The translations under genes and the position numbers were made by a program. A stretch of DNA of 64,000 bases, from assembly GCA_016927905.1 (NCBI GenBank), contig JAFGLW010000030.1:1-64000 (forward strand). The letters are read 5' to 3'. The notes under the pieces are model-generated. The model was given only the letters and a program-made list of their open reading frames with translations, had not been told where the DNA came from and did not search any database. This document shows positions 1 through 64,000 of the stretch, one piece after another (position 1 is the stretch's first letter; every line of letters begins with the position of its first letter). The DNA is from a candidate division CSSED10-310 bacterium. GTDB taxonomy: Bacteria > CSSED10-310 > JAFGJC01.

Positions 1-162
1 AAACCTCTTAAGAATGTGTTACCCCTTTCCCTCATTTGCCTTGTCTCATTATCTGGTTGCTGGCACATCCCGGTAGAAATCCGGTTTCAGTATCCGAAAA
101 CCGAGTTCGACTGCCGTAAAAAACAGGATGATGGCGGCAAGCATATACACAATCCGGTTCAT
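1..162 (-). pseudogene. Possible start of an interrupted gene at the window edge
   Basis: Reading leftward from an ATG at 160-162, 37 codons give a hydrophobic N-terminal anchor (MNRIVYMLAAIILFF, then AVELGFRILKP), similar in style to the anchor of the SGNH-like protein at 1753-2955. The frame then ends at TAA (49-51) followed directly by TGA. Skipping one base gives a frame (DNETRQMRERG) that stays open to position 1. This looks like the beginning of a third gene in the same operon with a frameshift or sequence error. The ribosome-binding site is weak and the segment is short, so it could also be non-coding DNA downstream of the glycosyltransferase gene. Confidence 0.3.
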
Positions 163-198
163 CCCGCACAATATATGGAATCGATTTTCCCAATGCAA

Positions 199-1746
199 CT
201 ATATATTGGCGGGATGTGTCGGGAACCGGGCGGCCTGTTCGGTTGTTCTGTCGGGCGGACGCAGGTGGAGAATGATCAAGAGCAGTGAAAACGCACCGAT
301 GTACAGAATCAGGCCTGCGGCATATTGATCCCAGAACACTGAAAAGGCCAGGAAAGGTCCCAGCAGGCACAATATAATCATGAACAGCGACAGCCGGTTG
401 TCGGGATTGAGTGCGCAGGGTGCCAGGATCCAGATGAGAAACCAGGGCCAGATATGACCGATCGCTGCCAGCAGGATTAATGCCAGAACCGCTATGATCA
501 GGTTGATCAAAGGCATGGCCGTTCCGTTTTTCAGGAACCGGGCGCTTGCATGAACGAGAATTCCCAGGCAGGGTATGAAAACGATCCACCAGGCAAGCTG
601 GTAGGGAATCGGTCTGCCGGCCATGGCAAAGGCATGCATCAACGCTGCACTCGGCGAGAAAACAGGGGGCCATTTCTGCATGGACAGTATAGGCTCCAGA
701 AAGTGTCGGTCCCGGGCATAAAGAGAGATGATCGCCGCTGCCATCCCAGATGAAACGGCAAGGCTGATCCAGTAGCGCCATCTTCCCATCCATCCTTTCT
801 TCCATGCGGCCGCAAGCTCGACCGGAAACAGTGGAAGGGTCACGTATTTGACCAGCACGGATGCCACGAGGAAAAAGGGTGTCAGGCGGTGACGGCTGCG
901 CAGGAGCAGGGTTATCCAGATCATCAGCAGGCAGACCATGACGATGTCGTTGTGGGCTTCACCGATGGACAGCAGCGTCGACAGGGGCATCCAGCCGAAA
1001 ACGGCGACAGCCAGGGCCCGGTTGCGTTCAGAAAACTTCCCGGTGATCTGGATGATGCATGACAGGGTGATCAGCCAACTGATGTACAGGATCGATTTAT
1101 GGAGCAGGTATTCGGTGAATGTGTTTCCTTGGGATATCCATGCCACCCCGGTACTGGTCATGCACCACAGGGGACCGTAGGTCATCCGGAGACGGCTGAA
1201 TGCCAATGGTTGATCTTCCAGACTTTCGGTTGTCAGGTGGGAATAATAGGGATTGTCGCCGTGGGCAGCCATGCGGCCCCAGGCCACCGAATACCAGAGA
1301 TCCTGGGTAAATATGGGAACCATGACAAGTGTAACCGTTGCGTAAACAACACTCCACCGGGTCAACCGGGCGGTAGTTTCCGGACCGGGATTTTCCCGTT
1401 TTCGATACAGAGTGGTCAGCAGGCATAGAAAAACAACCGACGCGGCCAGACAAGGCAGATGATATGCAAGGGCGGCCACCCACCGCCGTTCCAGAGGGGA
1501 TTCACCCCCCAGGAAGGAGATCAGGGGGGCCTTGACGGAACCAGGCAGGAATCCTGCGGCATCCAGCCAGCAGCGGAACATATCCAGCTCTTTGCACGGA
1601 TATCCCCCGGGATCGGGACAGTGAAAACCATTCGAATAGATGACCGTCATCCCCCACGAAACCGGGATGAGCAGGCCCAAGGCGAATGTCTGAACAAGAC
1701 CCAGAAAACGGATTGTCGAGTTGAGTGATCTGCCTTTACGGGTCAT
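199..1746 (-). CDS. Polytopic membrane glycosyltransferase, GT87/DUF2029-like
   Basis: The 515-residue protein is highly hydrophobic, with roughly ten membrane segments spread over its whole length. An acidic motif in the first outer loop (TQDLW, then HGDNPYY) is typical of GT-C fold enzymes, which transfer sugars from polyprenyl-phosphate donors on the outer face of the membrane. The downstream pattern GEAHNDIVMVCLLM and VLVKYVTLPLFPVE fits the mannosyltransferase-like GT87 family. It starts 6 bases after the SGNH-like gene stops, so the two are probably co-transcribed and may act on the same cell-surface glycan. Donor and acceptor cannot be inferred. Confidence 0.7.
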   Translation of the reverse strand: MTRKGRSLNSTIRFLGLVQTFALGLLIPVSWGMTVIYSNGFHCPDPGGYPCKELDMFRCWLDAAGFLPGSVKAPLISFLGGESPLERRWVAALAYHLPCLAASVVFLCLLTTLYRKRENPGPETTARLTRWSVVYATVTLVMVPIFTQDLWYSVAWGRMAAHGDNPYYSHLTTESLEDQPLAFSRLRMTYGPLWCMTSTGVAWISQGNTFTEYLLHKSILYISWLITLSCIIQITGKFSERNRALAVAVFGWMPLSTLLSIGEAHNDIVMVCLLMIWITLLLRSRHRLTPFFLVASVLVKYVTLPLFPVELAAAWKKGWMGRWRYWISLAVSSGMAAAIISLYARDRHFLEPILSMQKWPPVFSPSAALMHAFAMAGRPIPYQLAWWIVFIPCLGILVHASARFLKNGTAMPLINLIIAVLALILLAAIGHIWPWFLIWILAPCALNPDNRLSLFMIILCLLGPFLAFSVFWDQYAAGLILYIGAFSLLLIILHLRPPDRTTEQAARFPTHPANI

Positions 1747-1752
1747 TTCATA

Positions 1753-2955
1753 TCAGCGGGTTTCGTCGAATCCGGAACCGGCCCGCATTTCAATCGGCGG
1801 CTTGCCCATAAGATACCGATCGAAGGCCGGAACCGAATGCAGTCTCCGGGCGATGGCTTGAGCCGACAGGCGGTGTCCGTCGGCGTTCGGATGATCGAAA
1901 TCATCCGGCCGGCGCTGAAAACGGGTGGCCGGCTGGCGAGTCGATTGATAGGTTTCGAGCAGATCCAGAACCGCAAAACCGCTCGATTCGGCCAATCCGG
2001 CGACTTTCCGGTGCAGGTCTGTCCACAGGTATTTGTCGAAATCGCACAGTATTGGAAAGATCACCATCAGGATGGGGAAATCGTGGATCCGTCCAAGCTG
2101 TTGCAGATCGGCAAACGCCTGATTCAGGCGTTCGATTTCCTTCTCGATGGTATAGGTTACTCGAAAGAAATCTATAGGTCTCAGCGATATATTTTCACCG
2201 GTTTCCCGTCTTGAATCGAGCCAGTGATCAAGGTGCATCTGGAGGGTTCGGTATTTGATCATGAAAGCCAGTTCGGAGTGCTGCAGAATGAAGGAAACGA
2301 AACGGTCCTTCGATGTTTCTTCATACTGCCAGGTTTTGTTGCGCCAGGTGTTGAAATACGGCATTTCCCTGCTGTAATTACCCACATCATTCAGGTTATA
2401 GCCGACAACGATCAGGTCGGGATCATATTTCAATCCGTTGACCCTGAAATGCTCCACTTCCTGAACGGTGTTATACCCGTTGACACCGAAGTTCAACACT
2501 TCAAACCGCCGGTTCGATTCTTCAAACCGTTCATTGAGCTGCTGTTCCAGAATCTTGGGGTAGGTTTCATCCCACCGGACCCCCAGACCGTAGGTTATGG
2601 AGTCGCCCAGCGCGATGATTCTGAACACATCCCGGGGTTTGACCGGATCGTATTCCTTGTCCCGGAATCCCTGTCGGTTGATCTTGTTCTCGACACCGTC
2701 GATCGTGGAAAATCCTCCGGGTTTGTTTTCGTAGATCAGGATGGGATTTGAAGACGTTCGGAGAAGGTTTTTAGAGAAAATGCGCCGAGTGAAATGATCG
2801 TTGACTTCCGACCATCTGACTGCCATTTCCGCGATGAAAAGCGCGGATACGATGGAAACGAAACACACGGTCAAGCGGGATTTCAGCCCGAACCGGTTTT
2901 TGTCTGAATGGTTTTCTTCGCGATTCAACGGATTGTTCTTCCGGCGGCGGTTCAA
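1753..2955 (-). CDS. Membrane-anchored SGNH/GDSL-type hydrolase
   Basis: One N-terminal membrane segment (about residues 27-45) is followed by an extracytoplasmic SGNH hydrolase domain. Block I is IIALGDSITYGLG with the catalytic serine, the asparagine block is GYNLNDVGN, and the C-terminal DxxH-type block is DHPNADGH. Such enzymes are esterases or O-acetyl transferases/esterases acting on carbohydrates or lipids. It overlaps no neighbour and lies 6 bases upstream of the membrane glycosyltransferase gene, suggesting a role in decorating surface glycans. The start is TTG at 2955 without a clear ribosome-binding site, so the true start could lie a few codons downstream. Confidence 0.75.
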   Translation of the reverse strand: MNRRRKNNPLNREENHSDKNRFGLKSRLTVCFVSIVSALFIAEMAVRWSEVNDHFTRRIFSKNLLRTSSNPILIYENKPGGFSTIDGVENKINRQGFRDKEYDPVKPRDVFRIIALGDSITYGLGVRWDETYPKILEQQLNERFEESNRRFEVLNFGVNGYNTVQEVEHFRVNGLKYDPDLIVVGYNLNDVGNYSREMPYFNTWRNKTWQYEETSKDRFVSFILQHSELAFMIKYRTLQMHLDHWLDSRRETGENISLRPIDFFRVTYTIEKEIERLNQAFADLQQLGRIHDFPILMVIFPILCDFDKYLWTDLHRKVAGLAESSGFAVLDLLETYQSTRQPATRFQRRPDDFDHPNADGHRLSAQAIARRLHSVPAFDRYLMGKPPIEMRAGSGFDETR

Positions 2956-3180
2956 GGACGGAAAAATTATCTAAAGGCACCCGAACGGAGCAACACTATC
3001 ATCATGCCGATCGTCTTGTCCAGGAGAGTCCGGGGAATCACGGTCTCTTTTCCCAGTGAACATCATGCTGTATCTTTGTCCTGTGTTTGCGCTTGAATTG
3101 ACCGGTGGAATCTGGTTTGATTCCAGGCGGGTTACAGGATGCCCGGGCGGGCCAGCAATGATGATCTGGAAAGGTGACGG

Positions 3181-3855
3181 ATGTTAAACACGCTCTGTTC
3201 GGAAGCGGTGGATCTGAGTCGGGACCTGCTGGAAGTTCTTCGGAAAACCGGGTTCCATGCCTGTTTGAAGCAGTTGAAGGACCGGCTGGAGGAGACGTAT
3301 GATCATTCCTTCCGGGTGTGTGCACTGAGTCTGGACCTGGGGCTGGAGAACAAGCTTGGTTCCCGGGATCTCACCCACCTGGGACTCGCCGGTCTGGTGC
3401 ATGATTTCGGCAAAATCAACATACCCCCGCATATACTGTCCAAGTGCGAGGAATTGAATTCAAGGGAATACCGGATTGTCCAGGGACATGTTCGACTGGG
3501 ATATCTCCAGGTCGGTCATCTGGAAAACGGGACGGTTGGGGATATTGTGGCCATGCATCATGAATTCAAATGCAATCCCTATCCCCGTACAGGCCATGAC
3601 CGCAGGCGGGTGCAACGCTCGATTGACGACCGCCGTCAGCCGAAACCGGAGATCCGCAGGCTGGGACAGATTCTGGCGATTGCCGACATGGTGGATGCGA
3701 TGGTGCATCACCGCTCCTACCGGAAAGCAATGACCGTCGGCGAAACCGAACGGATTCTGCGTCGGGAATTCAAGGGCGACGGCCGGTTGATCGACCAGGT
3801 CCTGGCCAGGGTCCGGAACCTGCAGCCAGGCTTGGCAGACCGGCCGGTGGATTGA
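3181..3855 (+). CDS. HD-GYP-like phosphohydrolase, degenerate GYP motif
   Basis: A stand-alone HD domain of 224 residues. The metal-binding HD motif (VHDFGKINIP) matches the HD-GYP signature HDxGKxxIP, and a HHE motif follows, but the usual HHExxDGxGYP block is shortened to HHEFKCNPYP. HD-GYP proteins hydrolyse cyclic di-GMP; the altered block means activity is uncertain. No receiver or sensor domain is attached. The next gene encodes a PilZ protein, the usual cyclic di-GMP receptor, which supports a role in that signalling system. A moderate ribosome-binding site (GGAAAGGTG) lies before the ATG. Confidence 0.75.
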   Translation: MLNTLCSEAVDLSRDLLEVLRKTGFHACLKQLKDRLEETYDHSFRVCALSLDLGLENKLGSRDLTHLGLAGLVHDFGKINIPPHILSKCEELNSREYRIVQGHVRLGYLQVGHLENGTVGDIVAMHHEFKCNPYPRTGHDRRRVQRSIDDRRQPKPEIRRLGQILAIADMVDAMVHHRSYRKAMTVGETERILRREFKGDGRLIDQVLARVRNLQPGLADRPVD

Positions 3856-3917
3856 GGTTTTTTCCAGGGCGGTGAATCATTATCGTGAAATATGGATCGG
3901 TTTACCGAGATATGGAC

Positions 3918-3947
3918 TTGCTGCCGGATTTTGTGGAATAATATATT
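3918..3947 (+). promoter_or_regulatory. Possible sigma70-type promoter for the PilZ gene
   Basis: TTGCTG and TATATT are separated by 18 bases in an AT-rich patch that stands out from its surroundings. A transcription start near 3954 would lie upstream of the ATG at 3985. The -35 match is weak. Confidence 0.35.
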
Positions 3948-3984
3948 AAAGGCCAAATAGCTGATGTTCGAATCCGGAGGAGAA

Positions 3985-4386
3985 ATGCGGAAAGTTGGGA
4001 TTGAATTTTTGAAACTGACTCATTGGGAAAGATATCTGCTGAATCGACATATTTCGCAGCTCGAACAAGAAGCTTTTTCAACTTCCGATATGGGGGATGA
4101 AGATCCGGGGAATGATCTGAACGGCAGAAGCAATCGGAGGCGGCACTACCGGCTGGACACTTCCGGGATGAAGCTGGAGGTGCAGGTGGATTTCCGGCCC
4201 ATTCATCTCAGGTTGTACACGGCGCAGCTGATAAATCTTTCCCCGACGGGATGCTGCGTGCTTCTTCCCGAGGAGCGTCATATCCAGGTGGGTGCCCGGA
4301 TTCCACTGTTGAAGATACCCGCCGGAAAGGATACCATCTGCTGCCGGGCTCAGGTGGTCTATGTATCCGAAAGCAAATTCCAGTGA
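3985..4386 (+). CDS. PilZ-domain protein
   Basis: The 133-residue protein has a short helical N-terminus (KLTHWERYLLNRHISQLEQ) and a C-terminal PilZ beta-barrel. The cyclic di-GMP-binding motifs are visible: the arginine motif RRRHYR and the NLSPTG motif (consensus [D/N]xSxxG). It is probably cytoplasmic and binds cyclic di-GMP to control a partner. The ATG at 3985 is chosen because GGAGGAG sits 4-8 bases before it; an in-frame ATG at 3964 has no such site. It lies between an HD-GYP-like protein and a Cache-domain sensor, so the three may form a signalling module. Confidence 0.8.
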   Translation: MRKVGIEFLKLTHWERYLLNRHISQLEQEAFSTSDMGDEDPGNDLNGRSNRRRHYRLDTSGMKLEVQVDFRPIHLRLYTAQLINLSPTGCCVLLPEERHIQVGARIPLLKIPAGKDTICCRAQVVYVSESKFQ

Positions 4387-4437
4387 CCTGATCCCCGGAT
4401 ACGAGATGGGCAGGAAGGTGGTTCCGGACATTTTCGG

Positions 4438-5505
4438 ATGAACATGCGCCGTGCGAGACTCATTCCGTGGTCGCACCGTATGGTGCTTCTGACGGCCATG
4501 ATCGCCGCATTTGGGGTGATTGCATTCCTGTCCATGCGGGCATTCCGGAGCCATACCATCGCACTGGCGCAATCCCAACTGGTTCAGGCATCACAGGAAC
4601 TGGCAAATCGGGCGCGTCACCGTCATGATCTCATCCGGACCTATCAGTTTCAGGAAGAACAGCACATCATTTTCCGGCTGGATGCGATCAGTGATTTGAT
4701 TGCGGCGATCAGCCGCCAGCTGGAACTTTTTTCGGCCAGACGCCTGATCGCTCCGTCGGATGCTAAAAAACTGGTGATCGAGATCCTGTCGTCCGGAGAT
4801 TTCGGCCGTTCCAGCTACGGGTATGCCATCACCACCGCAGGCCGGGTCGTCTATCATCCCAACCTGCCGGAAGGATTTGATCTGTCGCATTACCGGTTTG
4901 CCAGGGAAATGATCGAGAAGGAATCCGGTGTGATCCGGTATGAATGGAAAAGCCCCGGGGAATTCGAGCAGCGGCAGCGGGTGATCTCCTACCGAACCGT
5001 CTATTCCTGGAATTGGATCATCGCCGTTGGCGTGCCCATCGGGGATGTGGTGGACAATTCAATTGAAGCGCAGCATTTGAAGGGATTTTTCGAGTCCGTG
5101 AAAGCGATCCAACTGCCCTGGAGGGGGAAAGCGGCGGTGTATTCAGAGGACGGCACAGTTCTGGCTCACCCGTTCTACGAAACCCTTAATGCCGGGGAAG
5201 TCGACGGCGCATTGTCGATCATTAAGACCGGTAACGGCCTGTGCCGGTTCACCGATTCGCTGGGCAGGAATTGGTGGGCTTCCGGAACGGTCTTCAGTCC
5301 GAGGAAATGGATTATTGCCACCTTCGCCCGGGAAGACGAAATACTGGGTGAATATCATCGGTTCCGGAACAAAATGCTGATCGGCACGGTCTCGGTACTG
5401 CTCGGTTTGATTTTGATCCAGGTTGTCTGGACGCGGAAACTGGTCATGAAGGTGGTTAAAAAACTGCGCAAACCGGTTACATCCGGCGAAGCCACGCCCG
5501 AATAG
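4438..5505 (+). CDS. Membrane protein with periplasmic Cache-like sensor domains and no output domain
   Basis: The 355-residue protein has an N-terminal membrane helix (about residues 18-36), a long periplasmic region and a second helix near residues 313-330, then only about 25 basic residues. The periplasmic part contains two Cache-like segments: the first has GYAITTAGRVVYHPN and WNWIIAVGVPIG, the second AAVYSEDGTVLAHP and RKWIIATF. Cache domains bind small ligands in histidine kinases, chemoreceptors and diguanylate cyclases, but no such output domain follows here. The gene ends inside the 3' end of convergent hisS (29-base overlap). Confidence 0.7.
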   Translation: MNMRRARLIPWSHRMVLLTAMIAAFGVIAFLSMRAFRSHTIALAQSQLVQASQELANRARHRHDLIRTYQFQEEQHIIFRLDAISDLIAAISRQLELFSARRLIAPSDAKKLVIEILSSGDFGRSSYGYAITTAGRVVYHPNLPEGFDLSHYRFAREMIEKESGVIRYEWKSPGEFEQRQRVISYRTVYSWNWIIAVGVPIGDVVDNSIEAQHLKGFFESVKAIQLPWRGKAAVYSEDGTVLAHPFYETLNAGEVDGALSIIKTGNGLCRFTDSLGRNWWASGTVFSPRKWIIATFAREDEILGEYHRFRNKMLIGTVSVLLGLILIQVVWTRKLVMKVVKKLRKPVTSGEATPE

Positions 5506-6790
5506 CGGCGTTCAATTCGGATTCCGGGACCGTTTTCTGTTCTCCCGAGATCATTTGCTTCAAGCTGATGGTGTTCCCGGCGCGTTCATCCGGACCCTGG
5601 AGCACGACTACCGGGATGTTTTTCTGATGGGCGAATTTGTACTGCTTTGTCAGTTTCACCGGCTCGATCTGTGCGATGACCCGGAAACCCGCCCGTCGGA
5701 TGCGCCGTGCACAATCCCGGACCTCCCCGAGACAGGTTTCGTCGAACAGAGCCACAAAAACCTCCACGGGGGGCGGCAGAACCGGAATCAGCTGGTGGGT
5801 AATCATGAAATCCTGGATGGTTACATCTCCCATCCCGAATCCGACACCGGAGAGCGGCTGGTTGCTGAACAGGGCAACCAGATTGTCGTATCTGCCGCCG
5901 CCGAACAGAGCTCTGCGATTATCCGGATGCAGGTCGTACATTTCAAACACGGTGCCCGTGTAGTAATCGAGACCCCGGACAATGGAAAGATCCAGGGTAC
6001 AGAATCTGTCCAGTTCCGATTCTTTCAATTTCCCGAACAATGATTCCAGCTCGACTGCGCCGCTCGTCGCAATCATTTCGTGCCGGGCCAGTCCGGCCCG
6101 GTCCAGACGGGTGAAATCGATCAGGGAATCGATTTTATCCCGGGTCAATCCGGTTTGTGAAAGCATCCGGCGGAATTCATCGTTTTGAAGTTTGTCTTTC
6201 TTATCGATCGTCTTGCACACGGCCTGCTTTCCGGATTCATCCAGTTCCAGGGCACGGGTCATGAAATCGTTCAGGAGTTTTCGGTTGGAGATGTGAATCC
6301 TGAAATCGGTGAAATCTCCGCCGAGATCCAGCATGATTTGAATGGCAATCTCGATGATTTCCAGGTCTGCCAGGACGGAATCGACTCCGAAAACATCCAC
6401 GTTGAACTGCCAGTGTTCCCGCAATCTTCCCTTCTGGGGCCGTTCATAGCGCCACAGATTGGGGATCGAAAACCACCGGATCGGCCTGGGGATGGTGTTG
6501 ATCCGCGCAGCCACCATGCGGGAGACGGTGGGCGTCATCTCCGGCCGTATCGCAACGTGCCGGCCGCCCCTGTCCTGAAAATGGTATAGCTGTTCGTTCA
6601 CCAGTTCCTCACCGCTCTTGGCCGCATACATCTCGAACAGTTCGAGCATCGGGCCGTCGTATTCCTCATATCCGAAGCTCTGGGCGGTTGTCCGCATGGT
6701 ATTGAATATCCAGTTCCGGAGACGCATGTCTTCCGGGTAGAAATCGCGGGTTCCCTTGTATGGCTGAGTCGATAATTTCTTGGTTTTCAT
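5477..6790 (-). CDS. hisS: Histidine--tRNA ligase
   Basis: Class II aminoacyl-tRNA synthetase of 437 residues, a normal length for bacterial HisRS. The N-terminus YKGTRDFYPEDM, the ATP-binding region FSIPNLWRYERPQKGRLREH (motif 2), the histidine-specific block VRGLDYYTGTVFE and motif 3 (LFGGGRYDNL) are all present. The C-terminal anticodon-binding domain follows (VEVFVALFDE to the end). It charges tRNA-His with histidine in the cytoplasm. It is the last gene of a minus-strand run and overlaps the convergent Cache gene by 29 bases. Confidence 0.96.
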   Translation of the reverse strand: MKTKKLSTQPYKGTRDFYPEDMRLRNWIFNTMRTTAQSFGYEEYDGPMLELFEMYAAKSGEELVNEQLYHFQDRGGRHVAIRPEMTPTVSRMVAARINTIPRPIRWFSIPNLWRYERPQKGRLREHWQFNVDVFGVDSVLADLEIIEIAIQIMLDLGGDFTDFRIHISNRKLLNDFMTRALELDESGKQAVCKTIDKKDKLQNDEFRRMLSQTGLTRDKIDSLIDFTRLDRAGLARHEMIATSGAVELESLFGKLKESELDRFCTLDLSIVRGLDYYTGTVFEMYDLHPDNRRALFGGGRYDNLVALFSNQPLSGVGFGMGDVTIQDFMITHQLIPVLPPPVEVFVALFDETCLGEVRDCARRIRRAGFRVIAQIEPVKLTKQYKFAHQKNIPVVVLQGPDERAGNTISLKQMISGEQKTVPESELNAAIRAWLRRM

Positions 6791-6815
6791 GCTGCCAGGT
6801 CCCGTTGGATGAGGG

Positions 6816-7943
6816 TCACATGAGATCGGGCTGAAACGGTATCCGGCTCAGGACACTCATGAGGGACTGATCCTGCAGGGTGTCCGGATGGAGCCCGAAC
6901 CGGCTCACATCACAGGAGCAGGAATCCAGGAGTTGACGCCGATCCGGAAACTGGGCGGAATACTCTTTTAGGTGTTTGCCGACAAAACCCTCCCTGGAAG
7001 GCAACGGCAGAAGTTGGGGTATTCGGGAGAGACGGTTGAACAGGCGTTCCAGCCCGGTTTCGAGGTTTGAGAACGCTTCCTGCCGGATGGATTTATAATG
7101 CCGTGTCAGGTAATTTCCCACGGCCAGCCGAAGCGCATCCCGGCGCTCTTCAAACTCCGCCTGCCAATTCGGATAGTCTGTTTTCAGCAGGAATGGTCCG
7201 ACAGGCGTTCTGATCAGATACGGTTTCAGCTTCAGGCTGCGAATCCGGCTGGATTCCCTTGCAAACGCCCGGTAATGGCGGGACGCCACCATCAGCCATC
7301 CGATACTGCAGGATGCTTCGGCATCGGGAAGGGATCCGCCGATCGGTTTGACTGTTACGCGCTGGTATCCCTTGAAAAAGTGTATATGCACGTCGATGAA
7401 ATAGCCGTGCCGGTTCAAAACATGAACGAATTCCTCCGGCGGGATATTGCCGGATTGGATCTGTTTGAGAATTTCCACCTGAAGTTTTCGGGGTTCCCCG
7501 GGAGAATATTTTCGTGCCGATTTCCAGCAGGATTCCCAGTATTCGATTACCGGCTGGGAATCGAAGCCGGGCAGTACGACTCCGAAATGACCTCCCGTGT
7601 CCCCGGAAATGACCATTGCCGTATCGTCGGCTATATAGATCCGGGCGGATAAATCGATCATGCTCCGGACCTTTATTCCCCGTTCACGCAGCCGGTCGGC
7701 GAATTCGTTGTAAATGGCCGTGTTTCTCAGGTCGGGTATCCGGTTGGCGGGATTGTATCGCAGCAGGATCCGGCAGGACGCAGCTGAATCCAGGCGGTCC
7801 AGTACGTCTCGGATCAAATCCGGCTCAGGATGCGGATCGACAATCAGGACGGATTTACGGGCGGAGGGCATGAATTCACATGTGAAGCGGGTGAATGGTT
7901 CCGGTGTGGCGGGGTGTGAAACCGGGAACAGATAATCCGCCAT
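6816..7943 (-). CDS. Uncharacterised protein with a degenerate phospholipase D-like N-terminal domain
   Basis: This 375-residue protein has no signal peptide or membrane helix. The first 150 residues resemble one half of a PLD-like domain: KSVLIVDPHPEPDLIRDVL, then RERGIKVRSM, then a strand pair SARIYIADDTAMVISGD at the place of the HxKxxxxD motif, but without the catalytic H and K. The remainder (about 220 residues) is unfamiliar and mainly helical. It lies 5 bases after the DUF4388 protein and 25 bases before hisS, so it may work with the former. Function unknown. Confidence 0.55.
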   Translation of the reverse strand: MADYLFPVSHPATPEPFTRFTCEFMPSARKSVLIVDPHPEPDLIRDVLDRLDSAASCRILLRYNPANRIPDLRNTAIYNEFADRLRERGIKVRSMIDLSARIYIADDTAMVISGDTGGHFGVVLPGFDSQPVIEYWESCWKSARKYSPGEPRKLQVEILKQIQSGNIPPEEFVHVLNRHGYFIDVHIHFFKGYQRVTVKPIGGSLPDAEASCSIGWLMVASRHYRAFARESSRIRSLKLKPYLIRTPVGPFLLKTDYPNWQAEFEERRDALRLAVGNYLTRHYKSIRQEAFSNLETGLERLFNRLSRIPQLLPLPSREGFVGKHLKEYSAQFPDRRQLLDSCSCDVSRFGLHPDTLQDQSLMSVLSRIPFQPDLM

Positions 7944-7948
7944 GAGAA

Positions 7949-10090
7949 TCAGGAAACTCCGCCGGTCCGCTGGATCAGTCCGATGATCTCCATGGCATAA
8001 AGACTGTGAAGAATCTGATCGGCATCAGCTCCAACCCGGCTACTCACTTCGTTGGCGGGCAAAGGCTCCGCCAGTATATTCAGAATTCGCAGTTCCGTGG
8101 GTGAAAGTTTCAACCCGGACTGATTGATTTTGGCGTCCCGGTTGATTTTGATGCGGTCGTCCGGTTTGGGTAAACGCTGGGTATAATTCGACCAGTCTTC
8201 AAGTTTCCTAAGGCCGTTAATGATTGCCGCTTCCGGAGACAGATCGACCGGAACGGCGGTTTTGGACGGATTGATATCGGGGGTCAGGGTGTAGGAACCC
8301 TCTTTCCATTTGAACAGATCTTCGATCATCATTTCAGTGTGATCCCGCACCACGGAGAAAATCTGTTCGATGGTCAGATATCCGCGTTTCAGGAATTCGT
8401 TCGGCGAGTTGATCAGATCCTCGGGAATTTCCTTCAGGGAATCCTTCTGTTCGTCGTTGATCAGATTGCGCTCGTGAAGAAAACTGTCCAGGCGTTCCTC
8501 CTGGAGATTCGATTCGGCGGTTATGATCTTTCCCTTTTTCCAGTAGATCGTCTTCTTTTGATCCGAATTTTCAAATACGGTCGTTCCGGAAAAATTTCTC
8601 CGGATACACAATCGGAAAATTTCCGGTACCGGCAGAGATTCAATCTGTCCCTGACTGGGCGCCGGCGGTTCCTTTTTGGGCGGGGGTTGGGTGAGTTCCG
8701 CCGTGTCGAATTCCTGAGCGGAAGACTGGGCGGTTGTGGAAGGTCTGGGCTGGGCCGTTCCCGTATCCCCCCGGATGTGCTCGGGGGACGCCGGGATATC
8801 GGGAGTGCTTTCTTCGGATTCCGTCATGGAATCGGTAATCGACACCGTTTCGGACTCGTCATCCGTCAGTTCGGCATGAATATCGATCCTGTCGGGTTCT
8901 TCGGCGATCTTCTCGAATGAAACCAGGAGCAGTTCCTTGCATGCGAAGATGTAATTGTCGATGCCCTGAGCGATGCGATGGCAGAGTTCACGGATTTCCT
9001 TCAGGTTCCGTTTCCCGTCAATGACCTTCAACATACTGATCTCCCAGCTGGCCAGACCGTACGGGAACGCCATCTCCTCGAAGCGCGGAGTAAACTTGGG
9101 AATGGATTCCTCCGGCGGCAGTTTCATCCGGTAGTTCCACCATTTACTCAGATTCCGGATACCCTCCATGATGATATGGGGCGTGTGAATCGGTTCGAGA
9201 GCCGTTTCATTGACATAATCCGGCAGGGGAAGATTGTGCCACTGGAAGGTGCCAAGATTCCTGCTGAAAAGAGATGTTAAAAAGGAATGGATATACATGC
9301 TCTGCCACCAGCCGAAGGATTGAGCGTCCATCAGATTCGTTTCCTTGAACAGCTCCCGCAGTTCCCTCGGATCACCTCCTGGGCCGCCGGCCTGGGCGTG
9401 CGCGGCAAGAATGTCTTTGCCGGTTCCGGAACCGGCACCGTTCCGCGCCAGGAAATCTCCGAGATCGTCCTTTTTGGACAGCGATTCGGCGAAAATCACA
9501 TTCCCGTTCTCGAAATAAATGGTCCGGGTTTCCTTTTTAATGATCAGATTCAAAATCCCCGATTGCCGGTTGAAAAACAACCGGGCGAAAATAGACGCCA
9601 GTGAAAGCTCTTCCAGATCACCCTTCTCCGGTACCATCGGCACCTTGACCGCATCTTTCTTTTCGGCGGCGTCCTTGTCGACCTGAGCCAGGGATGCCGA
9701 TTCGATCGACAGATCCCGGAACGGTCTCAGGCGGGCATCCACCAGAGAAATGAGATCGACCGGGACAAACGGCATCGGCATGAAATCATCGATACCCATC
9801 TTCAGATATTCAATGCGTTCATCCTTGGGGCTCTTACCGTAGACAATCATGAGTGGAAATCTCCGGTAATGGGCGTTGTCGCGGATTTTGGTGCAGATTG
9901 CCCGGATTGTGGATCCGATCTGCCGCGCGTTCATCAGGATAACATCGACTTTGTTCGAATTGAGATGGGAGATGATGTCCTCACCCCAGGGCAGGCCGTG
10001 AAACCGGTATCCCGCCCGTCGCGCCGCAGCTTCAACCGTGCCGGCGATTTTCTGATTTTGCTCCAGTAATAATATTGATCCTCTTGCCAT
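7949..10090 (-). CDS. Pseudo-receiver protein with two DUF4388 (PatA-like) units
   Basis: Residues 1-120 fold like a response-regulator receiver, but the phospho-acceptor Asp is replaced by Asn (VILMNARQ) and the conserved Lys by Met (MPMPF), so it is probably not phosphorylated. Two copies of a unit follow, each a DUF4388 domain plus a winged-helix-like segment: GDLEELSLASIFARLFF to about residue 410, and GQIESLPVPEIFRLCI to the end. The copies share IRNLSKWWNYRMKLP and LRKLEDWSNYTQRLP. An acidic, proline-rich linker separates them. DUF4388 proteins act in two-component and gliding/heterocyst-type regulation. The ATG at 10090 has GGAG six bases upstream; an upstream TTG is not used. Confidence 0.75.
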   Translation of the reverse strand: MARGSILLLEQNQKIAGTVEAAARRAGYRFHGLPWGEDIISHLNSNKVDVILMNARQIGSTIRAICTKIRDNAHYRRFPLMIVYGKSPKDERIEYLKMGIDDFMPMPFVPVDLISLVDARLRPFRDLSIESASLAQVDKDAAEKKDAVKVPMVPEKGDLEELSLASIFARLFFNRQSGILNLIIKKETRTIYFENGNVIFAESLSKKDDLGDFLARNGAGSGTGKDILAAHAQAGGPGGDPRELRELFKETNLMDAQSFGWWQSMYIHSFLTSLFSRNLGTFQWHNLPLPDYVNETALEPIHTPHIIMEGIRNLSKWWNYRMKLPPEESIPKFTPRFEEMAFPYGLASWEISMLKVIDGKRNLKEIRELCHRIAQGIDNYIFACKELLLVSFEKIAEEPDRIDIHAELTDDESETVSITDSMTESEESTPDIPASPEHIRGDTGTAQPRPSTTAQSSAQEFDTAELTQPPPKKEPPAPSQGQIESLPVPEIFRLCIRRNFSGTTVFENSDQKKTIYWKKGKIITAESNLQEERLDSFLHERNLINDEQKDSLKEIPEDLINSPNEFLKRGYLTIEQIFSVVRDHTEMMIEDLFKWKEGSYTLTPDINPSKTAVPVDLSPEAAIINGLRKLEDWSNYTQRLPKPDDRIKINRDAKINQSGLKLSPTELRILNILAEPLPANEVSSRVGADADQILHSLYAMEIIGLIQRTGGVS

Positions 10091-10154
10091 GTTATTCTCC
10101 AAGCGTTTGAGACACCCAACTATGCCCGTATTAGAGCGAAAATCCAGACTGAAT

Positions 10155-12575
10155 TCAAGCGGGTATCTTCTTGAAGCGGAAAACCAGGATCATCGCAACC
10201 AAATACATACACGCTCCCGTCAGCAAAACGAACGAAAACCCGAGATTCATTGCCAGAATGATGGAACCAACCGATCCCAGAACCGTTGATCCGCCGTTAG
10301 CACCCCAGGCCCAGGGAATCATCCCGCTGCCGCTTTGCCGCGCAATCTTCAGACCGGTGGGGAAGGGGATGCCCATCAGGCAGGCCACAGGCGCGATCAT
10401 GCACAGGGAAATCAGGATTCTGATCGGGAGAGGATCCTGGAGCGTCGACTCGATCACCGAAGGCATGACGGCGCATTCAAGCACGATGAAGGTGGACACC
10501 AATGCCAGAATCACCGTTAAAAAATGGGATTTCCAGTAGGGCATAACCGAAGCCAGGAGACTGCCCAACCCGGAAAAAAACAGAAGACCGGAGAGCACTA
10601 CGGAGATGGAATAGATCGGGTGTCCCAGATACAGCACCAGTTTCTGCATGAATACGATTTCAACGAATATGTAGCCGATGCCGAGACAGCTGAAATATCC
10701 GATCAGGCGGGGAGCATGGGGGATACCAAGACCTCTGTTTTGAAAATGCGACAACGGCAGAAATATAAACACAAGGACCAGAAAACCGGTCTGGGCCAGC
10801 ATGGCAAGCAGCAATACCATGGCAATCGGCCAGTTAGCTCCGATCTGACCACCCGTACCCGATGAAAAGATCTGCCTGGGGAGAAATCGCCATTTGTAAT
10901 AATCGAAAAAAAACGGATTGTCGTCCGTAACCGGCTCGATGTCATACAGGTAATCGTCGTAAAATTCCCTTTCTGTTCCCTTCCTGAAAGCCTGCATGAG
11001 GGCATTGAACGGATTGTCCAGCCTGCTTCCCGGCGTATACCGGATGATGAAATCGTCCCGCTGCCGGGTATACCAGTTATACGTGGCGATCTCCTTGGCG
11101 GTCCAGGGCGTCGTTTTAAACAGCGTCGAGCAGAAATGGCTGGTCGACATCACCAGAATGTGGTTCCAGGGATCCGGGATGCCTTGCCGCCGCATCGATT
11201 CCGCCCCAACCGCCACCATTCGCAACATTTCGCGCGGCGGATCGAATACCCACCGGTTGACGGATAGAATCCCGCCCGGCTTCAGACAGCCAAAATAATC
11301 TCCAAAAGCTTCCAATGTATACAGGTAATTCTCCGATAAAACATAAGATCCCGAAGACAATCCCGACCACGTATCCACACCGGACATCTGAATGATGTCG
11401 AACTTATCCCGCGTGCGACGGGCGAAACTCCTGCCCTCCGCAACAAAAATTTCCACTCCCGGATGGTAACAGATGTTGTCGATGAAATCGGTAAACCGGT
11501 TAAGCAGCAGATCCACGATCAGCGGATTGATCTCCACCCCCACGATACGCCCGGCATTGTAGTGAAGCGCGGTCCGGACATCGTTGCCGCCACCCAGTCC
11601 GATGACCAGGACATCCGGATTCCGCTTGGTGTGGTAGGCGGATGCATACAGATCATCCTCGATCCCGCAAACGTCCTCCGGGGCCAAACCCATATTCCAC
11701 ATCCAGGTCGTGGCATCCCCGTCGATGGTGATGGCCAGATGCGGTGGATAACTGCCGTCTTCGGGCAGCCATGGCAGCATCAAACGCCGCGATGAAATCA
11801 CATCAATCCGCGATATGGGATTCCACTCGGAATAAAGCACTTCGAAATCTTCAAAACGGTCCAGATACATTCCGTACGCCTTGGAAGAAGCCGGAATCGG
11901 TTTCAAAACCGACGGGCAACACACGCCCAGACCCATCAATACGATCACCATCCCGGACGAGCCGGTTACGGCACTCCGTGAATTCGACGGAATCGAAAAA
12001 CATAAAGCGGCTAAAGCAGCCAGAACACATCCCGCCACAATACTGAGCTCTCCACCCAGCCGGCCGATGGCCATGGAAAAAAAAACGACGCCGGCAGCCG
12101 ATCCGGTCAGGTTCATAAAATACAACCCGTACGATCTGGAGGGCGAAACCGAAAATAATACGGCAACCGCCGCTCCCGCCGCGATGAACGGCACGACAAA
12201 AGCAGAATAATAACCGAACAGAAGAGTCAGCTCGGAATAACTGATCCCGGCAGGCGACAGCAGTTTAAATGTGTCCAGCCGTGCGCAAGAGATCGCCCAG
12301 AAGGCTCCCACGGTAGCGCCGGCAAAAACCAAACATGAGACCACCAGCGTTCTATAAATGTTCCGGGTGAAAACGGACGGAAATACGGCAATCAGGGTTC
12401 CCGATGCGCCGAACCCGAGCAACGCGAAGGTGACAACCAGATATGCCAGATGGTGCCATAAAGCCAATGAAAAAATACGCATCTGCACCATCTCGATATG
12501 CAGAACGGCGCTGGACAGAAGAAACAATCCGAGATAGATCCACAGGTTGGTTCGAAACGGCCGGTCCCCGGGCAT
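10155..12575 (-). CDS. Membrane-fused spermidine-synthase-like protein
   Basis: The 806-residue protein has an N-terminal block of about six membrane helices, a central soluble Rossmann domain (about residues 300-480), and a C-terminal helix block. The Rossmann domain contains the nucleotide-binding glycine loop VLVIGLGGGNDVRTALHY and the acidic VGVEINP strand end of polyamine aminopropyltransferases and SAM methyltransferases. Such fusions are widespread, but their substrate is unknown; they are often called spermidine synthase without proof. ATG 12575 follows GGGGAG by five bases, better than the upstream TTG. It is divergent from the NifS-like gene across a 210-base gap. Confidence 0.72.
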   Translation of the reverse strand: MPGDRPFRTNLWIYLGLFLLSSAVLHIEMVQMRIFSLALWHHLAYLVVTFALLGFGASGTLIAVFPSVFTRNIYRTLVVSCLVFAGATVGAFWAISCARLDTFKLLSPAGISYSELTLLFGYYSAFVVPFIAAGAAVAVLFSVSPSRSYGLYFMNLTGSAAGVVFFSMAIGRLGGELSIVAGCVLAALAALCFSIPSNSRSAVTGSSGMVIVLMGLGVCCPSVLKPIPASSKAYGMYLDRFEDFEVLYSEWNPISRIDVISSRRLMLPWLPEDGSYPPHLAITIDGDATTWMWNMGLAPEDVCGIEDDLYASAYHTKRNPDVLVIGLGGGNDVRTALHYNAGRIVGVEINPLIVDLLLNRFTDFIDNICYHPGVEIFVAEGRSFARRTRDKFDIIQMSGVDTWSGLSSGSYVLSENYLYTLEAFGDYFGCLKPGGILSVNRWVFDPPREMLRMVAVGAESMRRQGIPDPWNHILVMSTSHFCSTLFKTTPWTAKEIATYNWYTRQRDDFIIRYTPGSRLDNPFNALMQAFRKGTEREFYDDYLYDIEPVTDDNPFFFDYYKWRFLPRQIFSSGTGGQIGANWPIAMVLLLAMLAQTGFLVLVFIFLPLSHFQNRGLGIPHAPRLIGYFSCLGIGYIFVEIVFMQKLVLYLGHPIYSISVVLSGLLFFSGLGSLLASVMPYWKSHFLTVILALVSTFIVLECAVMPSVIESTLQDPLPIRILISLCMIAPVACLMGIPFPTGLKIARQSGSGMIPWAWGANGGSTVLGSVGSIILAMNLGFSFVLLTGACMYLVAMILVFRFKKIPA

Positions 12576-12668
12576 GTCCGCTCCCCAATTGCATCCAGTC
12601 AATAAAACCTGCTAAGACTATTCAAAATGACCGTCGGGGTCAAATTGACATCGGGTTTCAAAAACATA

Positions 12669-12697
12669 TTGACAAAACGGATTTAACCCGATAATAT
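12669..12697 (+). promoter_or_regulatory. Strong sigma70-type promoter for the nifS/iscU/AOR operon
   Basis: TTGACA (12669-12674) is a perfect -35 hexamer. It is followed after exactly 17 bases by TAATAT (12692-12697), a good -10. Transcription would start near 12704, leaving an untranslated leader of about 80 bases before the ATG at 12786. It is the best-matching promoter I saw in the window. Confidence 0.7.
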
Positions 12698-12785
12698 TTG
12701 TCAGGTATAGGATGCGGCAGGTGATGGCCGGCCGCGTGATACAGGCGATGGATTCGGCAACCGGGTAACAGGGAGTGTGACGGAT

Positions 12786-13967
12786 ATGGCATATCTGGAC
12801 AGAATATCGGCGACTCGAACAGCTCCGGAAATACTTGAACAGGTGATTCCGCTGCTGCGTGAACCCATCGGAAATCCGCAAAGCCCTCACCGGCTCGGAT
12901 CCCGGGCTGCCGAACTGCTGGAGACGGCCCGGTCCCGGGTGGCGATCATGATCGGGTCTGGATCGGGGGAGATCGTATTCACTTCCAGTGGCACGGAATC
13001 GGTCAACCTGGCCCTGATGGGGCTGGCGCGGGCTGCAGTGCGGAAAAGCGGCGAACGGCGCAGGCTGTTGTATTCTGCCGTGGAGCATCTGTCTGTGAAG
13101 CGGACGATGGAGTATCTGGGAAGAGAAGGATTCCAGGCCGTCGAGCTGCCGGTGGATGCCGGGGGCCGGCTGGACCGGGATGTGTACCGGGCAAACCTGG
13201 ATGATCGGGTGGCGCTGGTGTCCATCCAGATGGCGAACCCGGAGGTGGGTACGGTTCAGGATTTGGAGAACCTGGTACCGCAGGCGAAGGAAGCGGGGGC
13301 CTTGTTTCACACGGATGCGGTGGCTGCGGCCGGATGGATACCGATCGATGTGGGCGGTCTGAATGTTGATGCTCTGAGTTTGTCCGGAACCATGTTCCAT
13401 GCTCTTCCAGGCTCGGGCGCTCTCTTTCTGCGGCGGGGTGTCCCCTATCAACCGGTCGTTTTCGGTGGTATCCAGGAGCGGGGCAGGCGGCCCGGTACGG
13501 AAAACATCCCCGCCATCGTATCTCTGGGCCTGGCTGCTGAGCTTGCCGTGAGTGAGATGCCCGGTAGAATGGAGCGGGGTTTTGATCTGGCCGGGCATAT
13601 CCGGGATGGATTGAAGGGGATTGAAGCGCTGGAATTCACGGGTGATCCGGATGCCCGTATTCCAGGACACGTGTCGATGCTTGTGAAATATGTGGAAGGC
13701 GAGTCTCTGTTGTTATTGCTTTCCATGAAGGGAATCAGTGCCGCCAGCGGATCTTCCTGCACGGCCAGGGATTTGAAGATATCACCGGTTTTGACCGCCA
13801 TGGGGATCGATCATACCGATGCGCAGGGTTCTCTGGTTCTGTCCTGCGACCGGGACACGACATTCGAGGATGCGGATGCGGTCATCCGTGAATTGCCGAC
13901 CGTTATTACTCAGCTGCGGGCCATGTCGCCGATATGGAACAGGGAGCGAACCAAAGATGCGGGTTGA
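12786..13967 (+). CDS. NifS/IscS-like class V aminotransferase lacking the PLP lysine
   Basis: The 393-residue protein aligns along its whole length with cysteine desulfurases: start MAYLDRISATR (usual YLDNNATTR), TSSGTESVNLAL, SAVEH, FHTDAVAAAG (usual HTDAVQAAG), RRPGTENIP, and the active-site cysteine loop ASGSSCTA. However, the PLP-lysine block, normally SGHKFHAPKGVGAL, reads SGTMFHALPGSGAL: the lysine that forms the Schiff base is gone. Cysteine desulfurase activity by the known mechanism is therefore unlikely, although the cysteine remains. It is followed after 59 bases by an IscU scaffold gene, so a role in iron-sulfur assembly, perhaps as a partner of another desulfurase, is possible. 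The ATG at 12786 is preferred over GTG 12777 because GGGAG is 10 bases upstream. Confidence 0.8.
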   Translation: MAYLDRISATRTAPEILEQVIPLLREPIGNPQSPHRLGSRAAELLETARSRVAIMIGSGSGEIVFTSSGTESVNLALMGLARAAVRKSGERRRLLYSAVEHLSVKRTMEYLGREGFQAVELPVDAGGRLDRDVYRANLDDRVALVSIQMANPEVGTVQDLENLVPQAKEAGALFHTDAVAAAGWIPIDVGGLNVDALSLSGTMFHALPGSGALFLRRGVPYQPVVFGGIQERGRRPGTENIPAIVSLGLAAELAVSEMPGRMERGFDLAGHIRDGLKGIEALEFTGDPDARIPGHVSMLVKYVEGESLLLLLSMKGISAASGSSCTARDLKISPVLTAMGIDHTDAQGSLVLSCDRDTTFEDADAVIRELPTVITQLRAMSPIWNRERTKDAG

Positions 13968-14026
13968 TGATGCGAGCGGTTTCTGATTTGTGATATGAAT
14001 TGAATGCAGGTTCAGGAGTGAAGAAT

Positions 14027-14407
14027 ATGTATACGGAAAAAGTTATGGAACACTTCACGAATCCCCGGAACGTGGGTGAACTGGATCGGCCGGACGGGGT
14101 GGGTGAAGTGGGGAATCCGACCTGTGGAGATATGATGGTTTTCCACATCAAGGTCGATCCGGAAACGGAACGCATCATCGACATCAAGTTCAAGACATTC
14201 GGCTGCGGGGCTGCGATCGCCGTTTCCAGTATGGTCAGTGAAATGGCCAAGAACAAGACTCTGGATGAAGCGCTGCGGATCACTAATGAGATGGTCGCGG
14301 AGCAGCTGGGGGGGTTGCCTCCCCAGAAAATGCACTGTTCGAATCTTGGGGCCGATGCGCTGCATGCCGCCATCAAGAACTACCGGGAACAGCACACAAA
14401 ATCCTAG
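14027..14407 (+). CDS. iscU: IscU/NifU-like iron-sulfur cluster assembly scaffold
   Basis: This 126-residue protein matches IscU over its whole length: MYTEKVMEHFTNPRNVG, then the three conserved cluster-ligand cysteines in NPTCGDMM, FGCGAAIA and MHCSNLG, and the helical C-terminus. It lacks the extra C-terminal domain of full NifU. It builds [2Fe-2S] or [4Fe-4S] clusters on its surface for transfer to apoproteins. The ATG at 14027 has AGGAG eight bases upstream. Downstream genes encode a four-cluster ferredoxin and a tungsten/molybdenum enzyme, likely consumers of clusters. Confidence 0.92.
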   Translation: MYTEKVMEHFTNPRNVGELDRPDGVGEVGNPTCGDMMVFHIKVDPETERIIDIKFKTFGCGAAIAVSSMVSEMAKNKTLDEALRITNEMVAEQLGGLPPQKMHCSNLGADALHAAIKNYREQHTKS

Positions 14408-14429
14408 AGTCAAGCTTCGGCGCACCGGC

Positions 14430-14443
14430 ATCCCGGCCGGGAT
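14430..14443. repeat. Perfect 14-base palindrome between iscU and the ferredoxin gene
   Basis: ATCCCGGCCGGGAT is perfectly self-complementary and lies in the short gap between two genes. It has no following T run, so it is not a classic terminator. It may be an RNA hairpin or operator, or chance in GC-rich DNA. Confidence 0.3.
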
Positions 14444-14491
14444 CCGAGCTCCGGATTGAAAAATCTTCCGTGTGGAACCTATACTTACGGC

Positions 14492-14971
14492 ATGTTTTCC
14501 CGGGTGTTTGCCAATCCCGATCCCTGCACCGGGTGTCAGAATTGCATGGCCGTGTGCAGCCAGTCTCATTTCCGGAAAGCCGTGCCGATGCAGGCGGCGA
14601 TCCGCGTCGAATTAGATCCGTTTTCCGGAAGGCACACCATCGTCACCTGCCGCCAGTGTGAGGATGCTCCCTGTGCCGCTTCATGCCCTGCGGACGCCAT
14701 TTCAGTGCAGGAACCTCCCGGAGTCTGGGTGATCGACGAGCTTCGGTGCATCCGTTGCGGTGCTTGCGTGGCCGCCTGTCCGTTCGGAGCGATGATTTGG
14801 CGGGAACCGGAAGGGCAGCCCTTCAAATGCGACATGTGCGGCGGTGATCCGAAATGCGTCCGGGCCTGTCATTTCGGCGCGCTTCAGTGTGTGATTCTTG
14901 CGGAAGACGGAATAACGGGTATTCCCCCCGAGGATCTGGATGCGATGTTGGGGAGAGGGGAACCGGAGTGA
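14492..14971 (+). CDS. Polyferredoxin subunit with four [4Fe-4S] clusters (HycB/AOR-associated type)
   Basis: Sixteen cysteines in four groups can bind four [4Fe-4S] clusters: CTGCQNCMAVC, CRQCEDAPCAASC, CIRCGACVAAC and CDMCGGDPKCVRAC, with the spacing of HycB/DmsB-type electron-transfer subunits. It most likely passes electrons from the aldehyde oxidoreductase, whose gene begins inside its stop codon. The ATG at 14492 places the first cysteine cluster about 10 residues in, as in relatives; a TTG at 14456 would add 12 residues, and neither has a strong ribosome-binding site. Confidence 0.88.
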   Translation: MFSRVFANPDPCTGCQNCMAVCSQSHFRKAVPMQAAIRVELDPFSGRHTIVTCRQCEDAPCAASCPADAISVQEPPGVWVIDELRCIRCGACVAACPFGAMIWREPEGQPFKCDMCGGDPKCVRACHFGALQCVILAEDGITGIPPEDLDAMLGRGEPE

Positions 14972-16914
14972 CCGGAAAACGGGGCGGATACACCGGCGAG
15001 ATTCTCAGAGTTGATTTGACGCGCGGTGCGTTTTCGATTGACAGCACCTGGGATTATCTCCCGGATTGGATTGGCGGGCGGGGGATTGCGGCGGTGGTGG
15101 CGTGGCGGGAGATACACCGGGGGATGGGCGCTTTCGACCCGGAAGCTCCGCTGATCCTGATGACAGGTCCCCTGACCGGCACCATGGCCCCTTTCTCGGG
15201 TCGCACCACGCTGTGCGGTCTTGCGCCACAGGGATATCCCCGGGAATGGTATACCCGGTCCTCGTTCGGCGGGCATTTCGGCCCGGAATTGAAATATTCC
15301 GGGTACGACGGTCTGATCATCACCGGCCGGTCCAAAATCCCGGTCATGCTGGTCATCGATAACGGGAAATACCGCCTTGAAGATGCATCCCGGCTTTGGG
15401 GACACGGCATCATCGAAACCCAGAAGACGATACGGAACAGTTACGGCAGCCGGTGGCGTGTGTTTGCAATCGGTCCGGCAGGTGAAAATCTGGTCCGGAT
15501 CGCCGTGGCGGCAACGGAAACGGAATCTGCGTCCGGGCAGGGTGGATTCGGGGCGGTGATGGGGTCGAAACGGCTGAAGGCCATTACGGTCCGCGGGATG
15601 AAACCAGTGAATATCGCGGATCCGGTCCGATTTGAAACCGTATGCAGCTGGATCGGTGAGGAAGCGCACGCGTCGCACGGATGGCCCCATACTCCCAGAC
15701 TGGATCCGGAGCTTGTCCACAGATACGGGCAGCGTTTTCAGGCCTGTACCCAGGGGTGTCCCATCCGCTGTTACGATGCCCGGTTCTATACACGGGTTCC
15801 CAGCAAGCTGTGCCCCGGCAGAATTCTGTCGGGCCAGATCGACTGTATAGCGGGATTATTTCCGGGTGTATGCGGGACATTTTACGACTGGAATCTGGGA
15901 TTCGAAGCCGGGTTCGAGATCGCCCAGTTGACCAATGACGAAGGGATCAACCATTGGGAACTCCTGGTCGGAATAATTCCATGGCTTCGTTTTCTGAAAC
16001 AGGACGGCGTGACCGATCGATTCGACGGATGCATGATCGAGCCTGACAACATACGGTTCTGGGAGACGCTCGTTCTGGGTATCAGCCGGCGAACCGGCGA
16101 AATGGGAAACGCTCTGGCCGAAGGAACGCTCCGGGCAGTCGACCGGCTGGGATTTGGAAAGGAAAGAGCGGAACTGCTTTTTCCGGCATGGGGTTATGCC
16201 GGGCATTGGGATGGTCACGGGGATCGCATCAACAGGATATTTTTTCCGTTCTGGCTGGTTTCAGCGCTGCAGTGGGCGATGGACACCCGGGATCCCATTT
16301 CCAGCGGTCACGGTTACGTTCAGAACATCATGGGCTGGTGCCGGGAACATTCCCCGGTTCACGGCCTGGACTGGGATGTCATCCGGTCGATCGGAGCCCG
16401 GGTATACGGATCACCCGAATCGGTTGACCCGCTGGGTGGGTATTCTGGGAAGGCGTTTCCGGCATACTGGCACGGGCACCGATCCGTGGCCAAGGACAGT
16501 CTTCCCGTGGATGATCAGGTCTTCCCCAGGATATTTTCGACCCGGACTTCGGATCATTATGCCAGGGCGGGAGATATCGATGGGCCGATGTTCGAGTATG
16601 AGATGTTCAGAGCTGCAACCGGTTCGGAATGGACCGCAGCGGAGTATGAATTCAATCTGGAGCGGATTCTGCAACTGGAACGGATGCTGCTGGTGAGGAA
16701 TTTCGATCGATCGCGGGTGGATGATGAAACAGTGATATCCTATTTCGAACAACCTGAAACCAGGATCAATCCTTACATCGGTGAGCCGGTCGGGATGAAT
16801 GGCGATCGTTTTCGAAAGGTTATGGATGAATATTACAGGCTCAGAGGTTGGAACTGCCGGGACGGCAGGCCGTTGCCCGAAACGCGTGTGAAGTTCGGAC
16901 TAGAAAATGTGTGA
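14968..16914 (+). CDS. Aldehyde ferredoxin oxidoreductase family protein
   Basis: The 648-residue protein shows the family N-terminus GGYTGEILRVDLT, the pterin-binding signatures GGRGIAA and MTGPLTGTMAPFSGRT, and GGHFGPELKYSGYDGLIITG. These enzymes hold a tungsten or molybdenum bis-pterin cofactor and a [4Fe-4S] cluster and oxidise aldehydes to acids. Three cluster ligands are visible as ACTQGCPIRC (spacing Cx3Cx3C). The region that usually carries the fourth cysteine (pattern SLxLCDxVFP) reads SLPVDDQVFP, with Asp in its place. The GTG at 14968 overlaps the ferredoxin stop (GTGA) and follows CCGGAG. Substrate is unknown. Confidence 0.88.
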   Translation: MTGKRGGYTGEILRVDLTRGAFSIDSTWDYLPDWIGGRGIAAVVAWREIHRGMGAFDPEAPLILMTGPLTGTMAPFSGRTTLCGLAPQGYPREWYTRSSFGGHFGPELKYSGYDGLIITGRSKIPVMLVIDNGKYRLEDASRLWGHGIIETQKTIRNSYGSRWRVFAIGPAGENLVRIAVAATETESASGQGGFGAVMGSKRLKAITVRGMKPVNIADPVRFETVCSWIGEEAHASHGWPHTPRLDPELVHRYGQRFQACTQGCPIRCYDARFYTRVPSKLCPGRILSGQIDCIAGLFPGVCGTFYDWNLGFEAGFEIAQLTNDEGINHWELLVGIIPWLRFLKQDGVTDRFDGCMIEPDNIRFWETLVLGISRRTGEMGNALAEGTLRAVDRLGFGKERAELLFPAWGYAGHWDGHGDRINRIFFPFWLVSALQWAMDTRDPISSGHGYVQNIMGWCREHSPVHGLDWDVIRSIGARVYGSPESVDPLGGYSGKAFPAYWHGHRSVAKDSLPVDDQVFPRIFSTRTSDHYARAGDIDGPMFEYEMFRAATGSEWTAAEYEFNLERILQLERMLLVRNFDRSRVDDETVISYFEQPETRINPYIGEPVGMNGDRFRKVMDEYYRLRGWNCRDGRPLPETRVKFGLENV

Positions 16915-16933
16915 ATCGACCGGCGGAGGAGAT

Positions 16934-18004
16934 ATGGACCGATTGAAGCTGTTCGTTCCCGGGCGTCTGTGTCTGTTCGGAGAGCACTCGGACTGGGCGG
17001 GTGGTTTCCGCCAGGGGGACCGCTCGATCACTCCCGGATACTGCCTGATCGTCGGTACCGATCAGGGGATCCACGCGGAAATCGAACCCTGTCCGGGTTG
17101 GTTTGAAATCAGCAGCTTTCTTCCCGGATCGACCGAGCGGAAGGGGCCTTACAGGTTCCGCATGCAGCCGGATGCGCTGCTCCACGCCTCCCGGACACCC
17201 GGATTCGCCATATATGCCGCGGGAACAGCCTGTGAAGTGCTGAGACGATACCCGGTGGATGGGATCCGCATCAATGCATGCAGGATGGATTTGCCGTTGA
17301 AGAAGGGTCTGTCGTCCTCCGCAGCCGTCTGTGTCCTGGTCGCCCGGGCTCTGAATCGAGTATACGGTCTGAATCTGGACATCCGGCAGGAAATGGAGCT
17401 GGCATACCGTGGTGAAATACTCACCGGATCCCGGTGCGGGCGGATGGATCAGGTCTGTGCCTTCGGGAAAATCCCCACTTTTCTGACTTTCGACGGAGAT
17501 GATATGCGAATTGAGCCCCTGTCGACGGAACGGGACCTGCACCTGCTGATCGTCGATTTGAAAGGTGAGAAAAATACCAGAAAAATACTGGAGGATTTGA
17601 ATCACTGTTTTGAAAGACCGGATAATCGTATCGGCAGAAACCTTCGCGAGGGTCTGGGTGTTCGGAATGAGTCGATCCTTTCCAAAGCCAGAACCGCACT
17701 GGAAACCGGTGATGCACGGCTACTGGGAATGTCGATGACGGAAGCTCAGGAGAATTTCGATTCCAGAATCGCACCGGCATGTCCTGACGAACTGCAGGCT
17801 CCCCGGCTGCACACCGTTTTGAATCATCCCGCGGTCCGGGAGCTTGGGGAGGGCGGAAAAGGTGTTGGTTCGCAGGGCGATGGATGCGCCCAGCTGGTCT
17901 TTTCGGATCCCGGGCGGCGCAGTGAATGCACCCGGATTCTGAAATCGGAGCTGGATGTCGTCTGCCTGAACCTGGACATTCCGGCGGGAGGAGCGTATCA
18001 ATAA
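16934..18004 (+). CDS. GHMP-family sugar kinase
   Basis: Galactokinase-type N-terminus (PGRLCLFGEHSDW), ATP-binding motif LPLKKGLSSSAAV and the C-terminal glycine motif GVGSQGDGCAQLVF identify a GHMP small-molecule kinase of 356 residues. Members phosphorylate galactose, heptose-7-phosphate, mevalonate or related compounds; I cannot choose between them. The ATG at 16934 is preceded by GGAGG four bases upstream. An ATG at 16907 would overlap the previous gene by 8 bases. It is probably co-transcribed with the aldehyde oxidoreductase. Confidence 0.85.
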   Translation: MDRLKLFVPGRLCLFGEHSDWAGGFRQGDRSITPGYCLIVGTDQGIHAEIEPCPGWFEISSFLPGSTERKGPYRFRMQPDALLHASRTPGFAIYAAGTACEVLRRYPVDGIRINACRMDLPLKKGLSSSAAVCVLVARALNRVYGLNLDIRQEMELAYRGEILTGSRCGRMDQVCAFGKIPTFLTFDGDDMRIEPLSTERDLHLLIVDLKGEKNTRKILEDLNHCFERPDNRIGRNLREGLGVRNESILSKARTALETGDARLLGMSMTEAQENFDSRIAPACPDELQAPRLHTVLNHPAVRELGEGGKGVGSQGDGCAQLVFSDPGRRSECTRILKSELDVVCLNLDIPAGGAYQ

Positions 18005-18028
18005 TTTCATGGAGTGACGGGAGGGAAC

Positions 18029-18730
18029 GTGAGATTTACGGAACTGAAAACGGTTGCGGACATCAGGGAACGGTATCAACACCTGGAACGGAAACTCCGG
18101 GATATCCAATCCCGTGCGGTCATTGTGATGGCCGAGATCAAGGCTGAGATCGTCATTTCCACGTTGAACGATTTCAGAAAATATTTCGAGGAAAAGGATT
18201 TTGTGGTCCGGACGGGGGAGCAGGAAGCGGAAGCAGTGTATAAATGTGTTTCGATCATGCTGAACATTCAGGAACCCGGCAGGCGGGAAGAGGATATTCC
18301 ATGCCTGCTGCGGTTTAAACTGACCGTTTCGGCATCGGAACCGGAGGGGTTTTCGATTTATGTCCGGTGGGAGGAATCCCCGTCACCGGCGCGGACAGAA
18401 CTCCCCGTGAATCAGGAAAAACTGGCGGGTGGGACCGGTCAGATGATCCAGGCTCTGACCAGACTGATCGAATTGACCGGTGACCTTATGGATTATACCC
18501 GGCGGGTTTCTACCGGATTCCAGGTTCGAAGCAATCTGTCCGTTCTGGAAAAAATCCAGGGGGATACCGAGTCGCTGTCCAGTCTGCTTCATGCGGAAAC
18601 GGCCAAATGGACGGCACTCCAGATGAACCGGTTCATGTACTGGATTCATCCGGGTCATGAAGATACCACCCCGGAACAGCAATTCACTTCCTTTCTGGAG
18701 CTGCTGAAACATCTGGATGGGATCGATTGA
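18029..18730 (+). CDS. Uncharacterised 233-residue protein with coiled-coil ends
   Basis: No recognised family. The N-terminus (residues 1-50) and the C-terminal half are helical with heptad-like patterns (RERYQHLERKLRDIQ), surrounding a central beta-rich segment (CLLRFKLTVSASEPEGFSIYVRW). There is no signal peptide or membrane helix, so it is probably cytoplasmic. The GTG at 18029 has GGAGG four bases upstream, the same short spacing used by the GHMP kinase and PilZ genes. It is the last gene of its operon and faces the convergent C25 gene. Confidence 0.6.
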   Translation: MRFTELKTVADIRERYQHLERKLRDIQSRAVIVMAEIKAEIVISTLNDFRKYFEEKDFVVRTGEQEAEAVYKCVSIMLNIQEPGRREEDIPCLLRFKLTVSASEPEGFSIYVRWEESPSPARTELPVNQEKLAGGTGQMIQALTRLIELTGDLMDYTRRVSTGFQVRSNLSVLEKIQGDTESLSSLLHAETAKWTALQMNRFMYWIHPGHEDTTPEQQFTSFLELLKHLDGID

Positions 18731-18746
18731 GAACCGGTTTCCGGAT

Positions 18747-21473
18747 TCAATTAACGGGCTCGAGAAGGTCTTTCGCCGGAGCCGCTTCCGAAAAGGAATA
18801 CTCCCCGAAATTCTCAAAAGATGAAACCATAAACAGGTCCGGGCTGTCGTAAATGCCGGATCCGGGGATTCCGGTTCGCTGGATTGAACCCGGGCCGCCG
18901 TTGCCGGCGAAGACGGACCAGTCGACGGTCAGCGATTCGTATTCTTCCCGCGTCACTTCATCCGGTCCCTCCCACCAGCCCCGGAAACCCATGGACAGGG
19001 AAGACGTGGGCAGCGTCAGCTTGCTGAGATCGTAGGTTGCATCCGTGGATCCGATACCGGTGCCGTTGTGCCAGCAGATTGCATCCCGGACCCGGCCCTC
19101 GGTATTCCGCAGCACGACGCAATCTTCCAGAGACGACAGACCGATCACTGCGCGGGATGTAATATGCAAACCATATCCGGTCGCCGCAACCGTTTCCGCA
19201 CCGAAATACCCCACCAGCTCGATCACGGCAATCTGATGCGGACCCAGTATGGCGTCATGATCAACAACGAACGGAATATCATAGCCGTCCAGGTCGCCGA
19301 TCGTCCATCCGCGCAGATTTACGGTGATATCCGTTTCCAGATTGGCGATCTCGACCTTGTCTCCGGCTGTCCCGGTGGTCTCGATGTCCGGTTTCACTTC
19401 CGTGATGACCAGGTCCCCGTCGTCCCCTGTTTCCGGGAGATCGAACATTCCGGAACACGGCATGAGATTCCATCCGGTCAGCGTGTAGGGAACCGGAGTG
19501 ACAATGTCGGACATGTGCAGGCGGCATCCGCCTCCGCTGTCCGTCACGTAGACTCTGGATTCGGTGTCTTTCAAAAAACTCACTTGCGCGTTCGCGACCT
19601 TGTTGCCGTGTTCATCGATGACGACCATGCCTTCCGAACCGGAATCGGGCGGCCAGGCATTGAACACCAGTGCGTTCCGGGGAACTCCGGTGCGCCACCA
19701 CAGATCGGGATTCCCGAACAGGAGATATTCCCGCATGTGAGTGGGAATGTCGTTGGTCATGTACTGGGTTCCGATGAAATGCTCATACGCATAGAATTTG
19801 CCGTAGTTGAACGCGGGGGAAGAGCGCGTGATGTCGTGGTAGCAGAAACCACGGTATATACCCCGGTCGATCCAGTTGTTGATGGTGGTGCGCGTGTTCC
19901 AGGTCGGACCCATGAACGCCACAGCGCCGTGAAGATCCTGAAGGGTTCCGTGAGTCATCCAGGCATGCCCGAAACATTCCGTATACCCGTCGAACATTGA
20001 CACGCCGCATCCGATGGAAGTGATGACCGGGAAATAAGGCCCGTTATGCAGCGCAAAAACCTCGGGATATTCAAAATCGTAGGAATGACCGGGATGCCAG
20101 CCGGCCTGCCAGCCTTCACCCCGGTAGTTGATTATGGTCACACCCCGATTGATCCAGCTCTGTACCTGCGCGACCGATCCGCTGGTCCAGTTGTACATCG
20201 TGTGGATCTGCTCATATGCCAGATTCGTAGTCAGCCGATCCGCCGTCTGTTCCTTGGTGAGCTGCTGGCTTGCATACAACCCGGAACAGGCCATCAGGGC
20301 GGACTTGTAATATTCGTCATACCCGTCGGGAGGCGTCTGTTCATAATACAGGATCCTGGACAGCATCACCGTCAGTTCGTCCGGATCGGTTGCCGGGTAC
20401 CGGGACAGGAAAACATCCGGGAAATAATCCCCGCCCTCCAGCTGGGAATAATACAGATCATCGTCGAAATTACCCGACATGTAATTGTCGTGCGATTCGT
20501 GAATGGGGAAATTGTTGGTGCTCCCGATGATACTGGCATACACCATCCGACTTTCGCTCTGATACATGTTCAAAAAAGCGTTTTTGACGTCGGTATAAGT
20601 CGGGCTTGTTCCCAGTTCCGAAAGACGGACCACATCGATCACGAAACCCTGCTGTTCCTTCCAGGCGAAGAAACCCTGGCACCGGGCTTCAAATTCGTCC
20701 GGCATGATGAAAAAGTAATGCTCCGGAATATTCCGGTCCCGGTCACCAATCCATCGATCTGAATAATTTGGGGCGACGGCCCGGTAGAGAGACTCCCATG
20801 TCGCAGAATAGGGGCCGTGCGACTCAATCGTGTTTCCAGTCGGCCGATCGATCATCCGGATCACGATTTCAGCTCTGTCGGCTATGTCGACGGTGTTCTG
20901 AACGGCGTTGTACTGCACCGGATAATATCCCACCGGCTTCAGCCGGATTTCCCGCATGGCAACCGGGTCCTCCGTGACGATCCGGTTTGCGGGATACCAT
21001 TGATCCAGCGCATACAGGTTCTGGTCCAGCGCTCGGATCCTCGAAACATCCTCCAATTCCAGATCCATCTGATACGGGACCACCGGATAGGCCAGTTGCT
21101 CCCGGTGGGATTCGAGTATGCGGACCGAGACCTCCGGATCCAATGTGTCCGAGACATGTACCAATTTTCCGATCATGGGAAGTACCGGCCGGCCAGGCGA
21201 CATCGTGCTGCCCGCCTCACCGATCCCGATCGTCGTGTAAGTCTCATCGCCGATCCGCCGGGTGCCGATCTGAAGGTCCGTAATCCGGATGCTCAACACC
21301 ACTTCGCGGTCCAGATCGTTGGTCACGGTTTCAATAATGAATCCCTCATCTGTACCAAAACGGGACAGTTTCGCCTCATCGTCAAATCCCAAACCGGTTG
21401 ATGCCGCTAATGCCATACAGACGATCAGGCCGATTCGAACCGTTCGGATTAAACTGTTGTTTTGCAAGGTCAT
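18747..21473 (-). CDS. Secreted C25 (gingipain-like) peptidase homologue with lamin-tail domain
   Basis: The 908-residue protein has a signal peptide (IGLIVCMALAASTGLG), a propeptide-like beta domain, a C25 caspase-fold domain around residues 240-560 (YFFIMPDEFEARCQGFFAWK, YSQLEGGDYFPDVFLSRYP), and a C-terminal lamin-tail domain (DLVITEVKPDI to FAGNGGPGSIQRTG). The catalytic cysteine is present in TSIGCGVSMF, but the usual GHG with the catalytic histidine reads YRGEGW. It may be inactive or use another residue, such as the histidine in HPGHSY. It is a clear paralogue of the protein at 29823-32408. The ATG at 21473 follows AAGGAG. Confidence 0.8.
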   Translation of the reverse strand: MTLQNNSLIRTVRIGLIVCMALAASTGLGFDDEAKLSRFGTDEGFIIETVTNDLDREVVLSIRITDLQIGTRRIGDETYTTIGIGEAGSTMSPGRPVLPMIGKLVHVSDTLDPEVSVRILESHREQLAYPVVPYQMDLELEDVSRIRALDQNLYALDQWYPANRIVTEDPVAMREIRLKPVGYYPVQYNAVQNTVDIADRAEIVIRMIDRPTGNTIESHGPYSATWESLYRAVAPNYSDRWIGDRDRNIPEHYFFIMPDEFEARCQGFFAWKEQQGFVIDVVRLSELGTSPTYTDVKNAFLNMYQSESRMVYASIIGSTNNFPIHESHDNYMSGNFDDDLYYSQLEGGDYFPDVFLSRYPATDPDELTVMLSRILYYEQTPPDGYDEYYKSALMACSGLYASQQLTKEQTADRLTTNLAYEQIHTMYNWTSGSVAQVQSWINRGVTIINYRGEGWQAGWHPGHSYDFEYPEVFALHNGPYFPVITSIGCGVSMFDGYTECFGHAWMTHGTLQDLHGAVAFMGPTWNTRTTINNWIDRGIYRGFCYHDITRSSPAFNYGKFYAYEHFIGTQYMTNDIPTHMREYLLFGNPDLWWRTGVPRNALVFNAWPPDSGSEGMVVIDEHGNKVANAQVSFLKDTESRVYVTDSGGGCRLHMSDIVTPVPYTLTGWNLMPCSGMFDLPETGDDGDLVITEVKPDIETTGTAGDKVEIANLETDITVNLRGWTIGDLDGYDIPFVVDHDAILGPHQIAVIELVGYFGAETVAATGYGLHITSRAVIGLSSLEDCVVLRNTEGRVRDAICWHNGTGIGSTDATYDLSKLTLPTSSLSMGFRGWWEGPDEVTREEYESLTVDWSVFAGNGGPGSIQRTGIPGSGIYDSPDLFMVSSFENFGEYSFSEAAPAKDLLEPVN

Positions 21474-21634
21474 GCAGATTATTGCTCCTTGGGTTGTCGA
21501 ACATACTGACCCGACCAGGCAACCTGCCGCCGGGCAGATCGAACCGGTCATTCAGGGATTGCCCCTCATCCACCGAAGAGAAAAGCTGCAAGAACAATGC
21601 CGAAATACCACTCGGATTGGATCAAACAATTGGA

Positions 21635-23116
21635 TTACCGAGTCTGGATGGTTCGGGGATCAACCCCATTGGTCAACCTGTATATGCCGATACCGGTGAG
21701 CAGGACGAAGCCGAGCAGCGGGAGCAGGGATCCCAGGCCGTTCAAGCCCATCTGGTGACCCAGGTTCCAGGCCGACCGGGCACCTGCGGGGTCATAGGTC
21801 GCACTGTCAAACGATTGCGTGTTCAGGCTCAGGTCACCCCGGATAAACGCGGGAATCAGGACTTGTCGGAGAGGATCCGCAAAGTGGCCCGAAACTTCAG
21901 GCAGCACCGCCGTTCCGATCACCATCAGGCAGATCGATCCAATCGCTGCAACAGCAACCATTGCCGCGACAGTCCGCCGGAACGATCCGGATGCCCGGGA
22001 CCGGGGTGGAAGGAAGATGCCGCCCGCCATCAGTGCGGCGAACGGCAGCATCGGTACCAGGTATCTCGGTCCCAGCGCCCGGCCACCCATCCAGTGGATC
22101 ATCGATCCGTTCAACCACACATACCATGCACAGATCAGAAGGCACACGGTCGTTTCATGCCGCCGGTCCCGGTTTGCCAGCAAAAAGGCGGATCCGGGCA
22201 GGGCGAACACCAGCCAGGGTGCATAATAAAGCAATCCGCGTCGGGGGCTGATCAGGATTCCCCGCAGCGCCTCCAGACTCGGCATGCCCCATTCCCTTAT
22301 GAATCCGGTCTGGGCGTGTTCGTGCGCCGTGAACCGGTATGTCAGGGCCAGTGGATGACCGAATACCGTCCATTGATATGTCAGAAGCAGCAGGACTGGA
22401 ATCGATGCTCCCGCCATCACCCAGATCAACCGGCGCCGGTTGTCCAGATGCCATGCGGCATAGAGGGTCACCATCACAGCTGGTGCCGCCGATGGGTATT
22501 CGACCAGAACACTCCACCCCAGAATGAATCCCAGCAGCGCCAGCATCGGGATGGTCTCCGTCCCGCCGTTTTTGCGGATCCGGAAGGCCATGTACAATCC
22601 GGCTGTCAAACAGAATGCGGCAAGCTGGTGACCGTATAGCAGAGTCGAATATGGCAGGGCGGGAGTGCCCAGGGCATAGGCGGCGGCGAAACCGGTGCTT
22701 CGCCTTGTCGGATGGCCGAAAGCCAGAAACAGACCGTACACCAGCACTGCCGCCAGCGCGGACGGGACTCCGGCCGACCAGACCGTCGTGATGTAGCTGG
22801 TTACCGCGACCGGGCATCTTTCCCGCCCGAACCGGCGGAATCCGGTGTGAACGGCTGCATGTACCGGCACGCCCCAGAAAGATGTGCCGGGAGCTTTGTC
22901 GCTGTAATAGTGATTCCGGATCAGGGCTTTGTCCCCGGTATTTTCATGGAACGCATCGATTCTTACGGTACTCAGCTCGACAATGCTCCGCACCAGATCA
23001 AACCGGGAATTCTGATTCCAGCCGCCGCCTTGATAAAAATAAGCGGAACAGCAAAGAACCAGAACGAACAGGAGTGCGGCTGGAGATCCGGCCCAGTTCT
23101 TTCCATGAGGTTTCAA
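21635..23116 (-). CDS. Polytopic membrane protein, GT-C glycosyltransferase-like
   Basis: The 493-residue protein has about ten hydrophobic helices. The first outer loop carries acidic and histidine residues (FDLVRSIVELSTVRIDAF and NHYYSDKAPGTSF), arranged as in dolichyl- or undecaprenyl-phosphate-sugar glycosyltransferases of the GT-C fold. Further patterns (GWSVLVEYPSAAP, SPRRGLLYYAPW, WMGGRALGPRYLVP) are typical of an uncharacterised bacterial family often near other sugar enzymes. The start is TTG at 23116, ten bases after glnS, as no ATG lies near. Substrate unknown. Confidence 0.68.
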   Translation of the reverse strand: MKPHGKNWAGSPAALLFVLVLCCSAYFYQGGGWNQNSRFDLVRSIVELSTVRIDAFHENTGDKALIRNHYYSDKAPGTSFWGVPVHAAVHTGFRRFGRERCPVAVTSYITTVWSAGVPSALAAVLVYGLFLAFGHPTRRSTGFAAAYALGTPALPYSTLLYGHQLAAFCLTAGLYMAFRIRKNGGTETIPMLALLGFILGWSVLVEYPSAAPAVMVTLYAAWHLDNRRRLIWVMAGASIPVLLLLTYQWTVFGHPLALTYRFTAHEHAQTGFIREWGMPSLEALRGILISPRRGLLYYAPWLVFALPGSAFLLANRDRRHETTVCLLICAWYVWLNGSMIHWMGGRALGPRYLVPMLPFAALMAGGIFLPPRSRASGSFRRTVAAMVAVAAIGSICLMVIGTAVLPEVSGHFADPLRQVLIPAFIRGDLSLNTQSFDSATYDPAGARSAWNLGHQMGLNGLGSLLPLLGFVLLTGIGIYRLTNGVDPRTIQTR

Positions 23117-23126
23117 TGACCCGTCA

Positions 23127-24827
23127 TCACTCCAGCCGGAGTGATTTTTTTTCGATTTTGGCCCAGGTATCTCTCAGGGAGGTTATCCGGTTGAAAACCA
23201 ATCTGCCGGGCCGGGAATCCACCGTGTCGACGCAGAAGTATCCATGGCGCATGAATTGGTACCGGCTGCCCGGCTCAGCGGAAGCAAGCCCCGGTTCCAC
23301 CGGGCAATTCTCCAGTTCAACCAGTGATTCCGGGTTCAGATCGTCCGTAAAATCAGCGCCTTCCGGCAGATCGAAAGGATTTTCACGGGTGAACAGGTGA
23401 TCGAAAAGCCTGACGGTTGCCTTGATGGCGTGCGGTGCCGAAACCCAGTGCAGGGTGCCCTGGACTTTCCGGCCGTCCGGAGTGCTGCCGCCTTTTGATT
23501 CAGGATCATATGTGCATCTCAGCTCGACTATTTCACCCGTTTCGGGATCCTTGATCACGCCGGTGCAGGTGATGTAGTAAGCGTGCTTGAGACGGACCTC
23601 CCTGCCGGGTGACAGGCGGAAATATTTCCGGGGTGGCGTCTCGCGGAAATCGTTTTTCTCGATGTATATTTCCCGCGAGAAAAGAATCTTCCGGGTTCCC
23701 ATGGATGCATCCTCCGGATTGTTATCGGCATCGATCAGCTCTTCTTTGTCTTGCGGATAATTTTCAATGACCACTTTGACTGGATTCAAGACCGCCATGA
23801 CTCTGGGTGCGCGCAGGTTGAGATCTTCCCGGAGGCAATGTTCCAAAAGCCCGGCATCGACCACGCTTTCCCGTTTGGCCACGCCGATGCGATCGCAGAA
23901 GGTGCGGATGGCCTCGGGCGTATAACCGCGGCGGCGAAGGCCGCACAGGGTCGGCATGCGGGGATCGTCCCATCCCCGCACGTGACTTTCCCGGACCAGA
24001 CGGATGAGTTTGCGTTTACTGAGCACCGTGTGGGTCATGTTCAACCGTGCGAACTCGATCTGCCGGGGTCGATGCACTTGTAACCTTTCCAGGAACCAGT
24101 CATACAAGGGGCGGTGAATTTCATATGCCAGGTCGCACAGGGAGTGCGTGATGCCTTCGATGGAGTCGCTCTGGCCGTGCGCCCAGTCATAAGTTGGATA
24201 AATGCACCAGGCATCCCCCGTGCGGTGATGGGTGGCGTGGAGAATCCGGTACATGATGGGATCCCGCATGTTAATGTTAGCCGCTGACATGTCGATTTTG
24301 GCGCGCAGTGTCCGGGAGCCGTCCGGGAATTCGCCCGCCCGCATCCGGGCGAACAGTTCGAGGTTTTCATCCACGGAGCGGTTCCGGTAGGGGCTTTCCC
24401 GCCCGGATTCGGTCAGAGTGCCCCGGTACTCGCGGATCTCATCGGCATTCAGATCGCAGACGTAAGCTTTACCCTTTCGGATCAGATCAACCGCCCATCG
24501 GTAGAGTTTATCGAAATAATCGGAAGCGAAGTAAAGACGGTCATCCCAGTCATATCCCAGCCATCGGATATCCTGTTTCATGCTCTCGACATACTCGGTC
24601 TCCTCCCTGATGGGATTGGTATCGTCGAATCGAAGGTTGCACAATCCTCCAAATTCCCGGGCAAGCCCGAAATCGATGCTGATGGCCTTGGCGTGACCGA
24701 TATGCAGATACCCGTTGGGTTCCGGGGGGAACCGTGTGTGAACCCGGTCGTATCTGCCCGTTTGCAGATCCTCCCGGATTATATTGGCGATGAAATGCGA
24801 TGAAGCCGGATTTTTCTCTTCCGTCAT
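23127..24827 (-). CDS. glnS: Glutamine--tRNA ligase
   Basis: A 566-residue class I synthetase with [17 protein letters not shown] (HIGH motif), the GlnRS-specific [16 protein letters not shown] and the KMSKS-equivalent VLSKRKL. The C-terminal half contains the two beta-barrel anticodon-binding domains. It attaches glutamine directly to tRNA-Gln. It begins 3 bases after gltX ends, with GGAG inside the end of gltX, so the two are coupled. Presence of GlnRS suggests the cell need not rely only on the GatCAB amidation route for Gln-tRNA. Confidence 0.95.
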
Positions 24828-24830
24828 GAT

Positions 24831-26345
24831 CTAGTTCTCCTCCGCAGTCGCTTCCGCTCCACGACCACGCTCGATCCAGCGTTTTTCCAGCGCCTTCAGT
24901 TTTTTCCTGCCCAGACCGCCGGCCGCATCCAGCGCATTCATCAGGCGGCGGCGGCTCATGTTCGATCCCAGAATCTCCATGGACTCGAACAGTGGCGGAC
25001 CTATTTCCCGGCCCATCACGGCCACGAACAGGATCCGGGTGACATCCCGGATCGGCCAGTTCCAGAACCGGGCGGTTTCATTCACGTCCCGTTCGATCCC
25101 CGCAGCAGTCCATTCAGATCGGGTTTCAAACTGAAACGCCAGTGTCTGCAGCACCGGCGCAATCTCCTCCAGACTGCGGTTTTGGGGCTTCAGCAATTCG
25201 GTTTCGTATTCGATATCGGTGGCCAGCAGAAATGCACAAGCCGGAATCAGATCACCCAGCGTCTGCAGCCGGTTCATCATCATGGGCAGCATCCGCACGA
25301 GGAAACCGTCGTTGAGCCGCCATTGTTTATATCGATTCCAGAGATCATCCGGTAAGTGATTTTCCCGGATATACCGGCCGGTGAGCCATTTGAGTTTCTT
25401 CAGATCGAAGACGGCGCCACCCAGGCTGATCCGGTCGATATCGAAATCGGATACAAATTCCTCCAGCGTGAATTTTTCCTCCTGGTTCGGCCGGCTGTAG
25501 CTCATGAGACCCAGATAATTGAGCAGGGCTTCCGGCAGATATCCCGCATCCCGGTAGTAATCGATGGCGGTGGGATTCTTCCGCTTGGACAGTTTTGAAC
25601 CGTCGGGATTCAGAAGCAGCGGCATGTGGATGAATTCGGGCGGATCCCAGCCGAACGCCCGATAGAGAAGTATATGTTTGGGTGTGGACGGGAGCCATTC
25701 CTCTCCCCGGATCACATGGGTGATCTGCATAAGGTGATCGTCGACGACATTGGCCAGATGATAGGTCGGGAACCGGTCGCTTTTCAGGAGGATCTGGTCG
25801 TCGATGCCGTCCAATTGATACCTGATTTCCCCGCGCAGCCTGTCATGGACGACGCATTCACCGGATTCGGGGACTTTCATTCGAATCACAAATGGATCCC
25901 CCCGATCCAGTTTTTCCCGGACCTCCGTTTCCGGCAGATTCCGGCAGTGCCCGTCGTACCCACCGGAAATTTTTTCCGCAGCCATCCGTTCGCGCATTTC
26001 AGCCAGGCGTTGCGGTGTGCAGAAACAGTGGTAAGCGGATCCGTTATCCAGAAGCATCCGGGCATGGGTTCGATAGAGTTCCGTTCGTTCACTCTGACGA
26101 TAGGGACCGTTGGGTCCGCCCACATCCGGTCCCTCGTCCCAGGTCAGCCCGATCCAGTGCAGCGCGTTGAAGATTCCGGTTTCGTATTCGGAACGGGACC
26201 GTGTCTGGTCGGTATCTTCGATCCGCAGGATGAATTTACCGTTTCTGGACCGTGCAAACGCATAATTGAACAGTCCCATGTATGCCGTTCCGACATGCGG
26301 GCTGCCTGTCGGGCTGGGAGCAATGCGGACTTTGACCGTGCTCAT
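24831..26345 (-). CDS. gltX: Glutamate--tRNA ligase
   Basis: A 504-residue class I synthetase: RIAPSPTGSPHVGTAYMG (HIGH-like motif HVGT), FILRIEDTDQTRS, the family block IRGEEWLPSTPKHILLY and the KMSKS-equivalent DGSKLSKRKNPTA, followed by the helical anticodon-binding domain. It charges tRNA-Glu. The ATG at 26345 is preceded by GGGAGGG. It is the first gene of a minus-strand run gltX-glnS-membrane protein, and is divergent from the glycosyltransferase at 26473. Confidence 0.95.
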   Translation of the reverse strand: MSTVKVRIAPSPTGSPHVGTAYMGLFNYAFARSRNGKFILRIEDTDQTRSRSEYETGIFNALHWIGLTWDEGPDVGGPNGPYRQSERTELYRTHARMLLDNGSAYHCFCTPQRLAEMRERMAAEKISGGYDGHCRNLPETEVREKLDRGDPFVIRMKVPESGECVVHDRLRGEIRYQLDGIDDQILLKSDRFPTYHLANVVDDHLMQITHVIRGEEWLPSTPKHILLYRAFGWDPPEFIHMPLLLNPDGSKLSKRKNPTAIDYYRDAGYLPEALLNYLGLMSYSRPNQEEKFTLEEFVSDFDIDRISLGGAVFDLKKLKWLTGRYIRENHLPDDLWNRYKQWRLNDGFLVRMLPMMMNRLQTLGDLIPACAFLLATDIEYETELLKPQNRSLEEIAPVLQTLAFQFETRSEWTAAGIERDVNETARFWNWPIRDVTRILFVAVMGREIGPPLFESMEILGSNMSRRRLMNALDAAGGLGRKKLKALEKRWIERGRGAEATAEEN

Positions 26346-26428
26346 GAAACCCTCCCTGATCCGGTTTCCGTTCCGATACAGCGGAACAGAAACGGGAAAA
26401 ACCCGATTCTAGCGAATTTCCCACGACA

Positions 26429-26458
26429 TTGCACCCGACTTTTCATGATGCGTATAAT
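26429..26458 (+). promoter_or_regulatory. Likely promoter for the glycosyltransferase gene at 26473
   Basis: TTGCAC, 18 bases, then a perfect TATAAT (26453-26458). Transcription would begin near 26465, only about eight bases before the annotated ATG, implying a very short leader. Confidence 0.45.
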
Positions 26459-26472
26459 AACGAAAGAACCCA

Positions 26473-28476
26473 ATGAATTCTGGAAATTCACTCGAACAGG
26501 ATCAACATTCCGGTCACATCCGATGGAAGGAACTCTGTGTGGTCTGTGCGGTTCTGGCGGCGTTCCTGATTCTCATGCTGATGAGTCAGTCTAGGATATC
26601 CTGGACCATCGATGAAATGAGGTGGATCAATGCCGGCCGGAATGTGATGCGAGACGGTTGGAGCGATCATCCGGATGAACTCTGCCATCCGGTCTTATTC
26701 ATGCTCAGCCAGGCAGCCAGCCGGGCGTGGTTTTCGGATGGCAGTCAGGATTCGGACGTGACGTCCGCCCGGATGGGAATGCTTCCCTACGTCATTGCGG
26801 GCCTGTTGATCCTCTTTTTCTGGAGCCGCTCAATCAACGGGTTTGCGGGCGGCCTGTTCAGTCTGCTGCTACTGGCGTTTTCACCGACTTTCCTGGCGCA
26901 TGCCAGGCTGGCCACTTCGGATGCCATGCTCTCGACGGCGGTGCTGGCTGCGGCTGCCGCCTTTGCGCTGCAGTTTAAAAAACCATCCGGAACCGGCGGT
27001 CTGCTGCTCTCAGCTGCATTCGCATTCGGATTTCTGAGCAAGTTTTCGTTTATCCTCGTCCCGGTTCTCCTGCTGCCGGCGGTCCTTTTCAGATCCCGTC
27101 GTCCGGTCCGGGCGCTGGTTACATCATGGATTCTTCCTCTGGCTGCCGGATTGTTGGTTTTGAACGCGGTATACGGATTCCAGGGAACCGGCAGGCCGCT
27201 CATCTCGTTCCGACTCGTTTCCGGGGCGTTTCAGAAATTGTCTGCAACCTGGCTGGGGCTTCTGCCGCTGCCCTTGCCGGAACGCTATATCCGGGGGATG
27301 GATAATCACCTGGCGTTCGCGGGGTCCTGGCCATCCTATCTTTTCGGATCGGTATCCGTGACCGGATTTCCCGGTTACGACCTGATCGCATGGGCCGTCA
27401 AAACCACGCTTCCGGCACTGATTCTGATTTTGACCGGACTCATATTCCTGAAACGCCTGAAACCTTCCGTGGACGAACGGATTGTGATATACATTGCCGC
27501 AGGCTGGCTGCTGTATTTCTCTTTCATTCACCGGGTGGACTGCGGCGTCCGTTATATTCTGCCGGTTTACCCGCTCCTGTTTCTGATCGCCGGGCGGACG
27601 GCACGGATCCCCGGTAAAGGATTCACCCGCGGGGTCTTCTGGGGATCGGCACTCATCGTCGTGCATGGAGTCATCACCCTGGCCCGGTATCCTTTTTACA
27701 TCGGTTATTTCAATGAACTGGCCGGAGGGAGGGGAGATCTTGTTCTGGGAGATTCCAATCTGTCCTGGACACAGGAATTGAAGGAACTGGCCCGGTATCA
27801 GAGGGAGCATGCGATCGACCGGTTCATATTCGGGATCGAAGTGCCGCTGGCCGTTCTGGATCCTTACATCCGCTACCGCCCGATTTCGCACCGGGAAAAA
27901 TATGTTCCGGGTTCGGGCGATTATGCGGTCTGGATCGCCTCCCTTCAATCGCTGCTGCACCGGGATCCGAATGCATTCCTATGGTTCCGCCTGCTCGAAC
28001 CGGATGCCGTCATCGGTGATGCGGCATACGTATACCACGTGGATCTGGAACCTGGACGGGAATTGGCTTTTTTCCGGGAAGCGGTCCGGTCGAACCGGAA
28101 GAACGGATTCAGGTTCCCGGGCGCAGAATCCTGTCTGGACAACCAGGACGGCATGCTGTTTTTCCCATTAACAGGACTCCCGGAAAACGAGAATTGGGAG
28201 GAAATCGAACTCCAGACCCATGATGCGCCACCCTCCCGGCTGATCACCATGAATCCCCCTGTTTCCGGTTCGGAAATTTCAGTGTGCGGTTACCGTGGTG
28301 ATGAGAGAATCGAAACATTCCTTATGGATGTCGAACTGGCCGGTCAGTCGGTTTTTTACCTGCCCGTAACCGATGAAATCACCAGACTGATCGTACAAAA
28401 ACAACCGACTGGTCCGGCTCCCGAAACCATTTCGCTTGCTTACGAACTGGAATCGAGGTCCGGGTTAGCGGAATGA
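26473..28476 (+). CDS. Membrane glycosyltransferase, PMT/ArnT (GT39-like) family
   Basis: The 667-residue protein has an N-terminal helix followed by the acidic first-loop motif SWTIDEMRWI typical of PMT/ArnT enzymes, then about ten more helices with GFLSKFSFILVPVLLLP and CGVRYILPVYPLLFLIAGR. A soluble C-terminal region of about 230 residues follows (GDLVLGDSNLSWTQELKELA onward), as in other members. It would move a sugar from polyprenyl phosphate to a protein or lipid on the outer face of the inner membrane. The 3' end overlaps the convergent gene at 28465 by 12 bases. Confidence 0.8.
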   Translation: MNSGNSLEQDQHSGHIRWKELCVVCAVLAAFLILMLMSQSRISWTIDEMRWINAGRNVMRDGWSDHPDELCHPVLFMLSQAASRAWFSDGSQDSDVTSARMGMLPYVIAGLLILFFWSRSINGFAGGLFSLLLLAFSPTFLAHARLATSDAMLSTAVLAAAAAFALQFKKPSGTGGLLLSAAFAFGFLSKFSFILVPVLLLPAVLFRSRRPVRALVTSWILPLAAGLLVLNAVYGFQGTGRPLISFRLVSGAFQKLSATWLGLLPLPLPERYIRGMDNHLAFAGSWPSYLFGSVSVTGFPGYDLIAWAVKTTLPALILILTGLIFLKRLKPSVDERIVIYIAAGWLLYFSFIHRVDCGVRYILPVYPLLFLIAGRTARIPGKGFTRGVFWGSALIVVHGVITLARYPFYIGYFNELAGGRGDLVLGDSNLSWTQELKELARYQREHAIDRFIFGIEVPLAVLDPYIRYRPISHREKYVPGSGDYAVWIASLQSLLHRDPNAFLWFRLLEPDAVIGDAAYVYHVDLEPGRELAFFREAVRSNRKNGFRFPGAESCLDNQDGMLFFPLTGLPENENWEEIELQTHDAPPSRLITMNPPVSGSEISVCGYRGDERIETFLMDVELAGQSVFYLPVTDEITRLIVQKQPTGPAPETISLAYELESRSGLAE

Positions 28477-29826
28477 CCATTCCACGGCGGCGACATTGCC
28501 GGCCAGGTCCGTGAAGGACCAGTTTACAACCGCGGCGATGAATTGCAGACCGGAACCCGATACCCCGGTTTCGGGCCATGTAAACGGCTGGAAGATGACC
28601 AGGACGTTCGTTCCGGTGGCGAGATCCCGGCATGAGAAATCCAGGTCGGCGTCGCCGGAAGGCTCGAATCGGCACCATGACGGCCAGAAATAATAATCTC
28701 CGAAGGCCTCCAGCAGGACGAATACCGGCAGATCCGCCAGGGGAACTCCACCATTGCGGACAATCAGGTCCAGGTAGAAAGGATCACTCCCGGCAAAATG
28801 GGTTGCCGGCAAATCCAGCTCTACATCGATATCGAAGTTACCCTCCGGAAGATTGAAATCGACCCCGGTCGTCGGCTGTTGAGTTGAAACCTCAACCAAA
28901 ATGGCATTTCCGGTTTCGCTGCCGGATGGGTAGTACTGCCGGGACCAACCGCATCCTTTGACCGGTACGGCTTCCAGATAGTAGGATCCGGATGGAAGTC
29001 CGAAAGCCAGATATGATCCGTCGATTCCGGAAACCGCCTGGTGGATCGGCTGGAGTTTCCAATCCGGGGAATACAGCCGCACCTCGCATTCGGTAAGGAT
29101 GTCTCCGGTGTTCCGGTAGACGGTTCCCGTAACAGCGCCACCCGGTGGAAGTTGGAAATGAATGCCGGTGATTTCCTGGCGGGGATAGACCGCTACAAAT
29201 GCGGCATCTTCACGGTAATAGGCATCCTGCCAGTAACGCTGCTGGCATCCGTGTCCGGTGTCCGGATCGGAGCGGATGAAGTAGTTGCCTGCCGGCAGAG
29301 GGCCCAGATAATAGCTGCCGTCGCTGCGGCTTCGACAGGAATAGGCTGTGATCCAGCTCCAATCCTGGGAGTAAACATCCAGATCGACACCGTTCAGCGG
29401 AGCGCCTTCCAGGGTCCGGATGGTTCCCAGAACATAGCCGCCCGGTTGAAGGTCGAAATCGATGCCGGAGACGTCGATACCATCTTCAAGTTCAACCGGA
29501 ACGGCGGTTCCCCGGTCCCGGCTGTCGAACCAGTATTCGGGGACATAGGGCATGGGATAGGAGCTGTGGGCGCGGAGATAATATCGTCCGGCATCGAGAC
29601 CTCCGGTCACGTATCTGCCGTCCGGATCCGATCGAGTGGAAGCGTCCGAAAGGAAATTCCAGTCCGCGTCGAATACCCAGATGTCGATCCCGCCGGCACC
29701 TGAGCCTGTGTCCGTATCGGTTATCATGCCCAGGATATGTGCGGACCGGTTTCCCGATCCGGTGACGGCAGGATTGTTCAGGCTGAGGACTGCCGACAGG
29801 ATGAATATCAAACGCCGTGTCATCAT
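28465..29826 (-). CDS. Secreted repeat protein: three carboxypeptidase-regulatory-like repeats plus C-terminal FWPSW domain
   Basis: A signal peptide (RRLIFILSAVLSL) is followed by three repeats of about 100 residues with a prealbumin-like fold. Each runs from a GxVxGTV-type strand through DGSYYLGPLPAGNYFI to a GIDFDLxxGG turn. The last 115 or so residues form a domain also found at the ends of the proteins at 32428 and 35701, with the hallmark EAFGDYYFWPSW. It is probably a cell-surface or extracellular scaffold. It starts inside the stop codon of the upstream C25 gene (ATGA overlap), so the two are coupled. Confidence 0.75.
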   Translation of the reverse strand: MMTRRLIFILSAVLSLNNPAVTGSGNRSAHILGMITDTDTGSGAGGIDIWVFDADWNFLSDASTRSDPDGRYVTGGLDAGRYYLRAHSSYPMPYVPEYWFDSRDRGTAVPVELEDGIDVSGIDFDLQPGGYVLGTIRTLEGAPLNGVDLDVYSQDWSWITAYSCRSRSDGSYYLGPLPAGNYFIRSDPDTGHGCQQRYWQDAYYREDAAFVAVYPRQEITGIHFQLPPGGAVTGTVYRNTGDILTECEVRLYSPDWKLQPIHQAVSGIDGSYLAFGLPSGSYYLEAVPVKGCGWSRQYYPSGSETGNAILVEVSTQQPTTGVDFNLPEGNFDIDVELDLPATHFAGSDPFYLDLIVRNGGVPLADLPVFVLLEAFGDYYFWPSWCRFEPSGDADLDFSCRDLATGTNVLVIFQPFTWPETGVSGSGLQFIAAVVNWSFTDLAGNVAAVEWSFR

Positions 29827-32408
29827 TGTGATCTGACCGCCGTCTCCTCGCCGCCGCTGTGCTGGTAGGATCCGAATCCCGGTTCCGACTGAACAGTGAA
29901 ATTTCCGGATCCGTCGGGTGAGCCGGTCCAGGCGCGATGTATTGATCCTTCCCCGCCGTTCCCGGCGAAGGGCGACCAGTTCACGGTGAAGTTTTCATAG
30001 GTGGATTGATCGATGGCGTCGGGTCCGTCCCACCATCCGCCGGGGAGAATTTCGAACGGGGTTGTGGGGGCGGTCAGGCGGGAGAGATCGCCGGCCACGT
30101 TGGTTGATCCGGTACCGGTCTGATCGTGCCAGGCCAGGCAGTCGACGATCCTGCCGAGGGGATCCCTCAGGACCACGATGTCTTCCAGGCTGGAAAAATC
30201 AGGAATCTCGCGGGAAATGATCTTCAAACCATAGGGCATGGGAATGATTTCTTCATCATATCGGGGACCGGCGAACACGATGACGGCAATCTGCTGGGGC
30301 TGTAACAGCGCCGGCATGTCCACAAACGGGGTATCATAGCCGTCCAGGTCTGAAAGCGTCCATCCGTTCAAATCGATGGGGGAGGTGTCCAGGTTGTAAA
30401 GCTCCACCATGTCCCCTTCGCCGTTTTCCGTCGGGATGTCCGGTTTGATCTCGGTGATCAGCATGCTTCCGGTCGTCCCGCCGCTGTTCCAGGGAAGATC
30501 CACATCGACCGGAATAAGGTTTTTCCCCGCGATGACAACGCGTACGCTGTTCGAGGGCACCTGAGTCAGATCTATGGGCACTCCTCCGCTTTCGTCGACC
30601 GGATAGACTCTTCGGATTCCGTTGGCGGCCCAGGAGATGGTGGCGGCGTCGATGAGACTTCCCAGTTCATTCCGGGCGACCACATAACGGTCCATGGAAT
30701 CGTTGTCATAACCGAGACCGGCGATGGATTGCAAAGGCAGCCCGGTGCGGATCCACATGTCAGGTGTCCCGAAAACCAGGTAGGTTCGGAAGTGCACATC
30801 GATAAAGGCATCGTGTCCGGGATCGGGGAAATTGTCCCACATGTACATTTTCCCATAATTCATGGCCTGCCCGACCCGGTAGGTGTTCCAGTAGACATAC
30901 CCACGGTAGAAACCCCGGTCGAGCCAGTTGTTGTAGGTTGTGTGGGTGTTCCAGGTCGGGCCCACGATCCCGACCGATCCCAGAGGAACCGAAACCGATC
31001 CGTGAGCCATCATGGCATGACCCCAGCAGTCATCGAGGTCGGCGAACATGTTGACGCCGCATCCGATGGACGTTACAAACGGCGTCATATGCGCATTGTG
31101 GAGGGTATAGACATCGTCATAATCAAACCAGTATTCATGATCCGGATTCCAGCCTCTCCGCCAGCCTTCACCCCGGTAATTGATGATGGACACACCCTGA
31201 TCGATCGTCGCGATCAGGTTATCCACCGTAAATGCATTCCATTCATAAAAGGTATGAACCGTTTCATACCCGCAATATGTTTCCAGTCGTTCCCGGGTCT
31301 GTTCCTTGGTATCGATCTGACTCTGTTCCAGTGAGGAAGCGGCCATAAGGGCTGTTGTGTAAAACGCCGGATTTTCCAGCCGGGGTGCCAGTTCGTACTC
31401 GAGGATCTTGGAAAGCATGATGGTGAGTTCCAGCCCGTTTTTAACCGGCAGGCGACCCAGGAAAACATCCGGAAGGATGTCTTCACCGGCCAGGAGCGAA
31501 TAATACAGGTCATCTACGTAATCTCCCGGATGCGTCGTATCGTAGGAATAATAAAGCGGCGTGGTATACTGGTCGCCGCAGATCAGAACGTACACCGGTG
31601 GATGCGGTCCGTAAAAATAATTCAGGATGGCCTGCCTGAGCTGGGCCGGAGTCGGCGCAGACGGCAACGCGGACATACGCAGCAGGTCCACCCGATATCC
31701 TTCCTCTTCTTTCCAGGCAATGAATCCCTGCAGCCTGGACTCGTATTCATCGGGTGTCACAATCAGGTAATACTCCGGCTCTCCGAATTCATCAGTCAGT
31801 TTCGGCTGGTAATTGATAACCGCGGCCCGGTAAAGCGTATCGAAGGAATGCGTAATCGGCGGCAGCTTCAATGGAACGGGCCGGTCCGGGGATTCATCTG
31901 CAAATATCCGTATCCGGGCCTTTTCCAGCACCAGGATTTCCCCGGTCGCCGGATCCCAAAGATAAGGAAGGACGGTCAATCGCGCCACATGAATGCTTCG
32001 AAATATCTGTCTGGATCCGAGCGAGATCCTGAATCCGGGATCCGTCATCCCGGGACCGGCCACCTCCGGGATCCACTCCAATTCCCGAACCGGGTCGCCT
32101 TTCAAATCCGGAATCAGATGGTTCACCGTTGTCCGGCGAATCCGCTCGAGCTCCAATTCGACGGACATTTCGGTATCGGGGGAGATCTGGATGAGTCTGG
32201 AGATTACCGGCAACGGGGGAATGGTCGATTCCGTATCCAGTTCGAGCAGAATTTCCCGGTGGATGTCATTTCGAAGCAACCTGAAAGTTGCATCGGATTC
32301 GATCGGGTCCGTCATTCCGCCAGAAGCTGCTGGCAGGCAAAAAAACAGGCACATCAAAAGGCGAGCGCCCGGCAGGTTCTTGAAAATCGGCAGGCCGGTA
32401 TGGGGCAT
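29823..32408 (-). CDS. Secreted C25 (gingipain-like) peptidase homologue with lamin-tail domain, second copy
   Basis: The 861-residue protein has a signal peptide (GARLLMCLFFCLPAASG), a beta-rich propeptide region, a C25 domain (YLIVTPDEYESRLQGFIAWK, DILPDVFLGRLP) and a C-terminal lamin-tail domain (SMLITEIKPDI to FAGNGGEGSIHRAW). It is a paralogue of 18747-21473. The active-site cysteine is kept in TSIGCGVNMF, but the catalytic-histidine motif GHG reads NYRGEGW, as in the other copy. The ATG at 32408 follows AGGAG by six bases. It lies in a minus-strand run with an M14-like protein upstream and a repeat protein downstream. Confidence 0.8.
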   Translation of the reverse strand: MPHTGLPIFKNLPGARLLMCLFFCLPAASGGMTDPIESDATFRLLRNDIHREILLELDTESTIPPLPVISRLIQISPDTEMSVELELERIRRTTVNHLIPDLKGDPVRELEWIPEVAGPGMTDPGFRISLGSRQIFRSIHVARLTVLPYLWDPATGEILVLEKARIRIFADESPDRPVPLKLPPITHSFDTLYRAAVINYQPKLTDEFGEPEYYLIVTPDEYESRLQGFIAWKEEEGYRVDLLRMSALPSAPTPAQLRQAILNYFYGPHPPVYVLICGDQYTTPLYYSYDTTHPGDYVDDLYYSLLAGEDILPDVFLGRLPVKNGLELTIMLSKILEYELAPRLENPAFYTTALMAASSLEQSQIDTKEQTRERLETYCGYETVHTFYEWNAFTVDNLIATIDQGVSIINYRGEGWRRGWNPDHEYWFDYDDVYTLHNAHMTPFVTSIGCGVNMFADLDDCWGHAMMAHGSVSVPLGSVGIVGPTWNTHTTYNNWLDRGFYRGYVYWNTYRVGQAMNYGKMYMWDNFPDPGHDAFIDVHFRTYLVFGTPDMWIRTGLPLQSIAGLGYDNDSMDRYVVARNELGSLIDAATISWAANGIRRVYPVDESGGVPIDLTQVPSNSVRVVIAGKNLIPVDVDLPWNSGGTTGSMLITEIKPDIPTENGEGDMVELYNLDTSPIDLNGWTLSDLDGYDTPFVDMPALLQPQQIAVIVFAGPRYDEEIIPMPYGLKIISREIPDFSSLEDIVVLRDPLGRIVDCLAWHDQTGTGSTNVAGDLSRLTAPTTPFEILPGGWWDGPDAIDQSTYENFTVNWSPFAGNGGEGSIHRAWTGSPDGSGNFTVQSEPGFGSYQHSGGEETAVRSQ

Positions 32409-32427
32409 GAATCGCTCCTTTGCACTC

Positions 32428-35400
32428 CTAATATCCGAATTCAACCACGCTGATATCTCCAACGAGCTGGGTGGTTCCGGGCGCCAGGCAGCCGGCATAG
32501 AAATACAGACCGCTGGCATGTCCTCCTACCACCGGCCAGATGAAATCAAAGATCGGGGTGGTTTCGTGGTAGCCATCGGGATAGGAGTGGTTTTCATAAT
32601 CCAGGGTCTCGGACCAGGACGGCCAGAAGAAATACACGCCGTACACGTCCAGAATGATGTACTGCTCCACCGTCACGGTCGGTCCGTTGCGTTCGATTTC
32701 ACACTGGAACAGGAAATCCTCCCCGGCCTCAAAATAAGTGTCGTTCAGATGCAGGGTGATGGCAAAGTAATCCGCCGGTCGGGTGGGTGTTGAAGTCGGC
32801 ATGCCTGGTTGGGTTTCAGTCGGTTTGGGGGTGAAGGTCACTTCCGGGGTGCGGGTCGGCAGAGGGGTGTTGGACGGTTGACCGGGAAGTGTGGGGGTGG
32901 GTGTCGGTGCGGTGGGAGTGGGTGTCGATGAGGGGGGAACCAAAGTGGGCGTATGCGTCGGGGTTATGGGTGTGTTGGTGGGTTCTCCGGGAGCCGTTGT
33001 GGGCGTTGCGGATGGGGTGGGGGTATTGGTCGGAGGCGTGGGTGTATGGGAGGGGATGGGCGTGCTGCTGGGGATGCTGGATGGTGTGGATGTCGGCCGG
33101 ATTGTGGGAGTGGGAGGCGGGGGAACCGATCCGTAATAATTTCCGCAGATCTTGAAATCGTCGACATAAAATCCGGGTTCGTTGAACGCACTGTCCGCAC
33201 GGACATCGAACCGGATCTCCACACTGGGTTCACCGTCCGCATAAGATGAGATGTCCATCTCCACATACGCCCAGCTGGAATCGTTACTCCAGCCGGAATC
33301 GCCCGTGCTGAATATCGTCGTCCAGCTTCCTCCCGCTTCGTTCCGGATCCGGACCCGTCCGTAATCGTAATTGTAGGGGTATTCCACCTGAAGGAACCTG
33401 GCGAAGAACATACTCGTTTCTGACAGGTCGGTGCAATCGATGGGAGGTGTGGTCAGGGTGAGGGTCCAGCCATTGTCATAATTTCCGTCCAGCCCGGTCC
33501 CATAAACGTAGGATCCGGTATAAGCTCCCGACGGTCCGACAACCGGAATACCGAATTCCCAGTTGTTGTAAGGACCTGGAAACGGCTGTCCGGGATTGGT
33601 CAGATATGCATCGATTTCCCAGCCGGGATCGGAATCCATTGTCTGTTCGTAATACGGGCACAGATACACGTAAGTCTGGACCGACAAGGTCAGCTGGTCG
33701 ACGTTCGTGCACAATTCCTGATCCGCATCGAAGGTGATGGTCAGAATGGCGACATGGCCTTCCGGAGTGGCGCTGCTCGCTGAAACACTGAACGAATTCC
33801 CTTCCGACCATGCCGCTCCCCCTCCCGGCAGATCCGGCCAAGTGGCGCTGTTGTCGATCACGGTGATATAAGGATCCGATGTGGACAACACTCCGCTGAT
33901 CCCCGTCACCGGCAGGCTGGGAGCCAGGAGGCAGACCTGCAGGATCGCCTGTTCCCCGGGATCCAGATTCCCGTCTCCATCACCGGTGGCCGAATCGTTC
34001 ACGAAACTGGCCCAGATCTGCAGACCGGGTTCGGTGAGCGGTATCATCTCAACATCCATCGGGATGGGTGAACTGCTGAACGATACCGGTACGTTTCGTT
34101 CCACGTACCCCTCCGCGAGAAATGTCAGGGTCAGAGGGCCGGTCTTGCCGATGCACTCATACCGGCCGGTTGCCGGATCATTCCTTTTCAGGCTTTCATT
34201 CAAGCCCGGCGGATATTCAGAGAAAAAGAAATAGGCCGATATCGGCTGACCGGTGCAGGCATCGGTGACATGTCCATAAATGACGTTTCCGTCCTCGAAC
34301 AGATTGAGAACCTTCTGCCATCCCGGGCGGTTCCGCTCCACCGTAGTGTTCCGGACGGTATAACTCGGATAATAGCTTTCTGCATTGACCTGAATGGCGT
34401 AGGCCAGGCATCCCTTTTCAGCATAGAAATAATCCGTTTCGTTCCCGTCGGTCTGATAGAGCAGTTCCCACCACGTTCCCAACGGGTAGCCGTAGCTGCC
34501 GTTTTCCTTCCGGATTGCGGTGGCGAAGGTGCTGCCGAATGACCGGAGAATATCTTTCTCAGCCGCCGTGTCATTCTGGCAGCCGTATGGAAACAGAACG
34601 AACTCATTGAAACTGTGATAGGAGAGAATCGCCGCGAAGCGGTGTTCTTCCGCCAACGATATCACCGCCTGTATCTCGGGTTCGGATGCCGGCGTCGTTC
34701 CCCGGAAATAATTGGAGTTCGGATCGGATGAGGACCCGAAACAGGCTCCCCAGTTGAACGGGTAATTGTGAGCCAGGTTTACGCCGTATACGCCTCCGCC
34801 CAGATCCCGCCGGTTCTTGATCCAGTATTGATCGGTCGACCAGCAGTAGGCGGAGCCGTCCGGGTTGAGCATGGGGATGATCCATATCTGCCAGGTATTC
34901 ACCCAGTCGGTCACATCGGGATTGGATCCGTAGTTGTTGGCCAGGTATGCGACGATGTCCATGGTGATCTCGGTGGCCATGATTTCCCTGGCCTGGTGGA
35001 GTCCGATGAACAGAATACTCGGTTCATCCTCGTTTACCGAAACGTTGTCGGATATTTTCATGGCCCAGATGTGTCGACTCTCGAACGTCGTGGCAAGGTC
35101 AACCCGTCTCATATAGGAAGGATGCGCCGATTCATATCCCGCCAGCATCGATGTGACTTCGGAGTAATCCAGATACTGTGAATCAATCCGGTCTTCGCGG
35201 CCGGTCTCGGAGCGGTTTTCAACCGTCCAGTAAACACCCGCCATGCGCAAGATCTCCAGGCCCTGTTCGCTGATCCGGATTCGAGCCGTTTTCCGGTCAT
35301 GATCCAGACCGATCAGGTCCAGATGGTCCCGATCCCGCAGCTCCATCCCCGACGATACCTCCAGATAATCATTTAAGGGCAGTTGGATAATGGTCCGGCT

Positions 35401-35466
35401 GCCCAGACACAGTGCCGGTATGAAAACGGCAAGGAAAACGGTTCCGATCGCCAGTCTATTTCTCAT
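32428..35466 (-). CDS. Secreted M14 carboxypeptidase-like protein with P/T-rich linker and FWPSW domain, likely inactive
   Basis: Order: signal peptide, a short pro-region, an M14 zinc-carboxypeptidase fold (about residues 110-400), a regulatory-like beta domain (VIYGHVTDACTGQPISAYFF), a jelly-roll-type domain (CPYYEQTMDSDPGWEIDAYL to GFYVDDFKICG), a proline/threonine-rich linker and a C-terminal FWPSW domain (LDVYGVYFFWPSW). M14 residues compared: the zinc motif is LHQARE (usual HxRE/HHARE), the second zinc histidine SYHSFNE is kept, the substrate N-R pair is VNLAHN (usual DLNRN), and the catalytic glutamate region AIQVNAE has Gln. Several required residues are therefore missing. The ATG at 35466 follows GAGG by eight bases. 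Confidence 0.78.
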   Translation of the reverse strand: MRNRLAIGTVFLAVFIPALCLGSRTIIQLPLNDYLEVSSGMELRDRDHLDLIGLDHDRKTARIRISEQGLEILRMAGVYWTVENRSETGREDRIDSQYLDYSEVTSMLAGYESAHPSYMRRVDLATTFESRHIWAMKISDNVSVNEDEPSILFIGLHQAREIMATEITMDIVAYLANNYGSNPDVTDWVNTWQIWIIPMLNPDGSAYCWSTDQYWIKNRRDLGGGVYGVNLAHNYPFNWGACFGSSSDPNSNYFRGTTPASEPEIQAVISLAEEHRFAAILSYHSFNEFVLFPYGCQNDTAAEKDILRSFGSTFATAIRKENGSYGYPLGTWWELLYQTDGNETDYFYAEKGCLAYAIQVNAESYYPSYTVRNTTVERNRPGWQKVLNLFEDGNVIYGHVTDACTGQPISAYFFFSEYPPGLNESLKRNDPATGRYECIGKTGPLTLTFLAEGYVERNVPVSFSSSPIPMDVEMIPLTEPGLQIWASFVNDSATGDGDGNLDPGEQAILQVCLLAPSLPVTGISGVLSTSDPYITVIDNSATWPDLPGGGAAWSEGNSFSVSASSATPEGHVAILTITFDADQELCTNVDQLTLSVQTYVYLCPYYEQTMDSDPGWEIDAYLTNPGQPFPGPYNNWEFGIPVVGPSGAYTGSYVYGTGLDGNYDNGWTLTLTTPPIDCTDLSETSMFFARFLQVEYPYNYDYGRVRIRNEAGGSWTTIFSTGDSGWSNDSSWAYVEMDISSYADGEPSVEIRFDVRADSAFNEPGFYVDDFKICGNYYGSVPPPPTPTIRPTSTPSSIPSSTPIPSHTPTPPTNTPTPSATPTTAPGEPTNTPITPTHTPTLVPPSSTPTPTAPTPTPTLPGQPSNTPLPTRTPEVTFTPKPTETQPGMPTSTPTRPADYFAITLHLNDTYFEAGEDFLFQCEIERNGPTVTVEQYIILDVYGVYFFWPSWSETLDYENHSYPDGYHETTPIFDFIWPVVGGHASGLYFYAGCLAPGTTQLVGDISVVEFGY
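32783..33129 (-). repeat. Low-complexity DNA encoding a proline/threonine-rich linker
   Basis: About 115 codons of the M14-like gene are nearly all Pro, Thr and Ser in PTxTPT-type units. The plus strand here is a G/T-rich tract (gtgggtgtcggtg-like). It forms a flexible spacer between the folded domains and is prone to length variation. Confidence 0.85.
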
Positions 35467-35700
35467 TGATGAATCCTCATTCTCCAGATCGAAATTAGGA
35501 ATCCTCCCGGGCGAACATACGGGTTCACCCGCCACTGGATTCGGTTTTTGCAAAAACAGTGCCCAAATAGCAGGACCTTCGTTCCGGTTCCCTGGCCCTC
35601 AGGATGGACTACAAGGGTGTATTGATATGAGTCACCTGTCTTGTTACGGTCGATCTGGTGCCGGACCGGCTGGAAATGCAGGGTGTTCGGAACCCGGGGA

Positions 35701-37983
35701 TCAGGGGGATCCGTACCCGAAGGTCACGACGTCCATTTCACCCACCAGAGCGGAGAAATCTTCAGTGACCAGAGCTCCGTAAAAAATCAGGCCGGTTACA
35801 TCGGGCCCCTGGATATCGGGCCAGTTGAACGCCTGAAGAATGGGGATGATCTGAACACCCGAAACGAACTCGATCATGCTGTAATCGATATCGGTATGAT
35901 AAGGCGGTTTATACAGGGTCCAGCTCGGCCAGAAAAACAGTTGACCGTAGACATCCAGGATCACGAACAGAGGAAGGCTGCCCATGGATTGTCCGGGATT
36001 ACTCAAACGGGCGTTCAGGTAGAACAGATCACCCGGATAAAACATCTCGGCGGGAATCTCCAGTTGCACCCCGAACGATACGGCCGGGGTGGGAGTGGGT
36101 TTTCCGGGCATCAGGGTGAAATTGATGCCGGCGGTTGTCGCACCCTCCGCCACATTAACCACAATGGCTCCGGAAGGTGATGACGCTTCAGAATAGTATT
36201 CCTCATAATAACCGGATGCCGGAAGCGGAACGGCTTTCACATAATAGTTGCCAGTGGGCATTCCGAAGGCGGTGTACATCCCGTCGCTCTTGGATTGCTC
36301 GGGACGGAGCGGAAGCAGATTCCACTGGGGTGAATACACTTCAACGGTGACATCGGGAACCGGTATTCCCTGAATCTGGTCGGTGATCCGGCCGGTAATT
36401 TTCCCGCCCTGGATCAGGGCGAAATCAAGACCGAAAACATCGGCCGTATCGGTCAGGTGGATCAGAACCGCGTTCTGCTGCCAGAAGACATCATCATAAA
36501 ACTCCGGGATATATCCCTGGCTCAGATAGGGGTTGCAGTGCAGATAATAGCCGCCGAATGGCAGCGCTCCGATTGTAAACTCCCCCCGGGTATCGGTATG
36601 ATCGCTGTAGTCGAGAAATGACCATTGTCCGTCGTATAGGTCCATGTCCACACTGTACACCGCATTTCCGGACAGCTGGTCCGTTACGGTGCCCAGAAGA
36701 TAGCCGCCTTTTTCCAGCGCGAAATCAATCCCGGTGGTTTCCGCATCCAGAATGATCTCCACAGCCGTCGCATCCCCCCCGCTGACCGCATCGTCATAAT
36801 ACTCGTCAATATATGGCTGCGGGTAGACCGGAACGGCCTTGACATAATACATCCCGGGTTTCAAAGCACCGGAAAGGTAATCTCCGGATGATTTAGTCAG
36901 GCAGGTGGCGAATTCGTAAAATAGCCAGTCGGAACCGTAAAATTTCATCTTGATGTCTGCCAGCGGATTGGCCTGCATGTCGGTGACATTTCCCCGGATA
37001 TAGGAACCGGCCGGCAGTGCGAAGTCGATTCCATCGGACGGTTTCGGCGGCGAGATGGTCACGGGCTGGGCGTCCGAAGTCTGAAACGCGGAAGCGTAAA
37101 ACATGTCCATATATCCGTCCGGGTAGGTGGGATCGGCCAGAATCGTGTAATCTCCGCTCGGGTATGCCCCCAGAACATACGTCCCGTCGGATTTGGTGCG
37201 GGCTGAGATACGCATTTTCTGCCCGCTGGAATTATATGCTTTCATGGAGATATCCGGGACCGGCGCTTGAGTAACGGAATCCTTGACGGTGCCCGTGATG
37301 TAGGATCCATCCGCGAGATCGAAATCGATCCCGAAGGTGTCGTCGGGAGCCGTGATGGTGACCAGTGTGGCATTCACGGGTCCGTTGGAGTGATCCCAGT
37401 ACTGATCGACATACGGCTGGGCATAGATCGGATTGGCCATGACATAATACTGGCCTTCCGGCAATGCACCGACATAATATCTTCCCGTTTCTGAACCGGC
37501 ATCCACGTCCATCTTGACCCAGTCGGGATCGTAGACGTTCAGATCGATGCCATCCAGACCCAATCCGCCGGCATCCAGAATTTTTCCTCCGATGTAATAC
37601 CCGACGGTAAGCTGAAAATCGATGCCGGTGACATCTTGGCCGTCCGCCACCGGAACCGGAATCGCGCCGGCGCGGCTGAAGGAATCAGCCCAGTATTCGG
37701 CTCGATAGTGAAAATCCCATTTCGGGTTGGCCTTCACATAATATGAACCGGCAGTAACATTGTAAAAAGTGTAATATCCGCTGTCCGATGTCGCATCGAT
37801 GTGGACATAGTTCCAGCCGGCATCATACAAATTCAGATCCAGTCCGGAAACGGGCTGTCCGGAAACTTCGTCCGTAATGAATCCGGAAATGGATCCGGCA
37901 TGCCCGCATGTTGCGGAAAACAGTATCCAGCATACCAGCGGCAGGCTCGGCAATCCAAATCTTCTCAGCTTCTTGAATATCAT
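35701..37983 (-). CDS. Secreted repeat protein: six carboxypeptidase-regulatory-like repeats plus C-terminal FWPSW domain
   Basis: The 760-residue protein has a signal peptide (LPLVCWILFSATCGHAG) and six tandem repeats of about 100 residues. Each begins like GGYLLGTVTDQLSG, contains a DGxYxxGALPxGxYYVKAxP core and a PYxDEYYDD segment, and ends with GIDFALxxGG. The C-terminal ~115-residue domain has LDVYGQLFFWPSW and ends with VGEMDVVTFGYG, matching the end of the M14-like protein (VGDISVVEFGY). The repeats are prealbumin-like folds found in adhesins and transport accessory proteins. The ATG at 37983 follows GGGAGA. Confidence 0.75.
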   Translation of the reverse strand: MIFKKLRRFGLPSLPLVCWILFSATCGHAGSISGFITDEVSGQPVSGLDLNLYDAGWNYVHIDATSDSGYYTFYNVTAGSYYVKANPKWDFHYRAEYWADSFSRAGAIPVPVADGQDVTGIDFQLTVGYYIGGKILDAGGLGLDGIDLNVYDPDWVKMDVDAGSETGRYYVGALPEGQYYVMANPIYAQPYVDQYWDHSNGPVNATLVTITAPDDTFGIDFDLADGSYITGTVKDSVTQAPVPDISMKAYNSSGQKMRISARTKSDGTYVLGAYPSGDYTILADPTYPDGYMDMFYASAFQTSDAQPVTISPPKPSDGIDFALPAGSYIRGNVTDMQANPLADIKMKFYGSDWLFYEFATCLTKSSGDYLSGALKPGMYYVKAVPVYPQPYIDEYYDDAVSGGDATAVEIILDAETTGIDFALEKGGYLLGTVTDQLSGNAVYSVDMDLYDGQWSFLDYSDHTDTRGEFTIGALPFGGYYLHCNPYLSQGYIPEFYDDVFWQQNAVLIHLTDTADVFGLDFALIQGGKITGRITDQIQGIPVPDVTVEVYSPQWNLLPLRPEQSKSDGMYTAFGMPTGNYYVKAVPLPASGYYEEYYSEASSPSGAIVVNVAEGATTAGINFTLMPGKPTPTPAVSFGVQLEIPAEMFYPGDLFYLNARLSNPGQSMGSLPLFVILDVYGQLFFWPSWTLYKPPYHTDIDYSMIEFVSGVQIIPILQAFNWPDIQGPDVTGLIFYGALVTEDFSALVGEMDVVTFGYGSP

Positions 37984-38255
37984 TGCTTCTCTCCCAATCG
38001 GTCCAAAACTCTTCCGGGTCGAACACAACCCGTCTCTTCACGATTTATTCCAATTGCATGCCAAATCCCCTGATCGGGGAAAAATAGTCGCAAAAACGGG
38101 ATTTTACGATCCGATCCGTCCTGTTTCGAACCATGAATCGGCAGGATCGAGCGCCGTCCCCGGATCGGTGAAACAGCGGTATCCGGTGCGATGGGGTTGT
38201 GAGGTGATGGCATTACCTTTGCACAAGTTCCCGTCGGGGAGGGTGTACCGCAGGG

Positions 38256-40661
38256 ATGCAATTGGCCGTTTTCCCGGGAAATGGATTGTCGAATTCAGTC
38301 ATACCGCCTGTTCTGGTCGGTCTGGGATTGTCGACCGTTTTCACCGAGACACTGGGGTGGAATTTCAGCGGATTGATCGTACCGGGATATCTGGCACCCA
38401 TCTTCATCGTCAAACCTCTGAGCGGGGTGGTGATCATCATCGAGGCGTTTATTTCCTACGTCATTCTCCGCCTGCTTTCGGATGGATTCTCGCGATTCGG
38501 GATCTGGACCCGGTTTTTCGGACAGGACGCATTTTTTGCCTTGTTCTGCATCAGTATTCTTGTCAAATGCCTTCTGGAAGGCCCGTTTCTGCCGGTGATG
38601 GGGGATATCTTCGTTCAGATATTTCACAACTCGGTCGACTACCGGAACGAACTGCATTCCACCGGTTTGATCGTCGTGCCGCTCATGGCGAACATATTCT
38701 GGCGGCACGGCATCCGGCGAAATATCGTTCCCATCTCCACCGTCATCCTGCTCACTTATCTTTTTACGCGATTCGTCCTGATTCCCTACACCAATTTCTC
38801 GGTGAACCAGTTTGAACTGATGTACTCGAAGATGGCGCTGAATTTTGAAGCTAGCCCGATATTTTACTTCATTCTGATCATCGGCGCGTTCATGGCGTCA
38901 CACAACAAATATCGATTCGGCTGGTCGTATCATGGAATGCTGATTCCAGCGCTTCTGGGTATCGCATGGCTGACACCGCTGAAAATACTGACCACATTCA
39001 CTGAAGCCGGTTTGATACTTTTGATCGGTTGGTATCTGGTTCGAAGACGGTTCATGCAGAACATGACCGTTGAAGGTCCCCGGAAATTACTTTTTCTGTT
39101 CGGGATCGGATTTGCCCTGAAAATGGGACTCGGCTTTACGCTAGCCGATATGTACCCGGGATTTCAGGCAAGCGATCTTTACGGTTTCGCCTACATTCTT
39201 CCCGCCCTGCTGGCGATGGAAATGTGGCCGGGCAGGTATTACCTGAAGGTGGCCCGTGTGACCGTCCAGACGTCGTTTCTGGCGGCCGTGCTGGGCATGG
39301 CGACATGCCTTGCGTTCCAGGTTTTCCTGCCGCATACGTTCATTCAACAGTCGGATCAGCCGGTATCGGAGTTGTCGATTCAACCGGCGGATGCGGTTGT
39401 CCGGACGGAAGGGGGACTGGGATTATGGATCGCCGATACCGTGAAACCGGAATTGACCTGGGGTGCAGATCATCGACCGATCAAGGTAAGCCGTCTGTCC
39501 CAGTTCGACCGGCACGTCCTAACTCCGGTCGTCCGGGCCCTGGGGCGATCCGGCGAACTTCCCGTGACTTCCAAAATGGAACAGGTCCTGCACCAGTCCG
39601 GCTATTCAATAATCGATATGGAAAACGGCATGACCCGGGACAGATACTGGATATTTACGGAAACGGACCGCTCAGGCGGATACCATGGCACTTATATCTT
39701 CAGACAGGGCCGGGCATCCCCGCGGGTGATCCAGGTTCCCAATCCATTATCGGAAACCAATACCCTGGAGGTCGGTCTGGAATTGTTCCACGATCTGAAT
39801 GCCCGTGCACTGTTTATTTCCGGAACCAGCCGGCGGAAGCTGGTTGCGGAGTTCGATGTGACACATCTGGAATCGAGGATCAGCATGTTTCAACTGATGC
39901 ACCAGGTGATCCATCGGGAGATGGTTGAGACCGATCCGGTTCTCTCGATACAGATCAGGGGTGTGGCGGATCTGACAATCCCCGGGATCGATGCGGTGAT
40001 TAGTTCCGGAGAAGAAATTCGGGATCCTGCCGACCAGAAACCGGAACTGGTCGAACTGAAATCACAACTTGTCTCCCTGGGCATGACCGTCCGGGATTTC
40101 AGCGGGATTCCGGACGATATGCAATACAGTTCGCGGTCCATCGCCCAGCATGCCTATGTACGCGATTTCAATATGGGAGTATTCGCCGTTTTGTGGATTT
40201 CACCGGAATTCAGAAAAAACTACGAATCCCCCGAACTCAAACCGGAGATGACGGCGGCGCTGGGGTGGGTTTCCGGGGAAGGTGACCTGAGGGAGCGGAT
40301 TATGCGGGCGGAGCTGGCCGCCGATTCAGCTCCGACCGGTCTGTTGACGATTCGGGATGCCATCGGGCGGGAGCTGGCCGGGTATGCCCGCTCCGGGCAC
40401 ATCGGACATCTGTGGAATATCGCATCTCTGGCGGATGGCCAGGGTTACGCGATCGAGGTTTTTCTCGATTCGTCCCGGAATGTTCCGTTCCTTTGTCTGC
40501 AGCATCCCGAACCGGATCGACCCCTTTTTGTCTTCAATTTCAACATGCATTCTCCGGAACCGATCACGATCGAAATCCCGTCAGACTCCTCTGAAACCCG
40601 GTTGAATGAGTTCGTATTCAGCCGATCCGTATCCCTTACAGCGATAGGAGTAAGTTCATGA
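38256..40661 (+). CDS. Double PgsC/CapC membrane protein fused to an inactive hydrolase-like periplasmic domain
   Basis: Residues about 14-195 match the whole of B. subtilis PgsC (FTETLGWNFSGLIVPGYLAP and STGLIVVPLMANIFWRHG correspond to PgsC FTERTGILPAGLVVPGYLAL and GIGVIVPGLIANTIQRQG). Residues about 200-370 are a second CapC-like unit (SYHGMLIPALLGIAWLTPLK). PgsC is the membrane partner of the poly-gamma-glutamate synthase PgsB. From about residue 410 a periplasmic domain is homologous to the product of 43126-44091, but its likely catalytic H positions are N, R and V. It is the first gene of a six-gene operon, overlapping the next by ATGA. The only upstream ribosome-binding candidate is a GGGGAGG about 13 bases before the ATG. 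Confidence 0.82.
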   Translation: MQLAVFPGNGLSNSVIPPVLVGLGLSTVFTETLGWNFSGLIVPGYLAPIFIVKPLSGVVIIIEAFISYVILRLLSDGFSRFGIWTRFFGQDAFFALFCISILVKCLLEGPFLPVMGDIFVQIFHNSVDYRNELHSTGLIVVPLMANIFWRHGIRRNIVPISTVILLTYLFTRFVLIPYTNFSVNQFELMYSKMALNFEASPIFYFILIIGAFMASHNKYRFGWSYHGMLIPALLGIAWLTPLKILTTFTEAGLILLIGWYLVRRRFMQNMTVEGPRKLLFLFGIGFALKMGLGFTLADMYPGFQASDLYGFAYILPALLAMEMWPGRYYLKVARVTVQTSFLAAVLGMATCLAFQVFLPHTFIQQSDQPVSELSIQPADAVVRTEGGLGLWIADTVKPELTWGADHRPIKVSRLSQFDRHVLTPVVRALGRSGELPVTSKMEQVLHQSGYSIIDMENGMTRDRYWIFTETDRSGGYHGTYIFRQGRASPRVIQVPNPLSETNTLEVGLELFHDLNARALFISGTSRRKLVAEFDVTHLESRISMFQLMHQVIHREMVETDPVLSIQIRGVADLTIPGIDAVISSGEEIRDPADQKPELVELKSQLVSLGMTVRDFSGIPDDMQYSSRSIAQHAYVRDFNMGVFAVLWISPEFRKNYESPELKPEMTAALGWVSGEGDLRERIMRAELAADSAPTGLLTIRDAIGRELAGYARSGHIGHLWNIASLADGQGYAIEVFLDSSRNVPFLCLQHPEPDRPLFVFNFNMHSPEPITIEIPSDSSETRLNEFVFSRSVSLTAIGVSS

Positions 40662-43117
40662 TACATGGGAGACCGCTCAAACCCCTCCTTTATGGAATCA
40701 GCCTGATCATTCTTCTCTTGTTTACAACCTCCTGGATCATGACCTTCACTCCGGAAAAACCGAGTTATCTGGATATCGTGCTGTCCAAATCTCATCGGGT
40801 GCTGGCCTATGAAATCAACCGGCTCCGGCCGGCCGTGTTCAAGATACCCCCCCAGGCTGAATGTCTGGAGATCATCACCAATCTGGATATATACCGGTCT
40901 CTGGATCTGACCTGCATGGTTCAGTACGAGTATGGGCTGGAAGTGGAAATACGGGATTCGGCCGGTGAAATCCAGCGGAAGGAAATTTACTGGGAAAACA
41001 CCCGGCGCAGTCAATGGATGGACTCCCAGGATGACATTCCGATGGCGGCTGCTTTCTATATCAATAAACCCCAGATACCGGCGGATTCAAGAATGACCAC
41101 CATCCGTCTGAATCCCGGCCGTAATGATGATGTGTACGTTTCGGTGCGTCTGGTTTCGCCGGCTCAGGCAACGGCATCAGTCAGGATATACCGGCATGTG
41201 GATATGACTGAGGGGAACGAGCTGGGGAATGTCCGGCAGATTTCCAGAAATCTCAAATCCAAGATGGCGCTCCACAACCTGTACGGCAACCGGATCCGGG
41301 ATTTTGAAGTGCAGCGGTTTCTGCGTGACGTTCTGCGTCAGATTCCGGCGGAGGGTCGAAGCGGTATTGACTATATTACCCGGGACCTGTTTCTTTATGA
41401 CAGGGAAATACCGATTCTGGGTGAACCTCCGCCGGAGGATTCGCTGATATGCGGGCAGCATCCCATGTATTTTCCGCTCAGGGGTCCGGTCAATCTGAAG
41501 CTGACGTTCAGAGAAGGTGACACCGTTCGGATCACCGTTCATCACGAAGATGGAACGGAACGGGTGGAAGAGTTCCGTATCCGTCCCGGGTATATCTACC
41601 GGAAGGATTTTGACCGGGGTTTGTATCTGGTTGAATTGAAAACCCTGGGAATTGATGCGGCGATCCAATCCGTCGAAGTCGATCCGCCCGATAACCGGCT
41701 CGATATCCCTCAAAGATCTTCCACCGTCGGGCTGCCTTACCGGATGACAAATTATTACCGGATTCAACCGGCTGAACGGGGTGATCCGGTGCTCGTGCGG
41801 ATTCCCCGAAACGACGGGCACGGGAATCAGCCGCTCAAAATCGTCTGCCGGGTGCCGATGGACGATCCCGGTCCGGATACGTCAACACCATTCACTCTTT
41901 TCTACAGCTTCAAGAATGCAGACGGCGAAACCATAACGGAAAACCGGTATCAATCGGATGCGATCTCCACACCGTTTGCTCTTTATATGCAGGACGGAAC
42001 GATTCTTCCTCAGCGTCCCTCCTACCCCGACAGGCTTTTTCTCCACCCTCCGGAACATACCCATTCAATCCAGTTTCACTCCTCGATCGATGTCGATGTG
42101 TCCTTTTTCTGCAGGTTGACCGATCCTGAGATACATGTTGTTTATACAGGAGATGATTCGGAGGATCACTCCGGAGCGTTCCGGTTCATCGAAAAAGAAA
42201 CCAACCCCTCGGAATGGCACTATTTCAGACCGCATAACGCCGAACAGTTGGTGCAGGATTCGAGACGATATTCCGTTATGCTTCCCGGTGGAATACTGGA
42301 GCGGCGGATGGAGCAGGGTGAGACTCAACCGGGTGCGGTCGCCCGGACCTGTTTTCCGGTGGATCCTGCCGGAACCGGTCGGGTCATGGAAGCGGTCCGA
42401 TCCGAAATCTCGACCGGAACATCCTGCTACCGTGAAATTGAACCGGGAACCGACGGGGAGTTCGAAATAGGTGGTCCGGCGATGGGCGGGATGAACCTGG
42501 AAATCAGGTATTTCCTGTTCCGGCCGGAGAATCCTATGATCCGGGTGCAGGTCGATGGTGAGACCGGTTTGAATTTCAGACCGCTGACCGTCAACGGCAC
42601 TTTTACGCTTCCCCTTGTTACCAGAGGAATTCACCGGATCCAGATCGATTCATCATCCCGGGATGACCGGTTCTATCTCAAGATGGTTCCAGGTCTCAAA
42701 ATGAACGGTTCCGATCAGGCGTACCGAACCGTGTTCCGGCTGGACGGGAAGGAAAATCTGTTTGTTCCCATTGTCAAACCGGAGTGGTCCGCCTGCGGGA
42801 TGAACATCATGGTCTATGCGGAGGAAGGCATCGCGCTGCCCCTGTCCATCGATATCAAGGCGGAGAATTTAAGACGGATACCCGACGGGCGTTCATCGAA
42901 ACACCTGACGTCTTCATGCCGGCGATACGTCATCACCGAGCCGGACGGTTTCTCCCCGGTTTTCCTGACCGGAGAAATGCAGTTGGACCGGATCACCAGT
43001 CTGTATTTCCCTCTGCATGACGATATCCCTCCGGGCGAATACGCCCTGACCGTCAGCAGCGATTCGAATCGACCCGTTTTCGTGCGGTTTTTCATGCTTC
43101 AGCGCGAATCCGGTTGA
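40658..43117 (+). CDS. Large membrane-anchored periplasmic protein of the CapBC-like operon
   Basis: The 819-residue protein has one N-terminal helix (about residues 11-29, LYGISLIILLLFTTSWIM) acting as anchor or uncleaved signal; the rest is beta-rich and presumably periplasmic. I recognise no family. It contains modules of the form RGPVNLKLTFREGDT and GGPAMGGMNLEIRYFLFRP that resemble modules in the barrel protein at 44069 (KGPSILKLIVRP, TGPTVLRISIRP). These may be polymer-binding folds. The ATG overlaps the previous stop (ATGA) and follows AGGAG by seven bases, showing translational coupling to the CapC-like gene. Confidence 0.7.
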   Translation: MIHGRPLKPLLYGISLIILLLFTTSWIMTFTPEKPSYLDIVLSKSHRVLAYEINRLRPAVFKIPPQAECLEIITNLDIYRSLDLTCMVQYEYGLEVEIRDSAGEIQRKEIYWENTRRSQWMDSQDDIPMAAAFYINKPQIPADSRMTTIRLNPGRNDDVYVSVRLVSPAQATASVRIYRHVDMTEGNELGNVRQISRNLKSKMALHNLYGNRIRDFEVQRFLRDVLRQIPAEGRSGIDYITRDLFLYDREIPILGEPPPEDSLICGQHPMYFPLRGPVNLKLTFREGDTVRITVHHEDGTERVEEFRIRPGYIYRKDFDRGLYLVELKTLGIDAAIQSVEVDPPDNRLDIPQRSSTVGLPYRMTNYYRIQPAERGDPVLVRIPRNDGHGNQPLKIVCRVPMDDPGPDTSTPFTLFYSFKNADGETITENRYQSDAISTPFALYMQDGTILPQRPSYPDRLFLHPPEHTHSIQFHSSIDVDVSFFCRLTDPEIHVVYTGDDSEDHSGAFRFIEKETNPSEWHYFRPHNAEQLVQDSRRYSVMLPGGILERRMEQGETQPGAVARTCFPVDPAGTGRVMEAVRSEISTGTSCYREIEPGTDGEFEIGGPAMGGMNLEIRYFLFRPENPMIRVQVDGETGLNFRPLTVNGTFTLPLVTRGIHRIQIDSSSRDDRFYLKMVPGLKMNGSDQAYRTVFRLDGKENLFVPIVKPEWSACGMNIMVYAEEGIALPLSIDIKAENLRRIPDGRSSKHLTSSCRRYVITEPDGFSPVFLTGEMQLDRITSLYFPLHDDIPPGEYALTVSSDSNRPVFVRFFMLQRESG

Positions 43118-43125
43118 GTCGTATT

Positions 43126-44091
43126 ATGCAACGGACTGCGGCATATACTGCAATACTGGTTGTGGTTTTAACCACCTGGGCCGTTTCCTCCGCCAACCAT
43201 CGGCCGGAAACCTTGAAGGACCTCTATTATTCTGCGCGGGATCTGGAGGATCAAGATGCGTATCGAGAACCGACTGACCGGGAGTTGAAGGAATTTTCCG
43301 ATCTGATGGATCAGCTGCTTGTCTGCATCCGATCCGGACAAACCGGGCGGATTTCTCAACTGGTCCCGGTTGCGGACGGTCTCGGATTTCAGATCCGGCA
43401 GTCTGTCCGGGGTGCCGGTCGGGAATACACGGTAATCATGGAAAAGGGGAAATTGCGATTCGGCGGGGGATTCTATGCCGTCGCTGAAACCCCGCCGCCG
43501 GTGCGCCCTGCGCTTGTTCAAACACCCCATGCCCGTTCCGATGCATTTACGGGGCGTATCGGTATCCGGGTCGTCCTGAAGACTCGGAGTGCAGCATTCT
43601 TTTCGAGCACCATGCCTCGGGATCGGCTGATCAGCGGAGATCGGGACATCACGGAAATATCCGATCCAGCACACAATGCCAGATCCTTTTTTCAGTGTGC
43701 CACCGAAACTTTCGCCCGGCACAATCCGGATCTGCTGGTTATCCAGCTTCACGGATTCAGGAAAAACGATGAACGGAATTTTGATGCCATTCTTTCGAGC
43801 GGTCAGAGCATATCCAGGCATTCGGAACTGCAATCCCGAATCGCGGAATGCATCCGGGAAAATTTCCGAGACCGGACAATCGCGGTATTCGGCCGGGATA
43901 CCAATGAGCTGGGCGCGCTGACCAACATCCAGGGACGATACATCAACACCAAGACGTCCGGGCTGTTTCTCCATTTGGAAATGGACTGGGAATTCAGAAA
44001 GTCGATTGTGAAGGCCGAACCGATGATGAAACGGTTTACCCGTTGCGTGAATCGCATCATATCCATCTATGAAACGATGCCGGTTAGATAG
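43126..44091 (+). CDS. Putative periplasmic metal-dependent hydrolase (active paralogue of the CapC-fusion domain)
   Basis: A 321-residue secreted protein with a signal peptide (AAYTAILVVVLTTWAVSSA). Conserved polar motifs look catalytic: QTPHARSD, VIQLHGF and LHLEMDWEFRK. The arrangement of scattered His/Glu recalls zinc amidohydrolases such as N-formylglutamate amidohydrolase or the phage poly-gamma-glutamate hydrolase, but I cannot assign a family. Block-by-block similarity to the C-terminal domain of the protein at 38256 is clear, including FDAILSSGQSI versus IDAVISSGEEI. In this operon it could trim or release the polymer. Start is ATG 43126; a TTG at 43114 overlapping the upstream stop is an alternative. 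Confidence 0.65.
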   Translation: MQRTAAYTAILVVVLTTWAVSSANHRPETLKDLYYSARDLEDQDAYREPTDRELKEFSDLMDQLLVCIRSGQTGRISQLVPVADGLGFQIRQSVRGAGREYTVIMEKGKLRFGGGFYAVAETPPPVRPALVQTPHARSDAFTGRIGIRVVLKTRSAAFFSSTMPRDRLISGDRDITEISDPAHNARSFFQCATETFARHNPDLLVIQLHGFRKNDERNFDAILSSGQSISRHSELQSRIAECIRENFRDRTIAVFGRDTNELGALTNIQGRYINTKTSGLFLHLEMDWEFRKSIVKAEPMMKRFTRCVNRIISIYETMPVR

Positions 44092-47000
44092 GAATTGCGG
44101 ATTTGCACCGCTGATTTGGGCGGGTGTCCTGCTCCTGGTCATTCCATGCCAGCTGCACGGATCCAGGATCGAATCACCGTCTCATCACCGCTGGTTTCCG
44201 TTGGTTCTCCCGGATCATGCCGGGAACACCGTCATCCTGTCGGAAGGGGCTGAAGTCGAGGCTGAAATTCCGGGATCATCCGCAATTCTGATCCGGAGCC
44301 GGGATCTGACGACTTACCTGGAGGTTTTTTCGGTCTACTGCATGGGCACATCCGACGATTATGCAAAAACCCTCGTTCCCGCCCGATTGATCCGTGTCGA
44401 CGATCATACTGTGGTCATCCCGACCGGCCCGGGACGTGGTTATACATTTCTGATCCGTGCCGTGGATCGACCCGCTCGGCTGTCTCTGTACCGGCAGGTA
44501 AGGTATTCACGGGATACTTACTGGCGGGATTTCACCGCCGGGATTCTGAGGGAGATTGACGTCGCCGATCTTGAAGGCGGCGCAGCCAGTCATGCGGTCC
44601 TGACGCACCAGCTGCAGCAGTTGCGACAGGATGCGGTCGAAACCGTACCGGTATTTGCCGATTTTGAGCCCTTGCTGCGCCGGATTTGTCATGAAATCCT
44701 GCTGTCACGGAGACTGCTTGCGCGTGAAGATTCCCTGACCCGGTCGCTGGAATTGGATGGGGAGTCCGGAGGGCGGGGTGATCCGGCCGGAGATTTGATC
44801 CGGACCGGAACGGACCTGAAAGTGAAAGGACCCTCGATACTGAAACTGATTGTCCGGCCGGGGGGATCGGTATCGAATGCGGTACGCAACCGTGACGAAG
44901 TGCTCGGTATATTCATCGACGGCATGATTCTTCCGGAACTGCGGATCACGGCCGGATCGGCACCCGGCAGCAGCCGGTGGCTCCGGAACACGATTCCGGC
45001 GCGGTTGGCGGTTAGCGACCGGCAGTCGGGAGAACGGGAGATCGATACGGCTGACATGCCGGTCACCGAGATATATTACATCCCGATCGGCGACCATACC
45101 ATCCGGCTGGATCCTGACGCACCTGTCCGGATTCAAGCTGAGATCAGCCGGTTGGAACATCTCCGGACCGAATGGATATCCGAAACCGCTCCCCTGACTC
45201 CGGATGCACTGCATCCGCTGCCGTATGAAAACACGGTTTTGGATCTGGTCACCTTCGGAATTCATCGATTGCCCCGGAAACTGAAAACCAGCCTGATATG
45301 GCTGGAGAGACAATCGATGGTTGATTCCGATGATCCGGTTATCAATGCTTTTTACCGGAGTCAACGCAGAAAACTCGAGTGGCGTGGAATTGAAGCATCC
45401 GGAGACCGGGGTTATTTTCTGGATCCACCGTCTGTATTGTCCACGCTCAAACCGGCACGGTCGGAACCGCATGCCGTCCCCGGATTCTGCGTCATACACC
45501 CCGGGCAAACGGTTTCGCTGGAAATCGAGATTATAGATGAATGTCCTTATTTCCCGGTTCCGATTTATGATCTTGATTCCGGACCCGGGGATTTGCCACT
45601 GGTTATTGATGTGGATGGAAGAAAACGCATTCTGGAACGGATCCCCGGAATTCCGGATCCCGCCGCCGACTTGTTTCTCACACCGGGTGTTCACACCCTC
45701 CGTATCCACGAAGGAAACCGTGATCTTTATATCGATCATCCGGCAGCGGATGCGGAATCGGTTCCGGGTTATATCCGGGAATATCTTTACGTTGACAAAA
45801 CGGTTCATTTCGCCTGTAACGGCGGTGATTTCGGTCAGACGGTCCGCATCTTGTATCGTCCCCGGCACGGGATTGACGGCGAAATACCTTTGGAATGGCG
45901 GTTTTCGGGTTCGGAACCGGTTCGAGTGATCTGCCGTCCCGCTGGCAAATCCGGATTCGAAATGGCGGGATTTTACATGGATGTGCCTCCCGGTCTCTCC
46001 GAAGTGATTGTCCGGTCGGGGGAAGCCGGTTGGTTCCATATTTCCTGTTCCGACTTCCCGGATGTCTCCATCGAGCCGTTCGATATCCGGAAGGTGGAAA
46101 CAGAACAGATCAGCCGGTTTTTCGAATCCCCACCGGATGTTCCCGATCTTTGCGCGGGTTTGGTTTCCGGGAGGACGAAGGGAATCGACAGGGTTCTGGG
46201 GCTGGCATACCAGGGCGATATCCGGAATGCTGTTTCAGCATATCTGGCTCTGGGAATGGAGCCCGGTTCGATTGCGGCCGATCTGCTCGAGTGTTACCTG
46301 TTGAGCCGGACGGGGCACTATTACGATGTCCTTGAAAAAGGTGAGCGGATATCCAACCGGACGGGGTATTGCGAACGATGGTTTTTGATCGCCATGTCAC
46401 AGGCGGCAATAAGGACCGGAAAACCACTGGACGTTCTGAATTGGACGGATCGGGTGTTATCCCGCTATCCGGATGATCCCCAGGCTGGAATACTCCGGGC
46501 CCGCACCCTGGCGCATCTTGGGGATTTCAACGGAGTGGCGGATTTGATTGCTCCGATGCTTGAAAGAACAGATGTCGGTATCGAGGAACGGTTCTGGATG
46601 GATTATCTGCGTCGGATCGATCCGGCGGGAACCGGTTTGGGGGAAGATTGGGCGGTTTTGAGTCCATCGCCGCAATTTGAGGCGATCGATATCGAGCGGT
46701 TCAATCCGGATGCCGGATGGATTTCGATGATAGATGAATTGAAATTGGATCGTGAATCCGGCGTCGATCCGGAATCCGGTGTAAACCGCATGGTAATGCG
46801 ATCCGGAGATGAGATGTATTTTGAAATGACGGGTCCTACGGTTCTGCGGATATCGATCCGGCCCGATCATCCGTTAGACGGCGCATCCGGGCCTGCCCCG
46901 TTCGTGTTTCAGTACCGGGATGGGTCGTTGAATACCCGGATTTGTTTCCAGGACAACAAACCGGATCGGGACGGAGTATCCTACCGGGGGGATACCCATG

Positions 47001-49156
47001 TTCGACCGGGTACCGCTGAAACCGTTGATATACCGATCCCCGAAGGAACCCGCCGGATCGAAATCTGCGGCGTCTCCGGTTCGGCGACTCTGCGATTCTT
47101 CAGACAGGTTCCGGGAATCGATGATCTGCCCGGATCCGGGGAGGGGGGAATGACCGGTGAACAGGTCCGGGGGATCATCCGGGATTTGTATGCTTCGGAT
47201 TCCGGGTCCGTTAAAATGCTTGCTGCCGCCGCCCGGATCGAAGCTCTGCGGAAGGCGCACCCGGAAAGCGGTCTTTTGAAACGGATGCATGAAGATCTGA
47301 GGCACCGGTACCAATGGCGTATCCTTCCCTCGATCGACACCGGTGCTCAAACCGTTACCCTGGTACCGGGCCGGATGTCGCACCATCCTCTGGTTCAGGT
47401 GCGGGGGTGTTTGATCGAAGACCCCGTCAAGGGTATTCCGGCGGAGCTGATCGTACCCGGAACATCAATCCGGTACCGACTGCCGGCGGGGATCAACCGG
47501 TTCCGGATTTACCGGGCCAATCCGGCCGAATGCTCAAACGGAATCCGGTTGATGGTGTTTTACCAAAACAGGCTGATCGGCGAGATGAAACCGCAGGACC
47601 GTATGATTGAAATCGAACAATCAGCACCCTTTTCGGATCTCCTGTCCGTATCGACGGCAAGCGGCTGCTATGCGGAACCCATGAAGGTAACCGTTATGTC
47701 TGTAGATGAATCAGGGAATGAGGATCCCGTACCGGTCATGTCAAGGGAAACCTATTGTGAAAGCTCAATCGGACATCCCGCCATGACCGGGATTTTTGGC
47801 CCCGGCCTGTTGAGATTGACCTGCCGGGAATTGTCCCGGAGAATTCCGGCGGATCCTGTTGAAATAATGGTTCAGGTTGCTTCGAACAGCCAGCCCGAGG
47901 CATGGCATGAAACTGTTTTCATGCAGTCGGTATGGGATGAAACGATCAAACTGGAAACGGGCGGAGATTTCGTCGGTGAAGCTCTGGAAATGACCATCCC
48001 TCTGATGAATCAGGATTATTACACGGTGACGGTGCATCCCGTGCGAAAGCAGACATCCACAGTGCTTGTCCGGTTTGCCGGAGCGGTTCCATCGGTTGAC
48101 CCGTCCCGGGTGGAACTCGCGCCCGGGTCGGTTGCATTAACCGGACAACCCGGAAAGATCCCGCTGTTTGGGGAAGATGCAAAAACATCTGAACCGTTCC
48201 AGGTCTGGTCATCGAAGGTGCCGGACGGATTACCGTTACGTGGTCAGGATGGCGGAACCTGGACATTCGACGGAGTTTACCGGCACCGTGAGGAGGCGGG
48301 GGATTCGAATGATTTATGGGAACCCTACAGTTCATCGGGTCTGACCGCGGAATTCGGGTATCAGCGGCGTTTCGAAGGCAGAGGTTTGTATCTGGATGCG
48401 GGTGCGGGAGCCGCCAGCCCGAACGAGAATGACAGAGATTCCGTTCAATGGATTCGTCAGCGGTTGGATGCGGTAACCGATCTATGGGATCTCAGGGGCA
48501 GTCTGACTGCCCGGGGATATCTGGGTGAGGTCCGTGCGGAATCTGAATATTCGATTTACGTTACCGGTGATTTCCGGCGCACGTTTCGGCCCGGGATCAA
48601 ATGGTATGTGATACCCGCTGCAGGTTTTCATTACCGGCACATGAGTCTGGATGCGGGGGAACTGGACGGATACGAAGAGGCTGCGGATCCGCGCCTGTTC
48701 AATGATTTTGACTGTCGGCACCGCTCAGGAGCTTCATTTGAGAGCACCGTCCGATTCGATCCCTTGAAAAGCCTGATGATGTTTGCGCAGTTCCAGACGA
48801 TGACCGCCGGTGACGGGGATTCAGGGCTGTTCGGGCCGTGGTGGTTTGAAACGGGAATCAAGGGAGTAACCGGGCCGGTTCTCTGGTCTGCCGAGTATTC
48901 GCATCGCAGCAGTTTCGGTTCGTCGGTCGAACCGGAGCGAAGCCGGTTGACAGGGAAGATCTCTGTTTTCAGGTGGGCGGCCGGACGGTGGTATGGTGAA
49001 TTGGGTATTTCCGACCGGTATACCCTCGAGACACGATGGAATGATTTCAGGGTGAGTCTGGGTATCCGGTTTTCATCGGGCAGACTTTTACGTGATATGA
49101 ATCCCTACCGTTTGGTGTTCAAACCGGAAATTGAGAAGAGAGCTTTCGACTTGTGA
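44069..49156 (+). CDS. Giant secreted protein with TPR-like section and C-terminal outer-membrane barrel
   Basis: Signal peptide (PLIWAGVLLLVIPCQLHG), then beta-rich modules with repeated signatures KGPSILKLIVRP (about residue 250) and TGPTVLRISIRP (about residue 925). A helical TPR-like section covers about residues 690-845 (GLAYQGDIRNAVSAYLALG, ARTLAHLGDFNGVADLI). From about residue 1420 to 1695, alternating amphipathic strands with aromatic girdles form an outer-membrane barrel (LTAEFGYQRRF, RWYGELGISDRYTLE, FRVSLGIRF). Helical periplasmic repeats plus a barrel is the layout of PgaA, BcsC and PelB, which export polysaccharides, so I infer a polymer exit channel. It overlaps the preceding gene by 23 bases. 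Confidence 0.75.
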   Translation: MKRCRLDRNCGFAPLIWAGVLLLVIPCQLHGSRIESPSHHRWFPLVLPDHAGNTVILSEGAEVEAEIPGSSAILIRSRDLTTYLEVFSVYCMGTSDDYAKTLVPARLIRVDDHTVVIPTGPGRGYTFLIRAVDRPARLSLYRQVRYSRDTYWRDFTAGILREIDVADLEGGAASHAVLTHQLQQLRQDAVETVPVFADFEPLLRRICHEILLSRRLLAREDSLTRSLELDGESGGRGDPAGDLIRTGTDLKVKGPSILKLIVRPGGSVSNAVRNRDEVLGIFIDGMILPELRITAGSAPGSSRWLRNTIPARLAVSDRQSGEREIDTADMPVTEIYYIPIGDHTIRLDPDAPVRIQAEISRLEHLRTEWISETAPLTPDALHPLPYENTVLDLVTFGIHRLPRKLKTSLIWLERQSMVDSDDPVINAFYRSQRRKLEWRGIEASGDRGYFLDPPSVLSTLKPARSEPHAVPGFCVIHPGQTVSLEIEIIDECPYFPVPIYDLDSGPGDLPLVIDVDGRKRILERIPGIPDPAADLFLTPGVHTLRIHEGNRDLYIDHPAADAESVPGYIREYLYVDKTVHFACNGGDFGQTVRILYRPRHGIDGEIPLEWRFSGSEPVRVICRPAGKSGFEMAGFYMDVPPGLSEVIVRSGEAGWFHISCSDFPDVSIEPFDIRKVETEQISRFFESPPDVPDLCAGLVSGRTKGIDRVLGLAYQGDIRNAVSAYLALGMEPGSIAADLLECYLLSRTGHYYDVLEKGERISNRTGYCERWFLIAMSQAAIRTGKPLDVLNWTDRVLSRYPDDPQAGILRARTLAHLGDFNGVADLIAPMLERTDVGIEERFWMDYLRRIDPAGTGLGEDWAVLSPSPQFEAIDIERFNPDAGWISMIDELKLDRESGVDPESGVNRMVMRSGDEMYFEMTGPTVLRISIRPDHPLDGASGPAPFVFQYRDGSLNTRICFQDNKPDRDGVSYRGDTHVRPGTAETVDIPIPEGTRRIEICGVSGSATLRFFRQVPGIDDLPGSGEGGMTGEQVRGIIRDLYASDSGSVKMLAAAARIEALRKAHPESGLLKRMHEDLRHRYQWRILPSIDTGAQTVTLVPGRMSHHPLVQVRGCLIEDPVKGIPAELIVPGTSIRYRLPAGINRFRIYRANPAECSNGIRLMVFYQNRLIGEMKPQDRMIEIEQSAPFSDLLSVSTASGCYAEPMKVTVMSVDESGNEDPVPVMSRETYCESSIGHPAMTGIFGPGLLRLTCRELSRRIPADPVEIMVQVASNSQPEAWHETVFMQSVWDETIKLETGGDFVGEALEMTIPLMNQDYYTVTVHPVRKQTSTVLVRFAGAVPSVDPSRVELAPGSVALTGQPGKIPLFGEDAKTSEPFQVWSSKVPDGLPLRGQDGGTWTFDGVYRHREEAGDSNDLWEPYSSSGLTAEFGYQRRFEGRGLYLDAGAGAASPNENDRDSVQWIRQRLDAVTDLWDLRGSLTARGYLGEVRAESEYSIYVTGDFRRTFRPGIKWYVIPAAGFHYRHMSLDAGELDGYEEAADPRLFNDFDCRHRSGASFESTVRFDPLKSLMMFAQFQTMTAGDGDSGLFGPWWFETGIKGVTGPVLWSAEYSHRSSFGSSVEPERSRLTGKISVFRWAAGRWYGELGISDRYTLETRWNDFRVSLGIRFSSGRLLRDMNPYRLVFKPEIEKRAFDL

Positions 49157-51252
49157 ACGCCCCGAACAACACCACGATACTCCCCGATTTGATGCAGCTG
49201 GCTCAGATCTCCCTGAGTTCACTGGATCGGCACGCAGCCTTTTCGGTTGTTCGGTCGATCGGGGCAGGAACGAGCGGGCTGGAGGGAACGGTTCCGGAAC
49301 GTCTGGTGTCACTTCTGAAAAGAAAAGCAGAATTCCGCAGAAAGGTTGTGACCGATTACAGGTGCATGGAATCGGATCTGAGTTCCATGAACGACAGAAA
49401 TGAAAAGATCGATCGGATGATGGCATTCATTCGAACGATTTCCCCGGAAAATTCCTTGAAGGAGGACCGGAAAGCGTTCAACCGGTGGATGGATGCGGCC
49501 GCAGTCCGGGAACGGGCCCGGATCAGGCTGCACGAGAGTGAGCGTTTTCTGGAAATCGTCATCCGGCTGCTGACCGGTGATGCCGTGGTGAATCTGAAGT
49601 CGGCCGGTGATGCATCCGCTCGTTACCGTGTTCGGGATCATCTGAACCTGCCGGACCTGTTCTGGGTTGAATTCGATGAAACGCCCCGCTGGCAGAACAG
49701 GCTGGCAGTGATGCAATACTGGATTGGATGTGCCGGGTGCCTGCCTGTACCGGATCGAAGCCGGTTTCTGCCATTGCCGTGGAAAGACCTGGTTGTGCAG
49801 ATTCTGGAGAATCCCGGAGCGAATCTGTGGGTTCGCGTGGCGGCGTTTCGTATGGGAATGCTGTATTTTCCGGAGGAATGCTTCAAACATGTCGTGCACA
49901 AATTGAATGATGAAACAGGAACGGAAGACGATTTTTATGTCCGTGCCGGAATACTGGATGTCATAGCTGAAATCGGTACCCGGAGTCAGTTGGGCGCGTG
50001 CATCGATATTGTGTTGAAACGGCCTGACAGCAGCGAACATGTCAAGATCCGGGCAGTCCGCCTCCTGGCGGCGTTGAAGCATGATCAAATTCTGAAGGCA
50101 GTTGGTCCCGTTCTGTCCGAACCGGGTGTTCCGGGATTTAACTGGCGGGTTAAACTGGCTGCCGTGATATCTCTGGGAACATTCGTCTCCCGTCTGACCG
50201 AACCGGGTGGCGACGAAACTGATGTCGGCGACCTGATGCAGATTTTGTTTCACCAAATGCATCACGGCAGCCACGTGAACGTCCAGCTGGGTGCACTGGA
50301 AGCCATATCCGGAATTGCAGACGCCCATCTGCACCGGCATGAGGGTGCGGTGATCGACGGTTTTTTGTTTGAAATCCTGCAAAACATCGACCGCCTGATA
50401 ACAGACAGAACAATCGCGGGCCGACTTCGGCGCGATGCCTCCGTACTGCGGGAACTGATTCTGCTCCGTTCCCATTCCCGAGCCTGCCGGTTATTGAGCC
50501 GGATCCGGGAAATGGCCGGCAGTGTGCCGGAGGGGACATCGTTTCATGTCCCGGCAGAAAACGGGCTGGACGCTGTCACTCTGGGAAGGATTCTGGCGGC
50601 ACTCAGCAGCGATGATTTCGGGTATTACGCCAGAGGTGTTCGCGCCGGTTATGAAATCACACGGGGAGATTCCTATCGTAAGCGGTTCTGGCGTATCTGG
50701 GATGAAATTCGCCGTCCCGATCCATCGAAGCGGCAGGGATTTCCACATTCGATCGGGCGGATGTACCGGGGAACGATTCGAGCGCATTCAAGGTTGCTTG
50801 CCGAAACGACGGAGACCAAGGTGGCGGGTGAACGAGTGGTTGTGCCCGGGGAAGCTTCCTGGCGGCCCTATCTTCCAACCGTGGATGATTTGCTGTCCCT
50901 GACATCCCGGAAGCTGGCGGGCAGACCGGTCAGATTGTTCAGCGCGGAGGGGATCGTCACCATGACCGGACCTGGTAATCTGCTGGATCGAATCACGACA
51001 TGGCTGAGGATAACGTTCTCCTACCGGGAGCTGGCCCGTCGCCGCAACCTGGAAATCCGGCAGCTGGATTCAAACATGGAACGCGGCCTGACGCAGGTGG
51101 CGATGGAAGACCTGGGAATCGACATTACGTTCACACCGCATGCCTTTCGCTATGATGAAAGCGAATATGCGGTCACCGACCCGACGGTATCAAGAAACTT
51201 GTACCCCGCGACGAAAAAGACGGATCCGGATGGGGACCGGGGAAATGACTGA
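49153..51252 (+). CDS. HEAT-repeat-like cytoplasmic protein of the CapBC-like operon
   Basis: The 699-residue protein has no signal peptide. Residues about 50-140 are a helical, possibly coiled-coil section. Residues about 215-420 contain HEAT-like helical hairpins (LWVRVAAFRMGMLYF, VRAGILDVIAEIG, VKIRAVRLLAALKH, WRVKLAAVISLGTF, VNVQLGALEAISGIAD). The C-terminal third is unfamiliar. Its position between the barrel gene and the CapB-like gene, with GTGA overlap at the start and an 8-base overlap at the end, suggests it scaffolds or regulates the synthase on the cytoplasmic side. Confidence 0.68.
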   Translation: MNAPNNTTILPDLMQLAQISLSSLDRHAAFSVVRSIGAGTSGLEGTVPERLVSLLKRKAEFRRKVVTDYRCMESDLSSMNDRNEKIDRMMAFIRTISPENSLKEDRKAFNRWMDAAAVRERARIRLHESERFLEIVIRLLTGDAVVNLKSAGDASARYRVRDHLNLPDLFWVEFDETPRWQNRLAVMQYWIGCAGCLPVPDRSRFLPLPWKDLVVQILENPGANLWVRVAAFRMGMLYFPEECFKHVVHKLNDETGTEDDFYVRAGILDVIAEIGTRSQLGACIDIVLKRPDSSEHVKIRAVRLLAALKHDQILKAVGPVLSEPGVPGFNWRVKLAAVISLGTFVSRLTEPGGDETDVGDLMQILFHQMHHGSHVNVQLGALEAISGIADAHLHRHEGAVIDGFLFEILQNIDRLITDRTIAGRLRRDASVLRELILLRSHSRACRLLSRIREMAGSVPEGTSFHVPAENGLDAVTLGRILAALSSDDFGYYARGVRAGYEITRGDSYRKRFWRIWDEIRRPDPSKRQGFPHSIGRMYRGTIRAHSRLLAETTETKVAGERVVVPGEASWRPYLPTVDDLLSLTSRKLAGRPVRLFSAEGIVTMTGPGNLLDRITTWLRITFSYRELARRRNLEIRQLDSNMERGLTQVAMEDLGIDITFTPHAFRYDESEYAVTDPTVSRNLYPATKKTDPDGDRGND

Positions 51253-53443
51253 TCATCTATCCGATGCGGTTAACTGGGTTGTGCACAGCCTGATGGTGCT
51301 TCCAATGCCCGGAATCGACCATCTGGTGTGGTTCACATCGGTTGCATTGGGATTGTTTCTGGTCCGGCTGATGGTGCGTCGGTATCGCATCCGGATGTCG
51401 AGATCGGCGCTTCCCCTCGTTATCGGGGGCTGGGGAACCCGGGGGAAATCCGGTACCGAAAGAAAAAAAACCGCGCTGTTTCAAGCCCTGGGATACAATG
51501 TCGTCAGTAAAACAACGGGATGCGAAGCAACCATATTATTGTCCAGACCGGGGCTGGATGCCGTGGAAATCCCCATTTACCGTCCGGGAGAGAAAGCGTC
51601 CATCTGGGAACAGGAAAAGATTTTACAATGGGCGGCCGGATTAAAAGCGGAGGTTTTTCTGTGGGAATGCATGGCTCTGGGAAGCGATTACGCAGCTCTG
51701 ATGCAGCATTCGTGGATGAACGATGACTGGTCTACCATTACCAACACATTCGTAGATCACGAGAATGTTCAGGGTCCGACGGGGATTGATGTTTCGCGGT
51801 CCATCGCGGCATTCATACCCATGAATTCGAAAGTGTACACGGCGGAGGAAAACATGCTTCCGGTTCTGAAGGATCATGCCCGGAAACTCAATTCAAGCCT
51901 GATACCGCTGAAATGGTCGGATGCGGAATTGATCGGGTCCGATGCGATCAACCTGTTTCCTTACAATGTTCATCCGAGGAATCTGGGTATGATTCTGAAT
52001 ATGGCCAGGGATCATGGTATCGATGCGGATTTCGCTTTGCGGGAAACCGCCCGGAATATCGTTCCGGATCTCGGTTCATTCAAGAAGTATTCGGTCCGGT
52101 TTCAAACGAGGGAAATCGAATACTGGAACGGAATGTCGGCAAACGATCGGACCAGCTGCCTGAGCAACTGGAATCTTGCCGGGTTTTCGATGGTTCCCAA
52201 TGACGGGCGGACATGGATCGTTACCGTTGTGAATAATCGGGACGATCGGATCATCCGGTCCAGGGAGTTTGCCGAAACCCTTGTCAATTATACACCGGCC
52301 AACCTGCATGTTTTGATCGGAACAAATCTGAACGGATTTTACGGGTATCTCCAGGACGCACTGGAACACTTTGCCCGCCAGTTTTTTCTGAGTCGTGATG
52401 TGATCGCTCAACTGCCGGTGGACAGGATTCGGGACCGTTTTAACAGATTTACTCACCGGACGCTGGAATGGTTCCGGGTGGACGGGACCTCCCCGGAAGC
52501 GATACAGCTGAAATTGAACAGAATGCTTGAAGCGGTCAATGCGGAGTATTCTGCCGATGGATTGCCGGCCCGGTTGCCCGATACGGGATTTGATTGCCTG
52601 AAAGCAGCCGAAGATTATCTGCTTGAAGCGGGGTTGAAAAATGATCTGATGCGGGCGGATATGGCCCGGCAGCTGTTTAAAGACATGCAGGATCTGCAGC
52701 GGATTAAATCATGGGAGAACGATTACGGGAAACTGCTGGAAAAACCGGCACTGTCGTTTGCAGATGTCCGCAGATTGAACAGCCGTCTGACCGAGTTCAT
52801 AAAGGGATTGTTCAACAGTGGGCTGATGGTCATCCGGGACCCGATCGTTCCGGGAGATGACATCATCTGGCAGCTTGTCCGGAGAACTCCCCCCGGGCAT
52901 ATCCTGAAGATAATGGGTCTTCAAAACATCAAAGGTACAGGTATGGGATTCGCTTACCGCTGGGTATCCCTGGAAAAAGTCATGAGAGCGATCCGGAATC
53001 TGGCCGATTCGCGTCTGGATACGCGAATCGCTGCCGCCAGCGAGCTGGCGACGCACGATGCCTATGGAATGCTGGACATTCCCGTGGCTCTGGAAGCCTT
53101 GAAACAGGCCCGGATGAATCCCGACAACGATACTCCTGAAATGCTCGCACCGATCGAGGAGGCGTTGCGGAAACTGACGCAGTTGTCGTCGGAGCAGGCG
53201 GATCCGCGGAGATCCCGGATGGGCCGGATCGGCAAAGCCGGTCTGCGTTTTTTCGAGCAGTTGTTGGAGCTGGGGGATTCCAAACGCCGCCAGAGAACAT
53301 CCCGGCAGGTCATGCAGGATCTGGTGAACGGGAGGATTGCCGCGGCCCGGGCGGCCCAGGTGATCCACGGATTGAACAAACGCCAGGAGGGCGGCTGGCT
53401 GCTGAGCAGGCGGGTCAAACCGCCGGTTGATCCGGAGACATGA
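51245..53443 (+). CDS. PgsB/CapB-like ATP-dependent poly-amino-acid ligase with C-terminal extension
   Basis: One N-terminal helix (about residues 28-43) precedes a Mur-ligase-type domain matching B. subtilis PgsB: P-loop GTRGKSGT (residues 64-71), NVVSKTTG, ECMALGSDY (PgsB ECMAVNPDY), VDHENVQGPT (LEDHMDVMGPT), ANDRTSCLSNWN (ANDASSTLNIWK) and NNRDDRIIRSREFA (NCRADRVDRTQQFA). PgsB activates glutamate as acyl-phosphate and forms gamma-amide bonds. About 300 helical residues beyond the usual ~400 have no PgsB counterpart. The ATG at 51245 overlaps the upstream stop by eight bases; an earlier in-frame ATG at 51140 would lie deep inside the previous gene. Confidence 0.88.
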   Translation: MTDHLSDAVNWVVHSLMVLPMPGIDHLVWFTSVALGLFLVRLMVRRYRIRMSRSALPLVIGGWGTRGKSGTERKKTALFQALGYNVVSKTTGCEATILLSRPGLDAVEIPIYRPGEKASIWEQEKILQWAAGLKAEVFLWECMALGSDYAALMQHSWMNDDWSTITNTFVDHENVQGPTGIDVSRSIAAFIPMNSKVYTAEENMLPVLKDHARKLNSSLIPLKWSDAELIGSDAINLFPYNVHPRNLGMILNMARDHGIDADFALRETARNIVPDLGSFKKYSVRFQTREIEYWNGMSANDRTSCLSNWNLAGFSMVPNDGRTWIVTVVNNRDDRIIRSREFAETLVNYTPANLHVLIGTNLNGFYGYLQDALEHFARQFFLSRDVIAQLPVDRIRDRFNRFTHRTLEWFRVDGTSPEAIQLKLNRMLEAVNAEYSADGLPARLPDTGFDCLKAAEDYLLEAGLKNDLMRADMARQLFKDMQDLQRIKSWENDYGKLLEKPALSFADVRRLNSRLTEFIKGLFNSGLMVIRDPIVPGDDIIWQLVRRTPPGHILKIMGLQNIKGTGMGFAYRWVSLEKVMRAIRNLADSRLDTRIAAASELATHDAYGMLDIPVALEALKQARMNPDNDTPEMLAPIEEALRKLTQLSSEQADPRRSRMGRIGKAGLRFFEQLLELGDSKRRQRTSRQVMQDLVNGRIAAARAAQVIHGLNKRQEGGWLLSRRVKPPVDPET

Positions 53444-54907
53444 TCATTCCGGTTCGTCCGGGATCAGAGCCGGACCGGAACGGGCCACGGTGTTCCAGAG
53501 ATGCAAAGCCACCCATTGATACTCCTCGGCGCTGGGATGATGATCAAAAGGATGCACCTGCGACGGCACGCCTTTCGGCAGATCGGGTACCTGCAGCACC
53601 TGGATGCCGCTGGATTCAAGGCGACTCACGAAAAATTCAAAGGCATCCCGCCGCATGGTATGCCGCGGCCATATGACGACATAAAAATTTCCGTCAAACA
53701 TGACATCATAACTCTTTTTCGACTCCAGAATCAACTTCAACGTTACCTTGACCGCATCCAATTCTTTCACGGTATGGAATCGATAATGATTCCAGACGAG
53801 ATATCGGGCGGTTGGTGACGATCGCACAACGGCGTTGTATATATTCGACAGATAATAAAGGGACTTTTTTTCGTAGTACCTGAACGGCACGCCCAGCGAA
53901 CCGTCGGGATTCAGCCGGAAAAGCGGAAATTCCCGTGCCGTCGTACTCATGTGGTAGTAACTTCCCACATTCCGATACAGATGATCGGGAATGAAGGAGT
54001 ATACAGCGATTCCGGAAGTTTGCCGGATATCGGAGAAATATCCGGGATTTTTCAGGACATAGTACATCTGGGCGGTACCCCATCCGCCGAGTCCGTAGTT
54101 GTAGGCTGCATACTGGTTTCCTGAAATCAGTTGAAAGGATGAAGGCAGATTTTTCCCGCATGGAATTGCGTGACCGAACGTGAACGATCCACCGAAAAAC
54201 AATGCATGACGCTCCGCTTCCGAAGGCCGCCATCCGCACCATCTTCTACGTTTCCAGTCGATCTGATAGAAAACGTTCCGGGCCATATATTCCCGGCGTT
54301 TCCCGATTTCCCAGTAATACGACTCGGTGGTTTCGAGACCGGGAATGGCCTTGTATCCAAGTCTCAAATCAGTCTCGTACATGAATCGTTCCGTTTGAAA
54401 TTTCAATCGTGTGCAGGCACATCCGGTTTTTTCGTGGACGGCAAACCCGATTTCCACAGCCAACCCAAACAGCACAAATATGAGCAGGCTCAATTTGTAT
54501 CCGCGAAGCCTGGTCAACAGCGAAGCGGTCAGGCCCAGGACCATCAGAAAAAGCATGGCGATATGCAGATTGATGGTGTCGTCACTGAAAGCGGGGATGA
54601 TGAGCAGCAGGGCCAGAGCGATCATCAGAACCACCAGGCGCTCCGTCAACCAGCGGGATACTTTTCGGCACAGTGTAACCGGGGGCAGGAGAACCAGGAG
54701 GATTCCGATGGAGAGAACGGAGTAATCGGTGACGAGAATGGGGGTTACCATCTGGTCGAATACGGGTTTCGTATTTTTAAAAAACCAGATATAAGTCCAT
54801 TCGTTGAAGCAGATCACGAACATCAGGCAGAGGTACCCGAATAGTTTCTGATGATCGATGTTCAATGTTCGAGTGGAATTCCCGGGACGGATCCGGATAA
54901 CGATCAT
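53444..54907 (-). CDS. Multi-pass membrane protein with C-terminal SGNH-like domain
   Basis: The first half has about five membrane helices. The second half resembles an SGNH hydrolase: block I is FFGGSFTFGHAI (usual GDSxxxG), a glycine/asparagine block is YNYGLGGWGTAQ, and the C-terminal block is FDHHPSAEEY with the DxxH arrangement. Similar proteins occur beside polymer loci and may be acyl esterases or transferases. Its stop abuts the stop of the convergent CapB-like gene with no gap. The ATG at 54907 is chosen over a TTG four codons upstream. Confidence 0.65.
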   Translation of the reverse strand: MIVIRIRPGNSTRTLNIDHQKLFGYLCLMFVICFNEWTYIWFFKNTKPVFDQMVTPILVTDYSVLSIGILLVLLPPVTLCRKVSRWLTERLVVLMIALALLLIIPAFSDDTINLHIAMLFLMVLGLTASLLTRLRGYKLSLLIFVLFGLAVEIGFAVHEKTGCACTRLKFQTERFMYETDLRLGYKAIPGLETTESYYWEIGKRREYMARNVFYQIDWKRRRWCGWRPSEAERHALFFGGSFTFGHAIPCGKNLPSSFQLISGNQYAAYNYGLGGWGTAQMYYVLKNPGYFSDIRQTSGIAVYSFIPDHLYRNVGSYYHMSTTAREFPLFRLNPDGSLGVPFRYYEKKSLYYLSNIYNAVVRSSPTARYLVWNHYRFHTVKELDAVKVTLKLILESKKSYDVMFDGNFYVVIWPRHTMRRDAFEFFVSRLESSGIQVLQVPDLPKGVPSQVHPFDHHPSAEEYQWVALHLWNTVARSGPALIPDEPE

Positions 54908-55013
54908 GGTCTTTCTCAATGTTGAAACCTGGTTGGATCGAACCTGAAAAGCGACGGTTGACAGAATATCCGGATCGGCCGGTTAACACAACTCTTAAGC
55001 TGGGGGAGATTCC

Positions 55014-55490
55014 ATGAAAGGCATGAATCTGTTGGTTCGTCACGCCGGGATCGAGGATGTGGAACGCATTGCCGGATACAATATCAAGATGGCCTGGGAA
55101 ACCGAAAGACGGAAGCTTCCGCAAAACCAGGTTGTCCGGGGTGTTAGGGCCGTGATCGATCGACCGGAATACGGATTTTATCTGATCGCCCTGTCGGAAG
55201 AGCAGCCGGTCGGGTCGTTGATGGTGACCATGGAATGGAGTGACTGGCGGAACGGCATTTTCTGGTGGATTCAGAGCGTTTATGTGCAACCGGAATTCAG
55301 GGGCAGGGGCGTGTATCGTTCCCTGTACGATCGAGTCAAGCAGTTGGCTCAGGACAAAGGTGGCGTCTGCGGATTTCGCCTGTACGTCGAAAAGGAAAAT
55401 CACGTCGCCCGGAATGTATATGAAAAACTGGGTATGTCTCCCACTTCTTACAGCATCTATGAGGAAATACTGCCCAATCCGTCCGGTTGA
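55014..55490 (+). CDS. GNAT-family N-acetyltransferase
   Basis: A complete 158-residue GNAT domain. The acetyl-CoA-binding signature is VYVQPEFRGRGVYRSLYD (pattern Q/RxxGxG/A), preceded by the VGSLMVTMEW strand and followed by the C-terminal RLYVEKENHVARNVYEKLG block typical of the family. It transfers an acetyl group from acetyl-CoA to an amine; the substrate is unknown. GGGGGAG lies before the ATG. It is followed 39 bases later by the RidA gene. Confidence 0.88.
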   Translation: MKGMNLLVRHAGIEDVERIAGYNIKMAWETERRKLPQNQVVRGVRAVIDRPEYGFYLIALSEEQPVGSLMVTMEWSDWRNGIFWWIQSVYVQPEFRGRGVYRSLYDRVKQLAQDKGGVCGFRLYVEKENHVARNVYEKLGMSPTSYSIYEEILPNPSG

Positions 55491-55529
55491 TCCGGTCTGT
55501 TGCGGCTGGTATTGGGGAAGGAGATCATG

Positions 55530-55910
55530 ATGAAGAAAAATGCGGTTACCTTCAAAAACGCTCCCCCGGCTGTCGGTCCCTATTCGCAGGGATTCCGGGC
55601 GGGGGATCTGTTGTTTCTTTCGGGGCAGTTGCCCATCGATCCGGAGACGCACATGCTTGAAACCGGTCCGATCGAAAAGCAGGCCCGGCGGATTCTGGAC
55701 ACTGTCCGAGTCATGTTGTCCGAACAGGATCTCACCCTGAATCAGGTTGTCAAAGTGTCCGTGTTTCTGAAGGATATGAACAGTTTTCCAGCGGTGAACG
55801 CGGTCTACGCGGAATATTTCACCCAGCCCGCTCCCGCCCGGGAATGCGTTGAGGTCGCCCGGCTGCCCGGGGATGCTGAAATAGAGATTTCCCTGATCGC
55901 TGCGTATTGA
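55530..55910 (+). CDS. ridA: RidA-family enamine/imine deaminase
   Basis: The 126-residue protein has the family start NAPPAVGPYSQGFRAGDLLFLSGQ and the C-terminal signature PARECVEVARLPGDAEIEI, in which the arginine that binds the substrate carboxylate is present. RidA trimers hydrolyse reactive 2-aminoacrylate and related imines formed by PLP enzymes. AAGGAG stands six bases before ATG 55530; another ATG lies one codon upstream. The 3' end is six bases from the convergent SUMF1-fold gene. Confidence 0.9.
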   Translation: MKKNAVTFKNAPPAVGPYSQGFRAGDLLFLSGQLPIDPETHMLETGPIEKQARRILDTVRVMLSEQDLTLNQVVKVSVFLKDMNSFPAVNAVYAEYFTQPAPARECVEVARLPGDAEIEISLIAAY

Positions 55911-55916
55911 CGGGGT

Positions 55917-56801
55917 TCAATCGGCGAACCGGGCTATTCTGAAGCTGACCATCCGATCTTCCACCATGGGTCCCAGGGAAGACCGTTTGCTGAGATGCAC
56001 TTTTTTGCTGTGCTGTATTTTACCGCCCTTGAGAACGCGGAACTGCCCGGAATCGGGCCCCTTCGGATTGATGACAATGTGGGATGGGAATCGGCCGTAC
56101 CAGTCCCAGCACCATTCCCATCCGTCTTCAATCGGAACCGGTTTGATCTCCTGCCGACCCCCTTCGGCGTTCATGCGCATGGAATACTCCCATTCCGCTT
56201 CGGTCGGCAGCCGATAGCCGTTCGCGGATTCCTTCCAGAAAACCGGATGAGCGGAGAGTGCGTCGGACACATTATAGACCTTGAGGTGATCGGGATCGGA
56301 ATAATAGCACGGATCGAGATTCTTGTTGACACTCACCAGATTGCAGAAAGCGATCGTGTCGTACCACGATATTCCCTTGATCGCAGGCCGGAATGAATCG
56401 GTCTGGATTCCTGATTTACCCAGCAGATATCTGAATTCCAGTTCGGAGACGTTTTTTTCCTGGATATAGAAGGAGCGATTGAGTTTCACTGCATGCAACC
56501 ATCGATCACTTCCGGAAAGATATTCCCGGTTGGAAATACCCATCCAGAAAGCGCCGGACGGCATCCAGACCATGCGGATTTCCAGCCCGTCACCCAATGA
56601 TTCCGAATACCCCGACTGGCTGTAGCTGTTGCCGTGTGATTTGTCTGTTTTATTATACCGGTGGATGTTGACGAAATCCTGACCCATGTCCATGCTGTCC
56701 TTGGGCCCCTTCTGCTGATACCCGATCCGGTCGGCACCCGATGCGACGGAGATCAATCCACACAAACCCACCATGATACCCACTGCAACGTATCGCGGCA
56801 T
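55917..56801 (-). CDS. Secreted SUMF1/FGE-fold protein without FGE active-site cysteines
   Basis: A signal peptide (VAVGIMVGLCGLISVASG) is followed by a formylglycine-generating-enzyme-like fold: MVWMPSGAFWMG, NGYRLPTEAEWEYSMR, GWEWCWDWYGR and FRVLKGGK to SFRIARF. In true FGE the copper-binding cysteines lie just after the RVLRGGS block; here that block reads KGGKIQHSKKVHLSKRSS with no cysteine. It is therefore more likely one of the many SUMF1-fold proteins with other or binding roles. The ATG at 56801 follows AGGA. Two long palindromes lie upstream. Confidence 0.75.
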   Translation of the reverse strand: MPRYVAVGIMVGLCGLISVASGADRIGYQQKGPKDSMDMGQDFVNIHRYNKTDKSHGNSYSQSGYSESLGDGLEIRMVWMPSGAFWMGISNREYLSGSDRWLHAVKLNRSFYIQEKNVSELEFRYLLGKSGIQTDSFRPAIKGISWYDTIAFCNLVSVNKNLDPCYYSDPDHLKVYNVSDALSAHPVFWKESANGYRLPTEAEWEYSMRMNAEGGRQEIKPVPIEDGWEWCWDWYGRFPSHIVINPKGPDSGQFRVLKGGKIQHSKKVHLSKRSSLGPMVEDRMVSFRIARFAD

Positions 56802-56830
56802 CACTGATCCTCCCACTACCCATTATTATA

Positions 56831-56854
56831 TTTGCCAGAACCGGTTTTGGCAAA
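56831..56854. repeat. 24-base near-perfect palindrome upstream of the SUMF1-fold gene
   Basis: TTTGCCAGAACC is followed directly by GGTTTTGGCAAA, its reverse complement except for one base. The centre lies 41 bases from the ATG at 56801. It lacks a loop and the flanking A run is on the wrong side for a terminator in either direction, so a protein-binding operator is more likely. Confidence 0.5.
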
Positions 56855-56874
56855 AAAAGAATCCCTCGGCATTG

Positions 56875-56908
56875 ATGGGTAAAATTAAATTTGTTTAATT
56901 TCACCCAT
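56875..56908. repeat. 15-base inverted repeat with 4-base spacer (AT-rich)
   Basis: The arm ATGGGTAAAATTAAA pairs with TTTAATTTCACCCAT around the spacer TTTG; 14 of 15 positions pair. It is strikingly AT-rich for this genome. It could be an operator, an RNA hairpin or the trace of a mobile sequence. Confidence 0.5.
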
Positions 56909-57142
56909 TGATGGTGTGATTCCTTTTCCCGATTCCGGACAGTCCGCTTCATCCATATCCCTGTGACGGGACCAAGATATCCGGATCGATCGGATCGTGA
57001 AACGGGCTTGACATAAAGCGCGAAGCGCTGAAAGCGGTGTTTTCCGCACCGGTTTTTCCAGGATCGATCGGATGGCATATCGTTTGCTGTAGAGGTTTTG
57101 GATGGATTTACGCCGGCGGTGTATCGGAGATGGGAGGTGTGC

Positions 57143-59560
57143 TTGGCCAAACTTGGATGTGATGTGGCTTACGGCGGCAGGATGCTGGTGCGGCATCCCG
57201 TTTTGATGGCGACAGCCATTGGTTGCCTTGGAGTCGGTATCGGTGTCTGTGCAACCTTGTTCACGATCATAGCCACGCTTCTTTTTCACCCGCTGCCTTT
57301 CCGGAATCCCGGGGAACTCATTTGGCTGCATGAAAGCAATCCGGATCTTCAGAAAAGCATCATGTCGGTATCCTATCTGAATTTCCTGGATTGGCAGCGC
57401 GAACAGGCGGTGTTCGAATCGATTGCCGTGTTCACCAGTCAGGATATGAATGTCGAGGGTCCCATGGGAACCGAGCGATTGGTTGCCGGATTGGTTTCTG
57501 CGGAGTTTTTTGAGGTTCTGGGTGTCCTGCCGGTCCGGGGGGATCTTCTGGAGAACGGGCACTTTCAGCCGGGTACCGAACCGTCTGCCGTCATCAGCTG
57601 GAATATGTACCGGCGGTTGTCAAGGGACTCCGGTATCCGGATCGGGGATTCGATCCGACTGGGCGGGGTTGAGCACACCATTATCGGGATTATGCCGGAG
57701 CGGTTCGAGCTTCCGGCCCGTGCGGATGTCTGGATCCCGTTGATGCTGGATGTGGATGTCCTTCCCAGGGATACGCGGTTTCTGTGGGGAATTGGCCGTC
57801 TGGATTCCGGTATCGACATGCGTACGGCTTCGATGGAACTGAACCGGATTGCCCGGTCCCTGCAGGAGAAATACCCTGAGGAAAACTCGGGAGTGGAGAT
57901 CCGGATTCGCCCGATCCGGGAGCTCTTCGTTCAGACCTCCCGCCAGGCATTGGCGGTGCTCGCCGGAGTGGCTCTGTTCGTATTGATCACCGCGTGTGTC
58001 AATGTGGCAAACCTGCTGCTGTCGCGTGGGTCTTTCAGGCAGCGTGAATATGCCCTCAGAATGGCTTTCGGCGCTTCACGTGGAAGACTCCTTAAACAAC
58101 TCCTTTCCGAAAGCGTGGTACTGGGATTGGGAAGCGGAATCACCGGTCTGCTGATCTGCATGTGGGGGGTTGATTTCCTGGTACCCTCGTTGTTCGCTGT
58201 CGCTCCCAGATTTTTAAATTTCGAGGTGAACGGTGAAATCGTCCTGCTGACCATGGTGGGTGCTTTGGTGAGCGGTCTCGTGACGGGTACGACACCCATT
58301 TTGCAGATCCATCAGAAAAGGTTGCACGAAGTTCTGAAAGAGGGAGGGGGCATTGTTTCACCGGAACACAACGGCAGACGCCACATCCGCAATGTTCTGG
58401 TCACGCTCGAAATCGCCCTCGCCTTCGTCCTGCTGGCGATTGCAGGTTACAATTTCAAGGGTTACCGGACACTTAAGCGGGTGGACCCCGGCATCCGGAT
58501 TGACCGGTTGCTGACCATGCAATTTCATCTGCCTGAATCCCAGTATGCCCGTCCCGATCAGACAATTGATTTTTTAAAACTGGTCATGCTGCGGGTTGAA
58601 ATGATTCCCGGAGTGGAATCTGCCGGGGTGAACCAACAGCTTCCTCTGCGAGCCCGGCTGGGTTGGGAGGTGGAATACACGGTGGCGAATCAGCGTCCTG
58701 GCGAACAGAACCCGCACGCCAATTACCAGGTCGTCGGGCCGAATTATTTCAGGACGATGGGAATCGATCTGATTGCAGGCAGATCCTTTGAATACGGGGA
58801 CAATCAATACGAAGAACCGGTTGCGATCATCAGCAGGGAATTTGCGGACCGATACTGGGCCCGTCCGGAACTGGCTTTAAACGCTCATGTCAAATTGAGT
58901 GGATCCGATTCGGACGATCCCTGGCTTCGTATCGTAGGAGTCTGCCGGAATGTGCGGCACCGCGGCGTGGACCGGGATGTCATGATGGATATCTATGTTC
59001 CGTGCCTGCAACAACCCCTTCCTGGAATGACCCTGGTCGTCCGGACGGCCCATGATCCCGAGCGATGGATCGAACCGGTTCGGAAAGCCGTCCACGCCGT
59101 GGATCGCAACGTCCCGGTTTTCAATATCATGACCATGGAACAGGTTTACACAAAGTCGCTGGATGAACCGAGAATATTCACGATTCTTTCGATTGTCTCC
59201 GCAGCAGTCTCACTGATCCTGGCATCTGTCAGCATCCTCGGGACACTGATGTATTCGGTGAACAGGAAATACCATGAAATCGGCGTCCGGAAAGCCATGG
59301 GCGCACAACAGCACCGGATCATGCTGCAGTATTCACTGGAAGCGGGACGGCTGATCATATCCGGTACGATCGGCGGTGCACTGGGCATGGCGGCGATCTT
59401 CGCCTGGATACCCCATCCCATCATCTGTACCGGTTCAATCGATTGGGAAGTCTTCCTTGGAACGCTGCTCATCATGGTTATGACCGGCATGCTTGCTTCC
59501 GCCCTGCCGGTATGGCGGGCATGTCACATCGCGCCCGTGGATGTGCTCAGATACGAATAA
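57143..59560 (+). CDS. MacB/FtsX-type ABC transporter permease (duplicated-permease class)
   Basis: The 805-residue protein has an N-terminal helix, a MacB-type periplasmic core (IIATLLFHPLPFRNPGELIW to about residue 250), a block of three helices with FRQREYALRMAFGASRGRLL, a second periplasmic core (LTMQFHLPESQYARP onward) and a final helix block with RKYHEIGVRKAMGAQQHRI. This duplicated layout is the class often called ADOP in Acidobacteria. Such permeases power efflux or outer-membrane lipoprotein handling with a separate ATPase. The TTG at 57143 is chosen because GGGAGG lies five bases upstream. A MacB-type ATPase gene is convergent 252 bases downstream. Confidence 0.82.
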   Translation: MAKLGCDVAYGGRMLVRHPVLMATAIGCLGVGIGVCATLFTIIATLLFHPLPFRNPGELIWLHESNPDLQKSIMSVSYLNFLDWQREQAVFESIAVFTSQDMNVEGPMGTERLVAGLVSAEFFEVLGVLPVRGDLLENGHFQPGTEPSAVISWNMYRRLSRDSGIRIGDSIRLGGVEHTIIGIMPERFELPARADVWIPLMLDVDVLPRDTRFLWGIGRLDSGIDMRTASMELNRIARSLQEKYPEENSGVEIRIRPIRELFVQTSRQALAVLAGVALFVLITACVNVANLLLSRGSFRQREYALRMAFGASRGRLLKQLLSESVVLGLGSGITGLLICMWGVDFLVPSLFAVAPRFLNFEVNGEIVLLTMVGALVSGLVTGTTPILQIHQKRLHEVLKEGGGIVSPEHNGRRHIRNVLVTLEIALAFVLLAIAGYNFKGYRTLKRVDPGIRIDRLLTMQFHLPESQYARPDQTIDFLKLVMLRVEMIPGVESAGVNQQLPLRARLGWEVEYTVANQRPGEQNPHANYQVVGPNYFRTMGIDLIAGRSFEYGDNQYEEPVAIISREFADRYWARPELALNAHVKLSGSDSDDPWLRIVGVCRNVRHRGVDRDVMMDIYVPCLQQPLPGMTLVVRTAHDPERWIEPVRKAVHAVDRNVPVFNIMTMEQVYTKSLDEPRIFTILSIVSAAVSLILASVSILGTLMYSVNRKYHEIGVRKAMGAQQHRIMLQYSLEAGRLIISGTIGGALGMAAIFAWIPHPIICTGSIDWEVFLGTLLIMVMTGMLASALPVWRACHIAPVDVLRYE

Positions 59561-59651
59561 GACAGGCTTCTCTCAAAACCGGCGTTCCGACACCCGCTGA
59601 AGAACAGTCCGCAGAGGGTTCTTCCGGTTCATCCACCGAGCGGTTCAAGTC

Positions 59652-59666
59652 CCGGGAATCTCCCGG
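59652..59666. repeat. GC-rich hairpin between convergent ABC genes
   Basis: CCGGGA and TCCCGG are separated by ATC, giving a six-pair stem. There is no T run, so it is at best a weak transcription barrier between the two convergent genes. Confidence 0.25.
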
Positions 59667-59812
59667 ATCCACCCCGCGCTTCCCGGGCAGGACTCCCCCA
59701 GACCGGCCCCGTCGCCGGGCAGCGTATGGGGACATGATCGGGCCGTGAATTCCGAACGGCAACATCATTCCTCCGGAACCACTCCGACGGATTCCTTTCC
59801 TCTTTTCAGCTT

Positions 59813-60520
59813 TCATGCCGCCGATTCCTCCACCACCCGCCCGTCAAACATCCGGACGGTCCTTTCCGCATAACGGGCGTACCGGTCATCGTGCGTCACC
59901 ATGCAGATGGTCGTTCCATTCCGGTGCACTTCTCTCAGGATATCCAGTATCGCCGCACTGTTATGTGAATCCAGATTTCCGGTCGGCTCGTCAGCGAGCA
60001 AAATGGAAGGATTGCCCACCAATGCCCGAGCAACGGCCACACGCTGCTGCTGCCCGCCCGACAACTGCGTCGGATAATGCTTGTACCGATGCGTCATTTC
60101 CACCAGATCCAACATCTGCATCACCCGCCCGTTCCGTTCCTTCGCCGTCATTTCCCGGTAAATCAAAGGCAATGCGATGTTTTCAAAAACCGTCAGATCA
60201 CCGATCAGATTGAATGCCTGAAAGATGAAACCAATATTCCGGTTGCGGATCCGGGTGCGATCCGCCGCTTTGGTCTTCACCATGTCACAGTCTTCCAGAA
60301 AATACCGCCCCCGGGTTGGCACATCCAGCAGACCAATAATGGAAAGAAGCGTGGATTTCCCGCAACCCGAGGGTCCGGTGATTGCAACATATTCGCACCG
60401 AGAAACCTGAAGATGCACGCCACACAGAGCATGCGTCTCAACTTCGTAGTTGTCGAAAATCTTGGTGACATTCTCCAGTTTAATCAGCGGTGTTTTTAAA
60501 ATTTCGCCCGGATCGGTCAT
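59813..60520 (-). CDS. ABC transporter ATP-binding protein, MacB/LolD type
   Basis: A 235-residue ATPase with Walker A (GPSGCGKST), Q-loop (GFIFQAFNLIGDLTVFENIALP), signature LSGGQQQR, Walker B (ILLADEPTGNLDS) and H-loop VTHD. The FQxFNL pattern and the TGNLDS block are typical of the MacB/LolD/FtsE group, which energise mechanotransmission permeases. It likely serves the permease encoded convergently at 57143. The ATG at 60520 is preceded by GGGGAG at seven bases' distance. Confidence 0.92.
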   Translation of the reverse strand: MTDPGEILKTPLIKLENVTKIFDNYEVETHALCGVHLQVSRCEYVAITGPSGCGKSTLLSIIGLLDVPTRGRYFLEDCDMVKTKAADRTRIRNRNIGFIFQAFNLIGDLTVFENIALPLIYREMTAKERNGRVMQMLDLVEMTHRYKHYPTQLSGGQQQRVAVARALVGNPSILLADEPTGNLDSHNSAAILDILREVHRNGTTICMVTHDDRYARYAERTVRMFDGRVVEESAA

Positions 60521-60825
60521 CTCGGCTCTCCCCAATCCCGGATTTTGCAATCGATATGCCAGAATCGGCAGAAACGCACCGGAGCCGATCCGGACTGTCC
60601 CGACAAGAGTCCAATTGACCTAAACGGGAGAATGGTCCAGCCGGAAACGGGAGGTGAATGGGCCGGAAGGTGTTCGGTTTTGGGACGCCGGGTGCCCGAA
60701 TAAGGGATTGAATTTACTTGACAAATATAGTACATTATGAGCGGGTCAACGGGGAACCGGAGTTGATCTTTTCCGGGTAAACTGGATATTGTTGGGTTGA
60801 TATTGAAACGGAAAGGAGTTTAGAT
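60521..60825. other. 305-base intergenic region between divergent ATPase and superoxide reductase genes
   Basis: It holds the presumed promoters of both genes. On the plus strand an AT-rich patch (60708-60741) precedes the superoxide reductase. No coding sequence, tRNA or hairpin terminator was recognised. Confidence 0.5.
60708..60736 (+). promoter_or_regulatory. Possible promoter for superoxide reductase
   Basis: TTGAAT and TACATT are spaced by 17 bases. A perfect TTGACA overlaps at 60718-60723 but has no -10 at the right distance. The AT-rich run from 60708 to 60741 may also hold a regulator site. Confidence 0.3.
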
Positions 60826-61221
60826 ATGGCGGAATTTAAGGATTTGTTTCAGAGTGCGGACTGGAAAGTGGAAAAACACGCTCCCGTGATCATAGCGCCG
60901 GATACGGTGAAGGCGGGGGAGTTTTTCCAGGTGACTGTCAACATCGGGGAGGAGATTGCGCATCCCAACAAGACGGAACATCATATCCGATGGATCAATG
61001 TGTATTTCAAGGCGGAGGATGATTCCGCTCCGTACGAAATCGGGAAGTTCGATTTCAATGCGCACGGCGAATCTGCAAAGGGTCCGGACACGAGCTCCGT
61101 TTACACGCATCCGGAGTGTGCATTCCGCTTCAGGACGGGCAGGTCCGGAACGATCCATGCGTCTTCGTATTGTAACATTCACGGGCTTTGGCAAAGTTCC
61201 AGGTACATCACCGTTGCCTAG
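60826..61221 (+). CDS. Superoxide reductase (neelaredoxin type)
   Basis: The 131-residue protein has the ligands of the square-pyramidal iron site: EKHAPVI (Glu and His), HPNKTEHHIRWI (His) and SYCNIHGLW (Cys and His). It lacks the N-terminal rubredoxin-like domain with its four cysteines, so it is the one-iron class. It reduces superoxide to hydrogen peroxide without releasing oxygen, a defence of anaerobes. AAAGGAG precedes the ATG. It stands alone between an ABC ATPase gene and a histidine kinase gene. Confidence 0.93.
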   Translation: MAEFKDLFQSADWKVEKHAPVIIAPDTVKAGEFFQVTVNIGEEIAHPNKTEHHIRWINVYFKAEDDSAPYEIGKFDFNAHGESAKGPDTSSVYTHPECAFRFRTGRSGTIHASSYCNIHGLWQSSRYITVA

Positions 61222-61247
61222 ATTCATCCGGGCGAAGGGGGTGTCGA

Positions 61248-62618
61248 TCAGGGATTCAGGGGGAGTTTAAGCCGTGCGACGCATCCGCCTTCGGGGTTGT
61301 TCTCAAGGCTCAGAGAACCTCCGTGTGCTTCCGCGATCTGCCGGCTGAGAACCAGACCGATTCCCGAGCCGCTGGGTTTGGTTGTGAAGAACGGGACGAA
61401 GAGGTTGGATGTGCTGGCGATTCCGGGCCCCCGGTCGGCGATGAATATCTCGACATGATATTCGTTGGTGGTCCATCCGGTTGTGACACCACCCCCGGTT
61501 TCAGCGACGGCATCCACTGCGTTGCGGAGCAGGTTAATCAGGAGTTGATCCAGTTGGTCCCGGTCGGCCCGGATGGTGATGTCGGGTCCGGATTGAATCG
61601 TGATATTTATCCGGGTTTCGAGTTCCGCTGTTTCCTTGATCCATGAGGGGATGTGAATTGGTTTGAAAGTGGGTGGCGGCAGTCTGGCAAGTCGTGAATA
61701 CGCATCCATGAACCGGCTCAGGGCATCCGCCCGTGCGGAGATGACATCCAGGCCGCTCCGGATGTCGTCCGTGAGTTCTCCGCCGTCCGGTGTGGTTGCG
61801 AGCATCTGGGTCAGGCTGGTGGAAATGGACTTGATGGGCGCCAGCGAGTTATTCAGTTCATGCCCCAGCACCCGGACCAGGCGTTGCCATGCCTGTCGTT
61901 CCTCTTCACGCAATGCCTTGCCGATGTCCGAAACAACCAGCAGATGATGGGGCCGGCCCCTTTCCCGGAATTTACCGCGTTTCATACTCCACCGGCTCTG
62001 TTTTCCTTCATAATTCCGTTCGAAGGTGCGGGAGGGATCTCCGGAAAGGCAGTCATCCAGACCCAGTTCCGCTGCGGATGCACCCAGGATGCGTTCGGAA
62101 GGCTTACCCAGAAAACGTTCCCCGGCGCGGTTGACCAGCCGCAGTTTCCGCGCGTCGTCGAACGCGAACACCGCCGTATCGATTTCCGCCATCACTTTTC
62201 TCAGGAGCGTGGTGGCTTCCAGCGCGCCCAGTCTTTGCATGCGGAGGGTTTCCCCCAATATGTTGATCTCCCGTATCACTTCGCCCATGGCGTCATCTTT
62301 GGCGGGAAGGCGTGCACGGATGGAATAGTCGCCCTCCCGTAATGCGGCCAGAAGATTGGACAAGGTTCTCAGGGAAAAGGCCAGGCGGGATCTGAGGATG
62401 GCGCTTCCGATACCCATGGATGCCGCGATCAGAACCGTGGCCGTCCACTGAATCTTGGAACTGCAGGGACCGGTCCAGACCAGTATCAGGGCGGTCAGTG
62501 AACCCGGGAACCCGATAATCCAGGCCAAGAGCAGTATGCGCTGTTCCAGTGACATCGAAAACCATCTGCCGGGATGCCGTTCGGGTCTGATCTGGGCTGG
62601 TTCCCGGGGCGGTTTCAC
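61248..62618 (-). CDS. NtrY-like membrane sensor histidine kinase
   Basis: Two N-terminal membrane helices (about residues 28-48 and 58-76), a HAMP-like segment (ALREGDYSIRARL), a PAS domain (AEIDTAVFAFDDARKLRLVN), an H-box LVRVLGHELNNSLAPIKSI with the phospho-histidine, and an ATPase domain with N-box LINLLRNAVDAV, DRGPGI and GSGIGLVLSRQIAEAHGG. It phosphorylates the regulator encoded 6 bases upstream. The 456-residue reading frame begins at GTG 62618; an ATG at 62555 would shorten it by 21 residues, and neither has a clear ribosome-binding site. Confidence 0.88.
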   Translation of the reverse strand: MKPPREPAQIRPERHPGRWFSMSLEQRILLLAWIIGFPGSLTALILVWTGPCSSKIQWTATVLIAASMGIGSAILRSRLAFSLRTLSNLLAALREGDYSIRARLPAKDDAMGEVIREINILGETLRMQRLGALEATTLLRKVMAEIDTAVFAFDDARKLRLVNRAGERFLGKPSERILGASAAELGLDDCLSGDPSRTFERNYEGKQSRWSMKRGKFRERGRPHHLLVVSDIGKALREEERQAWQRLVRVLGHELNNSLAPIKSISTSLTQMLATTPDGGELTDDIRSGLDVISARADALSRFMDAYSRLARLPPPTFKPIHIPSWIKETAELETRINITIQSGPDITIRADRDQLDQLLINLLRNAVDAVAETGGGVTTGWTTNEYHVEIFIADRGPGIASTSNLFVPFFTTKPSGSGIGLVLSRQIAEAHGGSLSLENNPEGGCVARLKLPLNP

Positions 62619-62624
62619 CGCATG

Positions 62625-63995
62625 TCACATGCCGTGCTTGCTCAGCCGGCGATAGAGCCCGCTCCGGCTCAGTCCCAGAGCTTTCGCTGCTTTGCTGACG
62701 TTCCCGTTATGCCGCACCAGAGACTTTCGGATCAGCACTTTTTCGACTTCTTCCAGATCCATCTCATCCAGATTCCGGGTATCGAGAAGATCGGATTTTA
62801 AACCGAGATCCGACTGGTTGACTGCGGTACCGGTGGACATCAAGACGGCTCGTTCAACAACATGGTCCAGTTCCCGGATATTCCCGGGCCAGGAATGATT
62901 TTTGAGGATGTTGAGGGCGTTGTCGGTAAAATCGCTGATATCTTTGCGGTAGCGCAGGGTGTGGTTTTTCAGAAAAAACCGGGCGAGAAGTGGGATGTCG
63001 GACTGACGATCGCGAAGCGGAGGGAGATGGATCTCCACGGTGTTTAACCGGAAATACAGGTCTCTTCTGAACCGCCCTTCCGCCACTTCCGAATGGAGAT
63101 CCGAGTTGGTCGCGGATATTATCCGGACATTCGCCGTGCAGGTCCGGGAAGATCCCACCCGCTCAAATTCACCGGTTTCCATGAACCTCAGCAGCTTGGT
63201 CTGCTGAGCGTAGGGGATGTTGGCGACTTCATCCATGAAGAGTGTGCCGCCATCCGCCAGCTCGAATCTCCCCGCCCGATCCTGACGGGCGTCCGTAAAC
63301 GCACCTTTGACATGGCCGAACAGCTCGCTTTCAATGATTCCAGGGGATAATTCGGAGATGTTGACTGTAATCAGCGGTTTATCCGAGCGGCTTGACAGGG
63401 AATGCAGCAGTTGAGCGATCAGATTTTTACCGGTACCGTTTTCCCCGGTCAAAAGAATATTGGCTTCGGAAGGCCCGATTCGCATGATCAGATCCATCAC
63501 CGGTTTCATGGCATCCGATTCGGCAATGATTTTCTCCTTGCAGTCGCCCTGGAGTATCCGGTTCGCTTCCTGAAGTCGTTCCCCGTTTTTCAAAGCCTGC
63601 CGGAGTTCGATTTGGGTCTTCAGGATGGTCAGCAGCCTGGCGTTGTCCCATGGTTTCTGTATGAAATCTCTTGCGCCGGACCGCATGGCTCTCACCGCCA
63701 GCTCAATACTTCCCCATGCCGTCATGACCACGATCGGCACCGTCGGATCGATTTCCCCGATCCTGCTCAGCAGTTCCAGGCCCTCCTCGCCCGAAGTCGT
63801 GTCCCGGGTGTAGTTCAGGTCCATCAGGACGAGATCGTATTCGGTGGATTTGATATTTTGAAGCAGTTCCCGGGGAGAGGTTACGGAATCAGCTTTGTAG
63901 CCGTTGCTTTTCAAAAGAAGCTGCAAGGCTTTCAGAACATCCCGCTGATCATCAGCGATTAAGATTCGATGCGTGAACGCTTCGCTTCGGGTCAT
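62625..63995 (-). CDS. NtrC-family sigma54-dependent response regulator
   Basis: Order of domains: receiver (IADDQRDVLKALQLLLKSNG, phospho-Asp in LVLMDLNYT), AAA+ sigma54-interaction domain (Walker A GENGTGKNLIA, GAFTDA loop at the place of GAFTGA, RRDLYFRLNTVEIHLPPLRD), and a Fis-type helix-turn-helix (GNVSKAAKALGLSRSGLYR). It activates sigma54 promoters after phosphorylation by the kinase encoded immediately downstream. ATG 63995 lies five bases from the window edge, so its ribosome-binding site is not visible. Confidence 0.93.
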   Translation of the reverse strand: MTRSEAFTHRILIADDQRDVLKALQLLLKSNGYKADSVTSPRELLQNIKSTEYDLVLMDLNYTRDTTSGEEGLELLSRIGEIDPTVPIVVMTAWGSIELAVRAMRSGARDFIQKPWDNARLLTILKTQIELRQALKNGERLQEANRILQGDCKEKIIAESDAMKPVMDLIMRIGPSEANILLTGENGTGKNLIAQLLHSLSSRSDKPLITVNISELSPGIIESELFGHVKGAFTDARQDRAGRFELADGGTLFMDEVANIPYAQQTKLLRFMETGEFERVGSSRTCTANVRIISATNSDLHSEVAEGRFRRDLYFRLNTVEIHLPPLRDRQSDIPLLARFFLKNHTLRYRKDISDFTDNALNILKNHSWPGNIRELDHVVERAVLMSTGTAVNQSDLGLKSDLLDTRNLDEMDLEEVEKVLIRKSLVRHNGNVSKAAKALGLSRSGLYRRLSKHGM

Positions 63996-64000
63996 GATCA

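Follow-up and report, generated by a model that had tools for sequence, protein, structure and literature searches.

A stop-adjacent C-terminal domain of exported proteins in CSSED10-310 bacteria as a candidate surface sorting signal

New machines for secretion or anchoring, such as the type IX secretion system (T9SS), exosortase, rhombosortase and myxosortase, have been found time and again by following C-terminal sorting tags. The window analysed in this study (the whole stretch of DNA, 64,000 nucleotides) encodes three neighbouring exported proteins whose C-terminal ends look alike. This raises the question of whether these ends are a portable module that serves attachment to the surface or secretion, as proposed in the original prediction, and, if so, which system they serve.

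The domain in the window proteins

All features described here lie on the minus strand. Analysis of open reading frames, Pfam matches and signal peptides revealed an exported 453-aa protein (28465..29826) with CarboxypepD_reg (transthyretin-like) repeats, an exported 1041-aa protein (32428..35553) with an M14 zinc carboxypeptidase and an InhA-like MAM region, and an exported 775-aa protein (35701..38028) with six CarboxypepD_reg-type repeats. An N-terminal signal peptide was found in 3/3 of these proteins. By homology, the C-terminal domain occupies 28465..28848 in the 453-aa protein, ending 1 aa short of the stop, 32428..32784 in the 1041-aa protein, running to the stop, and 35701..36093 in the 775-aa protein, for which an AlphaFold model was made. 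In the 1041-aa protein, a Thr/Pro-rich linker (32788..33120, approximate boundaries) connects the catalytic part to the domain. Pairwise BLASTP of the last ~130 aa of the three proteins gave 31-35% identity (E 1e-15 to 1e-27), and thus the predicted common domain, ~117 aa in length, is homologous among them; the predicted difference of the upstream parts is likewise confirmed by Pfam.

The FWPSW motif, proposed as the hallmark of the domain, is present in all three proteins (codons at 28675..28689, 32614..32628 and 35920..35934, respectively), but comparison of 103 copies found it to be only a local spelling, with W 47, A 36 and Y 16 at the W column. Firmer marks are the proline of this motif (100/103 copies), the LDVYG motif, with leucine in 100/103 copies, a further motif, FxWP, with F in 99, W in 98 and P in 101 of the 103 copies, and the strand hxGxxDxxxFG[WY] that closes the domain.

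The domain is without a prior Pfam or NCBIfam model. Among the 103 copies, no NCBIfam model matched at E 0.01 and no Pfam family, carbohydrate-binding families included, scored above its curated cut-off; a single weak MG4 match was found in one copy (E 0.005). A PDB sequence search with the domain profile gave nothing relevant, viral structures gave nothing specific, plasmid records were not matched, and literature searches found no description of the domain. AlphaFold predicted an all-beta, Ig-like beta-sandwich (pLDDT 86 and 82 for two models) with no transmembrane helix, in which the final strand reaches the last residues of the chain. The nearest Foldseek neighbours were CARDB and other E-set/Ig-like domains, at values that indicate fold class only (E about 1e-3 to 1e-2, TM 0.4-0.6); other weak neighbours were a porphyran-binding carbohydrate-binding module (CBM), GbpA and RbmA (TM about 0.5). 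The predicted all-beta sandwich of the domain thus comes nearest to CARDB, E-set/Ig-like domains and beta-sandwich CBMs at the level of fold class (TM about 0.5), and the domain differs from them in having no Pfam sequence-profile match. To our knowledge, CARDB/Ig-like and CBM domains in known proteins are not confined to C-termini.

Copy number, position and carriers

A profile search of whole genomes revealed that the family, predicted from three homologous window proteins, is far larger: the window's own genome (G000, a CSSED10-310 MAG of 3.1 Mb) has about 101 full copies, on ~4% of its genes. In 94/101 of these, no more than 4 aa separate the end of the domain from the stop, and in 96/101 no more than 10 aa. 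Two of the 101 (L107 and L099) are placed elsewhere, both right after the N-terminal signal peptide; L107 continues from signal peptide and domain into a TP linker and a propeller. A signal peptide was predicted heuristically ahead of nearly all copies, and most failures in signal peptide or position trace to contig ends, partial hits, a frameshift, an in-frame TGA or misses of the heuristic. A Thr/Pro-rich linker precedes 55/101 copies. In a second set, high-scoring matches from three other genomes, 20/20 copies were terminal in signal-peptide proteins. These positions are neither those of a domain of cytoplasmic proteins nor those of a domain as often internal as terminal, the outcomes named beforehand as contrary to a portable surface-attachment or secretion module, and such a module is supported.

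Five genomes of one order have 61-111 copies each, and three other families of the CSSED10-310 phylum have zero. Two genomes of a different phylum (G041 and G186) contain 44-62 diverged copies, which align with the CSSED10-310 domain along its full length as members of one family (hhalign 99.7%, E 1e-25). These copies are mostly C-terminal too, with at most 16 aa between domain and stop in 26/31 inspected copies. They differ from those of CSSED10-310 in lower conservation and in position: 3/31 follow immediately after an N-terminal signal peptide, and a few more are tandem or lie inside the protein.

The domain in G000 is fused to mutually unrelated upstream parts, among them C25 (11), S8 (10) and C1 (6) peptidases as well as M14, M6, M1, PAD_porph, GH18, FG-GAP and Kelch. 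Judged by these family assignments, the cargo is typical of surface or secreted enzymes and parallels T9SS cargo (gingipain-type C25, subtilases, papains and peptidyl-arginine deiminase). Comparison of C25 proteins between genomes points to a swap of signals: 11/16 carry the domain in G000, and in a sister family with zero domain copies (G006) 9/12 complete C25 proteins have PxLS/T-type, exosortase-like tails. One peptidase class bears the domain in one family and mostly exosortase-type tails in the other, which provides a comparative handle for a search for the machinery.

Comparison with known sorting systems

The solved T9SS CTD is an Ig-like beta-sandwich (PMC4804311). Like this CTD, the domain forms the very C-terminus of dozens of proteins with a signal peptide, is predicted to be an Ig-like sandwich and has C25 peptidases and peptidyl-arginine deiminase among its cargo; it differs in length (~117 aa against ~72-90) and in its motifs (LDVYG, FWPSW, FxWP and FG[WY]), which are unlike those of the type A CTD (TIGR04183/PF18962). 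The likeness in layout, predicted fold and cargo (PMC4804311, PMC10202324), together with abundant C25-family proteins and a C25-LTD gene in the cargo operon whose synteny is retained in G004, would fit a divergent T9SS, in which the domain would be a distant type of CTD served by homologues of Sov/SprA, PorV and PorU. Against this, the SprA/Sov model found 0/10 target genomes positive, with no first-look candidate, compared with 10/10 T9SS control genomes. TIGR04183 was absent from G000, G001, G002, G041 and G186 and positive in 121/290 genomes. Alignment of the domain profile with 29 type A CTDs gave a 3% probability (hhalign), hence no sequence relation, and no copy matched an NCBIfam model. 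On SprA and TIGR04183, both with positive controls, T9SS was rejected as the host system; a divergent T9SS is already largely refuted and is highly improbable, and the suggestion of a co-occurring T9SS-like system is disfavoured.

The C25-LTD member of the cargo operon (29823..32519) is a peptidase-like protein without the C-terminal domain, in which the catalytic histidine position is glutamic acid (NYRGEGW) and the cysteine is retained (TSIGCGV). A second C25-like LTD protein (18747..21551), also without the domain, has the same GEG variant. Full-length orthologues of the GEG type (>1000 bits) occur in 4 of the order's 5 domain-bearing genomes and in 0/5 searched genomes outside the order. 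This protein was considered as a PorU-like partner and is only a lead, because its catalytic histidine reads glutamic acid and because it is absent from the domain-bearing genomes of the other phylum.

Exosortase-type tags (IPTL-, PEP-, MYXO- and GlyGly-CTERM) combine a short motif with a transmembrane helix and a basic end. Like the domain, they are C-terminal sorting tags of secreted proteins, and they occur on the same C25 class in G006; unlike them, the domain is folded, all-beta and ~117 aa long, with no transmembrane helix. An exosortase match (PF09721) was found in 8/8 CSSED10-310 genomes; this protein scores above the cut-off for the TIGR04178 signature, and its best model is XrtH, below that model's own cut-off. 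The usual signal of an XrtH-like exosortase is a different, membrane-spanning tail. The enzyme also occurs in domain-free genomes and is absent from the domain-bearing G041 and G186. The IPTL-CTERM model TIGR04174 had no match in G000, a weak zero because the model is too short for sensitivity and flagged just 1/9 of the G006 tails seen by eye. As for sortase, no tail with an LPXTG motif and a transmembrane helix was present among the domain-protein C-termini listed.

Explanations of the domain

We lean, by a modest measure, towards the domain being a C-terminal surface sorting or anchoring signal that is similar to the T9SS CTD by analogy, not by homology, and independent of SprA. In such a pathway the carrier would cross the inner membrane via Sec and then fold, a dedicated outer-membrane factor would recognise the C-terminal domain, and the recognised protein would be moved to the cell surface or held there; the linker would presumably act as a spacer. 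The evidence in favour is the occurrence of ~101 copies on unrelated parts, their placement at the stop (94/101, and 20/20 elsewhere), the T9SS-like cargo, the tail swap on C25 proteins and the predicted Ig-like fold. Counting against it, partner machinery was not found, N-terminal copies exist (2/101 in G000 and 3/31 in the other phylum, with some internal or tandem), and carbohydrate-binding and adhesion modules are among the weak structure matches (TM about 0.5). A signal that strictly needs a free C-terminus would not allow such copies, unless these are gene fusions.

The N-terminal copies, such as L107, and the matches to the porphyran-binding CBM, GbpA, RbmA and CARDB fit the main rival, a non-covalent binding module. 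Its carriers would leave the cell by a different route, for example type II secretion, and the domain would then stick them to surface polysaccharide, S-layer or matrix, in the manner of a CBM or SLH domain borne on a flexible linker. The conserved aromatic FWPSW and FxWP motifs and the Thr/Pro-rich linker, which gives 55/101 copies an enzyme-linker-binding-module layout, also favour it. Binding modules are commonly tandem and occur at either protein end; the stop within 4 aa of 94/101 copies, the 0/20 deviating copies in the second set and the lack of any carbohydrate-binding Pfam match make this rival rather unlikely. Generic E-set/Ig-like fold neighbours, the weak MG4 match and the tandem or internal copies of the other phylum would suit an ordinary extracellular Ig-like domain (CARDB/macroglobulin-like) spread by duplication with no targeting role. 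Neither the strict stop-adjacent position, shared by ~100 paralogues whose upstream parts are unrelated, nor the exchange with exosortase-type tails in the sister family is expected of a neutral spacer, and we regard this explanation as improbable.

Returning to the sorting signal, its wider form is offered tentatively, at somewhat less than even chances: a T9SS-independent outer-membrane sorting pathway in at least two phyla, CSSED10-310 among them, which would recognise a folded Ig-like C-terminal domain on ~100 surface proteins per genome. An unmodelled tag on ~4% of a genome's proteins, in two phyla and with no T9SS translocon, points to an unrecognised cell-surface route. The domain profile annotates hundreds of uncharacterised exported proteins together.

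The shared domain in the window and in its genome

Analysis of the window confirmed the three predicted genes on the minus strand and their differing upstream parts. The 453-aa (28465-29826) and 775-aa (35701-38028) proteins contain CarboxypepD_reg repeats and the 1041-aa protein (32428-35553) an M14 zinc carboxypeptidase domain (Pfam). A clear signal peptide opens each of the three, in agreement with their claimed secretion. Their last ~130 residues are pairwise 31-35% identical by BLASTP (E 1e-15, 1e-19 and 1e-27), so the common origin of the three ends is not in doubt. These ends match no Pfam and no NCBIfam model.

A profile built from the three ends gave ~100 strong matches in the window's own genome, G000. 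With the surrounding DNA translated in all frames and the profile iterated, a total of 101 ORFs were found to carry a full copy (at least 85 of ~117 positions). This is ~4% of genes, taking the 2,515 genes of MAG Zod_Metabat.419 (candidate phylum CSSED10-310; 3.12 Mb, 31 contigs, N50 180,367), which we infer to be G000 (PMC8248873). The domain ends 0-4 residues from the stop codon in 94 of the 101 copies, within 10 in 96 and within 18 in 97; tails of 24 and 28 residues follow it in two copies, and in two (loci L099 and L107) it lies directly behind the signal peptide. Most carrier ORFs passed the signal-peptide heuristic. Inspection of most of the failures showed contig edges, partial hits, one frameshift, two in-frame TGA codons and signal peptides overlooked by the heuristic. 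The expected C-terminal position on signal-peptide proteins was thus observed. A Thr/Pro-rich linker is common before the domain, T, P or S making up more than half of the preceding 60 residues in 55 of 101 copies.

Among individual loci, L099 (G000:C21:28555-36178) is a cluster of domain-bearing genes with some copies frameshifted or partial; in one ORF the domain immediately follows the signal peptide, and another partial copy lies downstream in a different frame. A 200-aa ORF (L111:2797-3396) comprises little beyond signal peptide and domain and is a possible minimal carrier. Two TlpA/ResA-like thioredoxin carriers, L079 (G000:C15:90416-93654) and L102 (G000:C22:177591-181075), have an in-frame TGA exactly at the first Cys of CxxC (T-U-GSC) behind an intact signal peptide, and their products are probably selenocysteine proteins.

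Distribution, conserved residues and cargo

Profile search of genomes revealed the domain in five CSSED10-310 genomes of one order (111, 92, 90, 78 and 61 matches), with no match in three CSSED10-310 genomes of other families. Outside the phylum, two of 282 sampled genomes, from one family of a different phylum, were positive with diverged matches (G041, 44; G186, 62), and hhalign joined their domain to the CSSED10-310 family over its whole length at 99.7%. Of 31 copies inspected in these two genomes, 26 are separated from the stop by no more than 16 residues; the remainder are N-terminal, internal or first of a tandem pair. Twenty further copies with high scores were taken from G002, G003 and G004, all of the same order as G000; each of these ends at most 5 residues before the stop codon, and every carrier has a signal peptide.

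Among 103 aligned copies, the most conserved residues are the leucine of LDVYG (100), the proline of FWPSW (100) and FxWP (99, 98 and 101), followed by the asparagine of NP (95) and GD (89 and 84). At the final F position, in the closing FG[WY] strand, 76 copies have F and 22 have W. The proposed FWPSW hallmark varies as a motif (FAPSW, FWPSF etc.). AlphaFold models, from a shallow input alignment of five sequences, predict an all-beta domain (mean pLDDT 86 and 82). Their Foldseek neighbours, every match weak, are Ig-like/E-set sandwiches (CARDB, ML and macroglobulin domains, a porphyran-binding CBM, GbpA and RbmA).

Pfam analysis of 98 carriers identified C25 gingipain-type peptidases (11), S8 subtilases (10) and C1 papains (6); M14, M6, M1, C13, Porphyromonas-type peptidyl-arginine deiminase, GH18, PGA_cap, FG-GAP, Kelch, beta-helix and others occur in single or few carriers. 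This unrelated cargo upholds the predicted portability of the module. Overall, the carriers are extracellular enzymes and adhesin-like proteins, a repertoire similar to the cargo of the type IX secretion system (T9SS).

Proposed role: sorting signal or binding module

The T9SS C-terminal domain (CTD) forms an Ig-like sandwich at the end of the protein, and export depends on its last residues (PMC4804311); our domain shares this position and, by prediction, this fold, and by analogy may work in a like manner. Membership among T9SS CTDs was rejected. No NCBIfam model matches any domain copy, comparison of the profile with 29 genuine type A CTDs gave 3%, and TIGR04183, positive in 121 of 290 genomes searched, has no match in G000. 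The outer-membrane translocon SprA was found in 0 of 10 target genomes versus 10 of 10 controls, which speaks against the suggested co-occurring T9SS-like system. TIGR04183 does match eight times in G004 (e.g. L222) and once in G003, two genomes in which SprA was not found, possibly through bin contamination or as residue of a lost system.

Of the roles originally suggested, surface attachment or secretion, we lean towards a C-terminal sorting or anchoring signal. A carrier would be exported by Sec and fold, an outer-membrane factor would recognise its C-terminal domain, and the protein would be displayed on the cell surface. The chief rival, a non-covalent binding module, appears less likely; copies at the N-terminus whose linker follows the domain (L107) are more in keeping with this rival. 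Support for sorting or anchoring comes from the C25 proteins, which bear either an exosortase-type tail or the domain, a swap of C-terminal signals. Eleven of 16 C25 proteins of G000 end in the domain. In the domain-free genome G006 of the same phylum (15 C25 matches), nine of 12 complete proteins fetched have a PxLS/T motif followed by a hydrophobic segment and a basic C-terminal tail, the layout of IPTL-CTERM exosortase substrates; TIGR04174 called one of the nine. Since each of the eight CSSED10-310 genomes retains an XrtH-like exosortase, both systems may be present side by side. In G000 the exosortase (~186 aa) has a conserved membrane-protein neighbour of ~250 aa (L185:3950-5208; G000:C28:357949-359207).

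Gene neighbourhood in the window

Genes from 38028 to 28465 form one block (domain carrier, M14 carrier, domain-free C25-LTD protein, domain carrier), conserved in G004 (L228). The C25-LTD protein of the block (29823-32519) and another without the domain (18747-21551) are NYRGEGW variants. In this group NYRGEGW replaces the GHG of C25 peptidases, the catalytic His position is Glu in nine of nine aligned and the Cys is kept. Full-length orthologues were found only in the domain-bearing order (G000, 2; G004, 3; G003, 3; G002, 1), with none in G001 (60% complete), G005-G007, G041 or G186. Speculatively, the C25-LTD protein could be a partner. A divergent operon (38256-53440) opens with the gene for a PgsC/CapC-like membrane protein that carries a long additional fused part. 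Large proteins come next, and two of these (819 and 1695 aa) have no Pfam match.

Follow-up and report, generated by a model that had tools for sequence, protein, structure and literature searches.

A six-gene CapB-CapC operon of a CSSED10-310 bacterium encoding a doubled CapC fused to a pseudo-hydrolase domain: a candidate machine for synthesis and export of a poly-gamma-glutamate-like polymer

The route by which polyglutamate-type chains cross two membranes, and the role that CapC plays, are to our knowledge open questions. Poly-gamma-glutamate capsule systems have been defined by two mandatory components, CapB and CapC, with CapA and CapE as accessory components; CapB-CapC pairs are known from most phyla, and CapA is inessential to the definition (PMC5542703). 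In Francisella, whose cluster is named capBCA, 'capA' has been listed among the poly-gamma-glutamate system proteins (PMC5362203). Both mandatory components, a CapB ligase and a CapC membrane protein, are present at the locus described here. The locus resembles the Bacillus PgsBCA(E)/CapBCA(E) systems in that CapB and CapC are encoded together and a depolymerase-type enzyme is associated with them. It differs from them in that CapC occurs twice within one protein, together with an inactive hydrolase domain, CapA is missing from the locus, periplasmic and outer-membrane proteins are added, and CapC comes first in the gene order and CapB last.

The window, a stretch of 64,000 nucleotides, belongs to a 3.1 Mb assembly that is 86.5% complete and is placed in the GTDB phylum CSSED10-310, a rare phylum (PMC8248873). 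Six long plus-strand open reading frames fill positions 38256 to 53443 (Table 1), with overlaps of 4, 4, 23, 4 and 8 bases, the last of which presupposes a CapB start at 51245. That start, taken from the preliminary description, is supported by the orthologue in G004 (a genome of the same order), which begins there, so that the longer frame from 51140 is unneeded. The neighbouring genes on both sides (35701-38028 and 53444-54919) lie on the minus strand, and the limits of the operon are therefore natural. No promoter-like site was found on the plus strand upstream of the operon in a promoter and terminator scan. The overlapping or nearly touching arrangement of six genes that had been described from the sequence is real, and the absence of CapA from the operon was likewise borne out: PF09587 had no match in any of the six genes, and a single PF09587 frame occurs elsewhere in the genome (C22).

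Table 1. Positions of the operon genes and their domains in the window.
Feature	Length or residues	Position	Strand	Description
Gene 1, CapC2	801 aa	38256-40661	+	two tandem PgsC/CapC membrane domains and a C-terminal non-membrane domain
CapC domains of CapC2		38316-38720, 38880-39227	+	PF14102 in two stretches
Pseudo-hydrolase domain of CapC2	residues 384-665	39405-40250	+	homologous to gene 3, catalytic residues replaced
Gene 2	819 aa	40658-43117	+	large extracytoplasmic part behind a single N-terminal membrane helix
Gene 3	325 aa	43114-44091	+	predicted secreted zinc hydrolase; conserved H139, D143, H187, H213, E289
Gene 4	1695 aa	44069-49156	+	exported; repeated extracytoplasmic modules, C-terminal outer-membrane barrel
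Gene 4 barrel	residues 1397-1669	48257-49075	+	predicted 14-strand antiparallel beta-barrel
Gene 5	699 aa	49153-51252	+	cytoplasmic, HEAT-like; in one frame with CapB in G325
Gene 6, PgsB/CapB amide ligase	732 aa	51245-53443	+	TIGR04012; N-terminal membrane helix, long C-terminal extension

The CapB product matches TIGR04012 with an E-value of 2.8e-62 over model positions 5-331 of 380. Its score of 210.7 bits is slightly under the equivalog cut-off of 222.7 bits, which the G004 orthologue exceeds (229.1). The P-loop GTRGKS, the DHE motif and the other ligase motifs are intact, and the C-terminal extension reaches past the end of the model. With these motifs and the profile match, the earlier assignment as a PgsB/CapB-like ligase holds, and the match to the PgsB profile over the whole domain makes a Mur-ligase fold very likely. 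Compared with 16 ordinary CapBs, the protein has the usual residue in only 49 of their 86 near-invariant columns and departs from them directly behind the P-loop. The product of gene 5, which had been called HEAT-like, is similar to PF13646 (2.6e-4) at 21.7 bits, under the cut-off of 27.7 bits; the likeness was retained, and membership of the HEAT family itself, unconfirmed by Pfam, was rejected on this sub-threshold match. In G325, a genome from another phylum, a single frame of 1157 aa at locus L029 matches both the gene 5 profile (3.8e-49) and the CapB profile (9.7e-121), and this fusion is good evidence that the two proteins work together.

Judged from its sequence, gene 1 does not encode a plain PgsC/CapC protein but a CapC-CapC-pseudohydrolase fusion, hereafter called CapC2. 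A Pfam profile search found PF14102 in two domains with 125.8 bits (cut-off 27), followed by some 430 residues outside the membrane; against TIGR04011 the protein scores 61.7 bits, under the equivalog cut-off of 96.45. The C-terminal part is found by the gene 3 profile at 2.9e-9 among 577 ORFs (hmmsearch), the reverse search works too, and the profile-profile comparison with gene 3 (hhalign) gives a probability of 99.5% and an E-value of 1.1e-22. In the alignment, with gene 3 numbering, P-H139 is replaced by P-N, D143 by E, H213 by R and E289 by W. The CapC2 versions of G325, G195 and G592, which are about 1055 aa long, contain the pseudo-hydrolase domain twice, with the first copy partial or diverged. 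The preliminary description had named gene 1 PgsC/CapC-like, correctly as far as PF14102 goes, and had missed the tandem CapC, the fused inactive domain and the homology of the latter to gene 3.

The five residues listed for gene 3 in Table 1 are kept in all seven of the relatives that were aligned. The structure model of the protein (pLDDT 83) has the fold of a carboxypeptidase/FGase-like zinc hydrolase. Its Foldseek matches in the PDB were metallo-carboxypeptidases, succinylglutamate desuccinylase, amidases and, from the N-formylglutamate amidohydrolase (FGase) family, the protein Atu2144, at E-values of 8e-6 to 1e-2 and at low TM-scores of 0.3-0.5. Among viral models it matched 'Poly-gamma-glutamate hydrolase [Bacillus phage Bobb]' with an E-value of 7e-5; taken over PDB and viral hits, TM-scores were no more than about 0.35-0.5. 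No PF05908 or peptidase-family Pfam match was found for gene 3, and PF05908 had no match in any of the seven relatives. Membership in PF05908, FGase or M14 by sequence was rejected, also after comparison of the family alignment with PDB sequences. Gene 3 is thus alike to PghP (PF05908) and to the N-formylglutamate amidohydrolase/M14 fold in its predicted fold and in a metal-site-like pattern of His, Asp and Glu, and differs from PghP in having no PF05908 match, in being secreted and in being encoded alongside the synthase. The product is predicted to be a zinc hydrolase of glutamate-amide-like bonds; its fold comes from the model, and we infer its metal and substrate. The secreted hydrolase-like protein proposed earlier accords with this fold model and with the invariant H, D, H, H and E. 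The gene 3 family is a wider one that is mostly found without CapBC. Relatives in several genomes (L081-L090) have T9SS sorting tails, a prolyl-oligopeptidase propeller or fn3 domains, and their hydrolase part is without a Pfam name.

Gene 2 has no family match among the Pfam and TIGR profiles, and its extracytoplasmic part is probably beta-rich. It shares 31% identity with its L010 counterpart. As a relative of TIGR04332 it was rejected, hhalign giving a probability of 0.1% between the X370/TIGR04332 profile and gene 2; a TIGR04332 match was absent from all six proteins of the operon. Gene 4 begins with a hydrophobic segment and shares 25% identity over its full length with its L010 counterpart. 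The model of its C-terminal barrel, with 14 long strands and moderate confidence (pLDDT 68), has OmpG structures as its best PDB matches (E 3.6e-10, TMt 0.72), and the C-terminus is predicted to be an OmpG-like outer-membrane barrel. The preliminary description had proposed TPRs together with a barrel; structure prediction and the OmpG matches favour the barrel, and the TPRs were discarded, since no Pfam TPR or barrel family was found in gene 4 or in its L010 and L029 counterparts. By general description, gene 4 resembles the PgaA/BcsC-type exporters of exopolysaccharides in having a large periplasmic part and a terminal outer-membrane barrel and in being encoded with a synthase. It differs in having a Pfam match neither to TPR nor to their barrels, its own barrel being predicted as OmpG-like with 14 strands.

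About 32 CapC loci fetched from other genomes served for comparison. A bitopic TIGR04332 protein follows CapC in most of them (22 ORF matches), and 13 ORFs at ordinary CapBC loci form one barrel-like protein family, one member of which matches PF13505. An outer-membrane protein beside CapBC is thus common in diderms, a barrel protein following CapC in ordinary clusters too, and the outer-membrane part is not unique to the operon in the window, contrary to what had first been supposed from the contrast with Bacillus. The diderm CapB-CapC-TIGR04332 clusters share with it CapB, CapC, a bitopic protein, a secreted beta-rich protein and often an outer-membrane barrel; they have a single CapC and separate small proteins, whereas the operon here has a doubled CapC, the giant gene 4 and no TIGR04332 protein. 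Genes 3 and 5 were not found adjoining the sampled clusters of this type. In G065, the secreted protein L047_4 is encoded between the TIGR04332 protein and the barrel, and the gene 4 modules outside the cytoplasm show a weak match to it (3.3e-6). It is as though one giant protein here stood in place of the separate small ones there.

Recurrence of the gene order in other genomes had been set beforehand as a test of the preliminary description, which it withstood: the order recurs in other genera and in another phylum. In G001, from a sister genus of the same family, genes 1-5 lie in order up to the end of the contig, and in G004 gene 1, genes 3-4 and genes 5-6 are found on separate contigs. 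All six positions are in order in G325, with 5 and 6 fused. At the G195 locus, in a third phylum, gene 1, a gene 2-like ORF and gene 3 are present, and the contig breaks off within one more ORF, of which it contains the start; G592, which belongs to the same phylum as G325, carries genes 1, 2 and 3, and foreign genes have been inserted there. The CapC2 fusion is limited to six genomes among about 690 searched for gene 3 and 386 searched for CapC. Omp85 homologues are present in the genome of the window and in every other carrier (six of six), and the carriers are therefore diderm, with an outer membrane. No plasmid copies were found in 72,556 records, and a broad scan of named genomes with CapC2 peptides, which are too specific for wider use, returned only two known MAGs of the phylum. 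Gene 2 of the window is weakly homologous to that of G592 (blastp 2.1e-7). At the distant loci of G325 and G195, genes 2 and 4 agree with their window counterparts in position and size; homology of gene 4 between phyla found no support in the comparison.

In the CapC tree, some long branches of which meet so that its deeper order is unsure, the halves of the six CapC2 proteins fall into two groups, one of first halves and one of second halves. The doubling is therefore older than the spread of these lineages. A tandem CapC of 328 aa without a hydrolase domain was also seen in G111 (L033 7479-8465, minus strand), where it adjoins an ordinary CapB. A common origin with CapC2 was rejected, as the CapB there is ordinary and both halves are placed with single CapCs in the tree; this doubling seems to have arisen separately, though the long branches leave us unsure of it.

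The reading that we favour, and hold to be fairly probable, is that the six genes specify a synthase and exporter, spanning the envelope, for a poly-gamma-glutamate-like polymer. It is built on computed features of the locus, namely the protein families, the order of domains, the pair of an enzyme and its dead copy, the barrel and the conserved gene order; the identity of the polymer, the direction of transport and the division of labour are our interpretation. At the cytoplasmic membrane, CapB would activate an amino acid and join it to the chain, with the HEAT-like product of gene 5 holding CapB in place or regulating it. The doubled CapC would act with CapB as the membrane component and hand the growing chain outwards, and the inactive carboxypeptidase-like domain of CapC2 would hold on to the chain on the periplasmic side but leave it uncut. 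The periplasm would be bridged by gene 2 together with the periplasmic portion of gene 4, the gene 4 barrel would provide the exit through the outer membrane, and the secreted gene 3 enzyme would trim, release or clear the polymer. Against this reading count a CapB that is divergent in its equivalog score and in its near-invariant columns, the agreement of genes 2 and 4 with the G325 and G195 loci chiefly in position and size, with weak homology for gene 2, the membership of gene 3 in a hydrolase family that mostly occurs without CapBC, and the moderate confidence of the barrel model.

Insofar as CapB falls below its equivalog cut-off and is altered right after the P-loop, CapC2 falls below that of TIGR04011, and gene 3 lies outside PF05908 by sequence, the same machine might make another product, either a different amino-acid chain with gamma or beta linkages or a short oligo-amino-acid on a surface molecule. 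We regard this as rather doubtful, because CapB and CapC still match the poly-gamma-glutamate models best and the fold of gene 3 resembles the phage poly-gamma-glutamate hydrolase and other glutamate-amide hydrolases. The polymer might instead be kept at the inner membrane or in the periplasm in an osmotic or stress role, with the gene 4 barrel as a porin-like uptake device or anchor and gene 3 recycling the polymer as food. The presence of a hydrolase within the operon, the likeness of the barrel to the general porin OmpG and the failure to find a known export motif would suit such a role; it is nevertheless unlikely, as the barrel terminates an exported protein of 1695 aa that is co-encoded with the synthase, and barrels recur beside CapBC in other diderms. 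A system that has nothing to do with capsules and employs CapB and CapC anew to modify peptides or carriers could be imagined from the occurrence of the wider gene 3 family in proteins without CapBC and from the long, separate branches of the first and second CapC halves, but seems highly improbable where both mandatory poly-gamma-glutamate components (PMC5542703) stand together and the ligase motifs are intact.

We tentatively raise the possibility that the synthase and exporter proposed above represents a separate class of diderm amino-acid polymer secretion machine. Its transporter would be a single CapC-CapC-pseudoenzyme protein that uses an inactivated depolymerase as a clamp to hold the chain; it would be paired with the active paralogue and with a giant exporter dedicated to it in the outer membrane, and the polymer might be something other than polyglutamate. 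Three things are new here: a CapC-CapC-pseudohydrolase fusion encoded in one operon with its active paralogue, the pairing of a HEAT-like protein with CapB, and an outer-membrane component made as one large protein; no paper on this gene set was found in the open-access literature. With a doubled CapC fused to a domain of chain-cutting type and a co-encoded barrel, the operon offers a compact set of parts for probing the role of CapC and the crossing of two membranes, and the pair of active and inactive hydrolases predicts binding of the chain in the periplasm. The variety of CapBC systems from lineage to lineage exceeds what the Bacillus model suggests.

Several observations were made on the genes around the operon. 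A CHASE2 sensor protein (L030 7947-10649, minus strand) is encoded directly upstream of CapC2 in G195, and the end of a histidine-kinase-like ATPase (L029 14260-14985, minus strand) in G325; the operon may be under sensor control in these two genomes. The divergent neighbours in the window (28465-38028, minus strand) encode a CarboxypepD_reg repeat protein, an M14 carboxypeptidase and a C25 gingipain-like peptidase. A CarboxypepD_reg protein, an M14 carboxypeptidase and a C25 peptidase likewise adjoin CapC2 in G004 (L011 2035-9703), the first two with 52% identity. The window contains two C25 (gingipain-type) peptidases (18747-21551 and 29823-32519, both on the minus strand), which are 41% identical to each other and both contain a lamin-tail-like domain. 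The divergent neighbours also carry a C-terminal domain of about 125 aa (35704-36111, 32431-32811 and 28468-28824, all on the minus strand; alignment A8) with the pattern ILDVYG.FFWPSW ... F.WP ... GL.FY ... FGY-end, for which there is no Pfam name. This domain occurs in 104 copies in the genome of the window and in 90 and 83 copies in two related genomes, and in none of three CapC2 carriers from other phyla. In 20 of 20 further cases it ends at most 24 residues from the stop codon, and in 19 of these at most 6 residues from it. It looks like a candidate phylum-specific domain for protein sorting or anchoring.
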